A DNA stretch of 59,759 bases from an uncultured Oscillospiraceae bacterium. GTDB taxonomy: Bacteria > Bacillota > Clostridia > Oscillospirales > Oscillospiraceae. Positions within the stretch are counted from its first letter, which is position 1. Each line of letters begins with the position of its first letter. The position numbers and the translations under genes were made by a program. The stretch is from the NCBI GenBank assembly GCA_947630345.1, contig CANRHF010000002.1:1-59759 (forward strand). The letters are read 5' to 3'. This document shows positions 1 through 59,759 of this stretch, piece by piece. The notes under the pieces are model-generated. The model did not search any database, was not told the origin of the DNA, and saw only the letters and a list, made by a program, of their open reading frames with translations.

Positions 1-135
1 AAGGCAAGCGGCTGCGCCGCCCTTGACCCCTCGCACCCTGTCCGCTACGAGATAACCATGGCGGTTCCACCGCCTAAAGTAACGGATTCCTACCAGACTC
101 ATTAAATTTGCGCATAACTCTTGACAGTACCGAAA

Positions 136-1155
136 TCACCGATTTCCATACATCCTTTGATAATAATTCTGGTAATCGCCAGAGATGATCTCCTCCCACC
201 AAGTCTTGTGGTCGAGATACCACTGGATCGTCTTCCGGATGCCGTCGGCAAATTTCGTCTCAGGCAGCCAGCCCAGCTCGCTGTGGATCTTTGCCGGGTC
301 GATGGCGTAGCGCATATCGTGGCCCTTGCGGTCAGTGACGTAGGTGATGAGGCTCTCCGGTTTGCCAAGGGTTTTGCAGATCAGCTTCACGATGTCGATA
401 TTCCTCATCTCGTTATGCCCGCCGATATTATACACTTCACCGTCCCGGCCCTCGCGGAGGATGCGGTCAATCGCCTTGCAGTGATCCTCAACGTAGAGCC
501 AGTCGCGGACGTTTTCGCCCTTACCGTAAACCGGAAGGGGCTTGTCGTTCAGCGCGTTCGCAATCATCAGCGGGATCAGCTTCTCCGGGAATTGGTACGG
601 ACCGTAGTTATTCGAGCAGCGGGAGATTGTCACCGGCAGGCCAAACGTGCGGTGGTACGCGAGGACGAGCAGGTCGGCGCTCGCCTTCGAGGCGCTATAT
701 GGGCTGGAGGCGTGGATCGGCGTGGTCTCTGTGAAAAACAGATCCGGCCGGTCCAGGGGCAAATCGCCGTAAACCTCGTCCGTCCCCACCTGATGAAACC
801 TTTGGATGCCGTATTTCCGGCAGGCGTCCATCAGCACCTGCGTGCCGAGAATGTTCGTCTGGAGGAATACCTCCGGGTTCTCGATGCTGCGGTCGACGTG
901 GCTCTCCGCCGCGAAGTTGACAACCACGTCGGGCTTCTCTTCTTCAAAAAGCTTATACACGCCCTCTCGGTCGCAGATGTCGAGCTTTACAAAGCGGAAG
1001 TTCGGGTCATCCATCACATCTTTCAGCGTACTGAGATTACCCGCGTAGGTCAGCTTGTCCAAGCAGACGATTCGGTCCTCCGGGTGATTTTCCAGCATGA
1101 AAAAGATGAAATTCGAGCCGATGAATCCGGCGCCGCCGGTCACGAGAATAGTCAT
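136..1155 (-). CDS. rfbB: dTDP-glucose 4,6-dehydratase
   Basis: [16 protein letters not shown] Rossmann start; [23 protein letters not shown] and [18 protein letters not shown] are RmlB motifs. Confidence 0.95.
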
Positions 1156-2030
1156 TTTGTTTCCTCCGCAAGAGACATCAGATACTGTCCGTATTCTGTC
1201 ATTTTCAGTTCTTCGCCGAGCGTTCTCATCTGTTCAGTCGTGATGAATCCGCGCCGCCACGCAATCTCTTCAATGCACGAGATATAGAACCCCTGCATCT
1301 CCTGCACCGCTTTCACAAAGCTGCTCGCCTTGTGCATTCCGTTGGGGGATCCCGTATCCAGCCACGCCATTCCGCGGCCCATCAGCGTCACACGCAATTT
1401 TCCCCGCCGCAGATATTCGTTATTCACAGCGGTGATCTCCAGCTCTCCCCGCGCGGAGGGCTGCACATGCTTCGCAATCTCCACGACCTCGTTATTGTAG
1501 AAATACAGTCCAGGCACGGCGTAATTGGACTTCGGTTCCTGTGGCTTTTCCTCAATGGACAGGACGCGATTGTTTTTATCAAATTCCACAACGCCGAACT
1601 CTCTCGGATCCTTCACCGGGTAGCCGAAGATCGTCGCGCCATCCTTTTCCGCCTGCCGCTTCGCCTCGTCCAGTGTAGTCGAGAAGAACTGCCCGTAAAA
1701 CACATTGTCGCCCAGAATAAGGCACACGCTGTCCTTCCCGATGAACCCCTCGCCGAGGATAAACGCATCCGCCAGGCCCCGGGGCCTGTCCTGCACCGCG
1801 TATGTAAACCGTACACCGATCCGCGAGCCGTCGCCGAGGAGCTTTTTGTAATGCTCAATATCCTCGGGCGTCGAGATAATGAGGATCTCGCGGATCCTTG
1901 CAAGAAGCAGGATCGACAGGGGATAATAGATCAGCGGCTTGTCGTAGACGGGCAAAAGCTGTTTGGAAACGGAAATCGTGTTTGGGTAGAGCCTTGTCCC
2001 TTTGCCACCTGCTAGAATGATGCCTTTCAT
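1152..2030 (-). CDS. rfbA: glucose-1-phosphate thymidylyltransferase (trimmed to [16 protein letters not shown] start)
   Basis: [43 protein letters not shown] upstream of the ATG at 2030; overlaps rfbB start. Confidence 0.95.
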
Positions 2031-2166
2031 GTGTTTTTTGTCCTCTTTCTTTCGGAATATCAGAAATTTGCCGGCGATATAATTGATGACATTCACAGCG
2101 CGTTTTGCAGTCAAATCGTTGCGTCCCCACTGCGGCAGAACATCCCACCGTCATTGATCGGAAGCG

Positions 2167-3345
2167 TCATCTTTCATGGCGCAAATATTCTTTTACGTTT
2201 TCAAAATACGCGATCGCGTGCTCGATGCACACATCCATGTTGTAATACTTAAATTCCGCGAGCCGGCCGCAGAGGAACAGATTCTTATACTTTGCAGCCT
2301 CCTCAAGATACCGGCCATATAGCGCCTCGCTCTCCTGGGTCACCACCGGGTAGTACGGAATATTCCCGACCTTGGCGTTCGGATCGTACCAGAGCGGGTA
2401 CTCGGTAGCGACGACGCTTCCTCGCGCGCCGCTGTCGTCAAACATGATCTTCCTGTATTCCGTACTGCGCGTTTTCCCTTCCGCCTGCGGGAAGGAAATG
2501 ATCTCCGACGGCAAGACATCCTCCGATTCGCTGGATTCGTACCGGATATCCAACGAACGGTACGGGAGACTGCCGAATTTGTACTGGAACAGCTCGTCGA
2601 TCGGCCCGGTGAAGATCAGGAGCTCCACCTCATCGGCGTCATAGGTGATCTTGTTTGTCCGCTCCTCCAGGGCAATGTGCTCAAGCGCGTCCGTCTCCAA
2701 GCGAACGTCGATGTTCGGATGATCCAGCATATTTCGGAAGATCTCCGTAAACCCTTTCTTGGGCAGGTACTGAAAATCCTTATTCAGGTATCGCTCGTCG
2801 TAATTCATCGCGAACGGGACCCGTTCCAATACATATTTGTCGATCTTATTGACGTCCGTCCCCCACATTTTAGAGGTGTAGGTCCGAAACGCCTTTTCAA
2901 ACAGCAGCGTCCCAAATTCGGAAACTTCCCGGTCCGGGCAGTCAACAATCTGCAAAATCGGAACACGGTCGCTACCGGGAAAATTTTCCCGCAGTTTCCG
3001 CAGGACCGTCTCCGCCCGCTTCGCGCCGATCAGCTCCTGCACGGACTGAAAGTTGAACGGCAGACGGATATACTGTCCGTCTAGAAAGCTCAGGAGCTTC
3101 GTGTTATGCGGGAAAAGCTCCGCGTACTGGGACAGGTATTCGATGATCCAATATTTATTGGTGTTGAGAAAATGCGGTCCGTAGCGCTGCACGAGGATCC
3201 CGTGCTCGTCGTATTCATCGTACATATTTCCACCGATATGGCCGCGCTTTTCCACGACCTCCACTTTGCGGCCGCATTCCTCCGCAATCTTCCGCGCGAG
3301 GATGCTCCCCGAAAAGCCCGTGCCGACAACAATGATCCTACCCAT
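2167..3345 (-). CDS. glf: UDP-galactopyranose mutase
   Basis: MGRIIVVGTGFSGSILARKIAEE FAD-binding start; GPHFLNTNKYWI; CGRLAEFKYYNMDVCIEHA C-terminal Glf motif. Confidence 0.93.
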   Translation of the reverse strand: MGRIIVVGTGFSGSILARKIAEECGRKVEVVEKRGHIGGNMYDEYDEHGILVQRYGPHFLNTNKYWIIEYLSQYAELFPHNTKLLSFLDGQYIRLPFNFQSVQELIGAKRAETVLRKLRENFPGSDRVPILQIVDCPDREVSEFGTLLFEKAFRTYTSKMWGTDVNKIDKYVLERVPFAMNYDERYLNKDFQYLPKKGFTEIFRNMLDHPNIDVRLETDALEHIALEERTNKITYDADEVELLIFTGPIDELFQYKFGSLPYRSLDIRYESSESEDVLPSEIISFPQAEGKTRSTEYRKIMFDDSGARGSVVATEYPLWYDPNAKVGNIPYYPVVTQESEALYGRYLEEAAKYKNLFLCGRLAEFKYYNMDVCIEHAIAYFENVKEYLRHER

Positions 3346-3356
3346 GTTTTTTCTCC

Positions 3357-4271
3357 TTACAAGTTTTCTTTGACCCACGCCGCTGTTTTCAGGATGCTTT
3401 CCCGGAAATCCGCCGTACACTCGAAGCCGGTGTCGCGGTAAAGCGCATCGAGGTCGATCTTGCTGTAATTTCGGCTGCTGTTGTCGTCCGGGTACGCCCC
3501 AAACAGCAGCGGTACACCCGGCGCGACGATCTGTCCAATGTCCGTCACATATGCGCGGAAGGTGCGGAGCGTCCTGTGCCCCACATAATAACTGCGAAGA
3601 TGAACGCCCCGCTCCCCTATGGCGTAGAACGCACGGGCAATGTCGTCGATATAAATGAAGTCATACGGAATGTTTCCTTCAATGAGGCGGGGACTTTCTC
3701 CCCGGACCAGCTGCTTCAGCACGACGTTTGCCAGCATCATGGAGCGATTGTTTTGGCCGTAAGACATGGCGGTCAGCCCGGCGCTGTACTCGATGCCGGA
3801 ATTCGCGGCGATCGTTTTGCAGACGATCTCGGCGGCGGTCTTTGCGGCGGAGTAGATACAGGTATATCGGGGCGACTGCCCGCTCATATCGAGATGGTCC
3901 GCCACTTCGATCTCATTGTATGTACCTGCAAAGACAAACTTTTTGCAGCCGATTTGGACCGCTTCGGTGATGGCATCCCCCGCGCTCGCCGCGTTGGAAA
4001 GCTGAAGACGGTAATCCTTGAACGGTTCTCCGAACACGCCCTGCCACGCGAAGTGATAGAACACATCAACGTCATCGCAGATCATCTCATGGAGATGGTC
4101 ATACTTTGTAAAGTCCGCGACCACAGGATGGAAGTTCGCTTTTCCGCTATGCCTTGCAAGCGCTCGCTCGGAGATATCCACCCCGTAGACGGTAACGCCT
4201 TTATTGAGCAGAAGTTCTGTCAGCGCGCCGCCGATGAACCCGCCCGCGCCTGTGACAATGGCTGTTTTCAT
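3357..4271 (-). CDS. NAD-dependent epimerase/dehydratase (SDR), candidate nucleotide-sugar 4-ketoreductase/epimerase
   Basis: MKTAIVTGAGGFIGGALTELLL GxxGxxG; YSAAKTAAEIV YxxxK; start codon overlaps the stop of the upstream gene (ATGA). Confidence 0.85.
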   Translation of the reverse strand: MKTAIVTGAGGFIGGALTELLLNKGVTVYGVDISERALARHSGKANFHPVVADFTKYDHLHEMICDDVDVFYHFAWQGVFGEPFKDYRLQLSNAASAGDAITEAVQIGCKKFVFAGTYNEIEVADHLDMSGQSPRYTCIYSAAKTAAEIVCKTIAANSGIEYSAGLTAMSYGQNNRSMMLANVVLKQLVRGESPRLIEGNIPYDFIYIDDIARAFYAIGERGVHLRSYYVGHRTLRTFRAYVTDIGQIVAPGVPLLFGAYPDDNSSRNYSKIDLDALYRDTGFECTADFRESILKTAAWVKENL

Positions 4272-5227
4272 GCAGCCACCGCCTTTCGAGCGGCAGCCAG
4301 CAGGATAACTTTATATTCAGTTACCCCCCCCCGGGTATTATTTGGGGTCTGTGATTTAAGCCAATTTGCCGTTTTCAGAATGCTCTCCTTAAAATCGGAT
4401 TGACACTCGAAGCCGACCGGGATTTCTTTCGTCAGCTCTGTGTAATCTATGTATGTATTCTCCGGCATTTCGCCAAAAACGAAACGCCTTTCAGGACAGA
4501 TTGCTGCGCCCATATCCGTGATTTTTTCTCTGAACGTCGAAATGCTTTTGTGGCCTATATAGTACTCATTGTACGGTTTTCCTTTTTCCGCAAGACAAAT
4601 CAAGCCCCTAACTGTATCGTCAATGTATACCCAGTCGTTCGGATTATTGCCCTGAACAAGCTTAAGCGGCAGACTGTTTTGCATGGCGTTTATAATAGTG
4701 TTTACAGCCTTTCTGGAGCGATCGCCCACACCGTAGGTGTTTGTTAAAACTGCTTTGACATACTCCGTTCCGGCCTGCGAGCATATCTGCGCGCAGATAT
4801 CCCCCGCCGCGCGTTTTGCTATACCGTATGTGTTGATGGAAAAATCTCCTGTCGTCTCGCTTTTCATGTGCTCATAACTCGAACTTACGAAGACAAATCT
4901 TTTGCAGATATTCAAAGCATCTTTGCATACCTTAGCAGCGGTTCTAATGTTATCCGTCTGCAATTCAACATCATATAAATCCTTGCCCCCAAGTGTGCCG
5001 CCCCATGAAAGATAAAACATCACATCAGCTATTTCTGGGATTCTTTCCGAAAGATTTTCAGCGGTTAAATCTATAGCAATAGGAGCAAAATTTTCGAACT
5101 GACAGAGCGGGTCAAGATATTCAGCCTTTATGTCCGCGCCGTAGACCTTACACCCCAGATTCAGGAGTGCTTTCGTCAGCGCGCCGCCAATAAATCCGCC
5201 CGCGCCTGTTACAATGGCTGTTTTCAT
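4268..5227 (-). CDS. NAD-dependent epimerase/dehydratase (SDR) with a C-terminal tail encoded after a G9 tract
   Basis: MKTAIVTGAGGFIGGALTKALL; YGIAKRAAGDIC; G9 at 4324-4332 followed by tail VTEYKVILLAAARKAVAA. Confidence 0.85.
   Translation of the reverse strand: MKTAIVTGAGGFIGGALTKALLNLGCKVYGADIKAEYLDPLCQFENFAPIAIDLTAENLSERIPEIADVMFYLSWGGTLGGKDLYDVELQTDNIRTAAKVCKDALNICKRFVFVSSSYEHMKSETTGDFSINTYGIAKRAAGDICAQICSQAGTEYVKAVLTNTYGVGDRSRKAVNTIINAMQNSLPLKLVQGNNPNDWVYIDDTVRGLICLAEKGKPYNEYYIGHKSISTFREKITDMGAAICPERRFVFGEMPENTYIDYTELTKEIPVGFECQSDFKESILKTANWLKSQTPNNTRGGVTEYKVILLAAARKAVAA
4324..4332 (-). repeat. G9 homopolymer (C9 on + strand) inside the 3' end of the SDR gene
   Basis: Direct reading: tta-ccccccccc-gggtatt on + strand. 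Confidence 0.97.
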
Positions 5228-5238
5228 GGAATCCTCCT

Positions 5239-5793
5239 TCAGAAATTCACATCACTGTCTTTCAAAAACGGTGCGTTTCTGTCTTTCTCGGAAACGATCG
5301 GCGTGATGTCTCCCCAGTCAATCCTGATCTCCGGGTCGTTCCACGCGATCGCTCGGTCGTATTTAGGCTCGTATAGCTCGTCCACTTTGTACTGCACTTC
5401 CGTATCATCGACAAGTGACATGCAGATGTGTCCGAACCCTCTCGGAATATAGATTTGCTGCTTTTTCACATCGTCTAATACAACAGAAACGTACTGCTTG
5501 TAGGTGGGCGACGCTTTCCGCAAATCGACCGCAATATCGAGGATCTTCCCTCTCGTACAGCGCAGCAGCTTTGCCTGCGCTTTCGGAGCATTTTGAAAAT
5601 GGATGCCTCGAACAGTATGCTTTTTCAGGTTGCGCAGGTGGTTATCCTGCACAAAGACATTGTCGATTCCAAATTCAGCCATCGTCCGCTTCGAATAGGA
5701 CTCCATGTAATAACCGCGATAATCCTCAAAAACCTTCGGCGTAAAGAGGATCACTTCGGGAATGGCGAGTCGCTCTGCTTTCATTCTTTTCAC
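5239..5793 (-). CDS. rfbC: dTDP-4-dehydrorhamnose 3,5-epimerase family protein
   Basis: VFEDYRGYYMESYSKRTMAEFGI, FVQDNHLRNLKKHTVRGIHFQ, IYIPRGFGHICMSL: RmlC cupin motifs. Confidence 0.92.
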   Translation of the reverse strand: MKRMKAERLAIPEVILFTPKVFEDYRGYYMESYSKRTMAEFGIDNVFVQDNHLRNLKKHTVRGIHFQNAPKAQAKLLRCTRGKILDIAVDLRKASPTYKQYVSVVLDDVKKQQIYIPRGFGHICMSLVDDTEVQYKVDELYEPKYDRAIAWNDPEIRIDWGDITPIVSEKDRNAPFLKDSDVNF

Positions 5794-5826
5794 CCTTTCA
5801 TCAATAAATCACCTAGACCCTCTTGG

Positions 5827-6858
5827 TCAAGCTGCTAATAAGTGAGGACTGGAATGTTCATTGATGAAAGTTTGAATTCTATTATGGATATGGGGTATAT
5901 CCCTGCTTTTTTCAAAAGATAAACTGACTAAGTATCTAAACCCCCCCCCAGCAATTTTAGCGGGTTTCTTCTGAGAATTCATCCATGCCAAAATAGATCG
6001 GCGTACCGTAATCCCCTGCAATTTCAGCTTTGAGGAATCAAACACTGTATTTCCCGATTCGATCTTGCGGTCAATCTCCGGGTACTCAACATAGTCAATC
6101 CCCACCCCGTACAAGGGCGCAATTAGCTCTGCCAATTCCTTTAGGCTAAGGTCGTCTCCTCCAATGTTATAAATGTCGTTTACGCACTTCTCGGAAACTG
6201 CCCCATCGATCAAGTTGTTGCACAGATCTTCAATATGTGTAAACGTGCGCCTCACTTCTCCGTTTCCGTACAGTCGGATATTCTCGCCCTTCATCGCTCT
6301 ATTCCGCATGAACTCTACCGTTCCGTAAGAAGACGCCCCCGGGATCAGAGATCCATAGGGAACACAGATCCTGAAAATGCAATACCGCACACCGTATACG
6401 CGGCTGAACTGCTCCAGATACTGTTCACAGGCAAATTTATTGATCGAGTAAATGGTTCGAAATTCCTTTTCGTCCGTCTCTTTCAAGGGCATGCTGCTGC
6501 CTTTATAGACTAACCTTGTCGAAGGAAAAACGATCTTTGCTTTAGATCCCTGTTCCCTATAAGCTTCGAGGACATGAAGCAACGCGCGCTCGTTGATGTC
6601 AATAAATGTATCATAGTCGTCAAAACCTGCAGCTGAACCGGTCTTCCCGATGAACATAAAGACAACATCGGCATCTAGGTCTATATTGGAAACAGACGCT
6701 CTATCCAGAATCTGTACTTTTTCATATGCCTGTTCTCCATCTGCGTGCGTATCAGCGCGGTCGTAGAGCCGGAGCAGTACGTTTGGGAACCTTCTTTTCA
6801 AAACGACAAGAAGATTTCGCGCGATATAACTGTTCGCTCCAATAACCGTAACTTTCAT
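5827..6858 (-). CDS. NAD-dependent epimerase/dehydratase (SDR) with a C-terminal tail encoded after a G9 tract (start trimmed to MKVTVIGANSYIARN)
   Basis: MKVTVIGANSYIARNLLVVL; YSINKFACEQYLE; G9 at 5941-5949 encodes AGGGF then the tail. Confidence 0.85.
   Translation of the reverse strand: MKVTVIGANSYIARNLLVVLKRRFPNVLLRLYDRADTHADGEQAYEKVQILDRASVSNIDLDADVVFMFIGKTGSAAGFDDYDTFIDINERALLHVLEAYREQGSKAKIVFPSTRLVYKGSSMPLKETDEKEFRTIYSINKFACEQYLEQFSRVYGVRYCIFRICVPYGSLIPGASSYGTVEFMRNRAMKGENIRLYGNGEVRRTFTHIEDLCNNLIDGAVSEKCVNDIYNIGGDDLSLKELAELIAPLYGVGIDYVEYPEIDRKIESGNTVFDSSKLKLQGITVRRSILAWMNSQKKPAKIAGGGFRYLVSLSFEKSRDIPHIHNRIQTFINEHSSPHLLAA
5941..5949 (-). repeat. G9 homopolymer (C9 on + strand) inside the 3' end of the SDR gene
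   Basis: Direct reading: ctaaa-ccccccccc-agcaatttt on + strand. Confidence 0.97.
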
Positions 6859-6892
6859 CAAATTCACCTCCCATCCCAAATTATCTTCTTTT

Positions 6893-7906
6893 CTATTGGT
6901 TTTTAACCGCATCGACAAGCTCCGCCTGCCGCGCGATCGTCTCATAATTCATTTCTCTTGTTTTTTCGTCCGCAACACACTTACAGAAATGCTCTATGGA
7001 CTTTCTGAACGTGTCGTCCGCGCTAAGCTTTACGGTCTCAGTCTCGTTGCCGATTGTAATTTCCGCTGTTGGCTCGAAACCGTCCGGCGCGGTCAAAATT
7101 CGACCTGTTCTCAAAAAGCCCTTGCTTCCCCAGACCTCCAGCTCGCACTTGTAGCTGTTGTCCATGCCGAACGCGATCTGCGCCGTCACGCCCGCGTCGT
7201 TCACCATCGCCGCGCTGCCGTAGATGTCCACGTCAAAATCGGGGGTGCAGTTGAGGCGGGAATAGACTACCCGCGCCGTCTCGCCCAGCAGCATGGCTGC
7301 CAATTTCAGCGTATATCCGCCGCAGTCGAGAAGCGCGCCGCCGCCCAGGGCTTTGTTGTAGCGGAAGTCGTTCTTCGCGCGCTGTGGGAACCCGAACGCG
7401 ATTCGGTACAGCCGCACGTCGCCGAGCCTGCCGCTCTTGACGATATCCTGTATCTCGCCGATCTGTTTGTGGAACGCGAACATATAATTCTCGTGAACAG
7501 CGAGACGCTTCGCTCCGGCGAGATCGATCAGCTCTTTCGTATCTTTCTCAGAGGTAGTAGAGGGCTTTTCGAGGAAAATGTGCTTACCGTGCTCCAGCGC
7601 CGCCTTTGCCCACCTGAAATGCAGCGCCGGCGGCAACGGCAGATAGACCGCGTCCACATCCGGCGAGGACAGGAGCGCTTCATAACTGTCGAAGACCGTG
7701 CCGCCGCAGACGTCGGCGAAGGACTGAGCTTTCTTCGCCTCACCGGCAATCACCGCCGGGTCCGGCGTCCGGTCCCCAAACCACTCTTTTTCGTCGGCGT
7801 GGGCCACACCGACGTACTCGGCGCAGTCGCACTTTTGAATCGCGGGCAGGAAGCGCCGGAACGCGATCTCAGAGGGACAGATGATGCCGATTTTTACTTT
7901 TTTCAT
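6893..7906 (-). CDS. Gfo/Idh/MocA-family oxidoreductase; candidate NDP-hexose 3-ketoreductase
   Basis: KVKIGIICPSEIAFRRFLPAIQ; DAVYLPLPPALHFRWAKAALEHGKHIFLEKPSTT (EKP motif). Confidence 0.88.
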   Translation of the reverse strand: MKKVKIGIICPSEIAFRRFLPAIQKCDCAEYVGVAHADEKEWFGDRTPDPAVIAGEAKKAQSFADVCGGTVFDSYEALLSSPDVDAVYLPLPPALHFRWAKAALEHGKHIFLEKPSTTSEKDTKELIDLAGAKRLAVHENYMFAFHKQIGEIQDIVKSGRLGDVRLYRIAFGFPQRAKNDFRYNKALGGGALLDCGGYTLKLAAMLLGETARVVYSRLNCTPDFDVDIYGSAAMVNDAGVTAQIAFGMDNSYKCELEVWGSKGFLRTGRILTAPDGFEPTAEITIGNETETVKLSADDTFRKSIEHFCKCVADEKTREMNYETIARQAELVDAVKNQ

Positions 7907-7907
7907 A

Positions 7908-9272
7908 TCACCACTCCAATACCGACAAAAGATTTCTAAGCTGGATATTCAGGCAGTTGTTGACCTTCACAAGTGCGCCGAGAGTCTTATAGTTCGTCCA
8001 GAAATACCCTTCCGGGGGCGCGGGCAACTCGTCCGCCTCGACTTCCACCACGACGTTTCGGTTCTGCTCGTGATAGAACCGCCCCCCCTCCTCGGAAAGC
8101 AGCGTGTCGAACTTGACGCCCTTCCCGGTCTTCAGGTGCGCGTCGAACAGTTCATCCACCGCAGTGTCCTTCGCTTCGTCGTGGATATACTCCCGCTGCA
8201 CCGACGGCCCCAGCTCGATCTTGTCGAAGCACCCGACCTCCGGCGTCGCGCGGACGAGAAATTCCCGAACGCCACGATAAACGCGGGTCAGCAGACCGAA
8301 CGTGGCGATCCCCGCCGCCTCAAACAGCGGCTGGCGCCAGTGCCGGACCTCCCGCCCCTCGATCTCGATGTCGCAGAACACAACCTTGAAGCTGTACGGC
8401 TCCTTGCAGACAAATTCCCCGTTTCGCGTCTCCCATTTTTCGAGGGAAAACAGCGGGACGAGCCGCCGCTCGCTCTCATCGAACATTTTGTAATTGTTGA
8501 TGTACTGATAGATCTCCGAAAGATTGTCCCTTCCCCCGCCCAGCACGGAGCGCAGCAATGCGGCGTCCGTAAACTCGCTGAGATGCTCCTCCAGCGGCAG
8601 ACAGGACAGCACCGTTCGCGTATCCATGTTGACGAGGTTGTCCTCACGCATGAGCGCTTTGATTTGCGGCATCGTCATCCACCTGTGCGACGGCAGCACC
8701 TCGACATCCTCATTTTCGGCGAGTTCGATGATGATGTTCCGGTTGCGCTTGCCGAGAAACCGGGACGACTGCTCCGACTGGATCTGGTCAACGACGATCC
8801 TATAGTTCGACGCATGGATAAAGTAGTCGAGATAGGCGGGTTTCGCGCCGCCGTGCTTTTGCGTAAAGTTCGACTTCGTCGCCTGGATTGTCGGGGAGAG
8901 CTGGATCTTGTTGATGTTTCCCGGCTCGATCTTCGCCTGCATGAGATAGTGCATCTCGCCGCCGATCCGCTTGCGGATGATGCCGAGATAGCCGATCTCG
9001 TTCTGCAGGAGGGTGGGCTGCTCGAGGAGCGTCCTTTCCCCTTCCGTCACGCGAAGCCCCGCGATCTGGAAGAAGCTCCCCGCGGGATTGCGGACCGTGC
9101 CCGATTCGCTGTCGTAATACCAAGGCGCGCATTGATCCAGCGTTGTTTTGTCAATCCGCACATGGATCGAGGCGTTGCGATTCTTGATCCAGGAAAAGAT
9201 ATCCGCCGTCGGGTGTAAAGGCATACCCGCTGTTTCCATACTATGATCGTTAAATGGAATAGAATGTGCCAT
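7908..9272 (-). CDS. NDP-hexose 2,3-dehydratase family protein (TylX3/EvaA/SpnO type)
   Basis: Internal duplication typical of the family: IQLSPTIQATKSNFTQKHGGAKPAYLDYF ... LLSEEGGRFYHEQNRNVVVEVE ... GYFWTNYKTLGALVKVNNCLNIQLRNLLSVL. Confidence 0.9.
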   Translation of the reverse strand: MAHSIPFNDHSMETAGMPLHPTADIFSWIKNRNASIHVRIDKTTLDQCAPWYYDSESGTVRNPAGSFFQIAGLRVTEGERTLLEQPTLLQNEIGYLGIIRKRIGGEMHYLMQAKIEPGNINKIQLSPTIQATKSNFTQKHGGAKPAYLDYFIHASNYRIVVDQIQSEQSSRFLGKRNRNIIIELAENEDVEVLPSHRWMTMPQIKALMREDNLVNMDTRTVLSCLPLEEHLSEFTDAALLRSVLGGGRDNLSEIYQYINNYKMFDESERRLVPLFSLEKWETRNGEFVCKEPYSFKVVFCDIEIEGREVRHWRQPLFEAAGIATFGLLTRVYRGVREFLVRATPEVGCFDKIELGPSVQREYIHDEAKDTAVDELFDAHLKTGKGVKFDTLLSEEGGRFYHEQNRNVVVEVEADELPAPPEGYFWTNYKTLGALVKVNNCLNIQLRNLLSVLEW

Positions 9273-9310
9273 AATTTAGCCTCACCAGAAAAGCGCTTTT
9301 ATAAACAGCT

Positions 9311-10426
9311 TTATGTTGCATTTGTAGCTCTCAATCGCTTCAGCTCCTGTTTAACAAAGAACTTCTGAGAAAACAACCATATTCTGTAAAACACACGTTT
9401 CGGAAGGTGCTGATACATCCATTTTTCCACGGAGTATAGGAACGTTGTCTTAACAGGCTGCCTGACGTAGTCCTTCCATAGCGATTTTTCCAGCCATTCA
9501 TCAAAATACACTTTGGCAGGATGAATCGTCCCAAGCTGCCACGGTTTTTCTCCAAGAAAGATTGCCATATGAATAATCGCAGGTGCGTCATATGCGCTCG
9601 CTATTTCTTCCGGGGTATAGAGCATGTTTTTCGCGACTGTTAATAAGTCCTTTTGGGGTATAGCGCAGAAAATCGGATCAAAGGTAAACTCCAGTGGTAT
9701 AGCTGTGATTTCCCCTTTACACGCGACATTCAATATACCTTCGTCCGCCGACAAAACAATAACGCCATTTTTTCTGATTGAATCCATGATCTTTGCCGTC
9801 CAGTCTTCCGTTCGCCATCTTAGGACATTAAAAACCATAACTTCAGAATTAAACGGCGCTTCATATCCCGCCACATTACCCGTATCTGAAATTACAGAGT
9901 GCTTGACCATACCCAGCAAAGCATCTGCGGCAAAGGCGTCCGACTTAAACAAGGGTGAAATACTGCGAAGTACCACTGTGTCTGCATCGATATAAATCAT
10001 TCTGTCCATCTCGGGGAAGAAATCCGGGAAAAACATTTTCAAATACGGGACATACGAACCGCGATACGGTTTGAGCCCCATGGATTTGTATTCTTTGATT
10101 TTTTCGGAAACATTCATACAAACGATTTTCCGATTGTACATGTCCGCCAGCTGGGCAAATTTTTTCTCATTCTCCTCGTTGAATCCCTCCGTCAGAATAT
10201 AAACGGTCATTTCATCTATATCCTGATTGTTTTCGAAAAGAGAGGTAATGGAAACGCCACCGATTGGCGCGTAATTATTGTCAAACACATAAACGATATG
10301 TGCCGATTTTTTATCTTCGTGCCGCTGTTGTGTAGCGGCAGTCTCCCGAAATTGGTTTTCGGTTATGGCTTCATCTGCTCTTTTCACTTGTCTATCCTGC
10401 GTGGGATTCGTTTCATTCGTGCTCAT
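9311..10426 (-). CDS. Glycosyltransferase family 8
   Basis: AHIVYVFDNNYAPIGGVSITSLFENN; MIYIDADTVVLRSISPLF (DxD); start trimmed to the ATG at 10426 preceded by AAAGGAGAAG. Confidence 0.85.
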   Translation of the reverse strand: MSTNETNPTQDRQVKRADEAITENQFRETAATQQRHEDKKSAHIVYVFDNNYAPIGGVSITSLFENNQDIDEMTVYILTEGFNEENEKKFAQLADMYNRKIVCMNVSEKIKEYKSMGLKPYRGSYVPYLKMFFPDFFPEMDRMIYIDADTVVLRSISPLFKSDAFAADALLGMVKHSVISDTGNVAGYEAPFNSEVMVFNVLRWRTEDWTAKIMDSIRKNGVIVLSADEGILNVACKGEITAIPLEFTFDPIFCAIPQKDLLTVAKNMLYTPEEIASAYDAPAIIHMAIFLGEKPWQLGTIHPAKVYFDEWLEKSLWKDYVRQPVKTTFLYSVEKWMYQHLPKRVFYRIWLFSQKFFVKQELKRLRATNAT

Positions 10427-10466
10427 AAATCTTCTCCTTTTGGCTGGTATAGTTGTATAAACCCAT

Positions 10467-11696
10467 TCAATTATTGCGTTTCCGGAGGCCTGTAAAGATG
10501 ACAGCCGCTTGAATCGCATCCTGAACGAAATAAGAAGCGATCATCGCGTAAGCGCCTCCGTAAATTCCAAATTCTTCAACAAAGCCGTTGATGGAAAAAA
10601 CCATTAACACCAGTGCGGTGATAATAGCCGCAGCCACTGCGCCATTCTTTCGCATGGAGGTTAAAACCCCGTTTCCCACGAGTGTGAGCGCATAGAGGCA
10701 AGAGGCAGCAATCGCCCAATAAAGAAGCTGAAAATAGCTGAGGATCTCCTCCCCAAAAATCAAGCGCATAATCGGCCTGCCCAGGAGCGCAACCGCCGCC
10801 ATCGCGAGCAGCATGAAGAGCGTCACCCCACCGTAACAGATGAACATCGATCTGCGCATCCGCTTCCAGTCTCCTTCATTCCACTGCTTTGCCAGCTCAG
10901 GCAGGAAAGCATATGAAATCATAGGCACAATCACAGAAATCAGCACCGTGATCGTAAATACGCTGGAGAACGCCCCTAGTTGTTCTTCTCCAAGCTGCAG
11001 CTGGATCGTGCGCCGCGGCATTGCGGTAATGCAAATCGGCAGGGTTATGCCCAGCATAATTGGAAAACACTTTTTCAAAAGTCGAATGACGCCCTTGAAA
11101 TCGTCTCCGAAGAAGGCGATCTTTTCCCCGGTGACCCGTTTGTACACCGGCACATCGAAGAGGAGGACCACCAGAATGTCGCTAAATGCCATCGCCAGCA
11201 GCGCCTGAAGCAAACTGCGTGTAAGCCAGAAAGTAATGATAAACGAGACAAAAGCGAAAAAACCACGAATAACATTGGAATACCCGTTAAATTCCAGCCG
11301 GCCCTTGAACTGCACATAAGCATAGATCGTTTCTGAGGCGTTATTGCAGAAGAGATACAGAAGGTATATTGCTATCGCGACCCGTTCCTCGGTCGTGTAT
11401 CCCCCTGCCGGCACAATATATGCGCAGAAAGCAATCAACGACACGACAGTTGCCATCAGCGACGCGGTGAGGTACTGTCTCTGTGTGAATTCCCCGTTGA
11501 CGTCCGTAATTCGGAAATTACGCAGATTGTAGTACGCAATTGAAGAAAAGATATTGCCAATTGACATTGCCAACGAGAAAATACCGGCTGTCTCGAATCC
11601 GTCCATGCGCACCAGCACCACAGAAATCAGCCACTGCGCAAACGCCAGCGCCACCGAACCAATTGTGTTGATCGCCGCCTGCATCCCTGTTTTCAA
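10467..11696 (-). CDS. Polysaccharide flippase (Wzx/MATE-like), copy 1
   Basis: Multi-TM protein; GIFSLAMSIGNIFSSIAYYNLRNFRITDV; IMLGITLPICITAMPR. Confidence 0.8.
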   Translation of the reverse strand: MKTGMQAAINTIGSVALAFAQWLISVVLVRMDGFETAGIFSLAMSIGNIFSSIAYYNLRNFRITDVNGEFTQRQYLTASLMATVVSLIAFCAYIVPAGGYTTEERVAIAIYLLYLFCNNASETIYAYVQFKGRLEFNGYSNVIRGFFAFVSFIITFWLTRSLLQALLAMAFSDILVVLLFDVPVYKRVTGEKIAFFGDDFKGVIRLLKKCFPIMLGITLPICITAMPRRTIQLQLGEEQLGAFSSVFTITVLISVIVPMISYAFLPELAKQWNEGDWKRMRRSMFICYGGVTLFMLLAMAAVALLGRPIMRLIFGEEILSYFQLLYWAIAASCLYALTLVGNGVLTSMRKNGAVAAAIITALVLMVFSINGFVEEFGIYGGAYAMIASYFVQDAIQAAVIFTGLRKRNN

Positions 11697-11744
11697 TCTG
11701 TTCTCCTCTCCGGCTATCCGTTTTGACGATGTATGCGGAAAGCC

Positions 11745-13127
11745 TCAAATAAAATTTGACAGTATCGGCAGCAAACAAACACCCGCGTTGATGATCGATC
11801 TCAGCACCATAACATCTGTGTATTCATTTGCCGTTCTCTCCACACCAATCCCCCTATCGGCGGTCTCGGCCTTTGGATAGGAAAGATATGCCAGCGCGCA
11901 GCAACACGCGAAAAAAGCAGAATTAAACAGTGGAAATACCCAGGGATATGCTTGAAGCCGCGCAACCACGCCGTAAATTATGCTGGTCTCCAGGTGAAGC
12001 GGTCCAAGCAGCTTGGAGAGAAGCATGGAATCCATCGTGTTCCCGAAGTAACACCAATCGTACTTGATCAGGTTTGCAAAGACCGCACACACCAGTCCCA
12101 TGGATTCCAGCAGCAACCCAACCCTAAAATGCTCGGAAATACCGAGAAGCGCGAAAATCAGAAACGGCGCTAAAAGAATCATCCAATAAGGATATACATC
12201 TAAGAGCCCGAAAAAAGACGCGTAGCAAACAAAGCATATCCATGTCGCTTGACGCCACGCAAGCTTCGCGTCTTCTTCCTGTTTTTTTAGATAGCACCAA
12301 ATAAGGGCCAAAACGTAAAAAACCACAAACAAATTGATTACGCCCGACGAGGTGGAAAAAGCTTTCGTCAAGAGGGTTATTTCAAGCGCAAAGCCTTCTC
12401 TCGCAGATGCGAAGATCCAGAAAGGAACGTTTGTAATGAATATTGGGCAGAGAAAGCCGAGCAGCGCAAAAAACAACTTTGATATCTTCTTTTCTTGAAG
12501 AAAAAGCAGTGGCAAAAAGATAACGGCGGCAAAATACTTAAAGCAAAACGCGATTCCAAAGGCAATTACAAATCTCCGACGATCTTTTTTCAAAAAAGCA
12601 TATACCCCCGCTAACTGCAGGACCAAACTCAAAACATCATACTGACCCATGATGAATATGACCGACAGGATCAATGATGAAGACAAATAGAGATACACCA
12701 GGAATGCCTTCGTTTGCTCTCCCAAGCCATAGAGGTCGAGAAGTTTTTTTACTAAGAATGCCGATAGGAGCGTTGCGCCGATTGGCAAAAGCTTCATATA
12801 AGCGAGGCAGAGCATATTGTTCATGACATCGATGCCCGCGAAAGACTCCAGCAGAATCAGTGGAATATTCCAAATCGCAAAGACAATATATATTACAATA
12901 TTATAAGACGCCCCTTGCTCCGCTGAATAAAACACGTTTCCCGATTGAACATGGTTGAGCGAAAAGAAATTCAGAAAATCCCCCTGAAACAGAATCTTCC
13001 ACAGATTCATCCCATGTCTTGTCGTGATCTGAATGTCTCCATAGGTGTGACAAAACAAGAGAACTACCATCATTAAGATCGTGACACACCAAAGGGTTCT
13101 TTGAAAAGCAGATTTATTTCGCACCAT
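11745..13127 (-). CDS. Polytopic membrane protein, putative GT-C type glycosyltransferase
   Basis: About 10 hydrophobic segments; RHGMNLWKILFQGDFLNFF; VYPYWMILLAPFLIFALL. Confidence 0.6.
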   Translation of the reverse strand: MVRNKSAFQRTLWCVTILMMVVLLFCHTYGDIQITTRHGMNLWKILFQGDFLNFFSLNHVQSGNVFYSAEQGASYNIVIYIVFAIWNIPLILLESFAGIDVMNNMLCLAYMKLLPIGATLLSAFLVKKLLDLYGLGEQTKAFLVYLYLSSSLILSVIFIMGQYDVLSLVLQLAGVYAFLKKDRRRFVIAFGIAFCFKYFAAVIFLPLLFLQEKKISKLFFALLGFLCPIFITNVPFWIFASAREGFALEITLLTKAFSTSSGVINLFVVFYVLALIWCYLKKQEEDAKLAWRQATWICFVCYASFFGLLDVYPYWMILLAPFLIFALLGISEHFRVGLLLESMGLVCAVFANLIKYDWCYFGNTMDSMLLSKLLGPLHLETSIIYGVVARLQAYPWVFPLFNSAFFACCCALAYLSYPKAETADRGIGVERTANEYTDVMVLRSIINAGVCLLPILSNFI

Positions 13128-13165
13128 TTCTCTTCTCCTAAAAGCGAACAGCCGTCATCAGCTTT

Positions 13166-14191
13166 TTAGAAATTGAGACTCATAATTAGTTCTTTATTAT
13201 ATCCGCTTTCTTCATGTACCGATTCGCTCTCTTTACTCTCTTCAAAATTCAGCCGGCATTCTTCCACAACCAGAGGACGGTTCATCACGCGCGCATTGAT
13301 CGCCATGATATACTCGCCCATAAAACCCATGAACGCAAGCTGAACGCCGCCCATGAAGAAGACCGCAATGATGATCGGCGCATAACCCGCCGGAAAACGA
13401 TCCCAGAAGATCAGTTTGGCGATCAGCAGCCCGATCGCCCCCAAAATACTGAGAACGGCGACCAAAATCCCAAAAAATGTCGCGATTCGCATGCCGAGCT
13501 TCGTGTAGCTCGTAAAGCTCAACATCGCCGCGTCGTATAGCGTAAAGAAATTGTTGTGCGTTTTGCCCGCGCGCCGCAGGGGCTGCTCGTATTCGATCTC
13601 CTTGCGTTCCGGCCCCAGCTCCGCCACGATCCCCCGCATGAACGGCGTGGGATCCTTTAGCTCCCGCAGGACCTGAACAAAGCTCTTGTCATACAGGCCA
13701 AATCCGGTGAACTGTTCGATCATATCTACCGAACTCATTGTGCGAATGAGCTTATAATAACAGCCGCGGAGAAAATACAGGATCTTGCTCTCTTTGCTGC
13801 GGGTCTTCTTGCCGATCACGACCTTATACCCGCTTTCCCACTCGTGTACAAACCGAGGAATCATTTCGACGGGATCCTGAAAATCGCAGCACATCGTAAT
13901 GGTGCAATCTCCAGTCGTCTGGAGGAGGCCGTGCATCGGCGAGTTGAACTGTCCGAAATTCTTGCAGTTGAAGATGGCCTTCACGCATTTATTCTCCGCG
14001 CAGATCTCGCGAAGGATCTCTCTTGTCCTGTCTGTCGATTTATTATCAATAAACAGGATCTCATAATTGTATTGCGGGCAGCTTTCATTCAGCTGCTTCC
14101 ACACCGCTTCATAGATCGGCCGGACGTTTTCCTCCTCGTTGTAGCACGGGATTAGAACAGAAATTTTTTTCTTGTCACCCAAGGTACTCAT
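13166..14191 (-). CDS. GT2 glycosyltransferase with two C-terminal TM helices (GtrB/ArnC/DPM1-like)
   Basis: KISVLIPCYNEEENVRPIYEAV; LFIDNKSTDRTREILRE; C-terminal TM pair ATFFGILVAVLSILGAIGLLIAKL and PIIIAVFFMGGVQLAFMGFMGEYI. Confidence 0.88.
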   Translation of the reverse strand: MSTLGDKKKISVLIPCYNEEENVRPIYEAVWKQLNESCPQYNYEILFIDNKSTDRTREILREICAENKCVKAIFNCKNFGQFNSPMHGLLQTTGDCTITMCCDFQDPVEMIPRFVHEWESGYKVVIGKKTRSKESKILYFLRGCYYKLIRTMSSVDMIEQFTGFGLYDKSFVQVLRELKDPTPFMRGIVAELGPERKEIEYEQPLRRAGKTHNNFFTLYDAAMLSFTSYTKLGMRIATFFGILVAVLSILGAIGLLIAKLIFWDRFPAGYAPIIIAVFFMGGVQLAFMGFMGEYIMAINARVMNRPLVVEECRLNFEESKESESVHEESGYNKELIMSLNF

Positions 14192-15119
14192 CCTTTACCC
14201 ACTCGATTGTTTTCCGAATTCCATCCGCGAACGCAGTCTGCGGGACGAACCCGGTATCTCGCTGCAGTTCTGTAATGTCAGCCTGCAGGTGCATCACCTG
14301 TACGGGGCTGTATGCTACCTGGCCGAATCCCAACGGCAGGCTCGGGTCAATCGCGTCACGAAGAATCTGAACATATTCCCGCAACGGGCAAACCGTTCCT
14401 GTGCCAAGAACATAAAGCTTCCCATCGACACCGCGTTCTGCCGAAAGATACAGCGCTGAAGCGGCGTCATCTGCATATAAATAATCCCACAGCTGTTCTC
14501 CTGCGGTAAGCGCCGGCTGCTCCCCGGCGAGGAGCTGCCGGATCACAGAGGAGATCATACTGTTTTGGCCGTCTCCAGGGCCATATACACTGAGCACGCG
14601 CGCCCAAATATGCGCTATGCCGAGCTTTTTGCATTCGACCCGGCTCATCTGCCCCGCGCAGAGCTTCGCCATTCCGTATCCGTTTTCCGGGAAGCACGGC
14701 GTCTCAGGCTTTAATGCCCCCTCTACTCGGCCGTATTCAGCCTGGCTTCCCGCACCGACAAACACCTTGCAGCCTAGCGCCGCAGCAGCCCGAACCGCCG
14801 CAATCGTGTTGTTCACGTTTCCGATCTGTACCGGCATATCGTTTCGGGCGTCACCGACCGTACCGGCCCACCCGAGGTGGAAAAACACGTCTGCCTGCCC
14901 GGAAATTTTCCGGGGAAGGTTGTCGATTTCCGAGAGATCCAGCTCGACCGTATGAACGAGGTCGTGCTTTGGAACCGCACTCATGCGCGCGCTCCCCGGT
15001 CGGACGACCGCAAATACCTCTACGTTTTCTCGAATCAGTTTCCGTATCAGCGCCGTACCGATTGCCCCGGTAGGGCCGGTAATGACGGCTGAACGAATGT
15101 TACGGTGCCACAGATCCAT
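14175..15119 (-). CDS. NAD-dependent epimerase/dehydratase
   Basis: SAVITGPTGAIGTALIRKL; YGMAKLCAGQMSR; LWDYLYADDAASAL. Confidence 0.85.
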   Translation of the reverse strand: MDLWHRNIRSAVITGPTGAIGTALIRKLIRENVEVFAVVRPGSARMSAVPKHDLVHTVELDLSEIDNLPRKISGQADVFFHLGWAGTVGDARNDMPVQIGNVNNTIAAVRAAAALGCKVFVGAGSQAEYGRVEGALKPETPCFPENGYGMAKLCAGQMSRVECKKLGIAHIWARVLSVYGPGDGQNSMISSVIRQLLAGEQPALTAGEQLWDYLYADDAASALYLSAERGVDGKLYVLGTGTVCPLREYVQILRDAIDPSLPLGFGQVAYSPVQVMHLQADITELQRDTGFVPQTAFADGIRKTIEWVKDEYLG

Positions 15120-15280
15120 ATTCTCAAACTCGCTCCCTGATCAAACAATTCTACGGATTTCTGCAAAATCACTGCGTTTCGTGGAAACGCTGCATTTTCT
15201 GACGCAAAAAATTGCTCCTTCTGCACAACCAGCCGCTGGAGACGAAAAGGCTCTTTGGAAAATCTATGTCGGGCGCCGCT

Positions 15281-16663
15281 CTAATTTTTCTTTGCCTTCT
15301 TTTTCAAAAGCGGCTCGCGACGTTTTACGCATGCAATCAAATTTTTGACAACCATCACGCAGCACCAAAGAATCGCGGCAAGCGCAAAGCAATGATAGAA
15401 GATATAGTTCGGGTAATGGACATCCCTTGTGTAAAAAAGTGGAAGATGGATATTGATCAATACCAGCAGGGTAAAAGGAAAAACATTGCTCTTGTTGATC
15501 GTCTTTTCGGAAATAATAAACTGAATCAGAGGTAGCAAAAACAGGGAAAAAACATATGCGTATTGCGATGAAAACAACGTAATCGCCAAGGAGATGCATA
15601 GCTGTGCCTGCCACTCCTTTTTCATCAGCAACGAAGCCAACAGCAAAAGCCCGGCAACACAAAACCCGGCACCCACAAACCAACCAGAATCGATCTGAAT
15701 ACTAAAGAACTTTTCAAGGTAACCCGAAAGACGGACCAGGATATTTTCAAATCCTGTTCCGACTGTCGGTGGAACGCCTATAATAGGCCCCGCCCTTTCC
15801 ATTGTCACAGACAGCCATATGGAAAGTCCGGATAACCCGTCTTTGAAAAGCAGCGCAGGGAGAATGACGGACGCGATGCCATATAAAACCGCCCTGGCTG
15901 CGCGCTTAAACTGTTTGTCCCGAAGGAGCAGCACGCCAAAAAACGCTGGATAAAGCTTGATGCCCGCCGCAAATGCCAAAGCCAGCAGAGAAAGTTCTCG
16001 AAGAAGCGCATTGGAAGAATTGCGAAAATACTGGAAAAAGAAAAGGGAAACAATAACAAGAAGTATGATATTTCCACGATCGACCGCATGCAACATACCC
16101 GGGCTCAGCAGCATACATACAGCGACAAAATTAGCTTTCAACGGTCCCAATTCCTTGAGGAAGGAAGTCAGAAAAAGCATTGCGATCAGAAACATCAAAA
16201 TGACAAACACCAGAAAAATCAACATCGGTGCCTGATACGTCCGCAAATCCAAATTGGTTCCACGAATATAGACCGATTCGAAAAAGTCCGGAGGCCAATT
16301 CTGTGTGACACTGTCTGGGATAAACCGCAGAAAAACATAAAAAACCAGATTCGCCAGCGGCGGATATAAAGTGCGAAATAGACTATACGGGGTTCTGCCT
16401 TTCACATATTCAATACTGTGGAAAAAGTCCATGCCAGTATCTCTGGTATCATAGAAAAAATACCGTTCCAGCAGTTCTCCCCTGCTGAAAAAGAAGCAGA
16501 GCAAAACCACGATTGCACCGAGCGAGGCAGCCAAGCAAAAGACATTGACCGGCGTTAAAAACCGTCGGATCTTATTCAAAATTTGAGCTGTTTTTTGTTT
16601 CATCCAAGTCATTCCTTCCCAAGTTTCTGGATCAAGTGTTTTCTTTTTTCGAAAGCTTTCCAC
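15281..16663 (-). CDS. Polytopic membrane protein, GT87/DUF2029-like putative glycosyltransferase
   Basis: GMDFFHSIEYVKGRTPYSLFRTLYPPLANLVFYVF; DRGNIILLVIVSLFFFQY; GIKLYPAFFGVLLLRDK. Confidence 0.7.
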   Translation of the reverse strand: MESFRKKKTLDPETWEGMTWMKQKTAQILNKIRRFLTPVNVFCLAASLGAIVVLLCFFFSRGELLERYFFYDTRDTGMDFFHSIEYVKGRTPYSLFRTLYPPLANLVFYVFLRFIPDSVTQNWPPDFFESVYIRGTNLDLRTYQAPMLIFLVFVILMFLIAMLFLTSFLKELGPLKANFVAVCMLLSPGMLHAVDRGNIILLVIVSLFFFQYFRNSSNALLRELSLLALAFAAGIKLYPAFFGVLLLRDKQFKRAARAVLYGIASVILPALLFKDGLSGLSIWLSVTMERAGPIIGVPPTVGTGFENILVRLSGYLEKFFSIQIDSGWFVGAGFCVAGLLLLASLLMKKEWQAQLCISLAITLFSSQYAYVFSLFLLPLIQFIISEKTINKSNVFPFTLLVLINIHLPLFYTRDVHYPNYIFYHCFALAAILWCCVMVVKNLIACVKRREPLLKKKAKKN

Positions 16664-16703
16664 AGCGCCGGTACAAAAAGTTTAGAAACCAATACGCTGC
16701 CCT

Positions 16704-17015
16704 TTAGCTCTTTTCAAACAGGGGAATCAGCATATTCTCCGCGAGTTCCTCGTCGCTAAGTGCCGGGGACATGTACTCGAGCGGCAGGGACTCCATCTGC
16801 CCGTCGGATCGTTTGTAGGACACCTGCTTGGGGACGGCCGTGAGCTCTATGGGGGTCTTGACCTCAATAATCATGGGGCCTTCATATTCCAGAGCCTTGC
16901 GCACCTTCTCGTCAAGCTCGCCGTTGTTCTCTATGATCTCCGTTTTAAGGCCGAAGGCATTGGCGACGGCCGCAATCGGCGGGATCGACAGATTCGAGCT
17001 CTCGTTGCAGGCCAC
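16704..17015 (-). pseudogene. C-terminal remnant of a second TPP-dependent (acetolactate-synthase-like) enzyme
   Basis: ACNESSNLSIPPIAAVANAFGLKTEIIENNGELDEKVRKALEYEGPMIIEVKTPIE resembles the end of a TPP-binding C domain; roughly 500 N-terminal residues are missing. Confidence 0.7.
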
Positions 17016-17065
17016 AATTGGTGAAAGGATGTTGAATAATCAGTAGAGATTCTCTGGTCAGGCGC

Positions 17066-17734
17066 TCAGTCACCATCATTGATATTTCGGAAAAGATCGC
17101 CCAGTTCTTCCATGCTGCTTGCGGTTTTGTATACCCGTGGATCATGTGCAAGCAGTTGATCTCCTTGCCCCCAGGTCACAAAAACACAGGGGATGCCCGC
17201 ATTTGCGGCTGTTGCGAGATCGCTCTCCCCGTCCCCCACATATATCGCCTCTTCGCGTAAACATCCGCATAGCCGGCATATCTCATCCACTCCGTAAGGG
17301 TTCGGTTTTGAGGGCTTGTCCTCGACATATCCGACGACTGTGTCAAAATAAGACGGCGGAAACATTTTTCCTACGGTGTCCTCAAGCAGAAGCTGCCCTT
17401 TATTTGAGTTCACAGCGATCCGATAGCCCATTTTTTTCAGCTCTGCGAGGAGCTCTGTCATGCCTGGATAAGGTTTTGTATTAGGCTTCTCGCTCTGGAG
17501 ATAAAGCTGGCGGTAAAGCGTCTTGACACGATCAATATTCTCTGAAGCCCGCGCATCGGCTGGCAGCATTCTTGATACAACTGTTTCAAGATTTCCACCC
17601 ACGAACCGATCATAAGCGGCGATTGGATGCGTCGGGAAACCACAGGCCTCCAGCGCCTTATTGAAGCATATGGCTACGTCAGTCACAGTGTTCACTAATG
17701 TGCCGTCAAAATCAAATATTATAAGCTTTCTCAT
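17066..17734 (-). CDS. HAD-superfamily hydrolase (phosphoglycolate-phosphatase-like)
   Basis: MRKLIIFDFDGTLVNTVTDVA; IAVNSNKGQLL; YVGDGESDLATAANAGIPCVFVTWGQ. Confidence 0.9.
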   Translation of the reverse strand: MRKLIIFDFDGTLVNTVTDVAICFNKALEACGFPTHPIAAYDRFVGGNLETVVSRMLPADARASENIDRVKTLYRQLYLQSEKPNTKPYPGMTELLAELKKMGYRIAVNSNKGQLLLEDTVGKMFPPSYFDTVVGYVEDKPSKPNPYGVDEICRLCGCLREEAIYVGDGESDLATAANAGIPCVFVTWGQGDQLLAHDPRVYKTASSMEELGDLFRNINDGD

Positions 17735-17745
17735 GCGGAATAGCC

Positions 17746-19557
17746 TCAAAAAGGATAACGGTTTGACTCATATTCTTCTCTTGAAAGAAAAGGAAACATG
17801 TCGTCCATTGACGGGGAAACGATACTTCCGTCGGCAAGGACCTTTGATGAAAGCTTTGGTACAAAATTCTGCTCCGGGTCAACAACAACGTTGCACAATA
17901 CAGGTCCAGGGGTAGAAAGCGCCTTGCGGACAATCTCGGCGGCAGATGGCTCATTGTCCAGCAGAAGATAGGAAAACCCAAAGGCTTCCGCAAGCTTTTC
18001 AAAGTCGGGGAAGCCCACGCCAGTGCTCGGATCAAGCCCAATAAGCGGCGGCTTAAAAAGATTTCGCTGTGTTTGCCTAATTGAATGATATCCGTTGTTA
18101 TTCAGGACGAACAGCTTGATGTTGAGCTTGTTATATGCGATCGTGGCAAGCTCCTGGACATTCATCATAAGGCTGCCATCGCCATCCACACAGAGGACCC
18201 GACCGCCCTTTTCCTGACGCGCCACTGCCGCGCCAAGCGCAGCCGGAAGTCCGTATCCCATTGCGGCGCAGCCGGAATTTGTAAACATTCTCTGTCCCTG
18301 TTTGATCCTGCACCCCTGGAATGTCATAACGCATGCGCTCCCGTTCCCGAGCGTCAGTACGTCGTCCGAGTTCATTTCAGAAAAAAGAACATCCACAAAA
18401 ACATATGGATTTAAGAGCTCACCCTGACCGTGGTGGTACTCAGGAAGCACAGCAGGATATTTTTCAACCATCATCCGGCACCAGGATACCCAGCGTGCGT
18501 GCTCCGCGTTCACTTGATAGGGCAGGGAGAGGAGCGTCTCCATGACCTGCTTCACATCCCCCAAAACCGGCATATCAGGAACAAAAGTGGGCTTTTTAAG
18601 CTCATTTTCGTCGATGTCCACCATGATCTTGTAGGCGTTTTTTGCGAAATCGTTTTTATTATAAGTTATCGTCCGAATATTCATCCGGCTCCCAAGCACG
18701 AGCAGGAGGTCACAGTTCTGGACGATAAAGCTGCTGCCGCGCGTTCCCTCACGGCTGGGCGATCCGGCATAATAGGGGTTGTCGTAGGCGACAAGATCCC
18801 CGGAATTCCACGCCAGCGCAACAGGGACCTTCAGCTTCTCGACCAGGCGAAGGAGCAGGCCATTCGCTCCGGAAAGCCGAACGCCGTAGCCGGCAAAAAT
18901 CAGCGGGGCCTTTGCTTTTGAGATGAGACTCAGTATCTTCTTCGCGGTTTCGGTGGGAACATCCGGGATCCCGGCTCCGCAGTCTTCCCCTTTCGGGTCA
19001 AAGTGAACGAGCCCGTCGGTCTCAATCTTCGCGCCCTGTACATCCAGCGGAATATCAAGCCACACCGGACCCTGGCGCCCCGATGTTGCGAGGAACCACG
19101 CCTTCTCAAGGTGATAGGCGATTTTCTCCGGCTCTGTGACCATAACACAGTATTTTGTCATATTGGAGACAGAATGTATAATATCAAATTCCTGATCTCC
19201 CAACTGACGCAGATCAAGATCAGGCACGGCCCACAGTGTTGTCTCTCTCTTGACCTGACCCGAAAGGATAAACATGGGGATGCTGTCGAGCCATCCACCC
19301 ATCACGCCCGTGATGGCATTCGTCCCCCCTGGGCCGCTGGTAACGCATACGCTTGCAATCCGCCCGGTGAGGCGTGCGTAAGCCTCGGCAGCTATAGCGC
19401 ACCCTTGCTCATTGTGGTTGAAGACGTTTCGGATCTTTCTATTGTGCCCCAAAGCGTCATCCAATTGCATGGCACCGCCGCCCGTAACCATAAAATTATG
19501 CGTAACACCGTGATCGACGAGAAAATCGGCAATATAATCTGCCAAGCGCACTACCAT
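17746..19557 (-). CDS. Thiamine-pyrophosphate-dependent enzyme (acetolactate-synthase-like; possible YerE-type)
   Basis: HNEQGCAIAAEAYARLTGRIASVCVTSGPGGTNAITGV; TPP motif VLCVDGDGSLMMNVQELATIAYNKLNIKLFVLNNNGY. Confidence 0.88.
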   Translation of the reverse strand: MVVRLADYIADFLVDHGVTHNFMVTGGGAMQLDDALGHNRKIRNVFNHNEQGCAIAAEAYARLTGRIASVCVTSGPGGTNAITGVMGGWLDSIPMFILSGQVKRETTLWAVPDLDLRQLGDQEFDIIHSVSNMTKYCVMVTEPEKIAYHLEKAWFLATSGRQGPVWLDIPLDVQGAKIETDGLVHFDPKGEDCGAGIPDVPTETAKKILSLISKAKAPLIFAGYGVRLSGANGLLLRLVEKLKVPVALAWNSGDLVAYDNPYYAGSPSREGTRGSSFIVQNCDLLLVLGSRMNIRTITYNKNDFAKNAYKIMVDIDENELKKPTFVPDMPVLGDVKQVMETLLSLPYQVNAEHARWVSWCRMMVEKYPAVLPEYHHGQGELLNPYVFVDVLFSEMNSDDVLTLGNGSACVMTFQGCRIKQGQRMFTNSGCAAMGYGLPAALGAAVARQEKGGRVLCVDGDGSLMMNVQELATIAYNKLNIKLFVLNNNGYHSIRQTQRNLFKPPLIGLDPSTGVGFPDFEKLAEAFGFSYLLLDNEPSAAEIVRKALSTPGPVLCNVVVDPEQNFVPKLSSKVLADGSIVSPSMDDMFPFLSREEYESNRYPF

Positions 19558-19609
19558 CGGTCAAACCGTCCTTTCGATAAGGCTATCCGCTGAAAATTCA
19601 TTATCGGGT

Positions 19610-21256
19610 TCAAATCGCCCCGCTGAATTTATCCTGAGTAAACGTATACCTAGAAAAAGTCAGAAAGCTCAACTTCATATCTGCGTATTCCTTCTCCAGG
19701 ACATCTCGGATATGATGGTTCATCTGGCCGGCCTGGTCACGGATGAAGGAATATTCCATACGGGGGTTAAAATAGTTATCATCCTGATCGGAGTATCCGT
19801 CAAAACCGGCCAAATATATCTCCTGTACTCCGCACTGTTTGAGAAGCCTCAAAAGCATGAGCATGGAATTGTCCGCAATGTTCTGCCCCTTCTCCAAAAG
19901 CGGCTCTCTTGTAAAAACATACGAAAAAGGCTGTTGCTTTGACTCTACATTGGAGGTCGCGATGATCTTTAAGGGATGCTCCCTTTCCTCCAAAAGCTCC
20001 TCTGTCATTGCAAGGTAACGGCTGGATTTTGTCACAAAAACATAATCTACGGGAATTCCCTCGGGGATATAATTGATGGAAATGATCAGAGGATTTTCTC
20101 TTTTTATAAAACCGTCCACCTTATCCCGCTGCAATGTGATATTTGGTCCGGGGCCAATCAGTAGGATCGGCTTTTTCTGCGCAAGCTGCGCGCTGAATTT
20201 CTCAATGTTGGCATCGTCGTCGTACCTTTCCGATCTGTACTCCTCAAATGCCCTCTCCCCCGCTTCTCTGTCATACAGGAGCTTGCTATCCTCCGGGCCT
20301 ATTTGTTCAAGCGTCTCATTCAACCCACGAATCGAAAGGTCAGGCTTGCCCTGAAGTTGTTTTACATAGTTGGGATGCACACCGTTGTGAGCGCAAAGAT
20401 AGAAATACATCTTATAGCCCCACGGCGTTTCCCGGTAAAAATCCATAACGCTCTCGTCAATCGCCTCCAGGATCGGTCCAAGGCGATATGCTTTTCCATA
20501 TTTTTGATTGAGGTATGGCACGATCAGCTCAACAGGCAGATTCCCGGCACTCTTTCCCATCCCGTACAGTGAAGCGTCCACAACTATATTGCGTTTGGGC
20601 GAGATCTCGTCCACAAATGTCATCGTGTTGGCGAAAGCAAGCTGGAGATTATTGTGGCCGTGGTAGCCCATTATGATTTCTTCGGAAAGGTTCTCGTCAA
20701 GGATTGTTGCGATGTGTCGAAGCTTATCCGGATCTAAAAGGCCATAAGTGTCAACAATGGAAAGTGCATAGGGCTTTACCTGATTTGCAAGCCCGATCAC
20801 CTCGAGCAGCTCACTGTCCGTATAGCTGGTGATTGAAACCAGCTGGGAAAAAACCTTATATCCAAGCGCCTTGACCTGCGCGCAGAACTTCATCGCCTCA
20901 TGCATTCTGTATTTCTTGAATATGACACGGATCCCGTCCAGCATACTTTCCGAACAAGGCTGGAGATGTGGCAGACTGCAGGTGCCATAATCGATCATTC
21001 CAACGGTTATCGGAGGACGTTTTTTTACTTTTCCGTAAATTTTATCCACCGAGGAGGTATCTGGCATAATGCTACGGTCAAGGTCGAAGGGCCTGCGCTC
21101 ATCCAGAAAGCCGACCTCTACAACATCCACCCCGGAATCGACCAGGCGGGAGAAAATGCTGCAAAGATTGTCATTCCCAAATTTCCAATCGTTTACATAC
21201 CCACCGTCGCGAAGTGTGCAGTCCAACAAACGAATCGTCTTGCTCGTATCATTCAT
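19610..21256 (-). CDS. Aldolase-domain (DRE-TIM/HMG-CoA-lyase-like) protein with an extra C-terminal Rossmann/DUF115-like domain
   Basis: IRLLDCTLRDGGYVNDWKFG; IIMGYHGHNNLQLAFANTM; C-terminal KPILLIGPGPNITLQRDKVDGFIKRENPLIISINY. Confidence 0.8.
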   Translation of the reverse strand: MNDTSKTIRLLDCTLRDGGYVNDWKFGNDNLCSIFSRLVDSGVDVVEVGFLDERRPFDLDRSIMPDTSSVDKIYGKVKKRPPITVGMIDYGTCSLPHLQPCSESMLDGIRVIFKKYRMHEAMKFCAQVKALGYKVFSQLVSITSYTDSELLEVIGLANQVKPYALSIVDTYGLLDPDKLRHIATILDENLSEEIIMGYHGHNNLQLAFANTMTFVDEISPKRNIVVDASLYGMGKSAGNLPVELIVPYLNQKYGKAYRLGPILEAIDESVMDFYRETPWGYKMYFYLCAHNGVHPNYVKQLQGKPDLSIRGLNETLEQIGPEDSKLLYDREAGERAFEEYRSERYDDDANIEKFSAQLAQKKPILLIGPGPNITLQRDKVDGFIKRENPLIISINYIPEGIPVDYVFVTKSSRYLAMTEELLEEREHPLKIIATSNVESKQQPFSYVFTREPLLEKGQNIADNSMLMLLRLLKQCGVQEIYLAGFDGYSDQDDNYFNPRMEYSFIRDQAGQMNHHIRDVLEKEYADMKLSFLTFSRYTFTQDKFSGAI

Positions 21257-21292
21257 ATCAATATCCCCCAATGCATCCTTGCTTTCCTGTCT

Positions 21293-22633
21293 TCATTTAA
21301 TCGCCTCAAGGATCATCTCTGCCATATAGTCGATCATCTCGTCCGTCATTCCCGGATAAACGCCGACCCAGAAAGTATTATTCATGATAAAATCGGTCCA
21401 TGTAAGATCCCCGGCAACGCGATAGGCGTCTGTGCCGCGGATGCTGTCAAAGCATGGGTGGCGGATCAGATTGCCCGAGAAAAGCAGCCTCGTTTGAATA
21501 TTGTGTTCCTCCAAATAGCGCGTAATCGCGTTCCGTTCAAGCTTGCTTTCCTGACGGACGGAGATCAAAAATCCAAACCACGAGGGCACACTATTCGGCG
21601 CGGGCTCTGGCAAGATCAGCTTGTCCGAGGCGCGCTCCAGCGCGCTGTGGAGCCTCTGCCAGTTGTGGCGGCGTCTTTCGATAAAATCAGGAAACTTTTT
21701 CAGCTGCTCGCAGCCGATCGCCGCCTGCATATCGGTAACCTTCAGGTTATATCCAAAGTGGCTGTATACATATTTGTGGTCATAGCCCTGGGGCAGCTCG
21801 CCGTGCTTTCCATCAAAGCGATGGCCGCAGAAGTTATCGTGCCCGGAGGGACAGACGCAGTCGCGTCCCCAATCTCGGTACGAAAGGATCAGCCTGTGAA
21901 GCAGCGGGTTGTTCGTGTATACGCATCCGCCCTCGCCCATCGTCATGTGATGCGGAGGATAGAAGCTTGAGGTCCCGATGTCCCCCCATGTGCCGGTGTA
22001 TCGCGTCTCATCGCCGATCCTATACTTAGATCCCAACGCGTCGCAGTTATCCTCGACCAGCCACAAACCATATCGGTCGCAAAACGCCTTGACCGCGGCT
22101 AAGTCGAATGGATTCCCCAGGGTGTGCGCGATCATGACCGCCTTCGTCTTTTCACTGCGCGCCGCTTCTAATTTTAAAACATCAATGTTATACTGCGGGA
22201 CCGTCACATCCACAAAAACAGGTACGGCTCCGTACTGAATGGCCGGCGCGACCGTGGTCGGGAATCCGCACGCCACGGTGATGATCTCATCGCCGGGCTT
22301 GATCCGCCGCTCGCCCAGCTCCGGAGCGGTCAGAACGGAAAACGCGATCAAATTTGCTGAAGAACCGCTGTTCACTAGATGCGCGTATTTCACGCCGATC
22401 CACTCCGCAAACTCCTTCTCGAATTTCTCGGCAAAACGTCCGGTCGTCAGCCAGAAATCCAGCATAGCATCGGTAAGCGCGCACATTTCCTTTTCATCAA
22501 AAACCCGAGACGCGTAGGCAATCCTGTTTCCCGGCTGGAACGGGACTGTATTTTCCTTGAAGTCGTGATAATATCGCGCGACAAGCTCCTTAATTTTTTC
22601 TCTTGCCTCGGATTCAGTTTTCCAAATTGGCAT
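21293..22633 (-). CDS. rfbH: CDP-4-keto-6-deoxy-D-glucose-3-dehydrase (E1, PMP-dependent)
   Basis: GDIGTSSFYPPHHMTMGEGGCVYTNN: histidine-bearing E1 motif; VNSGSSANLIAFSVL. Confidence 0.93.
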   Translation of the reverse strand: MPIWKTESEAREKIKELVARYYHDFKENTVPFQPGNRIAYASRVFDEKEMCALTDAMLDFWLTTGRFAEKFEKEFAEWIGVKYAHLVNSGSSANLIAFSVLTAPELGERRIKPGDEIITVACGFPTTVAPAIQYGAVPVFVDVTVPQYNIDVLKLEAARSEKTKAVMIAHTLGNPFDLAAVKAFCDRYGLWLVEDNCDALGSKYRIGDETRYTGTWGDIGTSSFYPPHHMTMGEGGCVYTNNPLLHRLILSYRDWGRDCVCPSGHDNFCGHRFDGKHGELPQGYDHKYVYSHFGYNLKVTDMQAAIGCEQLKKFPDFIERRRHNWQRLHSALERASDKLILPEPAPNSVPSWFGFLISVRQESKLERNAITRYLEEHNIQTRLLFSGNLIRHPCFDSIRGTDAYRVAGDLTWTDFIMNNTFWVGVYPGMTDEMIDYMAEMILEAIK

Positions 22634-22698
22634 GATCGATTTCCTCCAAATTTCCCACTTGTCTGTGATAAAGATACCGCGAACACTATTTGCGATTC

Positions 22699-23754
22699 TT
22701 ATAGCTGTCCGAAATACGCCTCTATTTCCTGGTCCATCTCCTTCGCGACATTTTCGCCTGCAAGCCAAATTTTACTGAACCTGCAGGTTAAATCCACGCA
22801 TTTTTCGATCTTCCACCGCGGATGCCAGCCCAAAACCGTTTTGATCTTGTTGCAGTCCAGCTTCAGATAATTCGCCTCATGGGGCGCGTCCGCTTCCGCA
22901 CGGTTCTCCCATGCCGCTCCTTCTCCCCAGTACTTGCAGAAAAGATCGACCAACTGACCTGTTTCCACGCAGTCGCATTCGTCCGGCCCCACATTATAGG
23001 ACCCGGCATATTTTATGTCTTCATACTGCTTTTGCACGATGGTCAAGTACGCCGACAAGGGTTCCAAGACATGTTGATACGGGCGGATAGAATAAGGGTT
23101 TCGTACCGCGATCTTCTCCCTCTTCCGCATTGCCCGAACGCAATCGGGAATAATTCGGTCAGAAGCAAAATCTCCGCCTCCGATCACATTTCCCGCACGC
23201 GCCGTAGAGACCGCGATGCCAGCGTTGGTAAAATAGCTGTTGATATAGCTATGCGTGACAAGCTCAGAGCAACTTTTAGAATTCGAGTATGGATCAAACC
23301 CATCCAGCGGCTCGCTCTCCCTGTAACCCCAGCACCATTCCTCATTCTTATAGACCTTATCTGTAGTCACATTCAAAACGCTCTTCGCATATCCCTGTTG
23401 CCGGACACATTCGAGCAGGTTGACCGTCCCCATGACGTTTGTCTCGTATGTATGCCTCGGATCTTTATACGCTTCCCGCACAATCGGCTGCGCCGCGAGA
23501 TGGAGCACGATCTCCGGCTGTACGCTCTCATACGTTTTCATCAATAGATCCGCGTCGCGGATATCTCCGATCACGCTGGTCATTCTGTCTTGCAGTCCCG
23601 CCAAAGAAAACAGATTCGGCTGCGTGGGTGGATCCAGCGCGTACCCAGTCACTTCGGCGCCGGCGTTCGTCAGGATTCGGCAAAGCCATGCCCCTTTGAA
23701 CCCGGTATGCCCAGTGACAAAAACCCGCTTGCCGGCAAAAAACGTAAGATCCAT
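22699..23754 (-). CDS. rfbG: CDP-glucose 4,6-dehydratase
   Basis: GKRVFVTGHTGFKGAWLCRILTNAGAEVTGYALDPPTQPNLF; YSNSKSCSELVTHSY. Confidence 0.94.
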   Translation of the reverse strand: MDLTFFAGKRVFVTGHTGFKGAWLCRILTNAGAEVTGYALDPPTQPNLFSLAGLQDRMTSVIGDIRDADLLMKTYESVQPEIVLHLAAQPIVREAYKDPRHTYETNVMGTVNLLECVRQQGYAKSVLNVTTDKVYKNEEWCWGYRESEPLDGFDPYSNSKSCSELVTHSYINSYFTNAGIAVSTARAGNVIGGGDFASDRIIPDCVRAMRKREKIAVRNPYSIRPYQHVLEPLSAYLTIVQKQYEDIKYAGSYNVGPDECDCVETGQLVDLFCKYWGEGAAWENRAEADAPHEANYLKLDCNKIKTVLGWHPRWKIEKCVDLTCRFSKIWLAGENVAKEMDQEIEAYFGQL

Positions 23755-23773
23755 GTATCAATCTCCTGATTCC

Positions 23774-24553
23774 TTAATCTTGCCACTTCTTCCACGGGGC
23801 TTGGCCCCGCAGCAAAAGTTCGTCCAGTATATCCTTTTCTCGTTTGGTATCCATGCACTGCCAGTATCCGCTGTGACTGTAGCTCATTAACTGTCCTTCC
23901 CTTGCCAACCGTTCCAGTGGATCTCGTTCGAAAACAGTTTCATCCCCCTCGATGTATTCAAAAACCTCCGGCTCCAAGACCATATACCCAGCGTTAATGG
24001 TTGTTCCGTCCGCCCCACGCTTCTCACGAAAAGCGCGCACGGTGTTGTCTTCGATGACCAGGATCCCTTTGTCCTGCTTCAGTTTCACGGAGGTCAGTGT
24101 GGCAAGTTTTCCATGGGATTGATGGAACTCAACCAGCTTCGCAATATCCACATCACATACGCCATCGCCATACGTCATCATAAACGGTTCGTTTCCAATA
24201 TAAGGCTGGATCCTCTTGATCCGTCCTCCCGTCATGGTATGAAGACCGGTATCCACCACCGTCACCTTCCACGGCTCACAATGCCGATCATGTACGGTGA
24301 CATGCTCATTCCCTTTGGTAAAGTCGAACGTCACATCGTTATTTCGAATGAAATAACTCGCAAACCAGTCCTTGATCATGTTTTGCTTATATCCGGCACA
24401 GATCACAAAATCATTAAAGCCGTAGTAAGAGTATTCCTTCATAATGTGCCAAAGGATCGGCATTCCTCCGATCTCCAGCATCGGTTTGGGGTTGTGCTGA
24501 CTCTCCTCGCTGATCCGCAATCCCATGCCGCCGGCTAAAATAACCACTTTCAT
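23774..24553 (-). CDS. rfbF: Glucose-1-phosphate cytidylyltransferase
   Basis: MKVVILAGGMGLRISEESQHNPKPMLEIGGMPILWHIMKEYSYYGFNDFVICAGYKQ. Confidence 0.95.
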   Translation of the reverse strand: MKVVILAGGMGLRISEESQHNPKPMLEIGGMPILWHIMKEYSYYGFNDFVICAGYKQNMIKDWFASYFIRNNDVTFDFTKGNEHVTVHDRHCEPWKVTVVDTGLHTMTGGRIKRIQPYIGNEPFMMTYGDGVCDVDIAKLVEFHQSHGKLATLTSVKLKQDKGILVIEDNTVRAFREKRGADGTTINAGYMVLEPEVFEYIEGDETVFERDPLERLAREGQLMSYSHSGYWQCMDTKREKDILDELLLRGQAPWKKWQD

Positions 24554-24578
24554 CCTATCTCAAGCCTTTCCAATATGT

Positions 24579-25781
24579 TTATTTCAACAGGTCGCTCAAA
24601 AAGGTGAAGACCTTTTTCCCTTGTACCTCCGCGTTTTTCTCTCTCAAGACAAACTCGCGCGCCGCCGCGCCTTTCGCGTCCAGCTCCGCCTGCGGAAGGG
24701 CGAGAAGCTCTTCCAATCTTGCCGCTGCCGCTCCCGGCTCTACACTGTCCACACAGTACATATGCCTGTAATACTCTTCCGGGATTCCCTCCAGCTTCGT
24801 GATCGCAACCGGCGTGCCGGAAACCATATATTCAAACACCTTTGAGGGAAATGAATACTTTGTATATTCGTCTTTCGGGTCCCTGAGGATCACCAACAGC
24901 CGCGCGGACTTCAGTTTTTCAAAAACCTCTGTTCTTGGCAGAAAGCCAAAGAATTTCACTCTCTCATCTTTCCCCGCGCGGTCCAAAATTTCTTTCCGCA
25001 TATCCCCGTCTCCCATGATCCAGAGCTCAGTGGGAAGTGACAGCCGCTGGTGTGCTTCCAGAATCTCTCCGATCCCTACCTGCCGCATCAGCGTCCCGGC
25101 GTGCGCGATCGCGTTCGCTTTCGGGGCTGGGGCTAAATTCAAACCGTTTGGATTGTAGATCCCCTCTACCACACAATACGGTTTGCGCTTCGAGTTCACA
25201 ATGTCGTTCATTTTCTCGGAAAAGAGAACATAACCGTCATAACTTTTCTGCAGTCTGTCCGTAAAACGCACATACGGTCGAATAATCGCGCGTTTATACA
25301 ACGGCATCTTCCGAATCCGTTCCTCCTGATAGGTGAACAGCGACAGATCGGTAAAGGTAACGGCACGCTTGATCCGGAACAGGCCCGTGAAAAGGACGAT
25401 CGCCGCGGAGACGGGGGTAAAGTGCGTACTGGAAAAGACACAACGATCCTTCGTCTTCCTTGTCCTCCATGCCCAGCCGATCACTTTCCCGGCTGTGGAG
25501 AAAAAATAGGACAGTTCCCGGAGAAAGGGAAGATTTACAAAGCCGAGAACGGAAAAGGGGGAATCTTTTTTCCGCTTTTTGGTCCATAGGAGCCGGTCTT
25601 TGGGATAATAGGAGGTCTGATAGATCGTTACAAACTCGAGTTCCAGCTCCGGCTTCTTCAAAAGCTCCTTGCAGAGCGCCTGCTCGTAGGAAAACTGCGC
25701 GATATAATACGGTTCCTGCCGCGCGGCCTTTGCGGCATGGACCTCTTCATCCGAGAAAAAGCCAAAATACAGAATGTTCAC
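24579..25781 (-). CDS. Glycosyltransferase family 4-like
   Basis: GIYNPNGLNLAPAPKANAIAHAGTLMRQVGIGEILEA; FPSKVFEYMVSGTPVAITKLEGIPEEYY. Confidence 0.82.
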   Translation of the reverse strand: MNILYFGFFSDEEVHAAKAARQEPYYIAQFSYEQALCKELLKKPELELEFVTIYQTSYYPKDRLLWTKKRKKDSPFSVLGFVNLPFLRELSYFFSTAGKVIGWAWRTRKTKDRCVFSSTHFTPVSAAIVLFTGLFRIKRAVTFTDLSLFTYQEERIRKMPLYKRAIIRPYVRFTDRLQKSYDGYVLFSEKMNDIVNSKRKPYCVVEGIYNPNGLNLAPAPKANAIAHAGTLMRQVGIGEILEAHQRLSLPTELWIMGDGDMRKEILDRAGKDERVKFFGFLPRTEVFEKLKSARLLVILRDPKDEYTKYSFPSKVFEYMVSGTPVAITKLEGIPEEYYRHMYCVDSVEPGAAAARLEELLALPQAELDAKGAAAREFVLREKNAEVQGKKVFTFLSDLLK

Positions 25782-25821
25782 GTCTCTTTTCCCCCCTCTC
25801 TCGGTATCGCCCCGACAGCGT

Positions 25822-26823
25822 TTATCCCCTCCCGAGATTTTTCAGACTCAGCAGACAGCCGTAAGCTTTGGAAGAAAGCCGAAATAAGTCGGGGGAGACA
25901 CGGTAAAGTTTTGCGGAGAGCATTGTCACTTTCCGTGGATACGTACACAGTGTACGCATAGCGTCCGTCAAAGGCAGCTCCTCAAAATAGCGGTAAAAAT
26001 CTTTTCGATTCAACCGCTGCGCTGCCTGCCATGCCATGGACCAGAGCAGACGCGGCCCCTCGTACCGTTCGTACAGCGGGGCAAAGTCTGGCGTCGTTTT
26101 ATAGACAAAATCCAGCAGATCGAGGGCGATACGGTACCCGTCCACTCTGTCCTTATCAAACCTGCCCATGGCGGAATCGGAATGGATGATGTAGTAGTAA
26201 AGCACATTCTCTATGGAAACGACAGACCTGCTGGCGCAGAGCATTTTCCAGATAAAGTTACTGTCCTCGCTGTATTTTGACGTTTCATTATAACGCAGCC
26301 CATACAGACGGATCACGTCGGCCTTGACGGCGCAGCTCCCGCAGCACAGCACGATGGCTTTGAAGAGATTCTCCTTTAAGACCTTTTCTTTATCCAAAAC
26401 AGAGAACACCAGCGGCTTGACTTCTTCCTTGCGCGAAATATCCTGTTTGCAATAAACAAACTGCCAGTATACAAAATCTGAACCCGTTTCCTGCAGCGTC
26501 CGCAAAATGTAATCCACATAGCAGGGCGGCAGCAGGTCGTCAACGTCACAAAAGGAGATCGCATCTCCCGTCGCCTTTTCAATGCCCAGGTTTCTTGCCG
26601 AACTCACCCCACCGTTTGGCTTTGCATAGAGTACCGAATGTACGCGCGGATACGCCTTAGCCAGGATTCGATACTGTTCCCGCGTATCGTCCGTAGAGCC
26701 GTCGTCGACAAACACCGCCTCGTAATCCGTACAGGTCTGTGCGTTCAAGCAGTCAAACAGCGTTTTCAAATAGCGCGCTCCGTTGTAAACCGGAACGATA
26801 ATACTCAGTCTCACTCTCTTCAC
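25822..26823 (-). CDS. Glycosyltransferase family 2
   Basis: LSIIVPVYNGARYLKTLFDCLNAQTCTDYEAVFVDDGSTDDT; SSARNLGIEKATGDAISFCDVDD. Confidence 0.92.
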   Translation of the reverse strand: MKRVRLSIIVPVYNGARYLKTLFDCLNAQTCTDYEAVFVDDGSTDDTREQYRILAKAYPRVHSVLYAKPNGGVSSARNLGIEKATGDAISFCDVDDLLPPCYVDYILRTLQETGSDFVYWQFVYCKQDISRKEEVKPLVFSVLDKEKVLKENLFKAIVLCCGSCAVKADVIRLYGLRYNETSKYSEDSNFIWKMLCASRSVVSIENVLYYYIIHSDSAMGRFDKDRVDGYRIALDLLDFVYKTTPDFAPLYERYEGPRLLWSMAWQAAQRLNRKDFYRYFEELPLTDAMRTLCTYPRKVTMLSAKLYRVSPDLFRLSSKAYGCLLSLKNLGRG

Positions 26824-26826
26824 ACC

Positions 26827-28161
26827 CTATTTTTGAGCCGACGGATGATCTGCTTCACATACATCTTCTTCGTGTCCACATCCCGCTAGGGCCCAGAAAA
26901 GCGACGTCACAGTCACCATACTCATGAGCGGCTGCACCAGCGCAAGCCCCAAAATCCCGCCGAGAGAGAGCAGTGTCCAAAACGCGTTTTCACATTTTAG
27001 GATATGGATCAGGAAAAAGAGGATCGGGCCGGCTATCATCAGCAGGAATAGGATCGCTCCGATCCCCCCAAATACCAACCAAGTTTCCAAAAGAAGGTTA
27101 TGCGATCCCTGCTGCAAAACGAGCTCCCAGTATTGACAGTTAAAATAGACAACGCCTGTTCCGATTATAGGGCTCTTCCTAATCTCCTCAGCGGACGCTT
27201 TCCAGAGCATTTCTCTCATGCCGTCACTGATCTGAATCAGGGCAGCCATTTCGCTTTGAGATACTGGGGGGATCATACCACCGCTTGGCTCCCCTGGTAT
27301 ATTGGGTACTTCTACGTTAGATATAACCTCTTCTTCTTTAAATGCCGACCACTCCATCACTCTTTCTACAGAACTTCTGGCACTGTACAGATCTGTAGCG
27401 ACAAGAAGTGTGACGCACACAATAACACTGAGGAAAATCGTCCCGCATGCTTTCCAACTGTTTTTGCGTTTTCCGCAGCATACAACCACAGAAAGCACAA
27501 ATACCGGAATCAATAGCAGCGCGGCGCTTCTCGAACCTGAGATCAAAATGATTGTAGATCCGCTGACCAAGCTCACTTCCGCTAAGATCCGAAGGGTCTT
27601 CCCACTTTCCTCCCGACAAACACACCGAAATAGCTGCGGAATGAGCGCCAACGTGATGCAGTCGTAAACCATTATGTTTTCCAAAAGGCTGGAAGCCCGA
27701 ATCCCGCCGTATGTAAACGCTCCCAAAACAAGCTGTAAAATATTGAGCGTCAAGGAAATGATCACATAATTCAGAGCGTTGTATTTGGCAGGGAATATGC
27801 CGCAGTCCGCGGCGAAAAACATGACGACTCCAAAGATCGCCGCCATGGCGAGATACAGGCTGGGGCGTGCCGCTTCATAGCCGCCGTGCAAGAAACGCCA
27901 TACGGTCACAAACCCATATACGAAAATAAGCAGTACCGTCAGGCAGAAAATATATTTCGCCAGCCCGGCGGGCTTATATTTCTTCTTCAGGAATCTGATC
28001 ATGAAAACGATTCCTAGACAAAAGAGCAGAACATAGGGAAGCTTCAGAACCTGATAGCTAACCTTTTCCGGCAGATATTGATAAAACGAGGTGACCAGCG
28101 TATATAGGGAGAACACAATTGTAAGGCTGTACTTTGAAAGACTGGTCCGCAACGAGCGCAT
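26827..28161 (-). CDS. O-antigen ligase/polymerase-like membrane protein (Wzy candidate)
   Basis: Multi-TM protein; IIGTGVVYFNCQYWELVLQQGSHNLLLETWLVFGGIGAILFLLMI (Wzy_C/WaaL-like loop with HN). Confidence 0.72.
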   Translation of the reverse strand: MRSLRTSLSKYSLTIVFSLYTLVTSFYQYLPEKVSYQVLKLPYVLLFCLGIVFMIRFLKKKYKPAGLAKYIFCLTVLLIFVYGFVTVWRFLHGGYEAARPSLYLAMAAIFGVVMFFAADCGIFPAKYNALNYVIISLTLNILQLVLGAFTYGGIRASSLLENIMVYDCITLALIPQLFRCVCREESGKTLRILAEVSLVSGSTIILISGSRSAALLLIPVFVLSVVVCCGKRKNSWKACGTIFLSVIVCVTLLVATDLYSARSSVERVMEWSAFKEEEVISNVEVPNIPGEPSGGMIPPVSQSEMAALIQISDGMREMLWKASAEEIRKSPIIGTGVVYFNCQYWELVLQQGSHNLLLETWLVFGGIGAILFLLMIAGPILFFLIHILKCENAFWTLLSLGGILGLALVQPLMSMVTVTSLFWALAGCGHEEDVCEADHPSAQK

Positions 28162-28166
28162 TTCTA

Positions 28167-29627
28167 TTACCCTTTCCTTCTTCTGTGACAAAATTTCAAT
28201 ACTCCAAAAGCAACCGCCGCTTCAACCGCGAAGCATATCGGTCCAAGGATGACCGTTTCGATGACGCCTTCCAAAGGTACGATCCCCTGCAGCCAGAAAA
28301 ACACCGCGCCGACGGCGGCCATCGGCAGCGGGAGGCAAAACAGATCCCGCACCGGCAGCACCGTCCAAATGGAAGCCTGCATATACGTTTTCCGAATGGA
28401 AAACAAAAGGCACACGTTCATGATCAGCGTTGCCGCGACCGGCGCGTAGACCAGTTCGTAAAATCCCATGAACCGGTTCAGCAGCAGCAACAGGGCAAAA
28501 TTAGCGGCCACCATGACGACTCCCGCTTTCAGAATCTCCTTCTGACGGTCAGCGGATGTCAGCAGCACACCCAGGTTCAGCGCCTGGAAGAGCAGCATTA
28601 ACAGATAAACACGAAAGATCCGCACGCTCTCGATATATCTCTCCGTAAACAGAAACAGGATAACGCCTTCAGAAAATGTAAACAGAGAAGCAAATATCGC
28701 CGCGAATATCGCCAAGGCCACCCGGATCACGCCCCGGTACTCCTGAATGATGCCGTCCAGCGCCGGTCGATCCCCCGCTTTAAATCTCTGCGCGATATCC
28801 GGGAGCATGACCGCGATGATGCTCGAAGAAATGGTACTGACAAACGGGATCTGATACGCTCCGTTTTCGTATATCGTGTACAGCTCGGGTCTGTATAATA
28901 TCGCGACGACATTTTTATCCAGATTCGCGTTCAGCGCGTTTATAAGCCCCATAACATATATCGGCACCGAAAATTTGAACTGCATTGCCAGGGTCCCGGC
29001 TCGGGGAATGAATCTGGCGCCACGGTTCAGACGGATCGTATAGCCCAATATGAAGGCTCCTCTGCAGATCTCCGCGATCGTATACAAAAGCATGAACCTT
29101 TTCAATATATCTGCGCGCAGGAGCAGCACACAGATCAAAAGCAGCGTCCTCAGCATCGAAAACGCGACCGTTACCGCCATCAACACCTTTTCTCTTTTTA
29201 TGCAAACCATATAATAGGAAAAATACTGTGTTGACGACTCTACAAAAAGGATTACCGCGAAAGCCGGTATATACGCTTTAAGCAGCTCGTTATTGTACAG
29301 CGTGCTGATCTGATTCCCCAGCAGCAGAACGGTCAACGCTCCCAAAAGGCTGAGCAGGCAGAGCGCCTCCACTGTCTGGACGACAAATTCTTTTTTCTCG
29401 TCCTCCGTCTCTGCCCTCGCGAAAAAATAGCTGAGCGATAAGGGAGACAGCAGCGCAAAAAGAGGCAGCAGCGTATTTACTAAAAGCATTCCCTGCCTGT
29501 AAACGGCATAATCCTGATTGTCCAGCACACGGACAAGCAAAAGTCCAAATATCAACGTCAGGATCTGGGACATACCGGAGCTTGCCGAAATAAGCGCTAC
29601 CCGTTTCCACTTCTGTATCATTGACAT
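28167..29627 (-). CDS. Polysaccharide flippase (Wzx-like), copy 2
   Basis: Multi-TM protein; LISASSGMSQILTLIFGLLLVRVLDNQDYAVYRQGMLLVNTLLPLFAL. Confidence 0.82.
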   Translation of the reverse strand: MSMIQKWKRVALISASSGMSQILTLIFGLLLVRVLDNQDYAVYRQGMLLVNTLLPLFALLSPLSLSYFFARAETEDEKKEFVVQTVEALCLLSLLGALTVLLLGNQISTLYNNELLKAYIPAFAVILFVESSTQYFSYYMVCIKREKVLMAVTVAFSMLRTLLLICVLLLRADILKRFMLLYTIAEICRGAFILGYTIRLNRGARFIPRAGTLAMQFKFSVPIYVMGLINALNANLDKNVVAILYRPELYTIYENGAYQIPFVSTISSSIIAVMLPDIAQRFKAGDRPALDGIIQEYRGVIRVALAIFAAIFASLFTFSEGVILFLFTERYIESVRIFRVYLLMLLFQALNLGVLLTSADRQKEILKAGVVMVAANFALLLLLNRFMGFYELVYAPVAATLIMNVCLLFSIRKTYMQASIWTVLPVRDLFCLPLPMAAVGAVFFWLQGIVPLEGVIETVILGPICFAVEAAVAFGVLKFCHRRRKG

Positions 29628-29632
29628 AGATA

Positions 29633-30628
29633 TTACCTTCGCAGCAGCTGTCGGAGACTTGTTTCCTCTGACAATCCCAATATTTTTTTAATTTTCTTGC
29701 CGAGAAACGATCGCATCCGAAGCTGGAACGGAGGGAGAATGATCTTTCCAAGCGTTCTTTCAAAGGCGGGATCCTTCTCTGTCTTTTCCGGCCCATTCAG
29801 CGGAAAAGACAGCGGGTACGAATCCATCCCGCAGAAGCGCATTGTCATAACATTTTGCATAGTCGTTCCTCCGTGGATCGAAAAATCATCCACGCCGATG
29901 TTTTTGATCTGATTCTTCATCGGCACAACGCCGAGCATATCGTTGGCGCGCAGTGTCAGGCACATCTGATAGTCCCAGGAAACCGGTTTTTTCCCTTCCG
30001 TGATCCTTTTTTTCTCTGCGTACCAATAGTCTCTGTACATGCGGTAGAATGCGCCGCTTTCAAACCTTTTTCGCAGCGCTTTTACAGCCTTCGGATCGTC
30101 CAGCAGAGTAAGCTCGCCGTCATAGTATGGCACAAATTTATGGCTCCAAGAGGCCCAGCCGCACGGGAGCAGGTGCTGTGTAAATTTATAGTCCTCGCCG
30201 TCGCCCGGGTCGTAGTCACCGAGATAATTTGTCCCGCACACCCAGAGAACACGTTCATCGTCCCAATATTTTGTCAGCATTTCCTCGCAATAGCGAAAAA
30301 ATGTTATTTCAGGCAGATTGTCATCTTCCAAAAAAATCGCGCATGCTTCTTTATCGAAAACACGTTTCGCGCCGAGGCCTATGTTTTGGTATACGCCGCG
30401 ATTCGTCTCCGCGTAATCCTTGATGACCTGGCACGGCCAGTTTATCGCGTTTTCCACAGCCTTGCGGCATTCCTCGACCAGCGACTTTTCTTTCTCATCC
30501 CGCCCCTGGTCCGACAGAATATACAGCTTCTTGGGGCGGACCTGGGCGATCCTTTCAATTATCCGAACGGAATTGTCCTTCCGCTTGAATGTGAAAAGAA
30601 CAACCGGCGTATTAAAGCATTCCTCCAA
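29633..30628 (-). CDS. Glycosyltransferase (GT-A fold, HlpA/GnT-I-like)
   Basis: TPVVLFTFKRKDNSVRIIERIAQVRPKKLYILSDQGRD; ACAIFLEDDNLPEITFFRYCEEML. Confidence 0.72.
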   Translation of the reverse strand: MEECFNTPVVLFTFKRKDNSVRIIERIAQVRPKKLYILSDQGRDEKEKSLVEECRKAVENAINWPCQVIKDYAETNRGVYQNIGLGAKRVFDKEACAIFLEDDNLPEITFFRYCEEMLTKYWDDERVLWVCGTNYLGDYDPGDGEDYKFTQHLLPCGWASWSHKFVPYYDGELTLLDDPKAVKALRKRFESGAFYRMYRDYWYAEKKRITEGKKPVSWDYQMCLTLRANDMLGVVPMKNQIKNIGVDDFSIHGGTTMQNVMTMRFCGMDSYPLSFPLNGPEKTEKDPAFERTLGKIILPPFQLRMRSFLGKKIKKILGLSEETSLRQLLRR

Positions 30629-30638
30629 CGGATCCGCC

Positions 30639-31793
30639 TCACTTTCTCCACACCATCTTATTGACGACGCCGGTATACCCCTCGATGATCTTCACGACCT
30701 TCGTGGAGACGTTTTCATCCACATAATCCGGTACGGGGATGCCGTGATCGCCGCTGCGGTTCATCTCCACCGCCGTGTCCACCGCCCGCAGCAGGCCGCT
30801 GCCCTCGATGCCCGCCAGCACAAAGCAGCCCTTGTCCAGCGCTTCCGGCCGCTCGGTGCTGGTCCGGATGCACACCGCCGGGAAAGGCCTTCCGATGCTG
30901 GTGAAGAAGCTGCTCTCCTCCGGCAGCGTCCCGCTGTCCGAGACCACCGCGAAAGCGTTCATCTGCAAGCAGTTGTAATCGTGGAATCCCAGGGGCTCGT
31001 GCTGGATAACCCGCCGGTCCAGTTGAAAACCGGAGGCCTCCAGCCGCTTTTTGGAGCGCGGGTGGCAGGAATACAGCACCGGCAGATCGTATTTCTCCGC
31101 CATGGCGTTGATCGCCGTGAACAGGCTCAAAAAGTTCTTTTCGGTATCGATGTTCTCCTCCCGGTGGGCCGAGAGCAGGATATATTTTCCCTTTTCCAGG
31201 CCCAGGCGCTGGTGCACATCGCTGGCCTCGATCTGCTCAAGATTCGACCGCAGCACCTCCGCCATGGGGGAGCCTGTTACGAAGACCCGCTCCTTCGGCA
31301 GTCCGCACTCGTGCAGATACTTCCGGGCGTGCTCGGAATAGGCCAGATTCACGTCGGAGATGATGTCCACGATCCGGCGGTTCGTCTCCTCCGGCAAGCA
31401 CTCATCCTTGCAGCGGTTGCCCGCCTCCATGTGGAAGATCGGGATGTGCAGCCGCTTCGCCCCGATCACCGAGAGGCAGCTGTTTGTGTCCCCCAGAACC
31501 AGCACCGCGTCGGGCCGAATCTCCGCCATGAGCTGATACGACTTCGCGATGATGTTTCCCATGGTCTCGCCCAGGTCTTTTCCCACGGCGTCGAGGTACA
31601 CCTCCGGGTCGTCCAGTGACAGGTCTCGGAAAAACACGCCGTTCAGGTTGTAATCGTAATTCTGACCCGTGTGGCAGAGCACCGTGTCAAAATACTTCCG
31701 GCACTTCTTGATGACCTCCGACAGCCGGATGATCTCCGGCCGCGTCCCCACAATGATCAGCAGCTTCAGTTTTCCGTTGTTTTGGAACATCAC
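30639..31793 (-). CDS. capG: UDP-N-acetylglucosamine 2-epimerase family (CapG/WecB-like)
   Basis: KLKLLIIVGTRPEIIRLSEVIKKC; CHTGQNYDYNLNGVFF; VVSDSGTLPEESSFF; follows capE-capF in transcription order. Confidence 0.88.
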   Translation of the reverse strand: MMFQNNGKLKLLIIVGTRPEIIRLSEVIKKCRKYFDTVLCHTGQNYDYNLNGVFFRDLSLDDPEVYLDAVGKDLGETMGNIIAKSYQLMAEIRPDAVLVLGDTNSCLSVIGAKRLHIPIFHMEAGNRCKDECLPEETNRRIVDIISDVNLAYSEHARKYLHECGLPKERVFVTGSPMAEVLRSNLEQIEASDVHQRLGLEKGKYILLSAHREENIDTEKNFLSLFTAINAMAEKYDLPVLYSCHPRSKKRLEASGFQLDRRVIQHEPLGFHDYNCLQMNAFAVVSDSGTLPEESSFFTSIGRPFPAVCIRTSTERPEALDKGCFVLAGIEGSGLLRAVDTAVEMNRSGDHGIPVPDYVDENVSTKVVKIIEGYTGVVNKMVWRK

Positions 31794-31805
31794 GCCAAAC
31801 CCCTG

Positions 31806-33005
31806 TCAAACTTTTTCAAAAAAGGTATCCGGTTTTCCCGGCTCGAAGATCTCATTCGCCCACATCACCGTCACCAGATCCTCTGTATCCGACAGATTGA
31901 TGATGTTGTGCGTGTACCCAGGCAGCATATGCACCGCCTCGATTCTCTCTCCGCTGACCTCAAACTCCAGCACTTCGTCGGAGCCGATCTTTCTTTCCTG
32001 GATCAGCCCATGCCCGGACACGACTATGAAGAACTCCCACTTACTGTGGTGCCAGTGCTGGCCCTTCGTGATCCCGGGCTTGGAGATGTTCACGCTGAAC
32101 TGTCCGCACTTTTCCGTCTTCAAAAGCTCTGTGAAGCTCCCCCGGTCATCCACATTCATCTTGAGCGGGAACGCGACCTTTTCCTTCGGCAGATAGGAGA
32201 GGTAGGTGGAATACAGCTTCTTCGCGAAGGACCCCGCCGGGATCTCCGGCATCGCCAGCGTCTCCGGCTGCTCTTTGAACCTTTCCAGCAGCGCCACAAT
32301 CTGGCCCAGCGTCACCTTGTGGGTCGTCGGCACATAACAGTACGGGCCGGCCTCGTTTTCTACGGGCGTCAGCCCGTCGTATGCGCAGCGATGGGCCTTG
32401 CCCTCGAGCACATCAAGCATCTCCCGCACCAGATCGTCGATGTACAGAAGCTCCAGCTCTGTCGCGGGATCGTTCACCGTGATCGGCAGGTCGTTGGCCA
32501 TGTTGTTGCAGAACGTCGCCACAGCGGAATTGTAATTCGGGCGGCACCACTTGCCGAACAAGTTCGGAAAGCGATAAACATATACCTTCGCGCCCGTCTC
32601 CTTGCCGTAGGCAAAGAAGAGCTCCTCCCCCGCCAGCTTGGACTTCCCGTAGTCGCTCTGCCCATAGCGGCCGATCAGCGTCGCCTGGATGGAGCTGGAC
32701 AGCATCACGGGGCAGGTATTTCCCTTGGCCTTCAGCTTCTCCAGCAGTGTGGACGAAAAGCCGAAATTGCCCGCCATAAACTCCGCGTTCTCCTTCGGCC
32801 GGTTCACGCCGGCCAGATGGAACACGAAGTCCGCCTTTTCGCAGTAGGCGTCCAGGGCCTCCGGCGTGGAGTCCAGATCGTATTCATATATTTCATTGAT
32901 TTTGAGAGCCGGTCGTGTGCGGTCCTTCCCGTCCCGCAGGGCCTTGAGACTCTCTGTAAGATTCCGTCCGGCAAATCCCTTCGCGCCGGTGACGAGGATA
33001 TTCAT
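31806..33005 (-). CDS. capF: Bifunctional SDR-cupin capsule enzyme (CapF/WbjC-like)
   Basis: MNILVTGAKGFAGRNLTESL; C-terminal cupin FSVNISKPGITKGQHWHHSKWEFFIVVSGHGLIQ. Confidence 0.9.
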   Translation of the reverse strand: MNILVTGAKGFAGRNLTESLKALRDGKDRTRPALKINEIYEYDLDSTPEALDAYCEKADFVFHLAGVNRPKENAEFMAGNFGFSSTLLEKLKAKGNTCPVMLSSSIQATLIGRYGQSDYGKSKLAGEELFFAYGKETGAKVYVYRFPNLFGKWCRPNYNSAVATFCNNMANDLPITVNDPATELELLYIDDLVREMLDVLEGKAHRCAYDGLTPVENEAGPYCYVPTTHKVTLGQIVALLERFKEQPETLAMPEIPAGSFAKKLYSTYLSYLPKEKVAFPLKMNVDDRGSFTELLKTEKCGQFSVNISKPGITKGQHWHHSKWEFFIVVSGHGLIQERKIGSDEVLEFEVSGERIEAVHMLPGYTHNIINLSDTEDLVTVMWANEIFEPGKPDTFFEKV

Positions 33006-34054
33006 GCCTGCCCGCCTTTCCAATCGGCAAGGGCCTCGCGCACATAATCTGTCGTCAGAATCTTCTGAACGGTTCCTTCCACATCCAGACGGTTCGTGTT
33101 ATGGCTCGTATACGCCTCGTCCGCCATGGTCTTAACCTGTCCATGCACCACAAACTTGTCGTAATTTAAGTCCCGGCTGTCCGCCGCGACACGGTAGTAA
33201 TTGCCCATATCCTCGCTGCGGAGACGCTCCTCCCGGGTCATCAGCGTCTCGTAGAGCTTTTCGCCGTGCCGCGTCCCGATGATGCGGGTTCCCGTGTCGC
33301 CGAACAGCTGCTGCACAGCCTTGGCCAAATCGCCGATGGTAGAGGCGTCGGCCTTTTGAATGAACAGGTCTCCCGGGTTCGCGTGCTCAAACGCGAACTT
33401 TACCAGATTCACCGCTTCATCAAGATTCATCAGGAATCTTGTCATATTTGGGTCGGTGATGGTGATCGGGTTCCCCGCTTTGATCTGGTCGATAAACAGT
33501 GGGATCACGCTGCCCCTGCTGCACATGACATTTCCGTACCGGGTGCAGCAGATCACCGTCTCGCTGCGCTCCGCCGCCACTCTGGCGTTGGCGTAAATCA
33601 CATGCTCCATCATTGCCTTGGAGATGCCCATGGCATTGATTGGGTACGCCGCTTTATCCGTCGAGAGACACACGATGCGCTTCACACCGGCGTCGATGGC
33701 CGCGTGGAGCACATTGTCTGTGCCCTCCACATTAGTCCGCACGGCCTCCATGGGAAAGAACTCACAGCTGGGCACCTGCTTCAGCGCCGCCGCGTGGAAG
33801 ATAAAGTCCACCCCGTGCATGGCGTCCTGCACACTGCGGGGATTCCGCACATCGCCTATATAGAACCGCACCTTTCCGGCATACTCCGGAAAACGCACCT
33901 GTAGGTCATGGCGCATATCGTCCTGCTTCTTCTCGTCCCGGGAGAAGATGCGGATCTCTCCGATATCCGAGGTCAAAAAGTGCTTCAGCACCGTATTCCC
34001 GAAGGAACCGGTCCCGCCGGTGATCATAAGGGTTGCGTCTTTGAAATGGGACAT
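33002..34054 (-). CDS. capE: UDP-GlcNAc 4,6-dehydratase/5-epimerase (CapE/WbjB-like)
   Basis: LMITGGTGSFGNTVLKHFLTSDIGEIRIFSRDEKKQDDMRHDL; VCLSTDKAAYPINAMGISKAMMEHV. Confidence 0.92.
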   Translation of the reverse strand: MSHFKDATLMITGGTGSFGNTVLKHFLTSDIGEIRIFSRDEKKQDDMRHDLQVRFPEYAGKVRFYIGDVRNPRSVQDAMHGVDFIFHAAALKQVPSCEFFPMEAVRTNVEGTDNVLHAAIDAGVKRIVCLSTDKAAYPINAMGISKAMMEHVIYANARVAAERSETVICCTRYGNVMCSRGSVIPLFIDQIKAGNPITITDPNMTRFLMNLDEAVNLVKFAFEHANPGDLFIQKADASTIGDLAKAVQQLFGDTGTRIIGTRHGEKLYETLMTREERLRSEDMGNYYRVAADSRDLNYDKFVVHGQVKTMADEAYTSHNTNRLDVEGTVQKILTTDYVREALADWKGGQA

Positions 34055-35277
34055 TTCCTTCCCTCCAATAATGGTTTTCCTTTTAGCAGGGCTTCCAGAC
34101 CCTGCATAAATTGGTCCATGGTAAAATGGTCTTCATAGAACCGCCTGCCGTTTTTTCCTTTTTCCCGGTAATCCTCGAACCGGTCCGTCACTTCCGTCAT
34201 TGCCTTCGCCAGCGCTTCTTCGTCTCCCGCCGGTACCGCGATCCCACAGTCCGCTTCGCGAATCAGCTCCGCTCCCGCGCCGTCAATCGCGCCGACAACC
34301 GGCTTTCCCGCGCAGAGATACCCCTGCGCCTTGCTCGGCAGCGTCGATCCGATCATATCCCCGCCGCGCAGCGTCAGCAGAAAGCAGTCCGCCATCGTGT
34401 AAAACCGCGCCATTTCTTCCCGCGGGTATCTCCCGTGAAACGTGACCTTGTCATCCAGGCGCAGATCTTTTGCAAGCAGCTCCAGCGCTTCTTTTTCCGA
34501 GCCATCCCCCACGAAGTGGATATGGAACGGCTTGTCCGGTTGCATCTTCGCCGCGGCGCGCAGCACACAGTCCAGATTCTGCACAGCGCCCATATTCCCC
34601 GCAAACAGGAAATCGACCCGTCCGTTTTCCTCATAGGCAAAGGGCGTGCCCTCCATATCCGCAAAATGCTGCGGAAGATAGACGATCTTTTCTTTCGGCA
34701 CACCGCCGACGTTTTCCATATATGCCCGAAACGGCTTCGATGTCACTGCCACCACGTCGCACCGCTTGTACATCCAACGGCTGAACCACAGCACCGCGCG
34801 AAACAGTAAACTGCTTTCCTTGACATTCCACGCTTTGAGCGATTCCGGCCACAGATCACAGCAGTAAAATACAAGCGGGCACTTCGCCCTCCGGCTCAGG
34901 ATGATCCCTGGAAAAAGTTGAAATACCGGCGACGTCTCATAGACAAACACCGCGTCGCATTTCGGCTTTTTGCAAAAAAGCGCGTACGCAGTACCATTCA
35001 GCAGGAACGAACCATAGCTCAGCGCCCTGTGCAGGACGCCTGTCTTTCGTTCTAAAGTGAAGACCCGCCGCACTTCCGCGCCAAAACAATTCTCCCTGCG
35101 TTTTTCCCTTTTGCGGTACGTCTTCGGCACATATCCCGTCTCGTAGTCGGGCAGCGCCGTCAAAACGGACACCTTGTGTCCGCGCTTCACCAGCTCCGGT
35201 ACGATCTCATTGATTCGAAAGTTATCTGGGTAAAAGAATTCGGAAACGATTTGTATATTCAAGTCGGCTTCCTCCAT
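34024..35277 (-). CDS. Glycosyltransferase family 4 (WbuB-like)
   Basis: IVSEFFYPDNFRINEIVPELVKRGHKVSVLTALPDYETG; LPSKAQGYLCAGKPVVGAIDGAGAELI. Confidence 0.88.
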   Translation of the reverse strand: MEEADLNIQIVSEFFYPDNFRINEIVPELVKRGHKVSVLTALPDYETGYVPKTYRKREKRRENCFGAEVRRVFTLERKTGVLHRALSYGSFLLNGTAYALFCKKPKCDAVFVYETSPVFQLFPGIILSRRAKCPLVFYCCDLWPESLKAWNVKESSLLFRAVLWFSRWMYKRCDVVAVTSKPFRAYMENVGGVPKEKIVYLPQHFADMEGTPFAYEENGRVDFLFAGNMGAVQNLDCVLRAAAKMQPDKPFHIHFVGDGSEKEALELLAKDLRLDDKVTFHGRYPREEMARFYTMADCFLLTLRGGDMIGSTLPSKAQGYLCAGKPVVGAIDGAGAELIREADCGIAVPAGDEEALAKAMTEVTDRFEDYREKGKNGRRFYEDHFTMDQFMQGLEALLKGKPLLEGRKCPISKTQPL

Positions 35278-35283
35278 CTTTCC

Positions 35284-36699
35284 TCAATTTTTCACCATTT
35301 CTTCCTGCCTAAGCTGCTCTACCAGTTCTTTCTGCCGCTTCTCGTTCTCCCGCGCGACCTCAAATCCCTCCGTGCTGCTCTTGCTGAACAGCACACGCAC
35401 CGTCAGCAGCATCAATTTAATATCCAAAAGCAGAGAGTAGTTCTCAATATACATCAGGTCCAACCGCAGCTTGTCATACGCGCTGGTGTTGTATTTTCCG
35501 TAGATCTGCGCATACCCTGTCAGACCGCCCTTTACCTTCAGACGGTACGCAAACTCCGGGATCTCCGCCGAGTACTTCTCGACGTGTTCAACACGTTCAG
35601 GCCGCGGCCCAACGATGCTCATGTCGCCCTTCAGAATGTTGAGAATCTGCGGAAGCTCGTCGATCCGTGTCGGCCGGATGACCCGTCCCACCTTTGTGAT
35701 ACGTGGATCCCGTCCCGTCGCCGGGATGGAATGTCCGTCCTTTTCCGCGTTTACGATCATGCTGCGGAACTTCAGAATGTCAAACTCCTTCCCCCACCGC
35801 GTCAAGCGCTTCTGCCGGTAGAACACCGGTCCTCCATCCTCCAGCTTGATCGCGATCGATGTAACAAGTAAAATAGGGGAGGTGATGATCAAGGCCACCA
35901 GAGACAGCGCGATATCCATCGTTCGCTTGATGAACCGCTGCCCAATCGTCAGGCCGATCCCCCTTATGAGGAACATCGGCGTGTCCACCGCGGAAATGTT
36001 CCGCGCGCCGCGAATCAAAACGTCCGTGATCTTCGGCACGATGTAAATACGGATCTGGTTCTTATAACAGTATTTCAAGATATCATTCCGCAGCTCGGCG
36101 GATACATCGTTCACAACCACCGACTCCGCCGCGTCGATCTCCTTGATGAGCTTCTCCCAGGGCTCGTGCGCGGAAACCATCTTGTAGACGTTGTACCGTT
36201 CCTTCTGCGTGTCCAGTTTGAGTTTCATCCCGACTGCTTCTTCCCTGCCGTAGATCATCAGCATACGATGCGCCGTATAAAGGTGCCGATAGATGAACCC
36301 ATAGAGGCAGATAAACAACGTGCAAACAAACAGGTCCACAATATACAGTGAAAGCACCGGGAGCGGGCTCACCATTTGATTGGAGATCAGGCAGAGCTGG
36401 AAATAGGTGATGATGTTCACGATCAGCATCGCGGCCCACTGCGCGATCCCAAGATCGAGCTTGCGCATATTCCCAAACTGGAATCCGTCCGAATTCTGGA
36501 TGAAGAGCCAACTCAGCAGGCCATATACGCCCATGAGTACATATTTTCCGTTTCCGAGATACGCAGGAAACGGATCGTCCTCGTGCCCGTATCTCCAGAA
36601 GAAATAGTACAGGACTGAAAGCAACACCACTTCAACAATGCCTTCCAAAAATCGCACCATCGATTTTGTGTCGGCGCTCAGCTTCTGCTGCTCATCCAT
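35284..36699 (-). CDS. Undecaprenyl-phosphate sugar phosphotransferase (polyprenyl glycosylphosphotransferase; start trimmed to MDEQQKLS)
   Basis: KRTMDIALSLVALIITSPILLVTSIAIKLEDGGPVFYRQKRLTRWGKEFDILKFRSM; RIDELPQILNILKGDMSIVGPRPE. Confidence 0.93.
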   Translation of the reverse strand: MDEQQKLSADTKSMVRFLEGIVEVVLLSVLYYFFWRYGHEDDPFPAYLGNGKYVLMGVYGLLSWLFIQNSDGFQFGNMRKLDLGIAQWAAMLIVNIITYFQLCLISNQMVSPLPVLSLYIVDLFVCTLFICLYGFIYRHLYTAHRMLMIYGREEAVGMKLKLDTQKERYNVYKMVSAHEPWEKLIKEIDAAESVVVNDVSAELRNDILKYCYKNQIRIYIVPKITDVLIRGARNISAVDTPMFLIRGIGLTIGQRFIKRTMDIALSLVALIITSPILLVTSIAIKLEDGGPVFYRQKRLTRWGKEFDILKFRSMIVNAEKDGHSIPATGRDPRITKVGRVIRPTRIDELPQILNILKGDMSIVGPRPERVEHVEKYSAEIPEFAYRLKVKGGLTGYAQIYGKYNTSAYDKLRLDLMYIENYSLLLDIKLMLLTVRVLFSKSSTEGFEVARENEKRQKELVEQLRQEEMVKN

Positions 36700-36933
36700 T
36701 CTTTCTTCACCATCCGTTCTTTTTTTACGGGAGCCTTTTTCCCTGCGCTCCTTTTTCCCGGAAGGCCACTCCTTTTGCCCGATTCTGAGCGCATAAAAGA
36801 TAAGGCCCGGCACACTTCCCAACTGTTGGCAAGCTGAACCTTGCGGTCGATCCTTTCAACGTGTTGTTAAAAATACAAATCAATAACCTTAAAAATACTA
36901 CGCAAAGCGTCATAATCCACCCATAGCTTTGAT

Positions 36934-36962
36934 ATTATACTATGCGGCAGCGCGTTTGTCAA
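36934..36962 (-). promoter_or_regulatory. Consensus sigma-A promoter for the polysaccharide operon: TTGACA-N17-TATAAT
   Basis: -35 at 36957-36962, -10 at 36934-36939 (minus strand), 17-nt spacer; oriented toward the initiating transferase gene. Confidence 0.85.
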
Positions 36963-37163
36963 TGAACGAGTAACAACATTTGTCCTTATTTTCAGAAAAA
37001 TTAAGTGGTTTTGAAGGGAAATGCTCCCATATATTGTGCTTTTTGGCCGTTGTTTTCTGTCAATATCCCGCAAGGAAGGACAAAGAGAAGCTAAAACCCA
37101 AGCGTTTTTCAAAAACGGCAAAATTCGCGCGCACAGGCAAAAAATCCGATTTTGGGCCCAGGG

Positions 37164-37192
37164 TTGCATTCTTCTGCCGTTTTTGCTAAAAT
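37164..37192 (+). promoter_or_regulatory. Probable sbcD promoter: TTGCAT-N17-TAAAAT
   Basis: -35 37164-37169, -10 37187-37192, upstream of the ATG at 37224. Confidence 0.65.
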
Positions 37193-37223
37193 AAATGTGA
37201 AAAACAGAAAGAAGGGCGCCGCC

Positions 37224-38363
37224 ATGAGACTCATTCACTTATCGGACCTGCACCTGGGGAAACGGGTAAACGAGTTCTCCATGCTGGAGGATCAGGCGTA
37301 CATTCTAAAGCAGATCCTTACGATCATCGACGCGGAAAAGCCCCACGCTGTGCTCCTGGCCGGGGACATCTACGACAAAGCCGTTCCGCCCACGGAGGCG
37401 GTGGAGCTGTTTGACGAGTTTCTGGTGGGCCTGGCCCGGCGGGGGCTGGAGGTGTTCGTCATCAGCGGCAACCACGATTCCCCGGAGCGGATCGCCTTCG
37501 GCTCCAGGATCATGGACGCCAGCGGGATCCACCTGGCTCCGGTGTATGGCGGCAGGGTGCTGCCCACGTCGTTAGAGGACGAATACGGCCCGGTGGACGT
37601 CTATATGCTCCCCTTTTTAAAGCCCGCCCAGGTCCGGCGGTTTTTCGAGGGCGCGGAGCTGTCCACCTATACCGAGGCGGTGAGCCGGGCCATTCAGAGC
37701 ATGGATATTGATCAAAAGCGACGAAACGTGCTGGTGACTCACCAGTTTGTCACCGGGGCCCGGCGCTCCGAGTCGGAGGAACTGTCCGTGGGTGGAGCGG
37801 ACAACGTGGACGCCGGGGTTTTCGCGGCCTTCGACTATGTGGCCTTGGGCCATCTCCACACCCCCCAGAACTGCGGAACGGACCGGATCCGCTACTGCGG
37901 CACACCGTTAAAATACTCCTTTTCGGAGGCCCGAGACGCCAAATCCGTCACCGTTGTGGAGCTTGGGGAAAAAGGAGCCCTCTCCTGCCGGACGGCGCCT
38001 CTGACGCCCCTCCATGATCTGGTGGAGCTGAAGGGGACCTACGAAGATCTGACCCTAAAAGCCTTTTACGAGAACACCTCCTGGCAGGAGGACTACGTCC
38101 ACATCACCCTGACTGACGAGGAGGATGTCCCCGACGCCGTTGGAAAGCTGCGGACCATTTACCACCGGCTGATGAAGCTGGACTACGACAACACCCGTAC
38201 CCGGAGCCAGGGGGAACTCCAAGCCGCGGAAGAAATCGAGGCCAAGTCCCCCCTCCAGCTCTTTTCCGATTTTTACCAGGGGCAGAACAACCTGCCCATG
38301 AGCCGGGAGCAGGCGGACTTCGTGCGGGCGCTGATGGAACGCGTATGGGAGGGAGAGCCATGA
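37224..38363 (+). CDS. sbcD: Exonuclease subunit SbcD
   Basis: MRLIHLSDLHLGKRVNEFSMLEDQ; LLAGDIYDKAVPP; VISGNHDSPERIAFG; ALGHLHTPQ. Confidence 0.95.
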   Translation: MRLIHLSDLHLGKRVNEFSMLEDQAYILKQILTIIDAEKPHAVLLAGDIYDKAVPPTEAVELFDEFLVGLARRGLEVFVISGNHDSPERIAFGSRIMDASGIHLAPVYGGRVLPTSLEDEYGPVDVYMLPFLKPAQVRRFFEGAELSTYTEAVSRAIQSMDIDQKRRNVLVTHQFVTGARRSESEELSVGGADNVDAGVFAAFDYVALGHLHTPQNCGTDRIRYCGTPLKYSFSEARDAKSVTVVELGEKGALSCRTAPLTPLHDLVELKGTYEDLTLKAFYENTSWQEDYVHITLTDEEDVPDAVGKLRTIYHRLMKLDYDNTRTRSQGELQAAEEIEAKSPLQLFSDFYQGQNNLPMSREQADFVRALMERVWEGEP

Positions 38364-41128
38364 GACCGCTGAAACTGACGATTTCCGGGTTCGGTCCCTA
38401 CGCGGACCGGATCGACCTGGATTTGGAGCGGCTGGGGGAGCGCGGCCTCTATCTGATCACGGGGGACACCGGCGCGGGAAAGACCACCATTTTCGACGCC
38501 ATCACCTTCGCCCTCTACGGCAGAGCCAGCGGCGACAACCGGGAGCCCGCCATGCTGCGCTCCAAGTACGCCGCCCCCGGCACCCCCACCGAAGTGACCC
38601 TGACCTTTTCCTGCGGGGGGAAGATCTACACTGTCCGGCGGAACCCGGAATACAGCCGCCCCAAGGCCCGAGGGGAGGGCGTCACCGTCCAAAAGGCCGA
38701 GGCGGAGCTGCGATACCCCGACGGGCGTGTGATCACCCGGCAAAAGGATGTGGATCAGGCCATCCGGGAGGAGATCTTGGGCATCGGCCGGGAGCAGTTT
38801 TTACAGATTGCCATGATCGCCCAGGGGGACTTTTGGAAGCTGCTCCTTGCCTCCACGGAGGAACGGAAGGCGATTTTCCGCAAAATTTTTAAGACGGAGC
38901 GGTATCAAAAGCTCCAGGACCTGCTCCGGGAGGAGGCCCGGGCCCTGGGCGGCCAGTGCGCCCAGCTCCGGGGCAGCCTCCGGCAGTTTATAGAGGGCAT
39001 CCAAGTGGAGGACGGGGACCCCTTTTCCCTGGATCTGGCAAAGGGCCGGGAGGGGGCGCTTCCTATAGAGGACACGGCCCGGCTCCTGGAGGACTGCATT
39101 CAGCGGGAAGAGGTTCGGAAGGCCGGCCTGACCGAGAGAATTCAGGAGATCGACGGGCTGCTGGCCCAGGTCAACGGGAATCTGGGGAAGCTGGAAGCCC
39201 AGGCCAAAGCGAGGGCGGACCGGGAGACCGCACAGCGGGAGTGGGTCCAGGAACAAGAACGCCACCGGACCTGGAAGGCCGCCTGGGAGGCGGAACAGGC
39301 GAAGGCCCCCGAGGTGGAAAGAATCGGGTCGGAAAAGGCCCTGCTGGAGGCGGAGCTGCCCCGGTATCTTGCCCTGGAAGCCCTTTCTAAGGAAATCCGG
39401 CAAAAGCAGGCCGCCCTGGAAGCCCGAAACGAAAAGCTGATTAAGACGGAGGCGACTGCCACCCAGGCCGAGCAGGCCCTTCTGCGGGCAAAGGAGGCGC
39501 TTTCCGCCCTCTCCGGAGTGGAGCTGGAATTGGAAAAGCTCCGCTCTCAAAAGGAAAAAGCGGAAGAAAAGCGGGCGCGGCTGGACGCCCTGGCCGCGTT
39601 GCTTACCAAATACGCTTCAGATGCCCAGCATCTCCGGTGGAAGCAGGAGGACTATGTGGCGGCATGCCGCGCCGCCTCGGAAAAGGAGGCGCTGTTCCGG
39701 GAAAAGCGTCAGGCGTTTCTGGACGAGCAGGCCGGGATCATCGCCGGAACCCTAGAGGACGGGAAGCCCTGCCCCGTCTGCGGCTCCCTGGACCACCCCC
39801 ATCCGGCCCGCAAATCCGAAAACGCCCCCACGGAGGCGGAGCTGAATAGGTTGGAAAAGGACGCCAGCGCCGCCCAGCAGACCGCCCAGGAAAAAAGCCG
39901 GGCCTGCTCCGGGGCAAAGGCCAGTCTGGAAACCTTCTGCCAAGGGCTGGGCGAACGGATCCAGGCCCTCTGGCCCGGCGCTTCTCTCCAGGACGCGCCG
40001 GAGCGGCTGGACCGGGAGCGGGGGCAGACCGCCCAGGCCCTGGGGCATTTGGAAAAGGCCATTTCCCTGGCGGAGGGGCAGCGGGCCCGGAAAGCAGCTC
40101 TTGAAAAGGAAATCCCCCAAAAGGAAGCGGAGCTTTTCAGCCTAAAAGGGGATTTGGAGAAGATTCGGGAGAAAAAAGCGGCGGCAGCGTCGGATATTGC
40201 CGCGAAAAAGAGCCAATTTGACGAGGAGCGGCAGCATCTACGGTTTGAAAGCCGCCGCCAGGCGGAGGATCAGATTCGGCTTTTGGAACGCCAATACCGG
40301 CAGGGGAAAGACGCCCAGCTCCGGGCCCAGACCGCTTTTCACAACTCCGAAAAGGCGCTGGCGACCCTGGAAGCCAAAATAGCGGCCCTGGACCGGCAGC
40401 TCTCCGTCACCTTGGATTTGGATGAAGCGGCCGAAGTCCAAAAAAAGAACGCCCTCCTGGCCCAGCGGGCAAGGGCGGAGGAAATCCGCGCGGGCATCGA
40501 CCGGCGGCTGGCCGTCAACCGGCCCGCCCTGAAAAATATCCGGGAAAAGTCCGGCGATTTGGCGGCGTTGGAAAAGCGCCTGATCTGGCTGGATGCTCTG
40601 AGCAAAACCGCCAACGGCGCCATCCCCGGGAAGGGGAAAATCACCCTGGAGGCCTACATCCAGACCACCTATTTCGACCGAATCCTCCGCCGGGCCAATC
40701 TGCGGCTGATGGTCATGTCGGAGGGCCAATATGAGCTTCGGCGGCAGCGGGAGGCGGAAAACTACCGGAGCCAAAGCGGCCTGGAGCTGGACGTGATCGA
40801 CCACGCCAACGGCACGGAGCGAAGCGTCAAGACCCTCTCCGGCGGCGAGTCCTTCCTGGCGTCCCTGGCGCTGGCCCTGGGTCTCTCCGACGAAATCCAG
40901 TCCGCCGCCGGCGGCGTCCGGCTGGACGCCATGTTTGTGGACGAGGGCTTTGGCTCCCTGGACGATAGCGCCCGGGACCAAGCCATGAAGGCTCTCTCCG
41001 ACCTGACAAGCGGCAACCGGCTGGTGGGGATCATCTCCCATGTGGCCGATTTGAAGGACCGGATCGACCGGAAAATCGTCGTCACCAAGGGTCGGAGCGG
41101 CGGCAGCCAGGCCGTGATCGAGGTCTGA
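38360..41128 (+). CDS. sbcC: Exonuclease subunit SbcC
   Basis: MRPLKLTISGFGPYADR; GDTGAGKTTIFDAITFALYG; single zinc hook CPVCGS; SGGESFLASLALALGLSDEIQ; ATGA overlap with sbcD. Confidence 0.95.
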   Translation: MRPLKLTISGFGPYADRIDLDLERLGERGLYLITGDTGAGKTTIFDAITFALYGRASGDNREPAMLRSKYAAPGTPTEVTLTFSCGGKIYTVRRNPEYSRPKARGEGVTVQKAEAELRYPDGRVITRQKDVDQAIREEILGIGREQFLQIAMIAQGDFWKLLLASTEERKAIFRKIFKTERYQKLQDLLREEARALGGQCAQLRGSLRQFIEGIQVEDGDPFSLDLAKGREGALPIEDTARLLEDCIQREEVRKAGLTERIQEIDGLLAQVNGNLGKLEAQAKARADRETAQREWVQEQERHRTWKAAWEAEQAKAPEVERIGSEKALLEAELPRYLALEALSKEIRQKQAALEARNEKLIKTEATATQAEQALLRAKEALSALSGVELELEKLRSQKEKAEEKRARLDALAALLTKYASDAQHLRWKQEDYVAACRAASEKEALFREKRQAFLDEQAGIIAGTLEDGKPCPVCGSLDHPHPARKSENAPTEAELNRLEKDASAAQQTAQEKSRACSGAKASLETFCQGLGERIQALWPGASLQDAPERLDRERGQTAQALGHLEKAISLAEGQRARKAALEKEIPQKEAELFSLKGDLEKIREKKAAAASDIAAKKSQFDEERQHLRFESRRQAEDQIRLLERQYRQGKDAQLRAQTAFHNSEKALATLEAKIAALDRQLSVTLDLDEAAEVQKKNALLAQRARAEEIRAGIDRRLAVNRPALKNIREKSGDLAALEKRLIWLDALSKTANGAIPGKGKITLEAYIQTTYFDRILRRANLRLMVMSEGQYELRRQREAENYRSQSGLELDVIDHANGTERSVKTLSGGESFLASLALALGLSDEIQSAAGGVRLDAMFVDEGFGSLDDSARDQAMKALSDLTSGNRLVGIISHVADLKDRIDRKIVVTKGRSGGSQAVIEV

Positions 41129-41179
41129 GGGGCAAAAAACCGGTCAGACGCCTCGCCGCTTTGAAATGATATGAGAAAA

Positions 41180-41204
41180 GGGCCCCGCCGTCAGGCAGGG
41201 TCCC
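41180..41204. terminator. Bidirectional terminator-like hairpin between convergent sbcC and uvrA-like genes
   Basis: GGGACCCTGCC-TGAC-GGCGGGGCCC (minus-strand reading; one G-T pair and one bulge) followed by TTTTCTC; on + strand followed by GTTTCTT. Confidence 0.75.
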
Positions 41205-43728
41205 GTTTCTTCGGATTTTTCAGGTACTGGCCCGTCAGGCTCTGGCTGTTTTCCCGAATCTGGTCGGGCGTGCCCTGGGCCACGATCCGCCCGCCAAGGA
41301 CGCCGCCCCCTGGGCCCATGTCCAGAATATAGTCGGCGTTTTGGATCACGTCCTGATCGTGCTCAATGACGATAACCGTGGCCCCGTTCTCAATGAGCCG
41401 CCGGAACACCTTCAGCAGCACCTCCACGTCCAAAGGATGCAGCCCGATGGTGGGCTCGTCGAAGACGAACACCGTGTCCGACTGGCCCTTCCCCATCTCG
41501 CTGGCCAGCTTCAGCCGCTGGGCCTCGCCGCCGGAGAGGCTGGGGGTCTCCTCCCCCAGGGTCAGATACCCCAGGCCCAGGTCATGGAGTACCCGGAGCC
41601 GCCGCGCCACCAGCGGCAAATCCTCGCAGGCCCCCAAGGCCTGGTCGATGCTCATATCCATCAGCTCCGGCAGGGTGTAGGCCGCCCCACCGTTCTTGGG
41701 GACCCGCCGGACCAGGCTGGCGTCCTTGGAGTAGCGGGAGCCGCCGCAATCCGGGCAGGGAATGTCCACATCCGGCAAAAACTGCACATCCAGACTGATG
41801 GTGCCGGTGCCGTCGCAGGTGGGGCAGCGCAGCCGGCCGGTATTGTAGGAAAAATCCCCCTCCCTATATTTCCGCGCCCGGGCGTCGGGGGTCCGGGCAT
41901 AGACCTTCCGCAGCTCGTCGTGTACGTCGGCGTAGGTCGCCACCGTGGAGCGGACGTTGATGCCGATGGGGGCCGAGTCAATCAGCTTGACCTGGCCGAT
42001 GCCCTCGGCGGCGAGGGCCTTCACATGCCCGGGAAGCGGCGTGCCCTTGATCCGCGCCTCCAGGGCCGGGACCAGGCTCTCCAGGACCATGGTGGTCTTG
42101 CCGGAGCCGGACACCCCGGTGACCACGGTGAGCCGCCCCTTGGGAAAATCCGCCTCCAGGGGCCGCACCGTATGGATTTCGGAGGTGGACAGGTGGATCC
42201 TGCCCAGGGCGAACAGCTCCTCAGGCGGAATGGCCTGGGACAGCGCCACCGCCGCCTCCCCGGTGAGAAAGGGCCCAATTCGGGAGGCGGGGTCCCGCTG
42301 GACCTCCTCCACCGGCCCCTGGGCGATCACCGTTCCGCCCCCCGCCCCGGCCTCGGGGCCCATTTCAATGAGCCAGTCCGCCTGGGCCAGGACGTTGGTA
42401 TCGTGGTCCACCAGCACCACCGTGTTGCCGTCGGCGATCAGGTCCCTCATGACCCCGGTAAGGCCCGCCATATTGGCCGGGTGCAGGCCGATGGAGGGTT
42501 CGTCCAGGACATACAGCACCCCCGTGGTGCGGTTCCGCACCGCCCGGGCCAGCTGCATCCGCTGCCGCTCCCCCGTGGAGAGGGTGGAGGCCGCCCGGTC
42601 CAGGGTCAGATAGTCCAGCCCCAGATCCATCAGCCGCCGGGCCGCCCCCTGGAACGCCTCGCAAATGCTCTTGGCCATGGGCCTCATGGGCGCGGGCAGG
42701 GATTCCGGCACCCCGTCCACCCACTTCACCAGGTCCGCCAGGGTCATTTGACAGACCTGGGCCAGAGAAATGCCCCGAAGCCGGGGCGCCCGGGCGGCGT
42801 CGCTCAGCCGGGTGCCGCCGCAGTCCGGGCACACGTCCTGGCGGAGGAATTTTTCCACCCGCTTCATGCCCTTCTCATCCTTGACCTTCGCCAGGGCGTT
42901 CTCCACCGTGTAGGTGGCGTTGAAATAGGTGAAGTCCATGTCCCCCGCCGCGCCGCTGGTCTTATTTTGATAGATGATGTTTTTCTTCACCGCCGGGCCG
43001 TGGAAGACGATGTCCCGCTCCTTTTCCGTCAGGTCCCGGAAGGGCACGTCCGTCCGCACCCCCATGGCCCGGGCAATGTCCTTCATCAGCGACCACATCA
43101 GGGTCTGCCAGGGGGCCACCGCCCCCTGGTCGATGGACAGCGACTCGTCCGGCACCAGGGTGGACTCGTCCACCATCCGAACGATGCCCGTGCCGTCGCA
43201 GCGCTTGCAGGCGCCCTGACTGTTGAAAGCCAGCTCCTCCGCCCCGGGGGCGAAGAACTGCGCGCCGCACACCGGGCAGGTCAGCGGAAGGCCCGCCGCC
43301 ACGTTGAGGGAGGGCTCCAAATAATGGCCGTTGGGGCAGCGGTGGGAGGCCAGCCGGGAAAACATCAGCCGGAGGCTGTTGAGCAGCTCCGTGCCGGTGC
43401 CGAAGGTACTGCGGATTCCCGGGACCCCGGGGCGCTGCCGGAGGGCCAGGGCGGCGGGGACGTAGCGCACCTCGTCCACCTGGGCCTTCTCCGCCTGGGT
43501 CATCCGCCGCCGGGTGTAGGTGGACAGGGATTCTAAGTACCGCCGAGACCCCTCCGCGTACAAAATGCCCAGGGCCAGGGAGGACTTGCCCGAGCCGGAC
43601 ACCCCGGCGATGCCCACGATCTTGTGCAGGGGCACGTCCACGTCGATATTCTTGAGATTATGGACTCTGCCGCCCCGGATCTCGATTTCCTCGGGGGGCG
43701 CCTGCCGTTCGCTCATTTTTCGTCCCAT
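41191..43728 (-). CDS. UvrA-family ABC-ATPase, short paralogue (UvrA2/drug-resistance type)
   Basis: GIAGVSGSGKSSLALGILYAEGSRRYLESLSTY; two ABC modules; CPVCGAQF and CPDCGGSRYSKDAS zinc motifs; 845 aa with a shortened region where the UvrB-binding domain normally sits. Confidence 0.9.
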   Translation of the reverse strand: MGRKMSERQAPPEEIEIRGGRVHNLKNIDVDVPLHKIVGIAGVSGSGKSSLALGILYAEGSRRYLESLSTYTRRRMTQAEKAQVDEVRYVPAALALRQRPGVPGIRSTFGTGTELLNSLRLMFSRLASHRCPNGHYLEPSLNVAAGLPLTCPVCGAQFFAPGAEELAFNSQGACKRCDGTGIVRMVDESTLVPDESLSIDQGAVAPWQTLMWSLMKDIARAMGVRTDVPFRDLTEKERDIVFHGPAVKKNIIYQNKTSGAAGDMDFTYFNATYTVENALAKVKDEKGMKRVEKFLRQDVCPDCGGTRLSDAARAPRLRGISLAQVCQMTLADLVKWVDGVPESLPAPMRPMAKSICEAFQGAARRLMDLGLDYLTLDRAASTLSTGERQRMQLARAVRNRTTGVLYVLDEPSIGLHPANMAGLTGVMRDLIADGNTVVLVDHDTNVLAQADWLIEMGPEAGAGGGTVIAQGPVEEVQRDPASRIGPFLTGEAAVALSQAIPPEELFALGRIHLSTSEIHTVRPLEADFPKGRLTVVTGVSGSGKTTMVLESLVPALEARIKGTPLPGHVKALAAEGIGQVKLIDSAPIGINVRSTVATYADVHDELRKVYARTPDARARKYREGDFSYNTGRLRCPTCDGTGTISLDVQFLPDVDIPCPDCGGSRYSKDASLVRRVPKNGGAAYTLPELMDMSIDQALGACEDLPLVARRLRVLHDLGLGYLTLGEETPSLSGGEAQRLKLASEMGKGQSDTVFVFDEPTIGLHPLDVEVLLKVFRRLIENGATVIVIEHDQDVIQNADYILDMGPGGGVLGGRIVAQGTPDQIRENSQSLTGQYLKNPKKRDPA

Positions 43729-43755
43729 CCTTAAATAGGTGATTTTTTCTCATTC

Positions 43756-43784
43756 ATTATGCCAATTTCCCAGATATTTGTCAA
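43756..43784 (-). promoter_or_regulatory. Promoter of the uvrA-like gene: TTGACA-N17-CATAAT
   Basis: -35 43779-43784, -10 43756-43761 on the minus strand, just upstream of the start near 43728. Confidence 0.7.
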
Positions 43785-43788
43785 GAGT

Positions 43789-43818
43789 CCGCCCGGAACG
43801 GTATGGCGTTCCGGGCGG
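43789..43818. terminator. Perfect 12-bp stem hairpin (CCGCCCGGAACG-GTATGG-CGTTCCGGGCGG)
   Basis: Direct reading; T-run (TTGAATATTTTTTG) lies on the + strand side. Confidence 0.65.
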
Positions 43819-43838
43819 TTGAATATTTTTTGCTGCCG

Positions 43839-44573
43839 TCAGACCGGCTGATCCGTCTGGGCCTGCCGCTTGATCAGGCGGAACACCACAATGTACATCA
43901 CAATGACGAACACCGTGAAGATCACGGTAGACAGAGTGGTGCCGGTCATGCAGCAGGAATCGTAAATTCCGTGGAGCAGCACGGCGGCCAGGTAGCCCAA
44001 AATCAGATTGCACCTGCTGCCAAAGGGATCCCCCTGGTTTTCCAGCAGCTTGGCCCGGCCGTAGAACACCCCCATGAACACGGCGAAGCCCATGTGGCCG
44101 GGAATGGCCAACACGGCCCTGGGCAGGGCCACGGACAGGCCGTAACTAAACACATATTTCACGTTTTCAAAGGCGGCGAAGCCCAATGACACAAAGACAG
44201 CGTAGACAATGCCATCAAACCGGAAGTTGAAGTTGGGGTCCCGCCAGGTGCGGCGGTAGAGGAAGAAAAATTTGGTCCCCTCCTCCACAACGGCCACGGT
44301 CAGAAACGCCAGGTAGTAGATATAGTTGGGATCGTCGGCAGCGACGTTGTAATCCAGCATCATCTGTCCGATCTGCTCCAGGACGATGGCCGCCAGGGCC
44401 GCCAGGACGCCGTTTACCACCAGGCTCAGCAGTAGCCTGGGCGGCTCCTTCTCCATCAGGTCCTGGTGGTAGACATAACGCATCAGAAAATACGCCGGCA
44501 GCACCGACGCCAGAAAATAAATGGCGGTCTGGTAGAACATCGGCAGGGCAAAATAGGGGAAAAAGAAAAACAT
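43839..44573 (-). CDS. PrsW-family intramembrane metalloprotease
   Basis: FLTVAVVEEGTKFFFLYRRTWRDPNFNFRFDGIVYAVFVSLGFAAFENVKYVF; HGIYDSC. Confidence 0.88.
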   Translation of the reverse strand: MFFFFPYFALPMFYQTAIYFLASVLPAYFLMRYVYHQDLMEKEPPRLLLSLVVNGVLAALAAIVLEQIGQMMLDYNVAADDPNYIYYLAFLTVAVVEEGTKFFFLYRRTWRDPNFNFRFDGIVYAVFVSLGFAAFENVKYVFSYGLSVALPRAVLAIPGHMGFAVFMGVFYGRAKLLENQGDPFGSRCNLILGYLAAVLLHGIYDSCCMTGTTLSTVIFTVFVIVMYIVVFRLIKRQAQTDQPV

Positions 44574-44602
44574 GGCGCTCCCTCCCTTTAATTTCTGGGT
44601 CC

Positions 44603-44631
44603 ATCATACCACAGACCGGGGAGAAATACAA
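44603..44631 (-). promoter_or_regulatory. Promoter of the PrsW-like gene: TTGTAT-N17-TATGAT
   Basis: -35 44626-44631, -10 44603-44608, 17-nt spacer (minus strand). Confidence 0.6.
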
Positions 44632-44662
44632 GAGCGGATCTTTTTCCGGAGCTTCCGGCGCC

Positions 44663-47095
44663 CTATTTTCGCAGATAGCGGGGCTGCCAGCGAGAACGCC
44701 TGCCGAAAAGGCGGCCTGGCGCTTTTGCTCCGCTGCCGGCGGAGCGGAACAGCAGATAGCCGCTTCCAGCCCCCAGGGCCGCCACCGCCCCGCCCCAGAG
44801 TAGCGCAACCGAGATGGCGCCGTTTTCCGGGAGCAGCAGCGGCACGGCCTCCACCGGCAGGATCAGGGCCAGGGGGCGGAACAGCCTGACCCCCAAATAG
44901 GCGTACAGCAGGGATGGCAGCAGCAGCCCCACCGTGGCGGCGAGATACGCCCGTTCCATACGTCCGGCCAGCTTGGAAAATAGGAGCGTGATCACCCCGG
45001 CGCAGAACAGAAGGAGCCACCGGTAGGCGTTCAGCAGCGCCAGCCAGCCGGCGACGGAGCAGTTGAGGGGAAATTCCGGGAGCATGGACAGGTTCCGCAC
45101 CGGGGCGGCCCAGGCGGAGGCGGAAAAACGGGTCGCCAGGGCGTACAGCTCCCGGCCATAGACCGCCCCGGCGACAAATCCGGAAGCCATCGCCGCCAGC
45201 AGCAGCTTCCGGCGGAGCAGCACACCCCTGCCCTGGGCCGTGGAATGGAGCAGGGCGGTCATGCCGGACTGGCCCTCATAGGCCATGCTCCCCGCCAGGA
45301 GCAAGATCAGCGCCAGCAGCGCCGCCGTCGCCGCCCGGTGCTGGTTGTTTTGGGCCCCGGGGCCGTACACGCTTTCAAAGGGGATCTCGTCTAAGAGCCA
45401 GGGGGTAAAGCCCTTCTCGGACCCAAGGGTGGTCAGTTCTTGGGCCCGAGTCCGCACCAGCTCCAGTCCCTCCAGGCTGGTCTTTGCCGTGGAGGAATCT
45501 TGAGCATATTCGGCCAATTGAGCGTAGTCCATCTCCCCGGCCTCATAGGCGGCTTTGGCAGTCTCATAAGCCGCCAGCTTTTCCTCCAGCTCCGCCTGTG
45601 CCGCGTCCATCCGGGAAAAGGTGTCCTGGGTGATCTCCCCGGCGAACAGGGCGGTATACTGCCGGGCCACCCGCTCCGCCGCGGTGGCGATGGGAACGCT
45701 GACGGTATACGTCAAGGTCCCGGTCACATAGATCAGAAGCCCGGCAATCACGATCCCCTTCTGGACCCACAGGGTCTTGTGCAGCTCCATCCCCAGAAGC
45801 CCCAGGCGGGTCAGCCCCTTGTCCGTGATTCGGTTGATCCCCATGGCCATCCTGCCCAGTAAATCCCGCCCGGCGGCGGGCTTTTTTCGGCATTGGACAG
45901 CGACGCACCCCGCCGCCGCCCCCAGGCAAAGGGGCAGCAACGCCAGCTGGGAGATGCCCCGAATCCCCAAGGGGAAGCCGAAAACATCGATATTCAGGTA
46001 GTTGGTATACAGGTCGGACAGGCTGATGTAGGTGAAAAGGTTGAAGTATTTCAGCAAATTCCAGAGACTTTGCACCGGCAAAAGGGTGTAAAATCCGTAC
46101 TCCGCCGCCAGCGCCCCCGCCGCCACCACGATGGCGTATTTTGCGTTGCTCACCGCCGAGAGCAGCAGCCACAGCAGCAGCCCCGTAAAATAGGCGGCGG
46201 CGATCCGCAGCAGCAGGAAGCGGACCAGGAAGCCCCCCACCGTCCAGAGGGCCGGGAGCCTGCCCAGGGCCTCCACCGACTGGGCCGCCCGGCCCAGGTC
46301 CCCCAGTCCCCCATAGAGGGAAAAACCCAAAACCAGGTCGGCGCCGTAGAACAGCATCACAGCCCAGGCCGCCGACAGCAGCAAAATCCCCGCCCGGTTG
46401 ATTGCCAGCCGCAGCCGCCCCCAGGCGGTGGCGTGGATCACGCTCCACAGCCCCGTCTTCCGCTCCTCTAAAAAGGCCAGGCAGATCAGGAGCAGCGCCG
46501 TCAGGAGCAGGTAATCGGTGAGCCGGAAGGAGAGCAGCGCCTCCACCGCCCCGTCGGCCCCCAGGGTCAGCTCCACCCCCTCCAGCTTTTCAAATTCCTC
46601 CGCCGTTTTTAAAATGTTGCGGCCGCTGAAGCTCCCCGCGTCGTTAAAAAGGGAAAAGGCCAGCATTTTCTCCTTGTTCTCCTGGACACTAGCCAGATAC
46701 GCCCCATAGCCATGCAAATACCCGATCCGCGGCAGCAGATTGTTCACCGCCACATAGTCCAGGCGTTCGTCCTCAGTGGCGTCATCGCCGCTGACCCGGT
46801 GGGAAAGCGCCTCCTTCCGCTCCTCTAACCTTGCGGCGGCCTCCTCCAAAGGCAGGTCCTTCACCCGGTTCAGCCACTCCAAGTACCGCCCGTAAGCCGC
46901 TTTTCCATCCACCGTCTCCTCCGGCAGGGAGAAGCTGCCGTCAAATACCACCACCCCGCCGCTGGGAAGGGTCAGGTCCAGCCCATAGTCCTTTCCCCCC
47001 TGTTCCCGGAGGAACAAAAACCCGTTTGCCGCCAGGAGCAGCGCCAATAACAGCAGCAGCCGGCGGTTGGAGAAAATCCGGAACAGTTCTCCCAT
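44663..47095 (-). CDS. ABC transporter permease-like large membrane protein (810 aa)
   Basis: Two sets of TM segments with large soluble loops; directly follows the ABC ATPase gene. Confidence 0.75.
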   Translation of the reverse strand: MGELFRIFSNRRLLLLLALLLAANGFLFLREQGGKDYGLDLTLPSGGVVVFDGSFSLPEETVDGKAAYGRYLEWLNRVKDLPLEEAAARLEERKEALSHRVSGDDATEDERLDYVAVNNLLPRIGYLHGYGAYLASVQENKEKMLAFSLFNDAGSFSGRNILKTAEEFEKLEGVELTLGADGAVEALLSFRLTDYLLLTALLLICLAFLEERKTGLWSVIHATAWGRLRLAINRAGILLLSAAWAVMLFYGADLVLGFSLYGGLGDLGRAAQSVEALGRLPALWTVGGFLVRFLLLRIAAAYFTGLLLWLLLSAVSNAKYAIVVAAGALAAEYGFYTLLPVQSLWNLLKYFNLFTYISLSDLYTNYLNIDVFGFPLGIRGISQLALLPLCLGAAAGCVAVQCRKKPAAGRDLLGRMAMGINRITDKGLTRLGLLGMELHKTLWVQKGIVIAGLLIYVTGTLTYTVSVPIATAAERVARQYTALFAGEITQDTFSRMDAAQAELEEKLAAYETAKAAYEAGEMDYAQLAEYAQDSSTAKTSLEGLELVRTRAQELTTLGSEKGFTPWLLDEIPFESVYGPGAQNNQHRAATAALLALILLLAGSMAYEGQSGMTALLHSTAQGRGVLLRRKLLLAAMASGFVAGAVYGRELYALATRFSASAWAAPVRNLSMLPEFPLNCSVAGWLALLNAYRWLLLFCAGVITLLFSKLAGRMERAYLAATVGLLLPSLLYAYLGVRLFRPLALILPVEAVPLLLPENGAISVALLWGGAVAALGAGSGYLLFRSAGSGAKAPGRLFGRRSRWQPRYLRK

Positions 47096-47096
47096 G

Positions 47097-47960
47097 TCAC
47101 TCCCCCAAATAGTACAGGTACACGTCCTCCAGCGTCAGGTGATCCGGCACAAACTCGCCGACGGGCGGGAGCTTGTCCCCCACCACCCGGACCCAGGTCT
47201 CCCCGTACCGCTGGAACACGTTGCCCACCTTGTACCGCTCCTGCATCCACTCCAATTCGTAGGGTTCGCAGGGCAGCTCCTTGACCTTGCTTGCCACGCT
47301 CTCCAGCAGGCCCGCCGGGGTGTCCAGGCCCACCACCCTTCCCCGCTTCATCATCAATATTTCGTCGGAGATGGATTCAATGTCGCTGACGATGTGGGTA
47401 GCCAGCAGAATGATCCGCCGGCGGGACATGGAGGAGATGAAATTCCGGATGCGGATCCGCTCCTTGGGGTCCAGACCGGCGGTGGGCTCGTCCAGGATCA
47501 CCACCTTGGGGTTGCCCAGCAGGGCCTGGGCCAGCAGCACCCGCTGCTTCATGCCCCCGGAGAAGCCCCCCAGCTTCTTGTGCCGCACGTCGGTCAGGTT
47601 GGTGACTTCCAGAAGCCGCTCGATCTCCCGGCTGGCCCGGCGCTTGGGGATGGCCTTTAGATCGGCCATATAGGACAGGAAGGTCTGGGCGGTCATGTGG
47701 TCGTAGCAGCCCTGCTGCTGGGGCATATAGCCCAGGACTCGGCGGAAGCGGGGACCCAGCCGCAGAATATCCACCCCATTGAACAGGATCTGCCCCCCGG
47801 TGCGGGCAATGTTGTCCGTCAGCAGGTTCATCATGGTGCTTTTCCCTGCGCCGTTGGCCCCCAGGATGCCGTAGACGCCCTCGGTGAAGGTGATGCTGAC
47901 CCGGTCCAGAGCGGTAAAATTCCCGTATTTTTTGGTCAGGTTCCGCAGCTCCAGCTTCAT
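47097..47960 (-). CDS. ABC transporter ATP-binding protein
   Basis: GILGANGAGKSTMMNLL Walker A; LGGFSGGMKQRVLLAQALLGNPKVVILDEPTAGLDP. Confidence 0.93.
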   Translation of the reverse strand: MKLELRNLTKKYGNFTALDRVSITFTEGVYGILGANGAGKSTMMNLLTDNIARTGGQILFNGVDILRLGPRFRRVLGYMPQQQGCYDHMTAQTFLSYMADLKAIPKRRASREIERLLEVTNLTDVRHKKLGGFSGGMKQRVLLAQALLGNPKVVILDEPTAGLDPKERIRIRNFISSMSRRRIILLATHIVSDIESISDEILMMKRGRVVGLDTPAGLLESVASKVKELPCEPYELEWMQERYKVGNVFQRYGETWVRVVGDKLPPVGEFVPDHLTLEDVYLYYLGE

Positions 47961-47969
47961 AAGGCCGCC

Positions 47970-49361
47970 TCAGTGGTCAAATTCCATGATCTGGGTGATT
48001 TCCCCCGTCTCCAGATCCAGGCAGCACAGGAGGTTGTGCTCCTCCTTCTGCTCGCCGCTGACGGTGAAGTTCCCCTGGGTAATGGGGCCGTTGTCCGTGA
48101 CGATCCCCGCGTCCGCCAGGAAATACAATTGGCTGCCGGACTGGAACAAGAGAAAATACCCCAACGCCTCCCGGTCCTCCAGCAGGCCCGTCAGGGGCAG
48201 GGACTTGAGAAGCTTCCCCGTCAGATCGTAGACAAAAATGGTGTCCCCGCCGGCGCGCTGGGGGGAGCCCACCGCCAGCTCCTTGGTAAAGTAATCCAGG
48301 GCCGGGCCGTCGTTGAGCAGGCACATATAGTCGTCGGAGAAGATGGCGGTGCCGTAAGTAGCCTGGGCGGTGGTGTCCGCCAGCTTTTCATATTCTCCCG
48401 TCTCCAGGCTGCACCGCCACATGCCGTTCTGGGAGAGGAAAAAGTAGATGTACCCATCCAGGACGTACCACTGGTCCACATCCTCCGAAGAACTCAGGGT
48501 GAAGGAGGTGACGTTCGACGCCTCCTTCCCGAATTCCCAGGGGCCCACCACGTCGGTGGTGGGGGTGACCCAGACCTGCTTGACTTCTTTGGTATTCACA
48601 TTATAGGAAAACAGGGTGTCCCGCTGGGCCCCGTCCTCCTGCTCGGTGTTCACCATGAAGTACACAAAGTCCCCGTCGGCCCAGAGCGTGTAGCTGGGCT
48701 CCTTGCCCGTCATGGTGATGACGTGGCCCGTGAAGCCTCCAAAGTTTTCCAGGCCCTCCGGCGTCTCCTGGGGCTTGGCCTCCTCGCCCCAGATGGCCTC
48801 CGCTTTCTGGATATCCTCCCCCAGGGGCACCCGGTAGAGGACGTCGCTGTACACAAAGTACACCGAGCCCCGGTGGCAGATGGGCGCGGTGGTATAAACC
48901 GAGTTGTCGCCGTCCACCTCGAAGTCCAGCTCCTGGACCTTGTTCCGGCCGGTGCAGTCCTGATTCACGGAGAAGACCCGCCGGCCGTAGTCCTCCCGGA
49001 CGCCGTTTACAATGGCGTAGTCGTCGGTGGTGTAAAAGAGCTTGTCCTCGGAGGGCCAGAGGGTATCGGCGTTGATGGCGGCGTTGCAGGTGTTGTCATT
49101 GTGCTGACAGTCCGGCTTGGCGCAGACCACGGTGGCGGTCATGGTGGCCTTCTCTAAGTAGTACAGCGGGCCGTACTCAAAGTAGAACCCATCCTCCGTC
49201 TCGCAGAAGGTGGTCAGCCAGAGGCCGAAGCCCTGGGCCTGGTGCATATTTTTCTGAAATTCCTCCCCGCCGCCTGTCTGGGCGGCGGGGCTGCCGTTAC
49301 AGGCCGCCAGAGTCATGGTCAGCAGCGCCGCCAGCAGGGCGGCGAACATTCTCTTTTTCAT
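47970..49361 (-). CDS. Putative lipoprotein with beta-propeller-like repeats (DUF5050-like)
   Basis: MKKRMFAALLAALLTMTLAACNGSPAA lipobox LAAC; repeated YxxxYYLE/DGYIYFFL motifs. Confidence 0.75.
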   Translation of the reverse strand: MKKRMFAALLAALLTMTLAACNGSPAAQTGGGEEFQKNMHQAQGFGLWLTTFCETEDGFYFEYGPLYYLEKATMTATVVCAKPDCQHNDNTCNAAINADTLWPSEDKLFYTTDDYAIVNGVREDYGRRVFSVNQDCTGRNKVQELDFEVDGDNSVYTTAPICHRGSVYFVYSDVLYRVPLGEDIQKAEAIWGEEAKPQETPEGLENFGGFTGHVITMTGKEPSYTLWADGDFVYFMVNTEQEDGAQRDTLFSYNVNTKEVKQVWVTPTTDVVGPWEFGKEASNVTSFTLSSSEDVDQWYVLDGYIYFFLSQNGMWRCSLETGEYEKLADTTAQATYGTAIFSDDYMCLLNDGPALDYFTKELAVGSPQRAGGDTIFVYDLTGKLLKSLPLTGLLEDREALGYFLLFQSGSQLYFLADAGIVTDNGPITQGNFTVSGEQKEEHNLLCCLDLETGEITQIMEFDH

Positions 49362-49375
49362 ATTATTACCTCCAA

Positions 49376-49417
49376 AAAATGATCGTGTCGGTGATATTTC
49401 GCCAGCACGATCATTTT
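49376..49417. repeat. Perfect 12-bp inverted repeat AAAATGATCGTG-N18-CACGATCATTTT in the leader of the lipoprotein gene
   Basis: Direct reading; spans the predicted transcription start and runs to just before the GGAGG ribosome-binding site. Confidence 0.85.
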
Positions 49418-49427
49418 ATAGGGGGAA

Positions 49428-49444
49428 TCTAACTTTTTTCTAAC
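49428..49444 (-). promoter_or_regulatory. Direct-repeat operator TCTAAC-TTTTT-TCTAAC (11-bp period), copy 1, upstream of the lipoprotein/ABC genes
   Basis: Identical 17-mer to 51375-51391; 9 nt from the -10 TAAAAT. Confidence 0.75.
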
Positions 49445-50673
49445 AATTCCCCCGGTTCGCAGGAAAAATTCGCGATGACCTCCGCCCCGCCGCCGGGGCC
49501 GTTGCGCAAAAGCAGGCTGCCCCCGTGCTTTTCGCAGAGGGTGCGGCAGATGTGGAGCCCCAGACCGAAGTGGTAGCTCCCCAGCTCCTGCTCCCCGCAG
49601 TAATAGGGCTTGGTGGCGGAGAGCAGCTCCTTGGGGGAGAAGCCCTTGCCGTCGTCGGCCACCCGGAGGGTTAGCAGCGGCCCTTCCAGGGTCAGTTCCA
49701 AGGTAATTTTGGACTTGGCGAAGCGCAGGGCGTTGCCCAGCAGATTTTCAAACACCTGATTCACCGCGGCGGGGTCGATGGTCAGGGTGTCGGCGGAAAT
49801 GGGGGCGCTGAACGTGCATTCCAGGCCCTTCCCGCCGCTCAGGAGCTTCGCCGTCTCCTCCATGCCGGAGACCACGTCCCTCGTGGGGACCCGCTCCCGC
49901 CGGATGGTCAGATCCGCGATCCCCTGGGCCGTGTTCATGCTGCCCACAAACTGCTCCAGCCGGGCGACCTGGGCGGACATGGTCCGGACGGTCTCCAGCA
50001 CCTCCTGGTCCGACAGCTTTCCCGCGGGCAGGTATTTTTCCAGCAGCTCCGTGTACCCTTTCAGCACGGCAATGGGGGTGCGAAGGTCGTGGGTATAGGC
50101 GTCGTTGAGCTGCCGCCGCTCGTCCAGCAGGTGGAGCAGCTGCCGGTTGTTCCCGTCCAGAGCGGAGCGCATTTTCTCAAACGCGCCGCAGAGCCGGGCC
50201 ATTTCGTCCTGGCCTTCATAGTCCAATGAGAAGTCCAGCTCGCTGTTGGCGATCTTGTCCGAGGCGGCCTCCAGCATGGTCAGGGGCTTTTTCACCTTGG
50301 AGCGGTAGAACACCATCACCGCCAGCAGCAGCAGCGCCGAATAAATAGCCACCGGCCCGAACCGGGCCAGCAGCGACCAGGAGCGGTAGAGCCGGTAGGC
50401 GCCGGTGGAGAGCTTGGTCTGCTCCCCCCAGCCCTGCCAGATCACCACATCTACGGTGTCCAGGCTCTCACTGGCCACCATATCCCCGAAATCCAAAGGT
50501 TGTGCTTCGTCATACCGGAGCTGGATCTGAGCCATTTCCCCATAGGTGAAGCTGGTCACATGGTTGGCCAAATACGCCGCCCCCAACAGTCCCGCCGCCG
50601 CCAGCAACAGAAACGCAAACCAAATGGGGATGCTGCGGTACCACCGCCGAATTTTGCTTATGATTTTACCCAT
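49429..50673 (-). CDS. Sensor histidine kinase
   Basis: HAMP-like region; AYTHDLRTPIAVLKGYTELLEKY H-box; DDGKGFSPKELLSATKPYYCGEQELGSYHFGLGLHICRTLCEKHGG. Confidence 0.92.
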   Translation of the reverse strand: MGKIISKIRRWYRSIPIWFAFLLLAAAGLLGAAYLANHVTSFTYGEMAQIQLRYDEAQPLDFGDMVASESLDTVDVVIWQGWGEQTKLSTGAYRLYRSWSLLARFGPVAIYSALLLLAVMVFYRSKVKKPLTMLEAASDKIANSELDFSLDYEGQDEMARLCGAFEKMRSALDGNNRQLLHLLDERRQLNDAYTHDLRTPIAVLKGYTELLEKYLPAGKLSDQEVLETVRTMSAQVARLEQFVGSMNTAQGIADLTIRRERVPTRDVVSGMEETAKLLSGGKGLECTFSAPISADTLTIDPAAVNQVFENLLGNALRFAKSKITLELTLEGPLLTLRVADDGKGFSPKELLSATKPYYCGEQELGSYHFGLGLHICRTLCEKHGGSLLLRNGPGGGAEVIANFSCEPGELLEKS

Positions 50674-51338
50674 TTATATCCGCTCCCCCAGACCGTCTGA
50701 ATATAGGGCTTGCAGCCCGCCTGAGCCAGCTTGGCCCGGATGCGGCTGATATGCTCCATGATCACGTTTTCGTCGGTGTCGCTGTCCAGCTCCCAGATAT
50801 GCTCAAAAATGCGCTCCTTGCTGAATAGCTGGCCCGGATATGCCGACAGCAGCTCCACAATGGCAAATTCCTTGGGCTTCAGGGGGATCGGCTTTCCCTG
50901 AAAGCGGACCTCCCGGGCGGTATAGTCGATGGCGAAGCTTCCGTCGAACCAGACCCGGTGGGACGTGCCCGCCCGCCGCTCCTCCCGCCGGAGATGGGCC
51001 TCCACCCGGGCGCCCAGCTCGTCGATAGAGAAGGGCTTGAGAATATAGTCGTCGCCCCCGGCGGCGAAGCCCGCCAGCTTGTCCGGGTCCTCCACCCGGG
51101 CGGTGAGGAACAAAATGGGGCAGGAGACGTACTCCCGAATCCGGCGGCAGACCTCGATCCCGTCTAAGTCCGGCATATTCACGTCCAGCAGAATCAGATC
51201 CGGCTGTTTTCCCGCCTTTTCGATGCCGGACCGGCCGTTTTCCGCCAGCATGACGCTGTACCCGTTCAGCTCAAAATACCGACGGAGCATCACGCCCATA
51301 TCATGCTCGTCGTCAATGATCAAAATCGTTTTGCCCAT
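50658..51338 (-). CDS. OmpR/PhoB-family response regulator
   Basis: ILIIDDEHDMGVMLRRYFELNGY; LILLDVNMPDLDGIEVCRRIR; C-terminal winged helix ENVIMEHISRIRAKLAQAGCKPYIQTVWGSGYKW. Confidence 0.95.
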   Translation of the reverse strand: MGKTILIIDDEHDMGVMLRRYFELNGYSVMLAENGRSGIEKAGKQPDLILLDVNMPDLDGIEVCRRIREYVSCPILFLTARVEDPDKLAGFAAGGDDYILKPFSIDELGARVEAHLRREERRAGTSHRVWFDGSFAIDYTAREVRFQGKPIPLKPKEFAIVELLSAYPGQLFSKERIFEHIWELDSDTDENVIMEHISRIRAKLAQAGCKPYIQTVWGSGYKWVKS

Positions 51339-51374
51339 GCGGCATCCCTCCCCATTGTGATTGTAAAGGGAAAT

Positions 51375-51391
51375 TCTAACTTTTTTCTAAC
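51375..51391 (-). promoter_or_regulatory. Direct-repeat operator TCTAAC-TTTTT-TCTAAC (11-bp period), copy 2, upstream of the response regulator
   Basis: Identical 17-mer to 49428-49444; 9 nt from the -10 TACAAT. Confidence 0.75.
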
Positions 51392-51518
51392 ACTGTCCAT
51401 CAGGATGGGCATTTTTCTCAAAAAATAATCCGCTGCCGCCATTTTGGGCGGCTTTTGTCCATTGTATGCCATTCTGGGGAGAATTACAATGCCTTGCGGG
51501 GGGTTCCCCACCGGCAAA

Positions 51519-51548
51519 CGCCCCCGGAAGCGTGTAGCTCCGGGGGCG
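51519..51548 (-). terminator. Terminator-like hairpin downstream of the pullulanase gene
   Basis: CGCCCCCGGAGC-TACACG-CTTCCGGGGGCG (minus strand, one bulge), then GTTTG; weak T-run. Confidence 0.65.
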
Positions 51549-51564
51549 CGAAGGGTGTGGGGAA

Positions 51565-54330
51565 TTACTTTTTCTTCTTGCGGTAGTAGACGCAGCCGGC
51601 GATGACACCGGCGATCACTGCCACCGCGCCCAGAATACCGGCAATCAGACCGCCGTTCATCCCGGAGCCCTGCTCCTGCTGGGGCTGGGTGGTGGGAGGC
51701 GTGGTCGGAGCCTGGGTAGGCGGCGTGGTCTGGGTGGGTTCGGGGTCGCCGCCCTCGCCCTTCACCAGGATCAGGGCGGAGATGGGCTCCACGGACACCT
51801 TCCCGCTGACCGTCTCCAGGGTCTCCTTCCCCGCCTTCTCGGCGTTGACGCACACATCCCAGTTGCCGGCGGGCAGCTGGATGTCCACCGCCTCCGGGTT
51901 GGCGTTGAAGATCAGATACAGTCCGTCGGACTCCTCGCCGCCGGCGCCGCCCTGGATCTGGAAGGCCACCACGTTGTCCGGCAGGCCCTCCACGGCGGTG
52001 ACGTTGGCCTTCACATCCTCGGCGGTGGTGAGCCGCAGGCCGGCATGGGCCTTCCGGAAGGCGATCAGGCCCTTGTAATACTCAAAGACGCTGGCATACT
52101 CCGGGTCCTCCAGGGTGGCCCACTTCAAGCTGTTCACCTCATCGGAGGCGTTGTAGCTGTTCTCGTTGAAGCTGCCGTCCTCGTTGACCTTGGTGCGGAG
52201 CATTTCCTCGCCGGCCTGTAGGAAGGGGATGCCCTGGGCCGTCATGTAGATGGCCGCCGTCAGATTGTTCATCCGAATGTAGTCGGCTCTGCTGGCGTCG
52301 GGCCGGGACAGGGCCAGCCGGTCCATCAGGGTGTTGTTGTCATGGCAGGAGGCGTAGTTGACGATCTGGGACGGGTTGGTACACCAGCTGGTGATGGCCT
52401 GGAAGCACTGGCGGATGGTCTCCGTCTGGGTGGTGGCGCCGGAGACAAAGCCGGGTTCCTGGCTGAACACGCTGCCCTTCAGGGCGTCCCGGATGGTGTC
52501 GGAGAAGAAGGCGAAGCCCGGGGTCTTCTCGGAATTGGTCTGGGTAGCCATGGCAACGCCCTGCTTGGTCACGGTGGTAGTCATGGTCCAGCCCTCGCCG
52601 TAGAAGATCACGTCGGGATGGTCCTTGTGGACCTCCTCCACGATCTGGTTGATGGTCTCGGTGTCCAGCAGGCCCACCAGGTCGAACCGGAAGCCGTCGA
52701 TGTGGTACTCATCGGCCCAATACTTCACGGACTCCACGATGTACTTGCGGACCATGCTCCGCTCGGAGGCGGTGTCGTTGCCGCAGCCGGAGCCGCTGGA
52801 ATAGTTGCCGTTGTCGTCGATCCGGGAGAAGTAGCCCGGCACGATCTTGTTGAAGCAGAAGTTGGTGGCGCTCTGCACATGGTTATAGACCACGTCCATG
52901 ATCACGCTGACGCCATTTTCATGGAGGGACTGGACCATCTGCTTCATTTCCTTCACCCGCACCTCGCCGTGGTAGGGGTCGGTGGAGTAAGAGCCCTCGG
53001 GGACGTTGTAGTTGACCGGGTCGTAGCCCCAGTTGAACTGCGGCTGATCCAGCTTGGTCTCGTCCACGGAGCCGTAGTCATAGCTGGGCAGCAGGTGGAC
53101 ATGGGTGACGCCCAGCTCCTTGATGTGATCCAGGCCGGTGGCCACGCCGCCGGGGGTCTTGGTGCCGGTCTCCGTCAGGCCCAGGAATTTGCCCACGTTG
53201 GTGATGCCGGAATTCTCGTCGGTGGACAGGTCCCGGACGTGGAGCTCATAGATAACCGCGTCGGTGTAGCCCTCCCCGGCGTGGGGGTTGGCGTCGGTGT
53301 CCCAGCCCTCCGGGTCGGTGGAATCCAGGTCGATGACCATGGCCCGCTGGCCGTTGACGCCGGTGGTCCGGGCGTAGGGGTCGCAGGCTTCCACGGTTTC
53401 CCCGCCTACGGTAACGGAATAGGTATAGTAGGTGCCATTCAGGTCGCCCTCCTTCTCCGCCACCCAGGTGCCGGCCTCGTCGGCGGTCATGGGGAGGGTC
53501 TCGATCAGGTCATTCTCTCCGTCCGTACCGCCGGTGTAGAGATTGACGGACACCGCCTGGGCCGTGGGCGCCCACACCCGGAAGGTGGTCTTTTCCTTGG
53601 TCCAGACCGCGCCGAGATCGGTTCCTTCGTAGGTGTACGCTTCCTCAAAGCCCGTGGTGGAATAGATGTTGGGCATGGTGATCTTGAACTCCGTTCCGTC
53701 GTAGATGATTTGGTAGGTCTGCTCGGTGTCCAGGGGCGCGGCCAGCGCCACGATGTAGGAACCCCGGCCGTTCTGGACCACGGACTGGATTTCCACTTCG
53801 CCGTCGGGACCCTGGATCTGGAATGCGGAAGTCAGGTCCTCGCTCTTGACGTCGGCGGTGGTGGTGACCCGAACGCTGACCTTGTCAATGTCGTATTTCG
53901 CGCCGGTCACCTGCACGCCGGTGATCACGTCGGGGCCGTTCTCCTGGGTATAGCCCTCCACGCCGGACTCCACATAGATGTGGACCGTACCCGCGACGAT
54001 CTCCCCCAGCTCGATGAACTGGTCGGCGTCCACGTCCTTGGCGCTCCAAGAGTCGCCGCCCTGGCGGACGATAAAGCCCACCTTGGTGGTCCCGGCGGAC
54101 ACCGGAATGGCGGCGACCATCTCGCCGTCCACCTCCTCAAAGGGGATGGCGGCGCCGTCCTTGCCCTCGGCCCAGGTCCACACATCCCAGCCCTCGTAGT
54201 TGCCGTCGGGCCGGTGGTAGTGGAGCATGATGGTCAGTTCCCCGGCGGCAAAGGCCATGACGGGACATACCGCCAACACCAGCACCAGGACCATCAGGGC
54301 GCACAGCGCCCGCTTCCAGGTTTTTTTCAT
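51565..54330 (-). CDS. pulA: Type I pullulanase (GH13), secreted, C-terminal TM anchor
   Basis: Signal peptide; YEGTDLGAVWTKEKTTFRVWAPTAQAVSVNLY; GFRFDLVGLLDTETIN; VNYASCHDNNTLMDRL; tail GGLIAGILGAVAVIAGVIAGCVYYRKKKK. Confidence 0.92.
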   Translation of the reverse strand: MKKTWKRALCALMVLVLVLAVCPVMAFAAGELTIMLHYHRPDGNYEGWDVWTWAEGKDGAAIPFEEVDGEMVAAIPVSAGTTKVGFIVRQGGDSWSAKDVDADQFIELGEIVAGTVHIYVESGVEGYTQENGPDVITGVQVTGAKYDIDKVSVRVTTTADVKSEDLTSAFQIQGPDGEVEIQSVVQNGRGSYIVALAAPLDTEQTYQIIYDGTEFKITMPNIYSTTGFEEAYTYEGTDLGAVWTKEKTTFRVWAPTAQAVSVNLYTGGTDGENDLIETLPMTADEAGTWVAEKEGDLNGTYYTYSVTVGGETVEACDPYARTTGVNGQRAMVIDLDSTDPEGWDTDANPHAGEGYTDAVIYELHVRDLSTDENSGITNVGKFLGLTETGTKTPGGVATGLDHIKELGVTHVHLLPSYDYGSVDETKLDQPQFNWGYDPVNYNVPEGSYSTDPYHGEVRVKEMKQMVQSLHENGVSVIMDVVYNHVQSATNFCFNKIVPGYFSRIDDNGNYSSGSGCGNDTASERSMVRKYIVESVKYWADEYHIDGFRFDLVGLLDTETINQIVEEVHKDHPDVIFYGEGWTMTTTVTKQGVAMATQTNSEKTPGFAFFSDTIRDALKGSVFSQEPGFVSGATTQTETIRQCFQAITSWCTNPSQIVNYASCHDNNTLMDRLALSRPDASRADYIRMNNLTAAIYMTAQGIPFLQAGEEMLRTKVNEDGSFNENSYNASDEVNSLKWATLEDPEYASVFEYYKGLIAFRKAHAGLRLTTAEDVKANVTAVEGLPDNVVAFQIQGGAGGEESDGLYLIFNANPEAVDIQLPAGNWDVCVNAEKAGKETLETVSGKVSVEPISALILVKGEGGDPEPTQTTPPTQAPTTPPTTQPQQEQGSGMNGGLIAGILGAVAVIAGVIAGCVYYRKKKK

Positions 54331-54383
54331 GAATTTTCCTCCTCTAAATTCTTTTCACCGCATCCTTGGGCGGTAGAATACGA

Positions 54384-56729
54384 TCAATTCCGCTCCTCGA
54401 TTTGGAAGCGGACCGTGGCAGGCTCCGTCTGGGGGGCGGTCAGAGTCAGGATGGCCTCCCCAGTCCTGCCCACAGTGCGGACGTAAGCGCCGGTGCAGCC
54501 GCCCTCCAGAACGGCCACGTCCGGTCCCACCAGCTCCGCCGCGCCGGTGACCGTCAGCTTCACCGGAAGCTGGGCATAGGGGGCCACGTTGCCAAATTCG
54601 TCAAGCACCCGGATCCGCACGGCGGCGGCGTCATAGCCGCTGCCCTCCATGAGCAGGGTGCTGCTGGCTATGGCCTCCAAATGAAGCCGGGTAGACGGCC
54701 CCCGGGTCACGGAGGCGGTCACATTTCCGTCTTGCACCGCGTCGAAGCGCCAGACCGGGGTTTTGCCGCCCCAGTTGCCCACATATTTTCCGTAGAGACC
54801 ATAAAACTGGTCGAAGGTCATGTGATACCGCTCCAGGGTCCGGTCCATGGCCGCCCGTTCCTCCTCGGACATGCCCTCAAAGCCATGTTCCCCGGCAGTA
54901 AGAAGGACCCGACGAATATCGTTGGCCTTCTCCGGGTCGAAGCCCTCGATGGTCTCCAGCTGGGCGCCCACGGTGTCGTCGATGCGGATGGGGCCGTGGG
55001 CCAGGGCCTTGTAGCCCTTGGGGCGGAAGGCCGCCACAAATTTCCCGTTTTTGTAGAGCCGGACCTCCTGGGCGTTGGTAAAGGCGTAGACCTGGTCCAC
55101 CCGGCCCTGGGAATAGTCGCCAATGTCCATGCAGGAGCCCACCTCCAGCACCGGCCGCTCCTCCCCCTGGGAGGCGTAGACGGCGGCGGCGGGCTTGGGG
55201 TTGCGGAAGGCGTCCAGCACCCCGTGGTAGCAAACCCGGTCCCCGGAACCGAAGTCCTGATGGGTGGGGTAGTCGAACATACACCAGGCCAGCAGCCCGG
55301 CGTGCTCCCCGTCGGCCATGGCGTCGTCCAGGACCCGGGCATGGCGCAGGGCGTGGTCCTGCCGCTTCTGCCAAGGGTCGAAGGATTTGGTGGGGAACAT
55401 ATGGCCGTTGCACTCGGTGATGAAGAAGGGCTTTTCCATCTCCTCCGTCACTTCCCGCTTGGGCCGGACCCCGGGGTTGTTCCCCACATGGGAAAAGTCG
55501 TTGTAGGCGTACACATCCTCCAGCAGGTGACTGTGCAGGATGTAGCGGACGCCGGAGGTCTGGCGGCTGGGGTCCAGGGCGTGGGCCAGGTCGTTGGTGC
55601 GGCGGTAGAGGGAATCGTTGTCCTGGCTCTCGTTGATCCGCACCCCCCAGAGAATAACGCTGGGGTGGTTGCGGTACTGCATTACCATTTCCCGGACGTT
55701 CTCCACCGCCTGGTCCTGCCAGGCGTCGTCTCCAATGTGCTGCCAGCCGGGGATCTCGGTAAACACCAGCAGCCCCAGGCGGTCGCACTCGTCGATAAAG
55801 TGAGGACTCTGGGGATAGTGGCTGGTGCGGACGGCGGTGCAACACAGCTCTTTCTTCAAAATGCGGGCGTCCTCCCGCTGAAGCCGCTCCGGCGCGGCGT
55901 AGCCCATATAGGGGTAGGCCTGGTGCCGGTTTAAGCCCCGGAGGAAGACTTTTTCCCCGTTCAGGTAGAACCCGTCGACCTGGAAGCGGGCGGTGCGGAA
56001 GCCGAAGGTGGTCCGCTGCTCGTCTCCATCTTCCCCGTTTTCCAGCAGGACAGCCCTGCAGGTGTAGAGATTGGGCGTTCGCAAATTCCAGGGCAGTGCG
56101 TCAGGAACCTCCAATTCCAGCGCCCCCGCGCCGGGGGCCGCCGTCCCGGCGGCGGAAAGGCTACCGTCAGGGGCGTAAAGCTCCACCCGGACAGGATGTT
56201 CCGGCCCGGCCGTCCAGGAAACATGGGCATGGGTCCGGTCGGGGGTGTAGACGAACAGATCCGTCAGCATTTCCCGGGGCCGGATATCCAGCCAGGCGTC
56301 CCGGTACAGCCCGCCGTAGGTCAGGTAGTCGATGAGAAAGCCGAAAGGCGGGATGGACGGGTTTTCGGTGGAATCCAGCTTCACCGCCACCAGGTTTTCT
56401 TCTCCCAGCCGGACCGCTTGGGTGATCTCCACCCGGAAGGCGGTATAGCCGCACCGGTGGGTAGCCAGCTCCCGGCCGTTGATAAACACCGTGGCGATAT
56501 GGGCGGCGCCGTCGAACTGGAGGAACAGCCGCTTTCCCGCCGCTTCCTTGGGAATGGAGAGGCGGCGGCGGTAGCCGCTGACGGTCTCGTAATCCTCCCG
56601 GGCGGCATAGTGTTGGGGCGCCTCCCGGACGGTGTGGGGCAGGCGAACCGGTTCCCCCGCGCCCCGGCCAAGCTCATAGCCTTCGGCCCAGGAATAGACA
56701 AATTCCCAGTCGTTGTTTATTCGGATCAT
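54384..56729 (-). CDS. Glycoside hydrolase family 2 (beta-galactosidase-like)
   Basis: FLRGLNRHQAYPYMGYA; VRTSHYPQSPHFIDECDRLGLLVFTEIPGWQHIG; HPSVILWGVRINES. Confidence 0.88.
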   Translation of the reverse strand: MIRINNDWEFVYSWAEGYELGRGAGEPVRLPHTVREAPQHYAAREDYETVSGYRRRLSIPKEAAGKRLFLQFDGAAHIATVFINGRELATHRCGYTAFRVEITQAVRLGEENLVAVKLDSTENPSIPPFGFLIDYLTYGGLYRDAWLDIRPREMLTDLFVYTPDRTHAHVSWTAGPEHPVRVELYAPDGSLSAAGTAAPGAGALELEVPDALPWNLRTPNLYTCRAVLLENGEDGDEQRTTFGFRTARFQVDGFYLNGEKVFLRGLNRHQAYPYMGYAAPERLQREDARILKKELCCTAVRTSHYPQSPHFIDECDRLGLLVFTEIPGWQHIGDDAWQDQAVENVREMVMQYRNHPSVILWGVRINESQDNDSLYRRTNDLAHALDPSRQTSGVRYILHSHLLEDVYAYNDFSHVGNNPGVRPKREVTEEMEKPFFITECNGHMFPTKSFDPWQKRQDHALRHARVLDDAMADGEHAGLLAWCMFDYPTHQDFGSGDRVCYHGVLDAFRNPKPAAAVYASQGEERPVLEVGSCMDIGDYSQGRVDQVYAFTNAQEVRLYKNGKFVAAFRPKGYKALAHGPIRIDDTVGAQLETIEGFDPEKANDIRRVLLTAGEHGFEGMSEEERAAMDRTLERYHMTFDQFYGLYGKYVGNWGGKTPVWRFDAVQDGNVTASVTRGPSTRLHLEAIASSTLLMEGSGYDAAAVRIRVLDEFGNVAPYAQLPVKLTVTGAAELVGPDVAVLEGGCTGAYVRTVGRTGEAILTLTAPQTEPATVRFQIEERN

Positions 56730-56753
56730 GACGGTCTCCTCAGATTTTTAAAA

Positions 56754-58466
56754 TTAGGCAAGCCCGATCACCACGCTGGTCTGGCCGTCCAGGGTCAGCG
56801 TGGTCTGGTCCAAGGTGGCGTCGCCTACGCCGATGACGGCATTCAGCTGGGTGATCTCCAGGCCCGTAATGTCGGCCAGCTCTATGGTGATGGGGTCCGT
56901 GGTGGTGTTGTGCAGCACCATGACCATGGTCCCGTCATAGCTGGCGGTGAAGCCGCCCAGCTTGGTACCCTCCAGCTCCAGCGCCACAAAGTCCCCCCGG
57001 CAGATGGCGGGGTTGGCCTTGCGGATCATGATGAGCTTTTTATAGTAGTTGTACAGGCTGTCCCCGTTGCCCAGCTGCTCCGCGGCGGTGAAGTCCACCC
57101 GGGCGGAGGAGTAGGTGCTGCCCTCCGGGTCGGCGATGGTGTCCCCGTCGCCCCACTCCATTTTCAGGCGGCGGTTGGCGTCGGTATTCGCGCCGCCCCG
57201 GGAGCCCCGCAGGCCGATCTCCTCCCCGTAGTACAGGAAGGGAGAGCCGGGGGCCAGAAGGTACAGATTCGCCGCCACCTTCATCTGCCCGCTGGCCTCC
57301 GTCAGGAATCCGGCGGCCCGATCGGTGTCGTGGTTAGCGATGAACGGCACGATCATGGCGTCCTCATTTAGAGCGTGGATGGAATCCAGGTAGGACTGGA
57401 GATAGCCCATGTACTTGTTCACGTCCCCAGCCTTGGCGGTGGTGGCGATCAGGCCGGAGGACTGGGAGATGGTGAAGTTGAAGCAGTTCAGAGCCGGGAA
57501 GTACCGCTCCGTGACCCCGTCGCTGTCCCAAACCTCCGCCACGGTGTAGATATCGGGCTTGATGGCCCGGAGCTCGTCCATGTACCACTTCCAGAATTCA
57601 CCGCTCTGGACGTCGTCGCCAAAGTAAATGTACTTGGCGGCGTCGAAGCGGAAGCCGTCCACCCCCAGGTCCAGGTAGTATTTCGCCACATCCAGCACCG
57701 CCTGGCGGACGGCCTCATTGTCGTAATTCAGCTCCGGCATTTGGCTGGAGAAGTTGCCCTCGTAGGTATCGTCGCAGCCGGGGATCTTATAGAAGGTCCG
57801 GCCGGCGGGGGCGGGCTCCCCGGCAGGGCAGTAGGTGTAAAAATCGTAATAGGGGTCCTCCGTGTCGCCGTTGCGGTGGGCGGCGACAAAGGAATTGAAC
57901 CAGGGGTTATTGAAGCCGGTGTGGTTGATCACCAGGTCCAAGATCACCTTCACGTTCCGCTGATGGCACAGCTCCAGCAGCTCCTTCAGGTCCTCCTCGG
58001 TGCCGAAGGCCGGGTCGATGGTGTAATAATCGTCCACATCGTACTTGTGATAGCTGGCGGACTTGAAAATGGGGGACAGCCACAGTCCCTCCACCCCCAG
58101 GCTCAGGCCGGAGGCGTCGTCGCCGTCGTTCAGGTAGTCCATCCGGTTGATGATGCCCCGCAGGTCGCCAACCCCGTCGCCGTTGGAGTCGGAGAAGGAG
58201 CCTACGAAGATCTCATAGAACACCCGGTAGTTGTCCTGGGTGGCCACGGCGGCCTGGCAGGCCGGGTCGTCCACAATGGCCTCGCCCCGGTCGCTGAGCT
58301 GGTATTTCCCGCTGGGGTCCTGGGGCGTTTGGGGGCCGGTACTGTCTCCAGTGGGAGCGGCCTGGGTGGTGGGTGCGGCGGTGGACTGGGTCTGAGTTGG
58401 GGGCGTGACCGCGCATCCGGCAAGCAGCAGCACCAGCGCCAGAAGGATCGCCAGCAAGCGTTTCAT
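56754..58466 (-). CDS. GH13 alpha-amylase-family lipoprotein
   Basis: MKRLLAILLALVLLLAGCAV lipobox; VFYEIFVGSFSDSNGDGVGDLRGI; GVDGFRFDAAKYIY; FIANHDTDRAAGF. Confidence 0.92.
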   Translation of the reverse strand: MKRLLAILLALVLLLAGCAVTPPTQTQSTAAPTTQAAPTGDSTGPQTPQDPSGKYQLSDRGEAIVDDPACQAAVATQDNYRVFYEIFVGSFSDSNGDGVGDLRGIINRMDYLNDGDDASGLSLGVEGLWLSPIFKSASYHKYDVDDYYTIDPAFGTEEDLKELLELCHQRNVKVILDLVINHTGFNNPWFNSFVAAHRNGDTEDPYYDFYTYCPAGEPAPAGRTFYKIPGCDDTYEGNFSSQMPELNYDNEAVRQAVLDVAKYYLDLGVDGFRFDAAKYIYFGDDVQSGEFWKWYMDELRAIKPDIYTVAEVWDSDGVTERYFPALNCFNFTISQSSGLIATTAKAGDVNKYMGYLQSYLDSIHALNEDAMIVPFIANHDTDRAAGFLTEASGQMKVAANLYLLAPGSPFLYYGEEIGLRGSRGGANTDANRRLKMEWGDGDTIADPEGSTYSSARVDFTAAEQLGNGDSLYNYYKKLIMIRKANPAICRGDFVALELEGTKLGGFTASYDGTMVMVLHNTTTDPITIELADITGLEITQLNAVIGVGDATLDQTTLTLDGQTSVVIGLA

Positions 58467-58495
58467 CATGGGAACCTCCATTCCGTAAATGCAAA

Positions 58496-58521
58496 GGCTG
58501 TGACCGTGAACGGTCACAGCC
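58496..58521. repeat. Perfect inverted repeat GGCTGTGACCGT-GA-ACGGTCACAGCC between the ATPase and amylase genes
   Basis: Direct reading. Confidence 0.85.
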
Positions 58522-58536
58522 CAAGCCGCATATCGC

Positions 58537-58554
58537 GCTTCGCCGAGGCGAAGC
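58537..58554. repeat. Perfect inverted repeat GCTTCGCC-GA-GGCGAAGC between the ATPase and amylase genes
   Basis: Direct reading. Confidence 0.8.
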
Positions 58555-58582
58555 AGATTCTATTGGATGTTGCCGGGGTGAA

Positions 58583-59704
58583 TTACACCAGCAGATTGTC
58601 CTCCGTGGTGGGATCGAAGAAGTGCATGGCCTTGCCCTCGAAGGAGATGTGCATCTCGTGGCCGCTGACCAGGGCGTTCCGCTCGGAATTATCCAGATCC
58701 AGGGTGGGGATCCGGACGATGAGCCGGGTGCCGTCGTTGGTGTCCACATGCAGGTGCAGCTCGGAGCCCATCATTTCGTTGACCACCAGCTTGCAGGGGA
58801 TGGCCGTCTCGCCGGGATGGGCCAGATGGATATGCTCCGGACGGACGCCCAGGAGGATCTCGCCGGGCTTGGCGTTCTTCTTCGCCAGCATCCAGCCCTT
58901 CTCGCCCTCCACCGGCAGCTTGGCGCCGAAGGGGGTGACGTAGTACTTGCCGTTCTCCAGCAGAAGGTTGGTCTTGATGATGTTCATCTTGGGCGCGCCG
59001 ATAAACTCGGCCACGAACAGGTTCTTGGGCATCTCGAAGACCCCGGCGGGGGTGCCGACCTGCTTGATGTAGCCGTCCTTCATGATAACGATCCGGTCGC
59101 CCAGGGTCATGGCCTCGGTCTGGTCATGGGTGACGTAGATGAAGGTGGTGTTCAGCTTCTGCCGCAGGAGGATGATCTCAGCACGCATCTGGTTGCGGAG
59201 CTTGGCGTCCAGGTTGGAAAGGGGCTCATCCATCAGGAACACCTTGGAATCCCGCACCATGGCCCGGCCGATGGCAACCCGCTGCCGCTGGCCGCCGGAC
59301 AGGGCCCGGGGCTTACGCATCAGGTACTCGGTGATGCCCAGGATCTGGGCGGCGTTGGTGACCTTTTCATAGATCACGTCTTCCTTCATCTTCTGCAGCC
59401 GCAGAGAGAAGGCGATGTTGTCATAGACGGACATATGGGGGTAGAGGGCGTAGTTCTGGAACACCATGGCGATGCCCCGGTCCTTGGGCTGGAGGTCGTT
59501 GACCACTTCGCCGTCGATCTCCACGGTGCCCTCGCTGATGTCCTCCAGGCCGGCGATCATCCGAAGGGTGGTGGACTTGCCGCAGCCGGAGGGGCCTACG
59601 AAGACCACGAACTCCTTGTCCTTGATCTCCAGGTTGAAATCGTGGACGGCCACGACCTTGTTGTCATATACTTTTTTGACATTGGTTAATTTCACACTTG
59701 CCAT
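58583..59704 (-). CDS. Sugar ABC transporter ATP-binding protein (MsmK/UgpC/MalK type)
   Basis: FVVFVGPSGCGKSTTLRMIAGLEDISEGTVEIDG; RALSGGQRQRVAIGRAMVRDSKVFLMDEPLSNLDAKLR; C-terminal TOBE. Confidence 0.95.
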   Translation of the reverse strand: MASVKLTNVKKVYDNKVVAVHDFNLEIKDKEFVVFVGPSGCGKSTTLRMIAGLEDISEGTVEIDGEVVNDLQPKDRGIAMVFQNYALYPHMSVYDNIAFSLRLQKMKEDVIYEKVTNAAQILGITEYLMRKPRALSGGQRQRVAIGRAMVRDSKVFLMDEPLSNLDAKLRNQMRAEIILLRQKLNTTFIYVTHDQTEAMTLGDRIVIMKDGYIKQVGTPAGVFEMPKNLFVAEFIGAPKMNIIKTNLLLENGKYYVTPFGAKLPVEGEKGWMLAKKNAKPGEILLGVRPEHIHLAHPGETAIPCKLVVNEMMGSELHLHVDTNDGTRLIVRIPTLDLDNSERNALVSGHEMHISFEGKAMHFFDPTTEDNLLV

Positions 59705-59725
59705 TATCCCTGATCTCCTTTCTAA

Positions 59726-59759
59726 TTAGCCCTTCACGGCGCCGCCGGTAACGCCCTCG
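59726..59759 (-). CDS. Partial CDS: extreme C-terminus of a sugar ABC permease (MalG-like), truncated by window end
   Basis: Minus-strand reading ...EGVTGGAVKG-stop, typical MalG-type C-terminus; expected gene position next to an MsmK-type ATPase. Confidence 0.6.
   Translation of the reverse strand, partial: EGVTGGAVKG

Follow-up and report, generated by a model that had tools for sequence, protein, structure and literature searches.

Two G9 tracts in a surface-glycan operon of an uncultured Oscillospiraceae bacterium probably act as slippery register switches, each controlling the translation of the gene that follows it, with slippage varying the surface glycan. Judged from the sequence, phase variation of the downstream gene via translational coupling is the most likely description of the locus, and both tracts appear to be in the coupled register at present. 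This gut Clostridia relative carries the operon, a deoxysugar/surface-glycan locus, on the minus strand of the window (the whole analyzed stretch of contig CANRHF010000002.1, 59,759 nt). The operon encodes, in order, a glycosyltransferase, a MatE-type flippase, a GT8 protein, an NDP-hexose 2,3-dehydratase (PF03559), a Gfo/Idh oxidoreductase, SDR3 (carrying tract 2), rfbC, SDR1 (carrying tract 1), SDR2, UDP-galactopyranose mutase, rfbA, and rfbB. A pattern search of the genome (1.97 Mb in 241 contigs) located only four tracts of at least eight G, two of which, both G9, are 1.6 kb apart within this operon; by rough arithmetic, the chance of two of four tracts lying so close is ~1%. By dinucleotide shuffle alone, the G8 count in the window is unremarkable, and the tracts are remarkable for their place and surroundings rather than for their number in the window. 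Both are within the range of lengths associated with slipping (about G8-G9 or more).

Tract 1 (C9 on the plus strand) spans positions 4324-4332, near the 3' end of SDR1 (4268-5227, minus strand), which encodes an NAD-dependent epimerase/dehydratase (PF01370) of 319 aa at G9. The next gene, SDR2 (3357-4271, minus strand), encodes another NAD-dependent epimerase (PF01370) and is the first proposed switched gene. The registers at both tracts were worked out by translating the SDR genes with altered G counts (G7 to G11 for SDR1). At G9, the SDR1 product is predicted to end in TRGGVTEYKVILLAAARKAVAA; the tail added by this register, VTEYKVILLAAARKAVAA (4268-4323, minus strand), is open only at G9 (modulo 3) and terminates at a TGA (4268-4270) that overlaps the SDR2 ATG (4269-4271) as ATGA (4268-4271). 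At G8, the product ends in TRGG, with a TAA right behind the tract, and at G10 it ends in TRGGGN, with one extra residue before the stop; both of these stops are located 0-4 nt past the tract, ahead of the hairpin described below. The tract, the ATGA overlap, and the products of the three registers are all as described in the initial annotation, which had also held that the tract follows an already complete SDR domain, that slippage would spare the upstream enzyme, and that the register decides whether ribosomes arrive at the next start codon. Alignments with homologs of SDR1 reach residues 294-297 (out of 319), and the Epimerase domain assigned by Pfam finishes at residue 225, well upstream of the tract, such that the catalytic domain is whole before it, as in C-terminal phase variation. 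The two remaining claims are supported as well. Over their first 54 bases (5175-5228 and 4218-4271), SDR1 and SDR2 are 93% identical, compared with only 39% identity between the proteins, a pattern that could reflect gene conversion or a possible recombination site that would delete SDR1.

In translational coupling, a hairpin that hides the ribosome-binding site (RBS) of a downstream gene is opened by a ribosome translating the upstream ORF, which then terminates at the start of that gene. The stop/start overlap is present at tract 1, and fold prediction also yields a hidden RBS: a 10-bp hairpin (4274-4298, minus strand; arms 4289-4298 and 4274-4283) holds the SDR2 RBS GGCGGTGG in its 3' arm, with the site itself, GGCGGUGG, forming that arm of the stem. 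The minimum free energy (MFE) of the hairpin is -22.7 (z = -4.07), and none of 200 shuffled sequences was equally stable; on repeat, the z score was -3.5, and it was -2.7 for a longer segment. A search of positions 3900-6300 against Rfam 15 found no curated leader or attenuator family up to E = 1. Under the proposed mechanism, ribosomes leaving SDR1 in the coupled register (G9) would translate the tail across the hairpin, opening the stem, and would end at the ATGA atop the SDR2 start, where the same or following ribosomes would initiate. In the other two registers, ribosomes would stop immediately past the tract, the hairpin would stay shut, and SDR2 would be little translated, with SDR1 predicted to be functional in every register. 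Slippage of the poly-G DNA would shift cells between these states and thereby vary the surface glycan; at this locus, we infer slippage and its effects on both translation and the glycan. The initial annotation had proposed a contingency locus that acts on coupling rather than on/off. The first part of this proposal is favored by the recurrent layout, the opposite registers in orthologous gene pairs, and the tract-length differences among prophages reported below. The second part fares less well because the location of the SDR2 RBS inside the hairpin makes an on/off (or strong/weak) output likelier than one in which only the stop codon moves.

The second G9 tract in the neighboring SDR gene and the stem over the rfbC start had not been included in the initial annotation, nor had the hairpin at tract 1. 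Tract 2 (5941-5949, minus strand) is located near the 3' end of SDR3, just past its conserved part; SDR3 (5827-6861, minus strand) encodes an NAD-dependent epimerase/dehydratase (PF01370) of 344 aa at G9. The 37-aa tail (5827-5940, minus strand) is open only in the G9 register, and at G8 and G10 translation would stop 9 and 3 nt past the tract, respectively, far ahead of a long predicted stem (5789-5876, minus strand) with 20-nt arms (5857-5876 and 5789-5808) that are 85% complementary. The 3' arm of this stem is predicted to cover the RBS of rfbC (5239-5784, minus strand), which encodes a dTDP-4-dehydrorhamnose 3,5-epimerase (PF00908) and is the second proposed switched gene. Tract 2 would act on rfbC in the same manner as tract 1 on SDR2, except that the G9 tail, after crossing the 5' arm, has its stop at 5829-5827, in the interval separating the two arms. 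The stem is significant only locally (z = -2.6 in the local segment and -1.6 in a longer one), and there is no ATGA at this junction, the SDR3 stop being ~43 nt ahead of the rfbC ATG.

The layout recurs in related bacteria. In another species of the same genus (G035), a G10 tract occupies the same place between SDR1 and SDR2, and the tract, the ATGA, and the hairpin are all retained at 38% identity of SDR1 and 87% identity of SDR2. When the stems from the two species were aligned by eye, three changes were found that still pair (U-G to C-G, G-U to A-U, and U-G to C-G), along with the loss of one outer pair. A second module in G035 precedes a GNAT acetyltransferase gene: the upstream formyltransferase gene carries a G9 tract in the predicted stopped (uncoupled) register, and the orthologous gene pair in a genome from another family of the order (G328) carries G9 at the same spot in the predicted coupled register because one base ahead of the tract differs. 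The G035 formyltransferase module has no convincing hairpin (z of about -0.2 to -0.4), and the same applies to one further module (L172). The genes downstream of the bacterial modules mostly encode glycan enzymes (GT2, GT4, hexapeptide transferases, PglD, CMP-sugar synthetase, and formyltransferase), and single genomes contain a module ahead of a LicD gene (G025) or of Alg14 (G113).

Modules of the same kind are found in prophages, where the tract is often found within a leader ORF that is only ~10 codons long and has no other apparent function, which points to the downstream gene as the target. A scan of viral contigs identified 13 modules with the full design as defined below. A prophage-like region of G035 contains two modules, each consisting of a tract within a leader ORF of ~10 codons with its own RBS, then a hairpin of 8-10 bp, and then the ATGA of a small tail-region gene. 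In four prophages, a tail-like gene (Gly_rich_2 or Laminin_G_3) is preceded by a nearly identical module, with tract lengths of G9, G9, G10, and G9 and a one-base indel just past the tract; a second module, present in two of the four, has G12 in one copy and G10 in the other, and registers change between copies. The first module is predicted to be off and the second on in L164, with the reverse in L167; one of three modules is predicted to be on in L272, and none in G035 and L248. Several of these prophages (L152:4533-7400 [G035:C1], L272 [an Acetatifactor MAG contig], L164, L167, and L248) contain tandem tail-region genes, several of which have their own poly-G leader module, with predicted states that vary between copies and between related prophages. 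Compared with L164 and L167, in L174 the leader and hairpin of the first module are joined to the tail gene of the second, and the junction lies at an N terminus common to both gene types (RSMMGRKK); therefore, the modules recombine.

These comparisons bear on the possibility that slippage alters the last residues of SDR1 and SDR3, such that the tail matters for the protein and the next gene is irrelevant. The tail is indeed read at G9, and such a class has been described in Helicobacter canadensis and Neisseria gonorrhoeae, including an epimerase with G14 (PMC2823697; PMC5320596). However, the tail residues are unconserved between the window and G035 except for those encoded by the RBS, the "protein" in many prophage modules is a leader of ~10 codons, and the hairpins and ATGA endings would be left unexplained; altogether, we regard this account as improbable. 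A polarity switch, in which an early stop would leave untranslated RNA subject to Rho termination and lower the expression of rfbC, SDR2, glf, rfbA, and rfbB together, with the hairpin being secondary, is quite unlikely to be the primary function of the tracts. The downstream genes do belong to the same operon, including the distal rfbB, rfbA, and glf (UDP-galactopyranose mutase; 136-3345, minus strand) that are possibly affected, and polarity has been invoked for G-tract pilus operons of Bifidobacterium breve (PMC9187656). Nevertheless, stopping at tract 1 leaves only ~50 nt untranslated before the next start, and polarity accounts for neither the RBS hairpins nor the ATGA endings; it is compatible with the coupling switch as an added effect.

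The frequency of the layout was compared with that at control positions. The full design was defined as one register that ends at an ATGA 25-75 nt past the tract with an ORF of at least 60 aa behind it, two other registers that both terminate no more than 26 nt on, and an ORF with an ATG and RBS that enters the tract from upstream. Among 54 distinct, unselected tracts of at least nine G in 36 genomes of the genus, 6 show the full design, compared with 0/52 on the C strand, 34/60,000 random positions, and 25/20,000 random positions followed by TA (0.06-0.13%; binomial P of about 1e-12 to 1e-10 for 6/54 versus random). These six tracts come from three genomes and include the discovery locus and two paralogs. 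Folding was compared between 22 nonredundant full-design modules, picked blind to folding, and 92 tract-free ATGA junctions of similar length: the median MFE z score was -2.03 in the modules versus 0.17 at the junctions (P = 1e-7), and RBS pairing was 0.69 versus 0.48 (P = 8e-6). The signal is confined to full-design modules, with RBS pairing across the whole mixture of loose-pattern matches giving a null result, and open coupled frames are not enriched under the broad ATGA pattern in all genomes. Many of the loci come from MAGs, where homopolymer lengths are least reliable. Chance or neutrality, with fixed-length G9 tracts at ordinary ATGA junctions or homopolymer errors of assembly, could be argued from the single fragmented assembly, in which the G9 of the window could be fixed in length, and from ATGA overlaps and RBS-containing stems being common in operons and in general, respectively, but has little probability against the excess of the full design and of hairpins, the tracts that occupy equivalent positions in a diverged species and across the cross-family orthologous pair, and the different tract lengths in related prophages.

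The full design is a minority among poly-G tracts, concentrated in some lineages and their phages. It was found in 2 of 106 unselected viral G10-TAAA tracts, both from one module family (control, 0/92), and in 1 of 22 family-wide G9-TAA tracts, with an expectation of about 0.07; this single case, L084 from the wider family, has an 11-bp stem (z = -4.8). The strict prophage-type pattern, applied order-wide, yielded nothing in 394 sampled genomes. Given the rarity of the design in the viral and family-wide sets, the coupler is one of several uses to which poly-G is put. Comparison with the reversed pattern suggested that TAA is overrepresented after G9 (23 versus 8 matches), but most such tracts lack the coupled design. 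The loose DNA pattern mixes classes across genomes, for example, G tracts followed by TATAAT, a promoter type: at three loci (L192, L250, and L261), G9-G10 is directly followed by TATAAT, an arrangement that resembles transcriptional phase variation through the promoter spacer. At two other loci in related genomes (L041 and L077), G9 is perhaps inside acetyltransferase genes whose remainder is in a different frame, which is probably phase variation of the ordinary on/off kind. Flagellin genes (L216 and L304) are immediately preceded by a tract of G9-G11 with one register that ends at ATGA, and the tract lengths differ between two isolates (G11 and G9).

Whether these modules amount to a distinct, recurrent class of phase-variable translational couplers is, in our assessment, evenly balanced. 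Such a module would have two dead registers and one that passes through an RBS-hiding hairpin to an ATGA; gut bacteria would vary their glycan genes with it, and their prophages would use tandem arrays to vary tail-fiber-like genes, with one or a few members translated at a time. If so, this is a compact module that involves three tract lengths and one hairpin, with the poly-G lying either in the last part of an upstream gene or within a dedicated leader ORF. Catalogs of phase variation mostly score a tract by the breakage of its own gene and can easily set aside tracts at 3' ends and in tiny leader ORFs, which, if the coupler exists, switch the neighboring gene instead. In that case, surface-sugar genes in commensal Clostridia would join the known targets of phase variation, as would genes of their phages that are likely to act in host recognition.

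The closest known systems share parts of this design. Poly-G tracts at 3' ends in H. canadensis were named C-terminal phase variation (PMC2823697), so that the 3'-end placement, considered unusual in the initial annotation, belongs to a class already described. Table 2 of the same source lists an rfbB-type epimerase, HCAN_0165, with G14 (reads of G11-17) and 4, 1, or 18 residues past the tract. The likeness to SDR1 is striking: a 3'-end poly-G in an epimerase-type gene, two registers that end soon, one that adds ~18 aa, and an unchanged enzyme body (PMC2823697). The output differs: as far as the accessible text of the two reports extends, it is an altered C terminus or, among the 3'-end tracts of N. 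gonorrhoeae, also a fusion to the next ORF, and neither an RBS-hiding hairpin nor an ATGA ending nor coupling to the next gene is proposed there (PMC2823697; PMC5320596). The GeneTack survey of frame transitions includes clusters with coupling but assigns phase variation to one class and coupling to another (PMC3711429); apart from this survey, no paper was found in the open-access literature that combines phase variation, translational coupling, and a leader ORF, or that describes a tract switching the coupling to a hairpin-hidden RBS. In the sortase pilus operons of B. breve, another gut commensal, replication slippage of a G tract was measured, and an effect on the downstream genes is discussed there as well, attributed to polarity (PMC9187656). 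The B. breve tract differs in its position near the 5' end of a pilin ORF, whose two parts it connects (PMC9187656).

The proposed SDR1-SDR2 switch resembles classical translational coupling in the opening of an RBS structure by the ribosome and in the overlap of stop and start. Classical coupling, however, is normally constitutive, whereas in the proposed switch the arrival of the ribosome would depend on a mutable tract.

Follow-up and report, generated by a model that had tools for sequence, protein, structure and literature searches.

The window analysed here, a stretch of 59,759 nt from an uncultured Oscillospiraceae bacterium, carries on its reverse strand a nine-gene module (positions 136–9272; Table 1) whose members run in the same direction and mostly abut or overlap their neighbours (for example, by 4 nt at the sdrB/sdrA start). 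The preliminary description of this DNA had placed a 2,3-dehydratase gene beside those for a Gfo/Idh oxidoreductase, RmlC and several SDRs, with rfbA and rfbB in the same operon, and profile matches recovered all of these; the span it drew (5239–9272) was too narrow, however, as the module reaches position 136 and includes a gene for a Glf-family mutase. No phage match was found, and a phage link for the module was rejected.

Table 1. Genes of the nine-gene module, with assigned or candidate functions
Gene product	Position	Strand	Basis or remark
DH23, NDP-hexose 2,3-dehydratase	7908..9272	(-)	454 aa; PF03559 two repeats, EvaA match
Gfo/Idh/MocA C3-ketoreductase, KijD10/TylC1 type (3KR), candidate	6893..7906	(-)	best PDB match KijD10
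sdrC, extended SDR, candidate C4-ketoreductase of non-epimerised (D) branch	5827..6858	(-)	PF01370
RmlC-type 3,5- (or 5-) epimerase	5239..5793	(-)	TIGR01221
sdrB, extended SDR, candidate C4-ketoreductase	4268..5227	(-)	PF01370
sdrA, extended SDR, candidate C4-ketoreductase, most widely conserved	3357..4271	(-)	PF01370
Glf-family FAD-dependent pyranose/furanose mutase; proposed dTDP-2,6-dideoxyhexopyranose mutase	2167..3345	(-)	TIGR00031, GLF domain
RfbA glucose-1-phosphate thymidylyltransferase	1152..2030	(-)	TIGR01207 452 bits, cut-off 361
RfbB dTDP-glucose 4,6-dehydratase	136..1155	(-)	TIGR01181 502 bits, cut-off 365

That DH23 is a two-repeat NDP-hexose 2,3-dehydratase, as first proposed, is borne out by two Hexose_dehydrat repeats covering its full length (411 bits in total; NCBIfam has no model for 2,3-dehydratases and the family call was made through PF03559), by a match across both repeats to its sole PDB relative, EvaA (4j7g; 261 bits), and by E116 and E167, the equivalents of the EvaA pocket A catalytic glutamates E139 and E190 (roles according to PMC8987622), which are invariant across all 84 homologues. 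The AlphaFold model (pLDDT 86.7) agrees, matching the EvaA fold with TM 0.83 (TMq) and E = 1e-42. In the phylogeny that the preliminary description had called for, five actinobacterial sequences split from the 83 others with support 100 and the Bacillota members form a deep clade of their own; this split rules out a recent actinobacterial origin, so that the label 'antibiotic-style' holds for the chemistry and not for the ancestry.

The neighbouring Gfo/Idh protein matches the sugar 3-ketoreductase KijD10 at 198 bits (next unrelated PDB match, 94 bits), and its K114 and Y198, kept in 84 of 84 homologues, correspond to chain positions K120 and Y204 of KijD10, which we take to be K102 and Y186 in the published numbering. 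Its gene adjoins that of the dehydratase in 82 of 83 loci, as it does in actinobacterial clusters, making it the candidate C3-ketoreductase of the diketo sugar predicted below. One might instead regard this pair as vestigial, with RfbA, RfbB, RmlC and an SDR making an ordinary 6-deoxyhexose (rhamnose, 6-deoxytalose or fucofuranose), given that RmlC and RfbA/RfbB are enzymes of the rhamnose route and that Glf and an SDR could yield fucofuranose; we consider this highly improbable, as both proteins are intact, with all catalytic residues present, and the pair is so consistently kept together. For rhamnose, the RmlABCD pathway would also require RmlD, and the earlier remark that the window has no recognizable rfbD stands: a profile search of the window and the remaining genome gave nothing above the cut-off of 224 (best, 53 bits, which is RfbB), and RmlD is likewise missing in 21 of 22 cassette-bearing genomes. 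This absence is unproven in the present genome, at 87% assembly completeness and with just 135 bases of contig beyond rfbB, and we give it less weight as support because about 80% of the genomes of the class also lack RmlD (present in only 23 of 116).

The same cassette occurs in dozens of gut Clostridia, and the order dehydratase–3KR–{RmlC+SDR}–Glf–rfbA–rfbB recurs across 80 relatives, whose gene neighbourhoods were mapped by tblastn (several Glf genes lie under antisense ORFs). Among reductase-type cassettes with enough flanking sequence, 31 of 39 carry a Glf that is 52–74% identical to that of the window, nearly always between SDR and rfbA, and the remaining 8 lack it, so that ring contraction would not be obligatory; in aminotransferase-type cassettes Glf is never found (0/18). 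A cultured relative, Oscillibacter ruminantium GH1, is among those whose cassette is of the glf type. In a sample of Clostridia that was not chosen by DH23, PF03559 was present in 6 of 7 genomes with a module-type Glf and in none of the 15 that have canonical Glf alone (p = 9e-5).

The Glf of the window matches UDP-galactopyranose mutase (UGM) by sequence (TIGR00031, 351 bits) and fold, with only moderate superposition on solved UGMs (TM about 0.63). The equivalents of the diphosphate-binding residues R174, Y185, R280, Y314 and Y349 are kept, and FAD and catalytic positions are kept across module Glfs as well; the uracil-contacting Asn (Asn270/296), by contrast, is Ser in 33 of 33 module Glfs (S285 in the window) and the galactose-contacting Asn/His (Asn84/His109) is Thr, Val or Ala in most (T83 in the window; residue roles from Table 3 of PMC3624792). 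Module Glfs, defined through similarity to the window's copy, form one clade (support 100/100, stem 1.59) in a tree that does not include Fcf2, and the canonical UGMs fall outside it, together with a second Glf encoded on another contig of the same genome (C6, 12459–13541). A reading closer to the preliminary description would have a dTDP-2,6-dideoxyhexopyranose used as such, with the operon's Glf making UDP-galactofuranose for the same polysaccharide. The window Glf does pass the NCBIfam cut-off for UGM, and the Glf-free reductase-type cassettes fit a pyranose end product; yet the genome already has that better-scoring canonical Glf (414 versus 350 bits), and the dehydratase-linked clade, the altered uracil- and galactose-reading positions and the aminotransferase-type cassettes all argue against this role, which we therefore regard as unlikely. 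The proposed substrate of the module Glf is a dTDP-2,6-dideoxyhexopyranose.

RmlC is intact (TIGR01221, 203 bits; cut-off 155.75), and its H65, K75, Y135 and D153 are kept in all module homologues. The SDRs of the module belong to three clades. sdrC (likely start, the ATG at 6858; the ORF extends to 6945) forms a separate clade; among reductase-type loci, it is present in 4 of the 6 that lack rmlC versus 2 of the 44 that have it. Although it adjoins the Gfo gene, it was dropped as the C4-reductase of the pathway as a whole, being missing from most cassettes, and for the same reason sdrA and sdrB are the likelier reductases after RmlC. All 14 sequences of the sdrB clade come from rmlC-bearing loci, where sdrB tends to accompany the window's RmlC type, and sdrA is retained at 40–90% identity in most glf-type cassettes, one distant family included. 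The assignment of each SDR to a D or an L branch would follow from these associations. Two cassettes of a single genome are near-identical in DH23 (100%), 3KR (98%), Glf (95%), RfbA (100%) and RfbB (99%) and differ only in RmlC (62%) and SDR (40%); the RmlC+SDR block is thus swapped between otherwise matching cassettes and probably sets the stereochemistry of the product.

Taking these observations together, we suggest, with a probability of roughly two in three, that the operon 9272–136 is a self-contained cassette for one or more dTDP-2,6-dideoxyhexofuranoses, which would serve as donors for the surface polysaccharide of the locus. RfbA and RfbB would supply dTDP-4-keto-6-deoxyglucose, from which DH23 is predicted to strip O2, giving a 3,4-diketo-2,6-dideoxy sugar. 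The Gfo/Idh enzyme would then reduce C3; RmlC would epimerize C5 (perhaps C3) to give the L-series or be bypassed to give the D-series; an SDR would reduce C4 (sdrC on the D branch, sdrA or sdrB after RmlC); and the Glf-type flavoenzyme would contract the pyranose to a furanose as the last step. The earlier proposal that a dTDP-2,6-dideoxy sugar replaces rhamnose is thus retained as regards deoxygenation (that is, a conserved dehydratase/3KR pair with an EvaA-type fold, fed by RfbA/RfbB, and no RmlD found) and revised as regards ring form, since a furanose is the more probable final sugar once the overlooked Glf-family mutase is taken into account. The L-configuration expected if RfbC acts is kept as one branch, and the module may make D-series sugars too.

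Part of the intermediate could in addition be deoxygenated at C3 by the RfbH of the locus (21293–22636; 714 bits in its family), acting like SpnQ to give a 2,3,6-trideoxyhexose. In one relative's cassette (L033), an RfbH sharing 67% identity with it lies between SDR and rfbA, and a Streptomyces lavendulae rfbH adjoins a 2,3-dehydratase gene. The window RfbH, however, lies directly beside RfbF and RfbG (CDP-glucose enzymes) and is separated from the dehydratase by 12 kb, so that CDP-3,6-dideoxyhexose formation is its simpler role and a trideoxy product appears very unlikely.

Extending the dideoxyhexofuranose reading beyond this locus, we tentatively envision a new class of Glf-type mutases specific for dTDP-2,6-dideoxyhexopyranoses and a family of 2,6-dideoxyhexofuranoses in gut Clostridia, in which recombination of the RmlC+SDR block between constant flanks sets the isomer and allows one genome to make several sugars and vary its surface. 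The literature searched yielded no report of a 2,6-dideoxyhexofuranose and nothing relevant on 2,3-dehydratases in capsule loci, both weak negatives, as comma-bearing terms were unsearchable; the former may reflect rarity or a wrong idea. If the scenario is correct, gut Clostridia would regularly build into their surfaces a kind of sugar otherwise met chiefly in antibiotics, and would do so in a ring form without precedent in the literature searched; the pyranose/furanose mutase family would gain a substrate and glycoengineering additional useful donors, and block swapping would offer a simple genetic route to surface glycan variation. A Glf in a 2,3-dehydratase cassette should not be annotated as UDP-galactopyranose mutase by default.

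Among known systems, EvaA, TylX3 and SpnO of actinobacterial antibiotic pathways (reviewed in PMC8987622) share with DH23 the two Nudix-like repeats, the catalytic glutamates, the fold and a Gfo/Idh 3-ketoreductase partner; DH23 differs in its separate Bacillota clade, surface-polysaccharide locus and linked Glf-type mutase, and, unlike in antibiotic deoxysugar clusters, no PKS or NRPS was seen in the window. The 3KR, although from Clostridia, has KijD10 of the KijD10/TylC1 type as by far its closest solved structure and keeps the Lys and Tyr altered in deposited KijD10 variants. Tannerella forsythia, a member of another phylum, displays a 2,6-dideoxyhexose on its surface: its S-layer O-glycan contains digitoxose, with no furanose reported and a 2,3-dehydratase unmentioned in the searched text of PMC6120980. 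The Fcf1/Fcf2 pathway to dTDP-D-fucofuranose in Escherichia coli O52 (cited in PMC10888714) likewise uses a dTDP sugar and a 4-ketoreductase followed by a Glf-family mutase (Fcf2) in a surface-polysaccharide locus, but has neither 2,3-dehydratase nor 3-ketoreductase and yields a 6-deoxy rather than a 2,6-dideoxy sugar. In Campylobacter jejuni HS:41 (PMC12369002), the sugars are CDP-linked, O2 is kept and no 2,3-dehydratase takes part; as in the module, a 4,6-dehydratase, an RmlC-type epimerase acting as D/L switch, a C4-reductase and a Glf-type mutase (UniProt Q5M6T4, there indifferent to C5) lead to alternative furanoses, CDP-D-fucofuranose or CDP-6-deoxy-L-altrofuranose. Set against these systems, the proposed pathway is best read as a new combination of known enzyme types.

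The operon tabulated below, in which the genes for the NDP-hexose 2,3-dehydratase (DH23) and the candidate C3-ketoreductase (Gfo) lie 1 base apart and 4-base overlaps occur at sdrB/sdrA and RfbA/RfbB, is read here as a 2,6-dideoxyhexose pathway (probability about 0.9), each enzyme function being a prediction. The preliminary description had proposed such a pathway, and this is upheld by an EvaA-type DH23, a KijD10-like Gfo and the retention of catalytic residues. A profile search found two PF03559 repeats in DH23 (411 bits in total), and EvaA was its sole relative in a PDB sequence search. The two EvaA residues highlighted as catalytic (E139 and E190; PMC8987622) align with E116 and E167 of DH23, which are kept in 84/84 homologues. 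The fold check suggested earlier for the family assignment agrees: with the AlphaFold model of DH23 (pLDDT 86.7), a structure search returned EvaA at the top (E = 1e-42, TM 0.83), followed by single Nudix domains. The best match of Gfo was KijD10, a 3-ketoreductase (198 bits, against 94 bits for the next unrelated match), and K120 and Y204 of the KijD10 chain (altered in deposited variants, and which we take to be K102 and Y186 in published numbering) are likewise kept in 84/84 homologues.

Genes of the predicted deoxysugar operon (sdrA–sdrC, candidate C4-ketoreductases; Glf, pyranose/furanose mutase family)
Gene	Coordinates	Strand	Place in operon
DH23	9272-7908	-	first
Gfo	7906-6893	-	second
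sdrC	6858-5827	-	third
RmlC	5793-5239	-	fourth
sdrB	5227-4268	-	fifth
sdrA	4271-3357	-	sixth
Glf	3345-2167	-	seventh
RfbA	2030-1152	-	eighth
RfbB	1155-136	-	ninth

The reported lack of rfbD in the window extends to the genome (1.97 Mb, 241 contigs, 87% complete; the window is its entire contig C2), in which a profile search found no RmlD; nor was RmlD found in 21/22 cassette genomes. Because just 23/116 genomes of the class have RmlD over the cut-off, this absence is weak evidence by itself. However, this operon holds the sole RmlC copy of the genome, so that in a true absence of RmlD the RmlC product must be channelled into something other than rhamnose. A precedent for a 2,6-dideoxyhexose in a surface glycan is digitoxose, a constituent of the S-layer glycan of Tannerella (PMC6120980).

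Described 2,3-dehydratases come from antibiotic pathways (PMC8987622). PF03559 is rare, occurring in 2/99 relatives (the window's own genome counted) and over the cut-off in 5/398 Bacillota genomes. When 85,462 species genomes were scanned, 80 loci emerged, mainly from Clostridia MAGs of the rabbit gut (host inferred from the sample name 'Lapin'), with further carriers in Oscillibacter, Agathobaculum, Butyricicoccus, Ruminococcus, Longicatena, Desulfosporosinus and Ureibacillus. Gfo immediately precedes or follows DH23 in 82/83 loci. Glf is present in 31/39 reductase-type loci with enough flank (DH23-Gfo-{RmlC, SDRs}-Glf-rfbA-rfbB) and in 0/18 aminotransferase-type loci (DH23-Gfo-aminotransferase). 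Since the two types interleave many times on the dehydratase tree, in which Bacillota enzymes separate from five actinobacterial ones (support 100), the cassette is not a single inherited block. The aminotransferase type (L064, L066, L072, L079, L083, L090, L095 and others) occurs in many Firmicutes, Desulfosporosinus, Longicatena and Ureibacillus among them, and suggests that the surfaces of its carriers bear dTDP-amino-2,6-dideoxy sugars. Two rabbit-gut bins from different phyla, Bacteroidales (L038) and Oscillospiraceae (L041), contain dehydratases that are nearly identical (tree distance about 0.015), which reflects either recent transfer or mis-binning. Two genomes (G834 and G815) probably hold several cassettes each, given at least three separate dehydratase matches on different contigs.

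We predict that the product of this operon is probably a furanose. Module Glfs, grouped by their similarity to the copy in the window, make up a single clade (100/100, stem 1.59). Outside it fall canonical enzymes, among them those of Klebsiella and Deinococcus and the other Glf of the window's own genome (contig C6), which outscores the copy in the window as a UDP-galactopyranose mutase (414 versus 350 bits). Because clade members had been picked by similarity, a reverse linkage test was run, in which 388 Clostridia genomes were searched with Glf and DH23 was ignored: PF03559 was present in 6 of the 7 further genomes whose Glf reached 50% identity or more (the seventh match being a 136-residue fragment) versus 0/15 with 34–40% matches only (Fisher p = 9e-5). 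In the alignment, module Glfs retain the diphosphate- and flavin-binding residues; Ser replaces the uracil-bonding Asn (kp N270, dr N296) in 33/33, Thr, Val or Ala takes the place of the residue contacting galactose (kp N84, dr H109) in 31/33, and Ala replaces kp F151 in 33/33 (uracil, galactose and diphosphate roles from Table 3 of PMC3624792). We infer that these changes would fit an altered base and a less hydroxylated sugar. Glf-family mutases acting on 6-deoxyhexoses are already known (Fcf2 and HS41.17); a literature search (open-access text, comma-free queries) found no report of such a mutase being linked to enzymes for a 2,6-dideoxyhexose and, as far as the reports found go, this combination is what is new here.

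G+C is 48–57% in the half of the window that carries the polysaccharide genes (1-36 kb) versus 61–64% in most of the rest (1-36000 compared with 39000-57000), consistent with horizontal acquisition. Within this half, 17746-24553 encodes a second deoxysugar branch, with which the SDR at 14175-15119 is grouped. It comprises RfbF, RfbG and RfbH (the CDP-4-keto-3,6-dideoxyglucose route), a TPP enzyme resembling acetolactate synthase and an HMGL protein resembling 4-hydroxy-2-oxovalerate aldolase, an assignment that excludes the C-terminal half of the latter; this branch may make a branched-chain 3,6-dideoxyhexose. A 103-aa ORF (16704-17015) matching TPP enzymes at the C-terminal end only looks like the remnant of a second TPP gene, a full-length copy (17746-19557) lying beside it. 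At 30639-36822 are encoded FnlA-, FnlB/WbjC- and WecB-like enzymes (probably for UDP-L-FucNAc synthesis), together with a glycosyltransferase and a sugar-phosphate transferase of the initiating type; taken with Wzx (28167) and Wzy (26827), this set looks like the beginning of the locus for the polysaccharide. Two different flippase-like proteins in the one locus (10467-11696 and 28167-29627; MatE-like and Polysacc_synt) suggest two joined polysaccharide modules.

The SDRs split into three clades, and sdrC occurs in 4/6 reductase-type loci without RmlC versus 2/44 with it, a distribution suggesting that sdrC reduces the un-epimerised sugar. As sdrC, RmlC, sdrB and sdrA are all in the window, its operon may produce more than a single isomer, like Campylobacter HS:41, in which the epimerase acts as the switch (PMC12369002). 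Two cassettes from the same MAG bin (L044 and L045) have identical or nearly identical DH23, Gfo, Glf, RfbA and RfbB, yet share only 62% (RmlC) and 40% (SDR) identity in between, nucleotide identity falling from about 100% to 45-66% across the RmlC+SDR block and returning to 98-100%. With the same pattern in another bin (L049 and L050, on shorter contigs), this looks like a sharp intragenomic swap of the block, the alternative being mixed strains within a bin. The sdrA and sdrB genes of the window have similar ends (99 nt at 78% and 61 nt at 72%), which could serve recombination. We tentatively suggest that block swapping yields several isomers, a possibility somewhat short of even odds.

Follow-up and report, generated by a model that had tools for sequence, protein, structure and literature searches.

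A pair of G9 tracts in a deoxysugar operon of an uncultured Oscillospiraceae bacterium probably forms a system of phase-variable translational coupling, in which slippage at each tract gates the next gene and leaves the upstream enzyme intact. The tracts lie in the window (the whole stretch of 59,759 nucleotides analysed here) as two C9 runs on the plus strand, which correspond to G9 in the operon on the minus strand (Table 1). An earlier note on this DNA had reported a C9 run with a second tract about 1.6 kb off in the same operon, and both were located. Each run is long enough to slip, and its length determines which frame is read into the leader of the following gene. The same arrangement of tract, frames and overlapping stop and start recurs in related operons, and the ribosome-binding site (RBS) that follows is, by calculation, unusually closed.

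Table 1. Features of the deoxysugar operon and its two tracts (positions in the window)
Feature	Positions	Strand	Basis or remark
rmlB, dTDP-glucose 4,6-dehydratase	136..1155	-	TIGR01181, 502 bits
rmlA-like nucleotidyltransferase	1152..2030	-	similarity by eye; gene order conserved in relatives
glf, UDP-galactopyranose mutase	2167..3342	-	TIGR00031
SDR2, extended SDR, proposed target of tract 1	3357..4271	-	natural C-terminus, without tract
SDR1, extended SDR, carries tract 1	4268..5227	-	domain match and C-terminus comparison
Leader 1, G9 frame to TGA overlapping SDR2 ATG (ATGA, 4268-4271)	4268..4323	-	frame reading
Tract 1 RBS hairpin, arms TGGCTGCCGCT (4289-4299) and GGCGGTGGCTG (4273-4283)	4273..4299	-	p = 0.018
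Tract 1, G9 (mRNA sense)	4324..4332	-	beyond natural end of SDR1
rfbC/rmlC, dTDP-4-dehydrorhamnose 3,5-epimerase family	5239..5784	-	TIGR01221, 203 bits (cut-off 155.75)
3' arm TTTATTGATGAAAG of 14-bp helix, with rfbC Shine-Dalgarno GAAAG	5795..5808	-	predicted pairing
5' arm CTTTCATCAATGAA of 14-bp helix	5857..5870	-	inside G9 tail, past stops of the other frames
Tract 2 tail in G9 frame, F + 36 residues	5827..5940	-	frame reading; stop TGA at 5829-5827
Tract 2, G9 (mRNA sense)	5941..5949	-	directly 3' of P0001 SDR domain
P0001, extended SDR (epimerase/ketoreductase), carries tract 2	5827..6858	-	PF01370, E = 4e-28
Gfo/Idh/MocA oxidoreductase	6893..7906	-	domain match
NDP-hexose 2,3-dehydratase, EvaA family	7908..9272	-	PF03559, E = 7e-124; PDB 4j7g (EvaA), E = 2e-76

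Transcribed from the minus strand, the order is 2,3-dehydratase, Gfo/Idh, P0001, tract 2, RmlC, SDR1, tract 1, SDR2, glf, rmlA and rmlB. NDP-hexose 2,3-dehydratases of the EvaA family stand at the start of the 2,6-dideoxyhexose pathway. Here the enzyme is encoded together with RmlA, RmlB and reductases, as in EvaA-family dTDP-2,6-dideoxyhexose clusters, and from established pathway knowledge we take the operon to encode a dTDP-2,6-dideoxyhexose pathway. Its place in that pathway makes the Gfo/Idh/MocA oxidoreductase the probable 3-ketoreductase, and for the SDRs a role as 4-ketoreductases or epimerases is most likely.

That two such tracts are hard to explain by chance, as was originally argued, does not hold for base composition: dinucleotide shuffling of the window leads one to expect 1.92 runs of the C9 type against 2 present, so two runs in 60 kb are not unusual by composition alone and an excess inside the window is ruled out. 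The argument stands for the genome and for the layout in relatives. The 1.97-Mb draft genome contains only four G/C runs of at least 8, and just two of these reach 9 or more: tracts 1 and 2, which share one operon at a distance of 1.6 kb.

The reading frames around the tracts are as first described. At tract 2 the minus strand reads GCT GGG GGG GGG TTT AGA, which leaves the G9 frame open; G10 gives GGGV-stop, 5 nt past the tract, and G8 or G11 gives GGG(G)LDT-stop, 13 nt past it. The open tail, previously given as 35 residues, is F plus 36 residues after the three glycines. At tract 1 the stops of the two other frames come 3 and 7 nt past the tract. Both assembled tracts are thus in the open (ON) frame. 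The ON frame of tract 1 ends on the next start (ATGA), and that of tract 2 neither overlaps nor adjoins one: its stop lies 33 nt ahead of the rfbC GTG (5793) and 42 nt ahead of the ATG (5784), a small correction to the 34 nt given earlier for the rfbC start. The ATG is the better placed of the two, behind the Shine-Dalgarno sequence GAAAGGG.

A pattern scan of genome contigs with P0001 returned no relatives, and the 2,3-dehydratase served as a useful bait instead. Scanned against assembled genomes, it identified 31 loci at 58-84% identity, nearly all in metagenome-assembled genomes with isolate names beginning 'Lapin', which, judging from the isolate titles, are probably from rabbit gut. The bins in which the loci lie bear labels such as Oscillospiraceae, Lachnospiraceae and Ruminococcus, and among 136 genomes from the window's genus only 2 contain the dehydratase gene; this distribution suggests that the gene has spread horizontally.

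Many of the related operons carry coding-strand G runs at gene ends, mostly G8-G10 with a few G7. In 20 of 24 junctions two frames are shut no more than 19 nt past the tract. The long frame extends for 35-114 nt (12-37 codons) and usually ends on the next start or shortly before it, with overlaps of the type ATGA, TGATG, TAATG or TAAGTG. Tested against shuffled leaders, this arrangement of frames gives p = 9e-8 when the junctions are combined, a value that pools homologous operons; because the junction sequences are related, it and the other pooled p-values are indicative and not fully independent. Homologues of P0001 in three loci (L109, L121 and L132) all have a G tract directly after them, and in L121 and L132 RmlC follows the tract, as in the window, behind leaders of unrelated sequence. 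A locus from another family of the order (L252) contains two SDR-G9-leader junctions. Relatives therefore strongly back the layout first noted in the window, a tract after the domain with two frames shut at once and one long.

The next RBS is predicted to be unusually closed at these junctions. Three structure measures were tried (accessibility, complementarity and opening energy), of which the first is the least favourable. The mean computed cost of opening the RBS is 18.6 kcal/mol at tract junctions (n = 26) and 7.7 kcal/mol at tract-free junctions taken from the same operons (n = 82; p = 4e-12), and the relief when the leader is occupied is 9.0 versus 3.2 kcal/mol (p = 1e-5). The difference in cost persists when starts of the same gene are compared, both for SDRs (16.6 with a tract, 9.3 without; p = 1e-4) and for RmlC (12.3 and 5.2; p = 0.002); relief in these same-gene sets is a trend only (p = 0.09 for SDR, 0.07 for RmlC). 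Complementarity to the RBS within the leader reaches p < 0.05 in 7 of 21 tract leaders and 3 of 82 controls. Accessibility of the RBS relative to shuffles is weak, with 5 of 24 junctions at p < 0.05. In the best hairpin family (L124/L125), a search for covariation yielded one compensatory pair in four sequences, not above shuffles, and in some L124 and L125 leaders two frames pass the hairpin.

Within the window, the two leaders appear to close the next RBS in different ways. At tract 2 the 14-bp stem formed by CTTTCATCAATGAA and TTTATTGATGAAAG is unusual against shuffled leaders (p = 0.003), the stop of the tail falls between its arms, and the cost of opening the RBS drops from 19.2 kcal/mol with the leader free to 7.6 kcal/mol with it occupied. 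Simple accessibility at this site rises from 0.20 to only 0.26-0.31 when the arm is masked, and the fold of the whole leader is not unusual (z = -1.4). Leader 1 has a more pronounced fold (z = -3.2). There, the RBS has an alternative pairing partner in the first codons of SDR2, and so the cost stays near 17 kcal/mol (17.2, or 16.9 with the leader removed). Since the leader gives no relief at tract 1, coupling at that junction must rest on the overlapping stop and start.

Comparison of C-termini indicates where the upstream protein ends. Tract-free SDR homologues end in ...ESILKTAxWVKENL, and tract-bearing ones run on for a few residues before the tract, which is thus placed just beyond the natural SDR end. 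This comparison, suggested in the earlier note as a way to see whether the gene normally ends at the tract, also bears out its view that the tract occupies an unconstrained spot past the SDR domain, since the tract-free homologues end upstream of the tract position. The tails vary among homologues except where they code for the RBS of the next gene.

A 3'-end tract after a functional domain, with C-termini that depend on the frame, is the hallmark of C-terminal phase variation, and the window has this arrangement. Swapping the SDR tail could change the activity, partner binding or stability of the enzyme, with any effect on the next gene incidental. The layout is that of the C-terminal class in Helicobacter canadensis (Snyder), one member of which is an epimerase/dehydratase gene that carries G14 close to its end, and if tract length changes, switching of the C-terminal frame is certain. 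We nevertheless consider this explanation unlikely, because the tract is past the natural end of the SDR, the tails differ among homologues apart from the RBS-coding positions, and the stop/start overlap and the unusually closed RBS would be left unexplained. The original proposal of two slippage-type tracts in one operon is supported; its emphasis on the tail is probably misplaced, and the next gene is the likely target.

Tract length differs between near-identical sequences. Among four leaders of nearly identical sequence that separate cytidylyltransferase-like genes, the two in locus L124 have G9 and G10 and the two in locus L125 have G8 and G10; these copies, and not the window's own leader, provide the length difference. 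Counted by hand from the stop positions, about 16 of the 24 assembled junctions are open and 8 are closed. Such lengths and frames fit slippage, and the tracts may well switch inside one population. We give little credence to the alternative that the tracts are fixed or neutral, through drift or assembly error, or that polymerase slippage yields a mixture of frames, in each case without heritable switching. Our evidence consists of assembled sequences, one genome per species, and two C9 runs per 60 kb match the compositional expectation; however, G/C runs of such length are avoided elsewhere in the genome, and they recur at like sites in many independent assemblies, with the same frame design and with differing lengths.

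The related operons have also been remodelled around these junctions. Those of L114 and L117 are about 99% identical, and the single SDR of L117 consists of the 5' part of SDR1 fused to the 3' part of SDR2, a recombination that removed the tract. In L252 (5780-6100, minus strand), the remnant of an SDR start stands after a G9 leader and is followed by RmlC, a trace of a deleted or shuffled gene. Chains of cytidylyltransferase-like genes (named by eye) are found at L124:3542-5810, L125:518-3502 and L253:71-1530, where every junction combines a G8-G10 tract with an RBS hairpin and a start codon of the overlapping or adjoining type.

Two further explanations concern the fate of the mRNA and of the upstream protein. 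If an early stop left the mRNA untranslated, transcription could terminate ahead of the downstream genes without any RNA structure being required. We attach very little weight to such polarity: the untranslated gap would be merely about 50-150 nt, the closed RBS would go unexplained, and Rho-dependent polarity is weak in the Firmicutes that have been studied. Polarity of this kind has been proposed for G tracts of Bifidobacterium pilus genes (PMC9187656). It is hardly credible that the ON tail, by resembling the end of an ssrA tag, causes the upstream SDR to be destroyed while the next one is coupled, for although the majority of tails, both window tails included, finish with AA (many with ..AVAA, ..AAA or ..LLAA), several end differently (..RGMRR, ..KEAV, ..GASL, ..KGVA), and in overlapping leaders these two residues follow from the RBS/start sequence GCG-GCA-TGA.

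We therefore favour translational coupling that is made phase-variable by the tract. Whatever the tract length, the core of the upstream SDR would be completed. In one frame of three, ribosomes would read the tail through the leader and past the 5' part of the structure that hides the RBS. With tract 1 ON, they would end on the overlapping start, and SDR2 would be translated; with tract 2 ON, they would end between the arms of the 14-bp hairpin, and RmlC would be translated. Given the distance of that stop from the rfbC ATG, coupling at tract 2 would act via hairpin opening and not via overlap. In the two other frames, ribosomes would stop 3-13 nt past the tract, the structure would stay shut and the next gene would be poorly translated. 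Slippage within a population would in this way alter expression and, in turn, the sugar: tract 2 would gate RmlC and hence 3,5-epimerisation, tract 1 would gate the second SDR, and the two together could allow a cell lineage as many as four sugar outcomes. The idea that the tracts produce several combinations of epimerase and RfbC expression is thereby modified: RfbC and epimerase output would probably be altered, but the upstream epimerase would not be switched off.

More tentatively, and with the balance of probability somewhat against it, one could envision a modular, horizontally spread switch that sits between successive sugar-tailoring enzymes, so that chained slips set the surface deoxysugar combinatorially. 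Its parts would be a G8-10 tract, a two-frame stop barrier, a short tail, an RBS-closing leader and an overlapping start, and its placements SDR to SDR, SDR to RmlC, and cytidylyltransferase to cytidylyltransferase. In such a scheme, for example, the D or L series would be chosen at tract 2 and the C4 reductase at tract 1.

G tracts are found in several other settings in the order. Across 394 of its genomes, GGGGGGGGTA occurs 395 times, versus 113 for the reversed control. Among 59 sampled sites, automatic and rough classification placed 8 between promoter hexamers, 10 in genes and 5 at gene 3' ends. A strict coupling-leader pattern was found at 5 places in 3 of the 394 genomes and at none in controls, which indicates that the exact motif is rare; a search for the tract 2 leader in viral contigs gave no match. 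In nine loci (L198, L200, L201, L202, L204, L223 and L233, near position 2000; L179 and L186), G9-G12 separates TTGACA from a hexamer resembling TATAAT and long ORFs follow, the longest of 645 codons; this is probably promoter-spacer phase variation in the same order. Around the two window tracts, promoter-like sites are at chance level only, with no -35/-10 pair above it, and a promoter-spacer model was rejected for them. Locus L211 (about 1986, minus strand, on a 4.0-Mb contig) has G12 shortly ahead of a phage tail/receptor-binding-like gene; it was discarded as a coupling leader because it lacks a long upstream frame and adjoins this phage-tail-like gene.

Other tracts are associated with acetyltransferases, long ORFs and a possible array. 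In L085 (3590-3598) and L110 (3089-3098), G9 and G10 lie inside hexapeptide-acetyltransferase-like reading frames (a putative family); O-acetylation of sugars may be phase-variable there in the conventional on/off manner. In other members of the genus, G9-G10 lies upstream of or at the start of ORFs of about 1050-1170 codons (L075:3520, L081:3379, L101:3597). In L167 and L168 (G441 contig C2, 72.9-93.6 kb), a stretch of about 21 kb has at least 10 GGGGGGGGTA sites on the same strand; the flanks of several are nearly identical, and the sites possibly form an array of G-tract-linked units.

Most known cases of poly-G phase variation come from Gram-negative pathogens adapted to a host, where it acts through promoters or the early reading frame. 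To our knowledge, surface-sugar switching in commensal gut Clostridia has been little studied. The tracts described here would spare their own gene yet gate the next, in such commensals, and if they do switch, cells of one gut population could show different surface sugars.

The closest known layout is C-terminal phase variation in H. canadensis, where the NAD-dependent epimerase/dehydratase gene HCAN_0165 (rfbB) has a G14 tract that varies from G11 to G17 in reads and yields tails of 4, 1 and 18 residues (PMC2823697). As in the window, a 3' poly-G tract leads into three frames with differing short tails. The H. canadensis tracts were read as altering the C-terminus or fusing genes, whereas in the window the open frame reaches the next start and the RBS is predicted to be closed; coupling is not proposed in that paper, in which the terms 'coupl' and 'downstream gene' are absent (PMC2823697). 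Examples of C-terminal phase variation in Neisseria gonorrhoeae were likewise read as protein changes or fusions (PMC5320596). The G tracts of Bifidobacterium breve sortase-pilus operons resemble those of the window in that they belong to a gut commensal, slip and affect downstream operon genes, but there the tract lies within the first gene and decides whether the protein of that gene is made intact, and its downstream effect was put down to polarity (PMC9187656). In promoter-spacer phase variation, too, G-tract length controls expression; the window tracts act, if at all, on translation. Termination-reinitiation coupling shares the ATGA and TGATG overlaps and the dependence of downstream on upstream translation, but is ordinarily constitutive, unlike the switch proposed here (PMC6728339, PMC12548453), and a 2025 review of translational coupling makes no mention of phase variation, frameshift or homopolymers (PMC12548453). 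Our literature search, with subscription papers and preprints outside its scope, found no report in which a slippage tract and translational coupling are combined. Coupling to the next gene would thus be the new element relative to H. canadensis, and it offers a second reading of the 3'-end tracts reported in Helicobacter and Neisseria.
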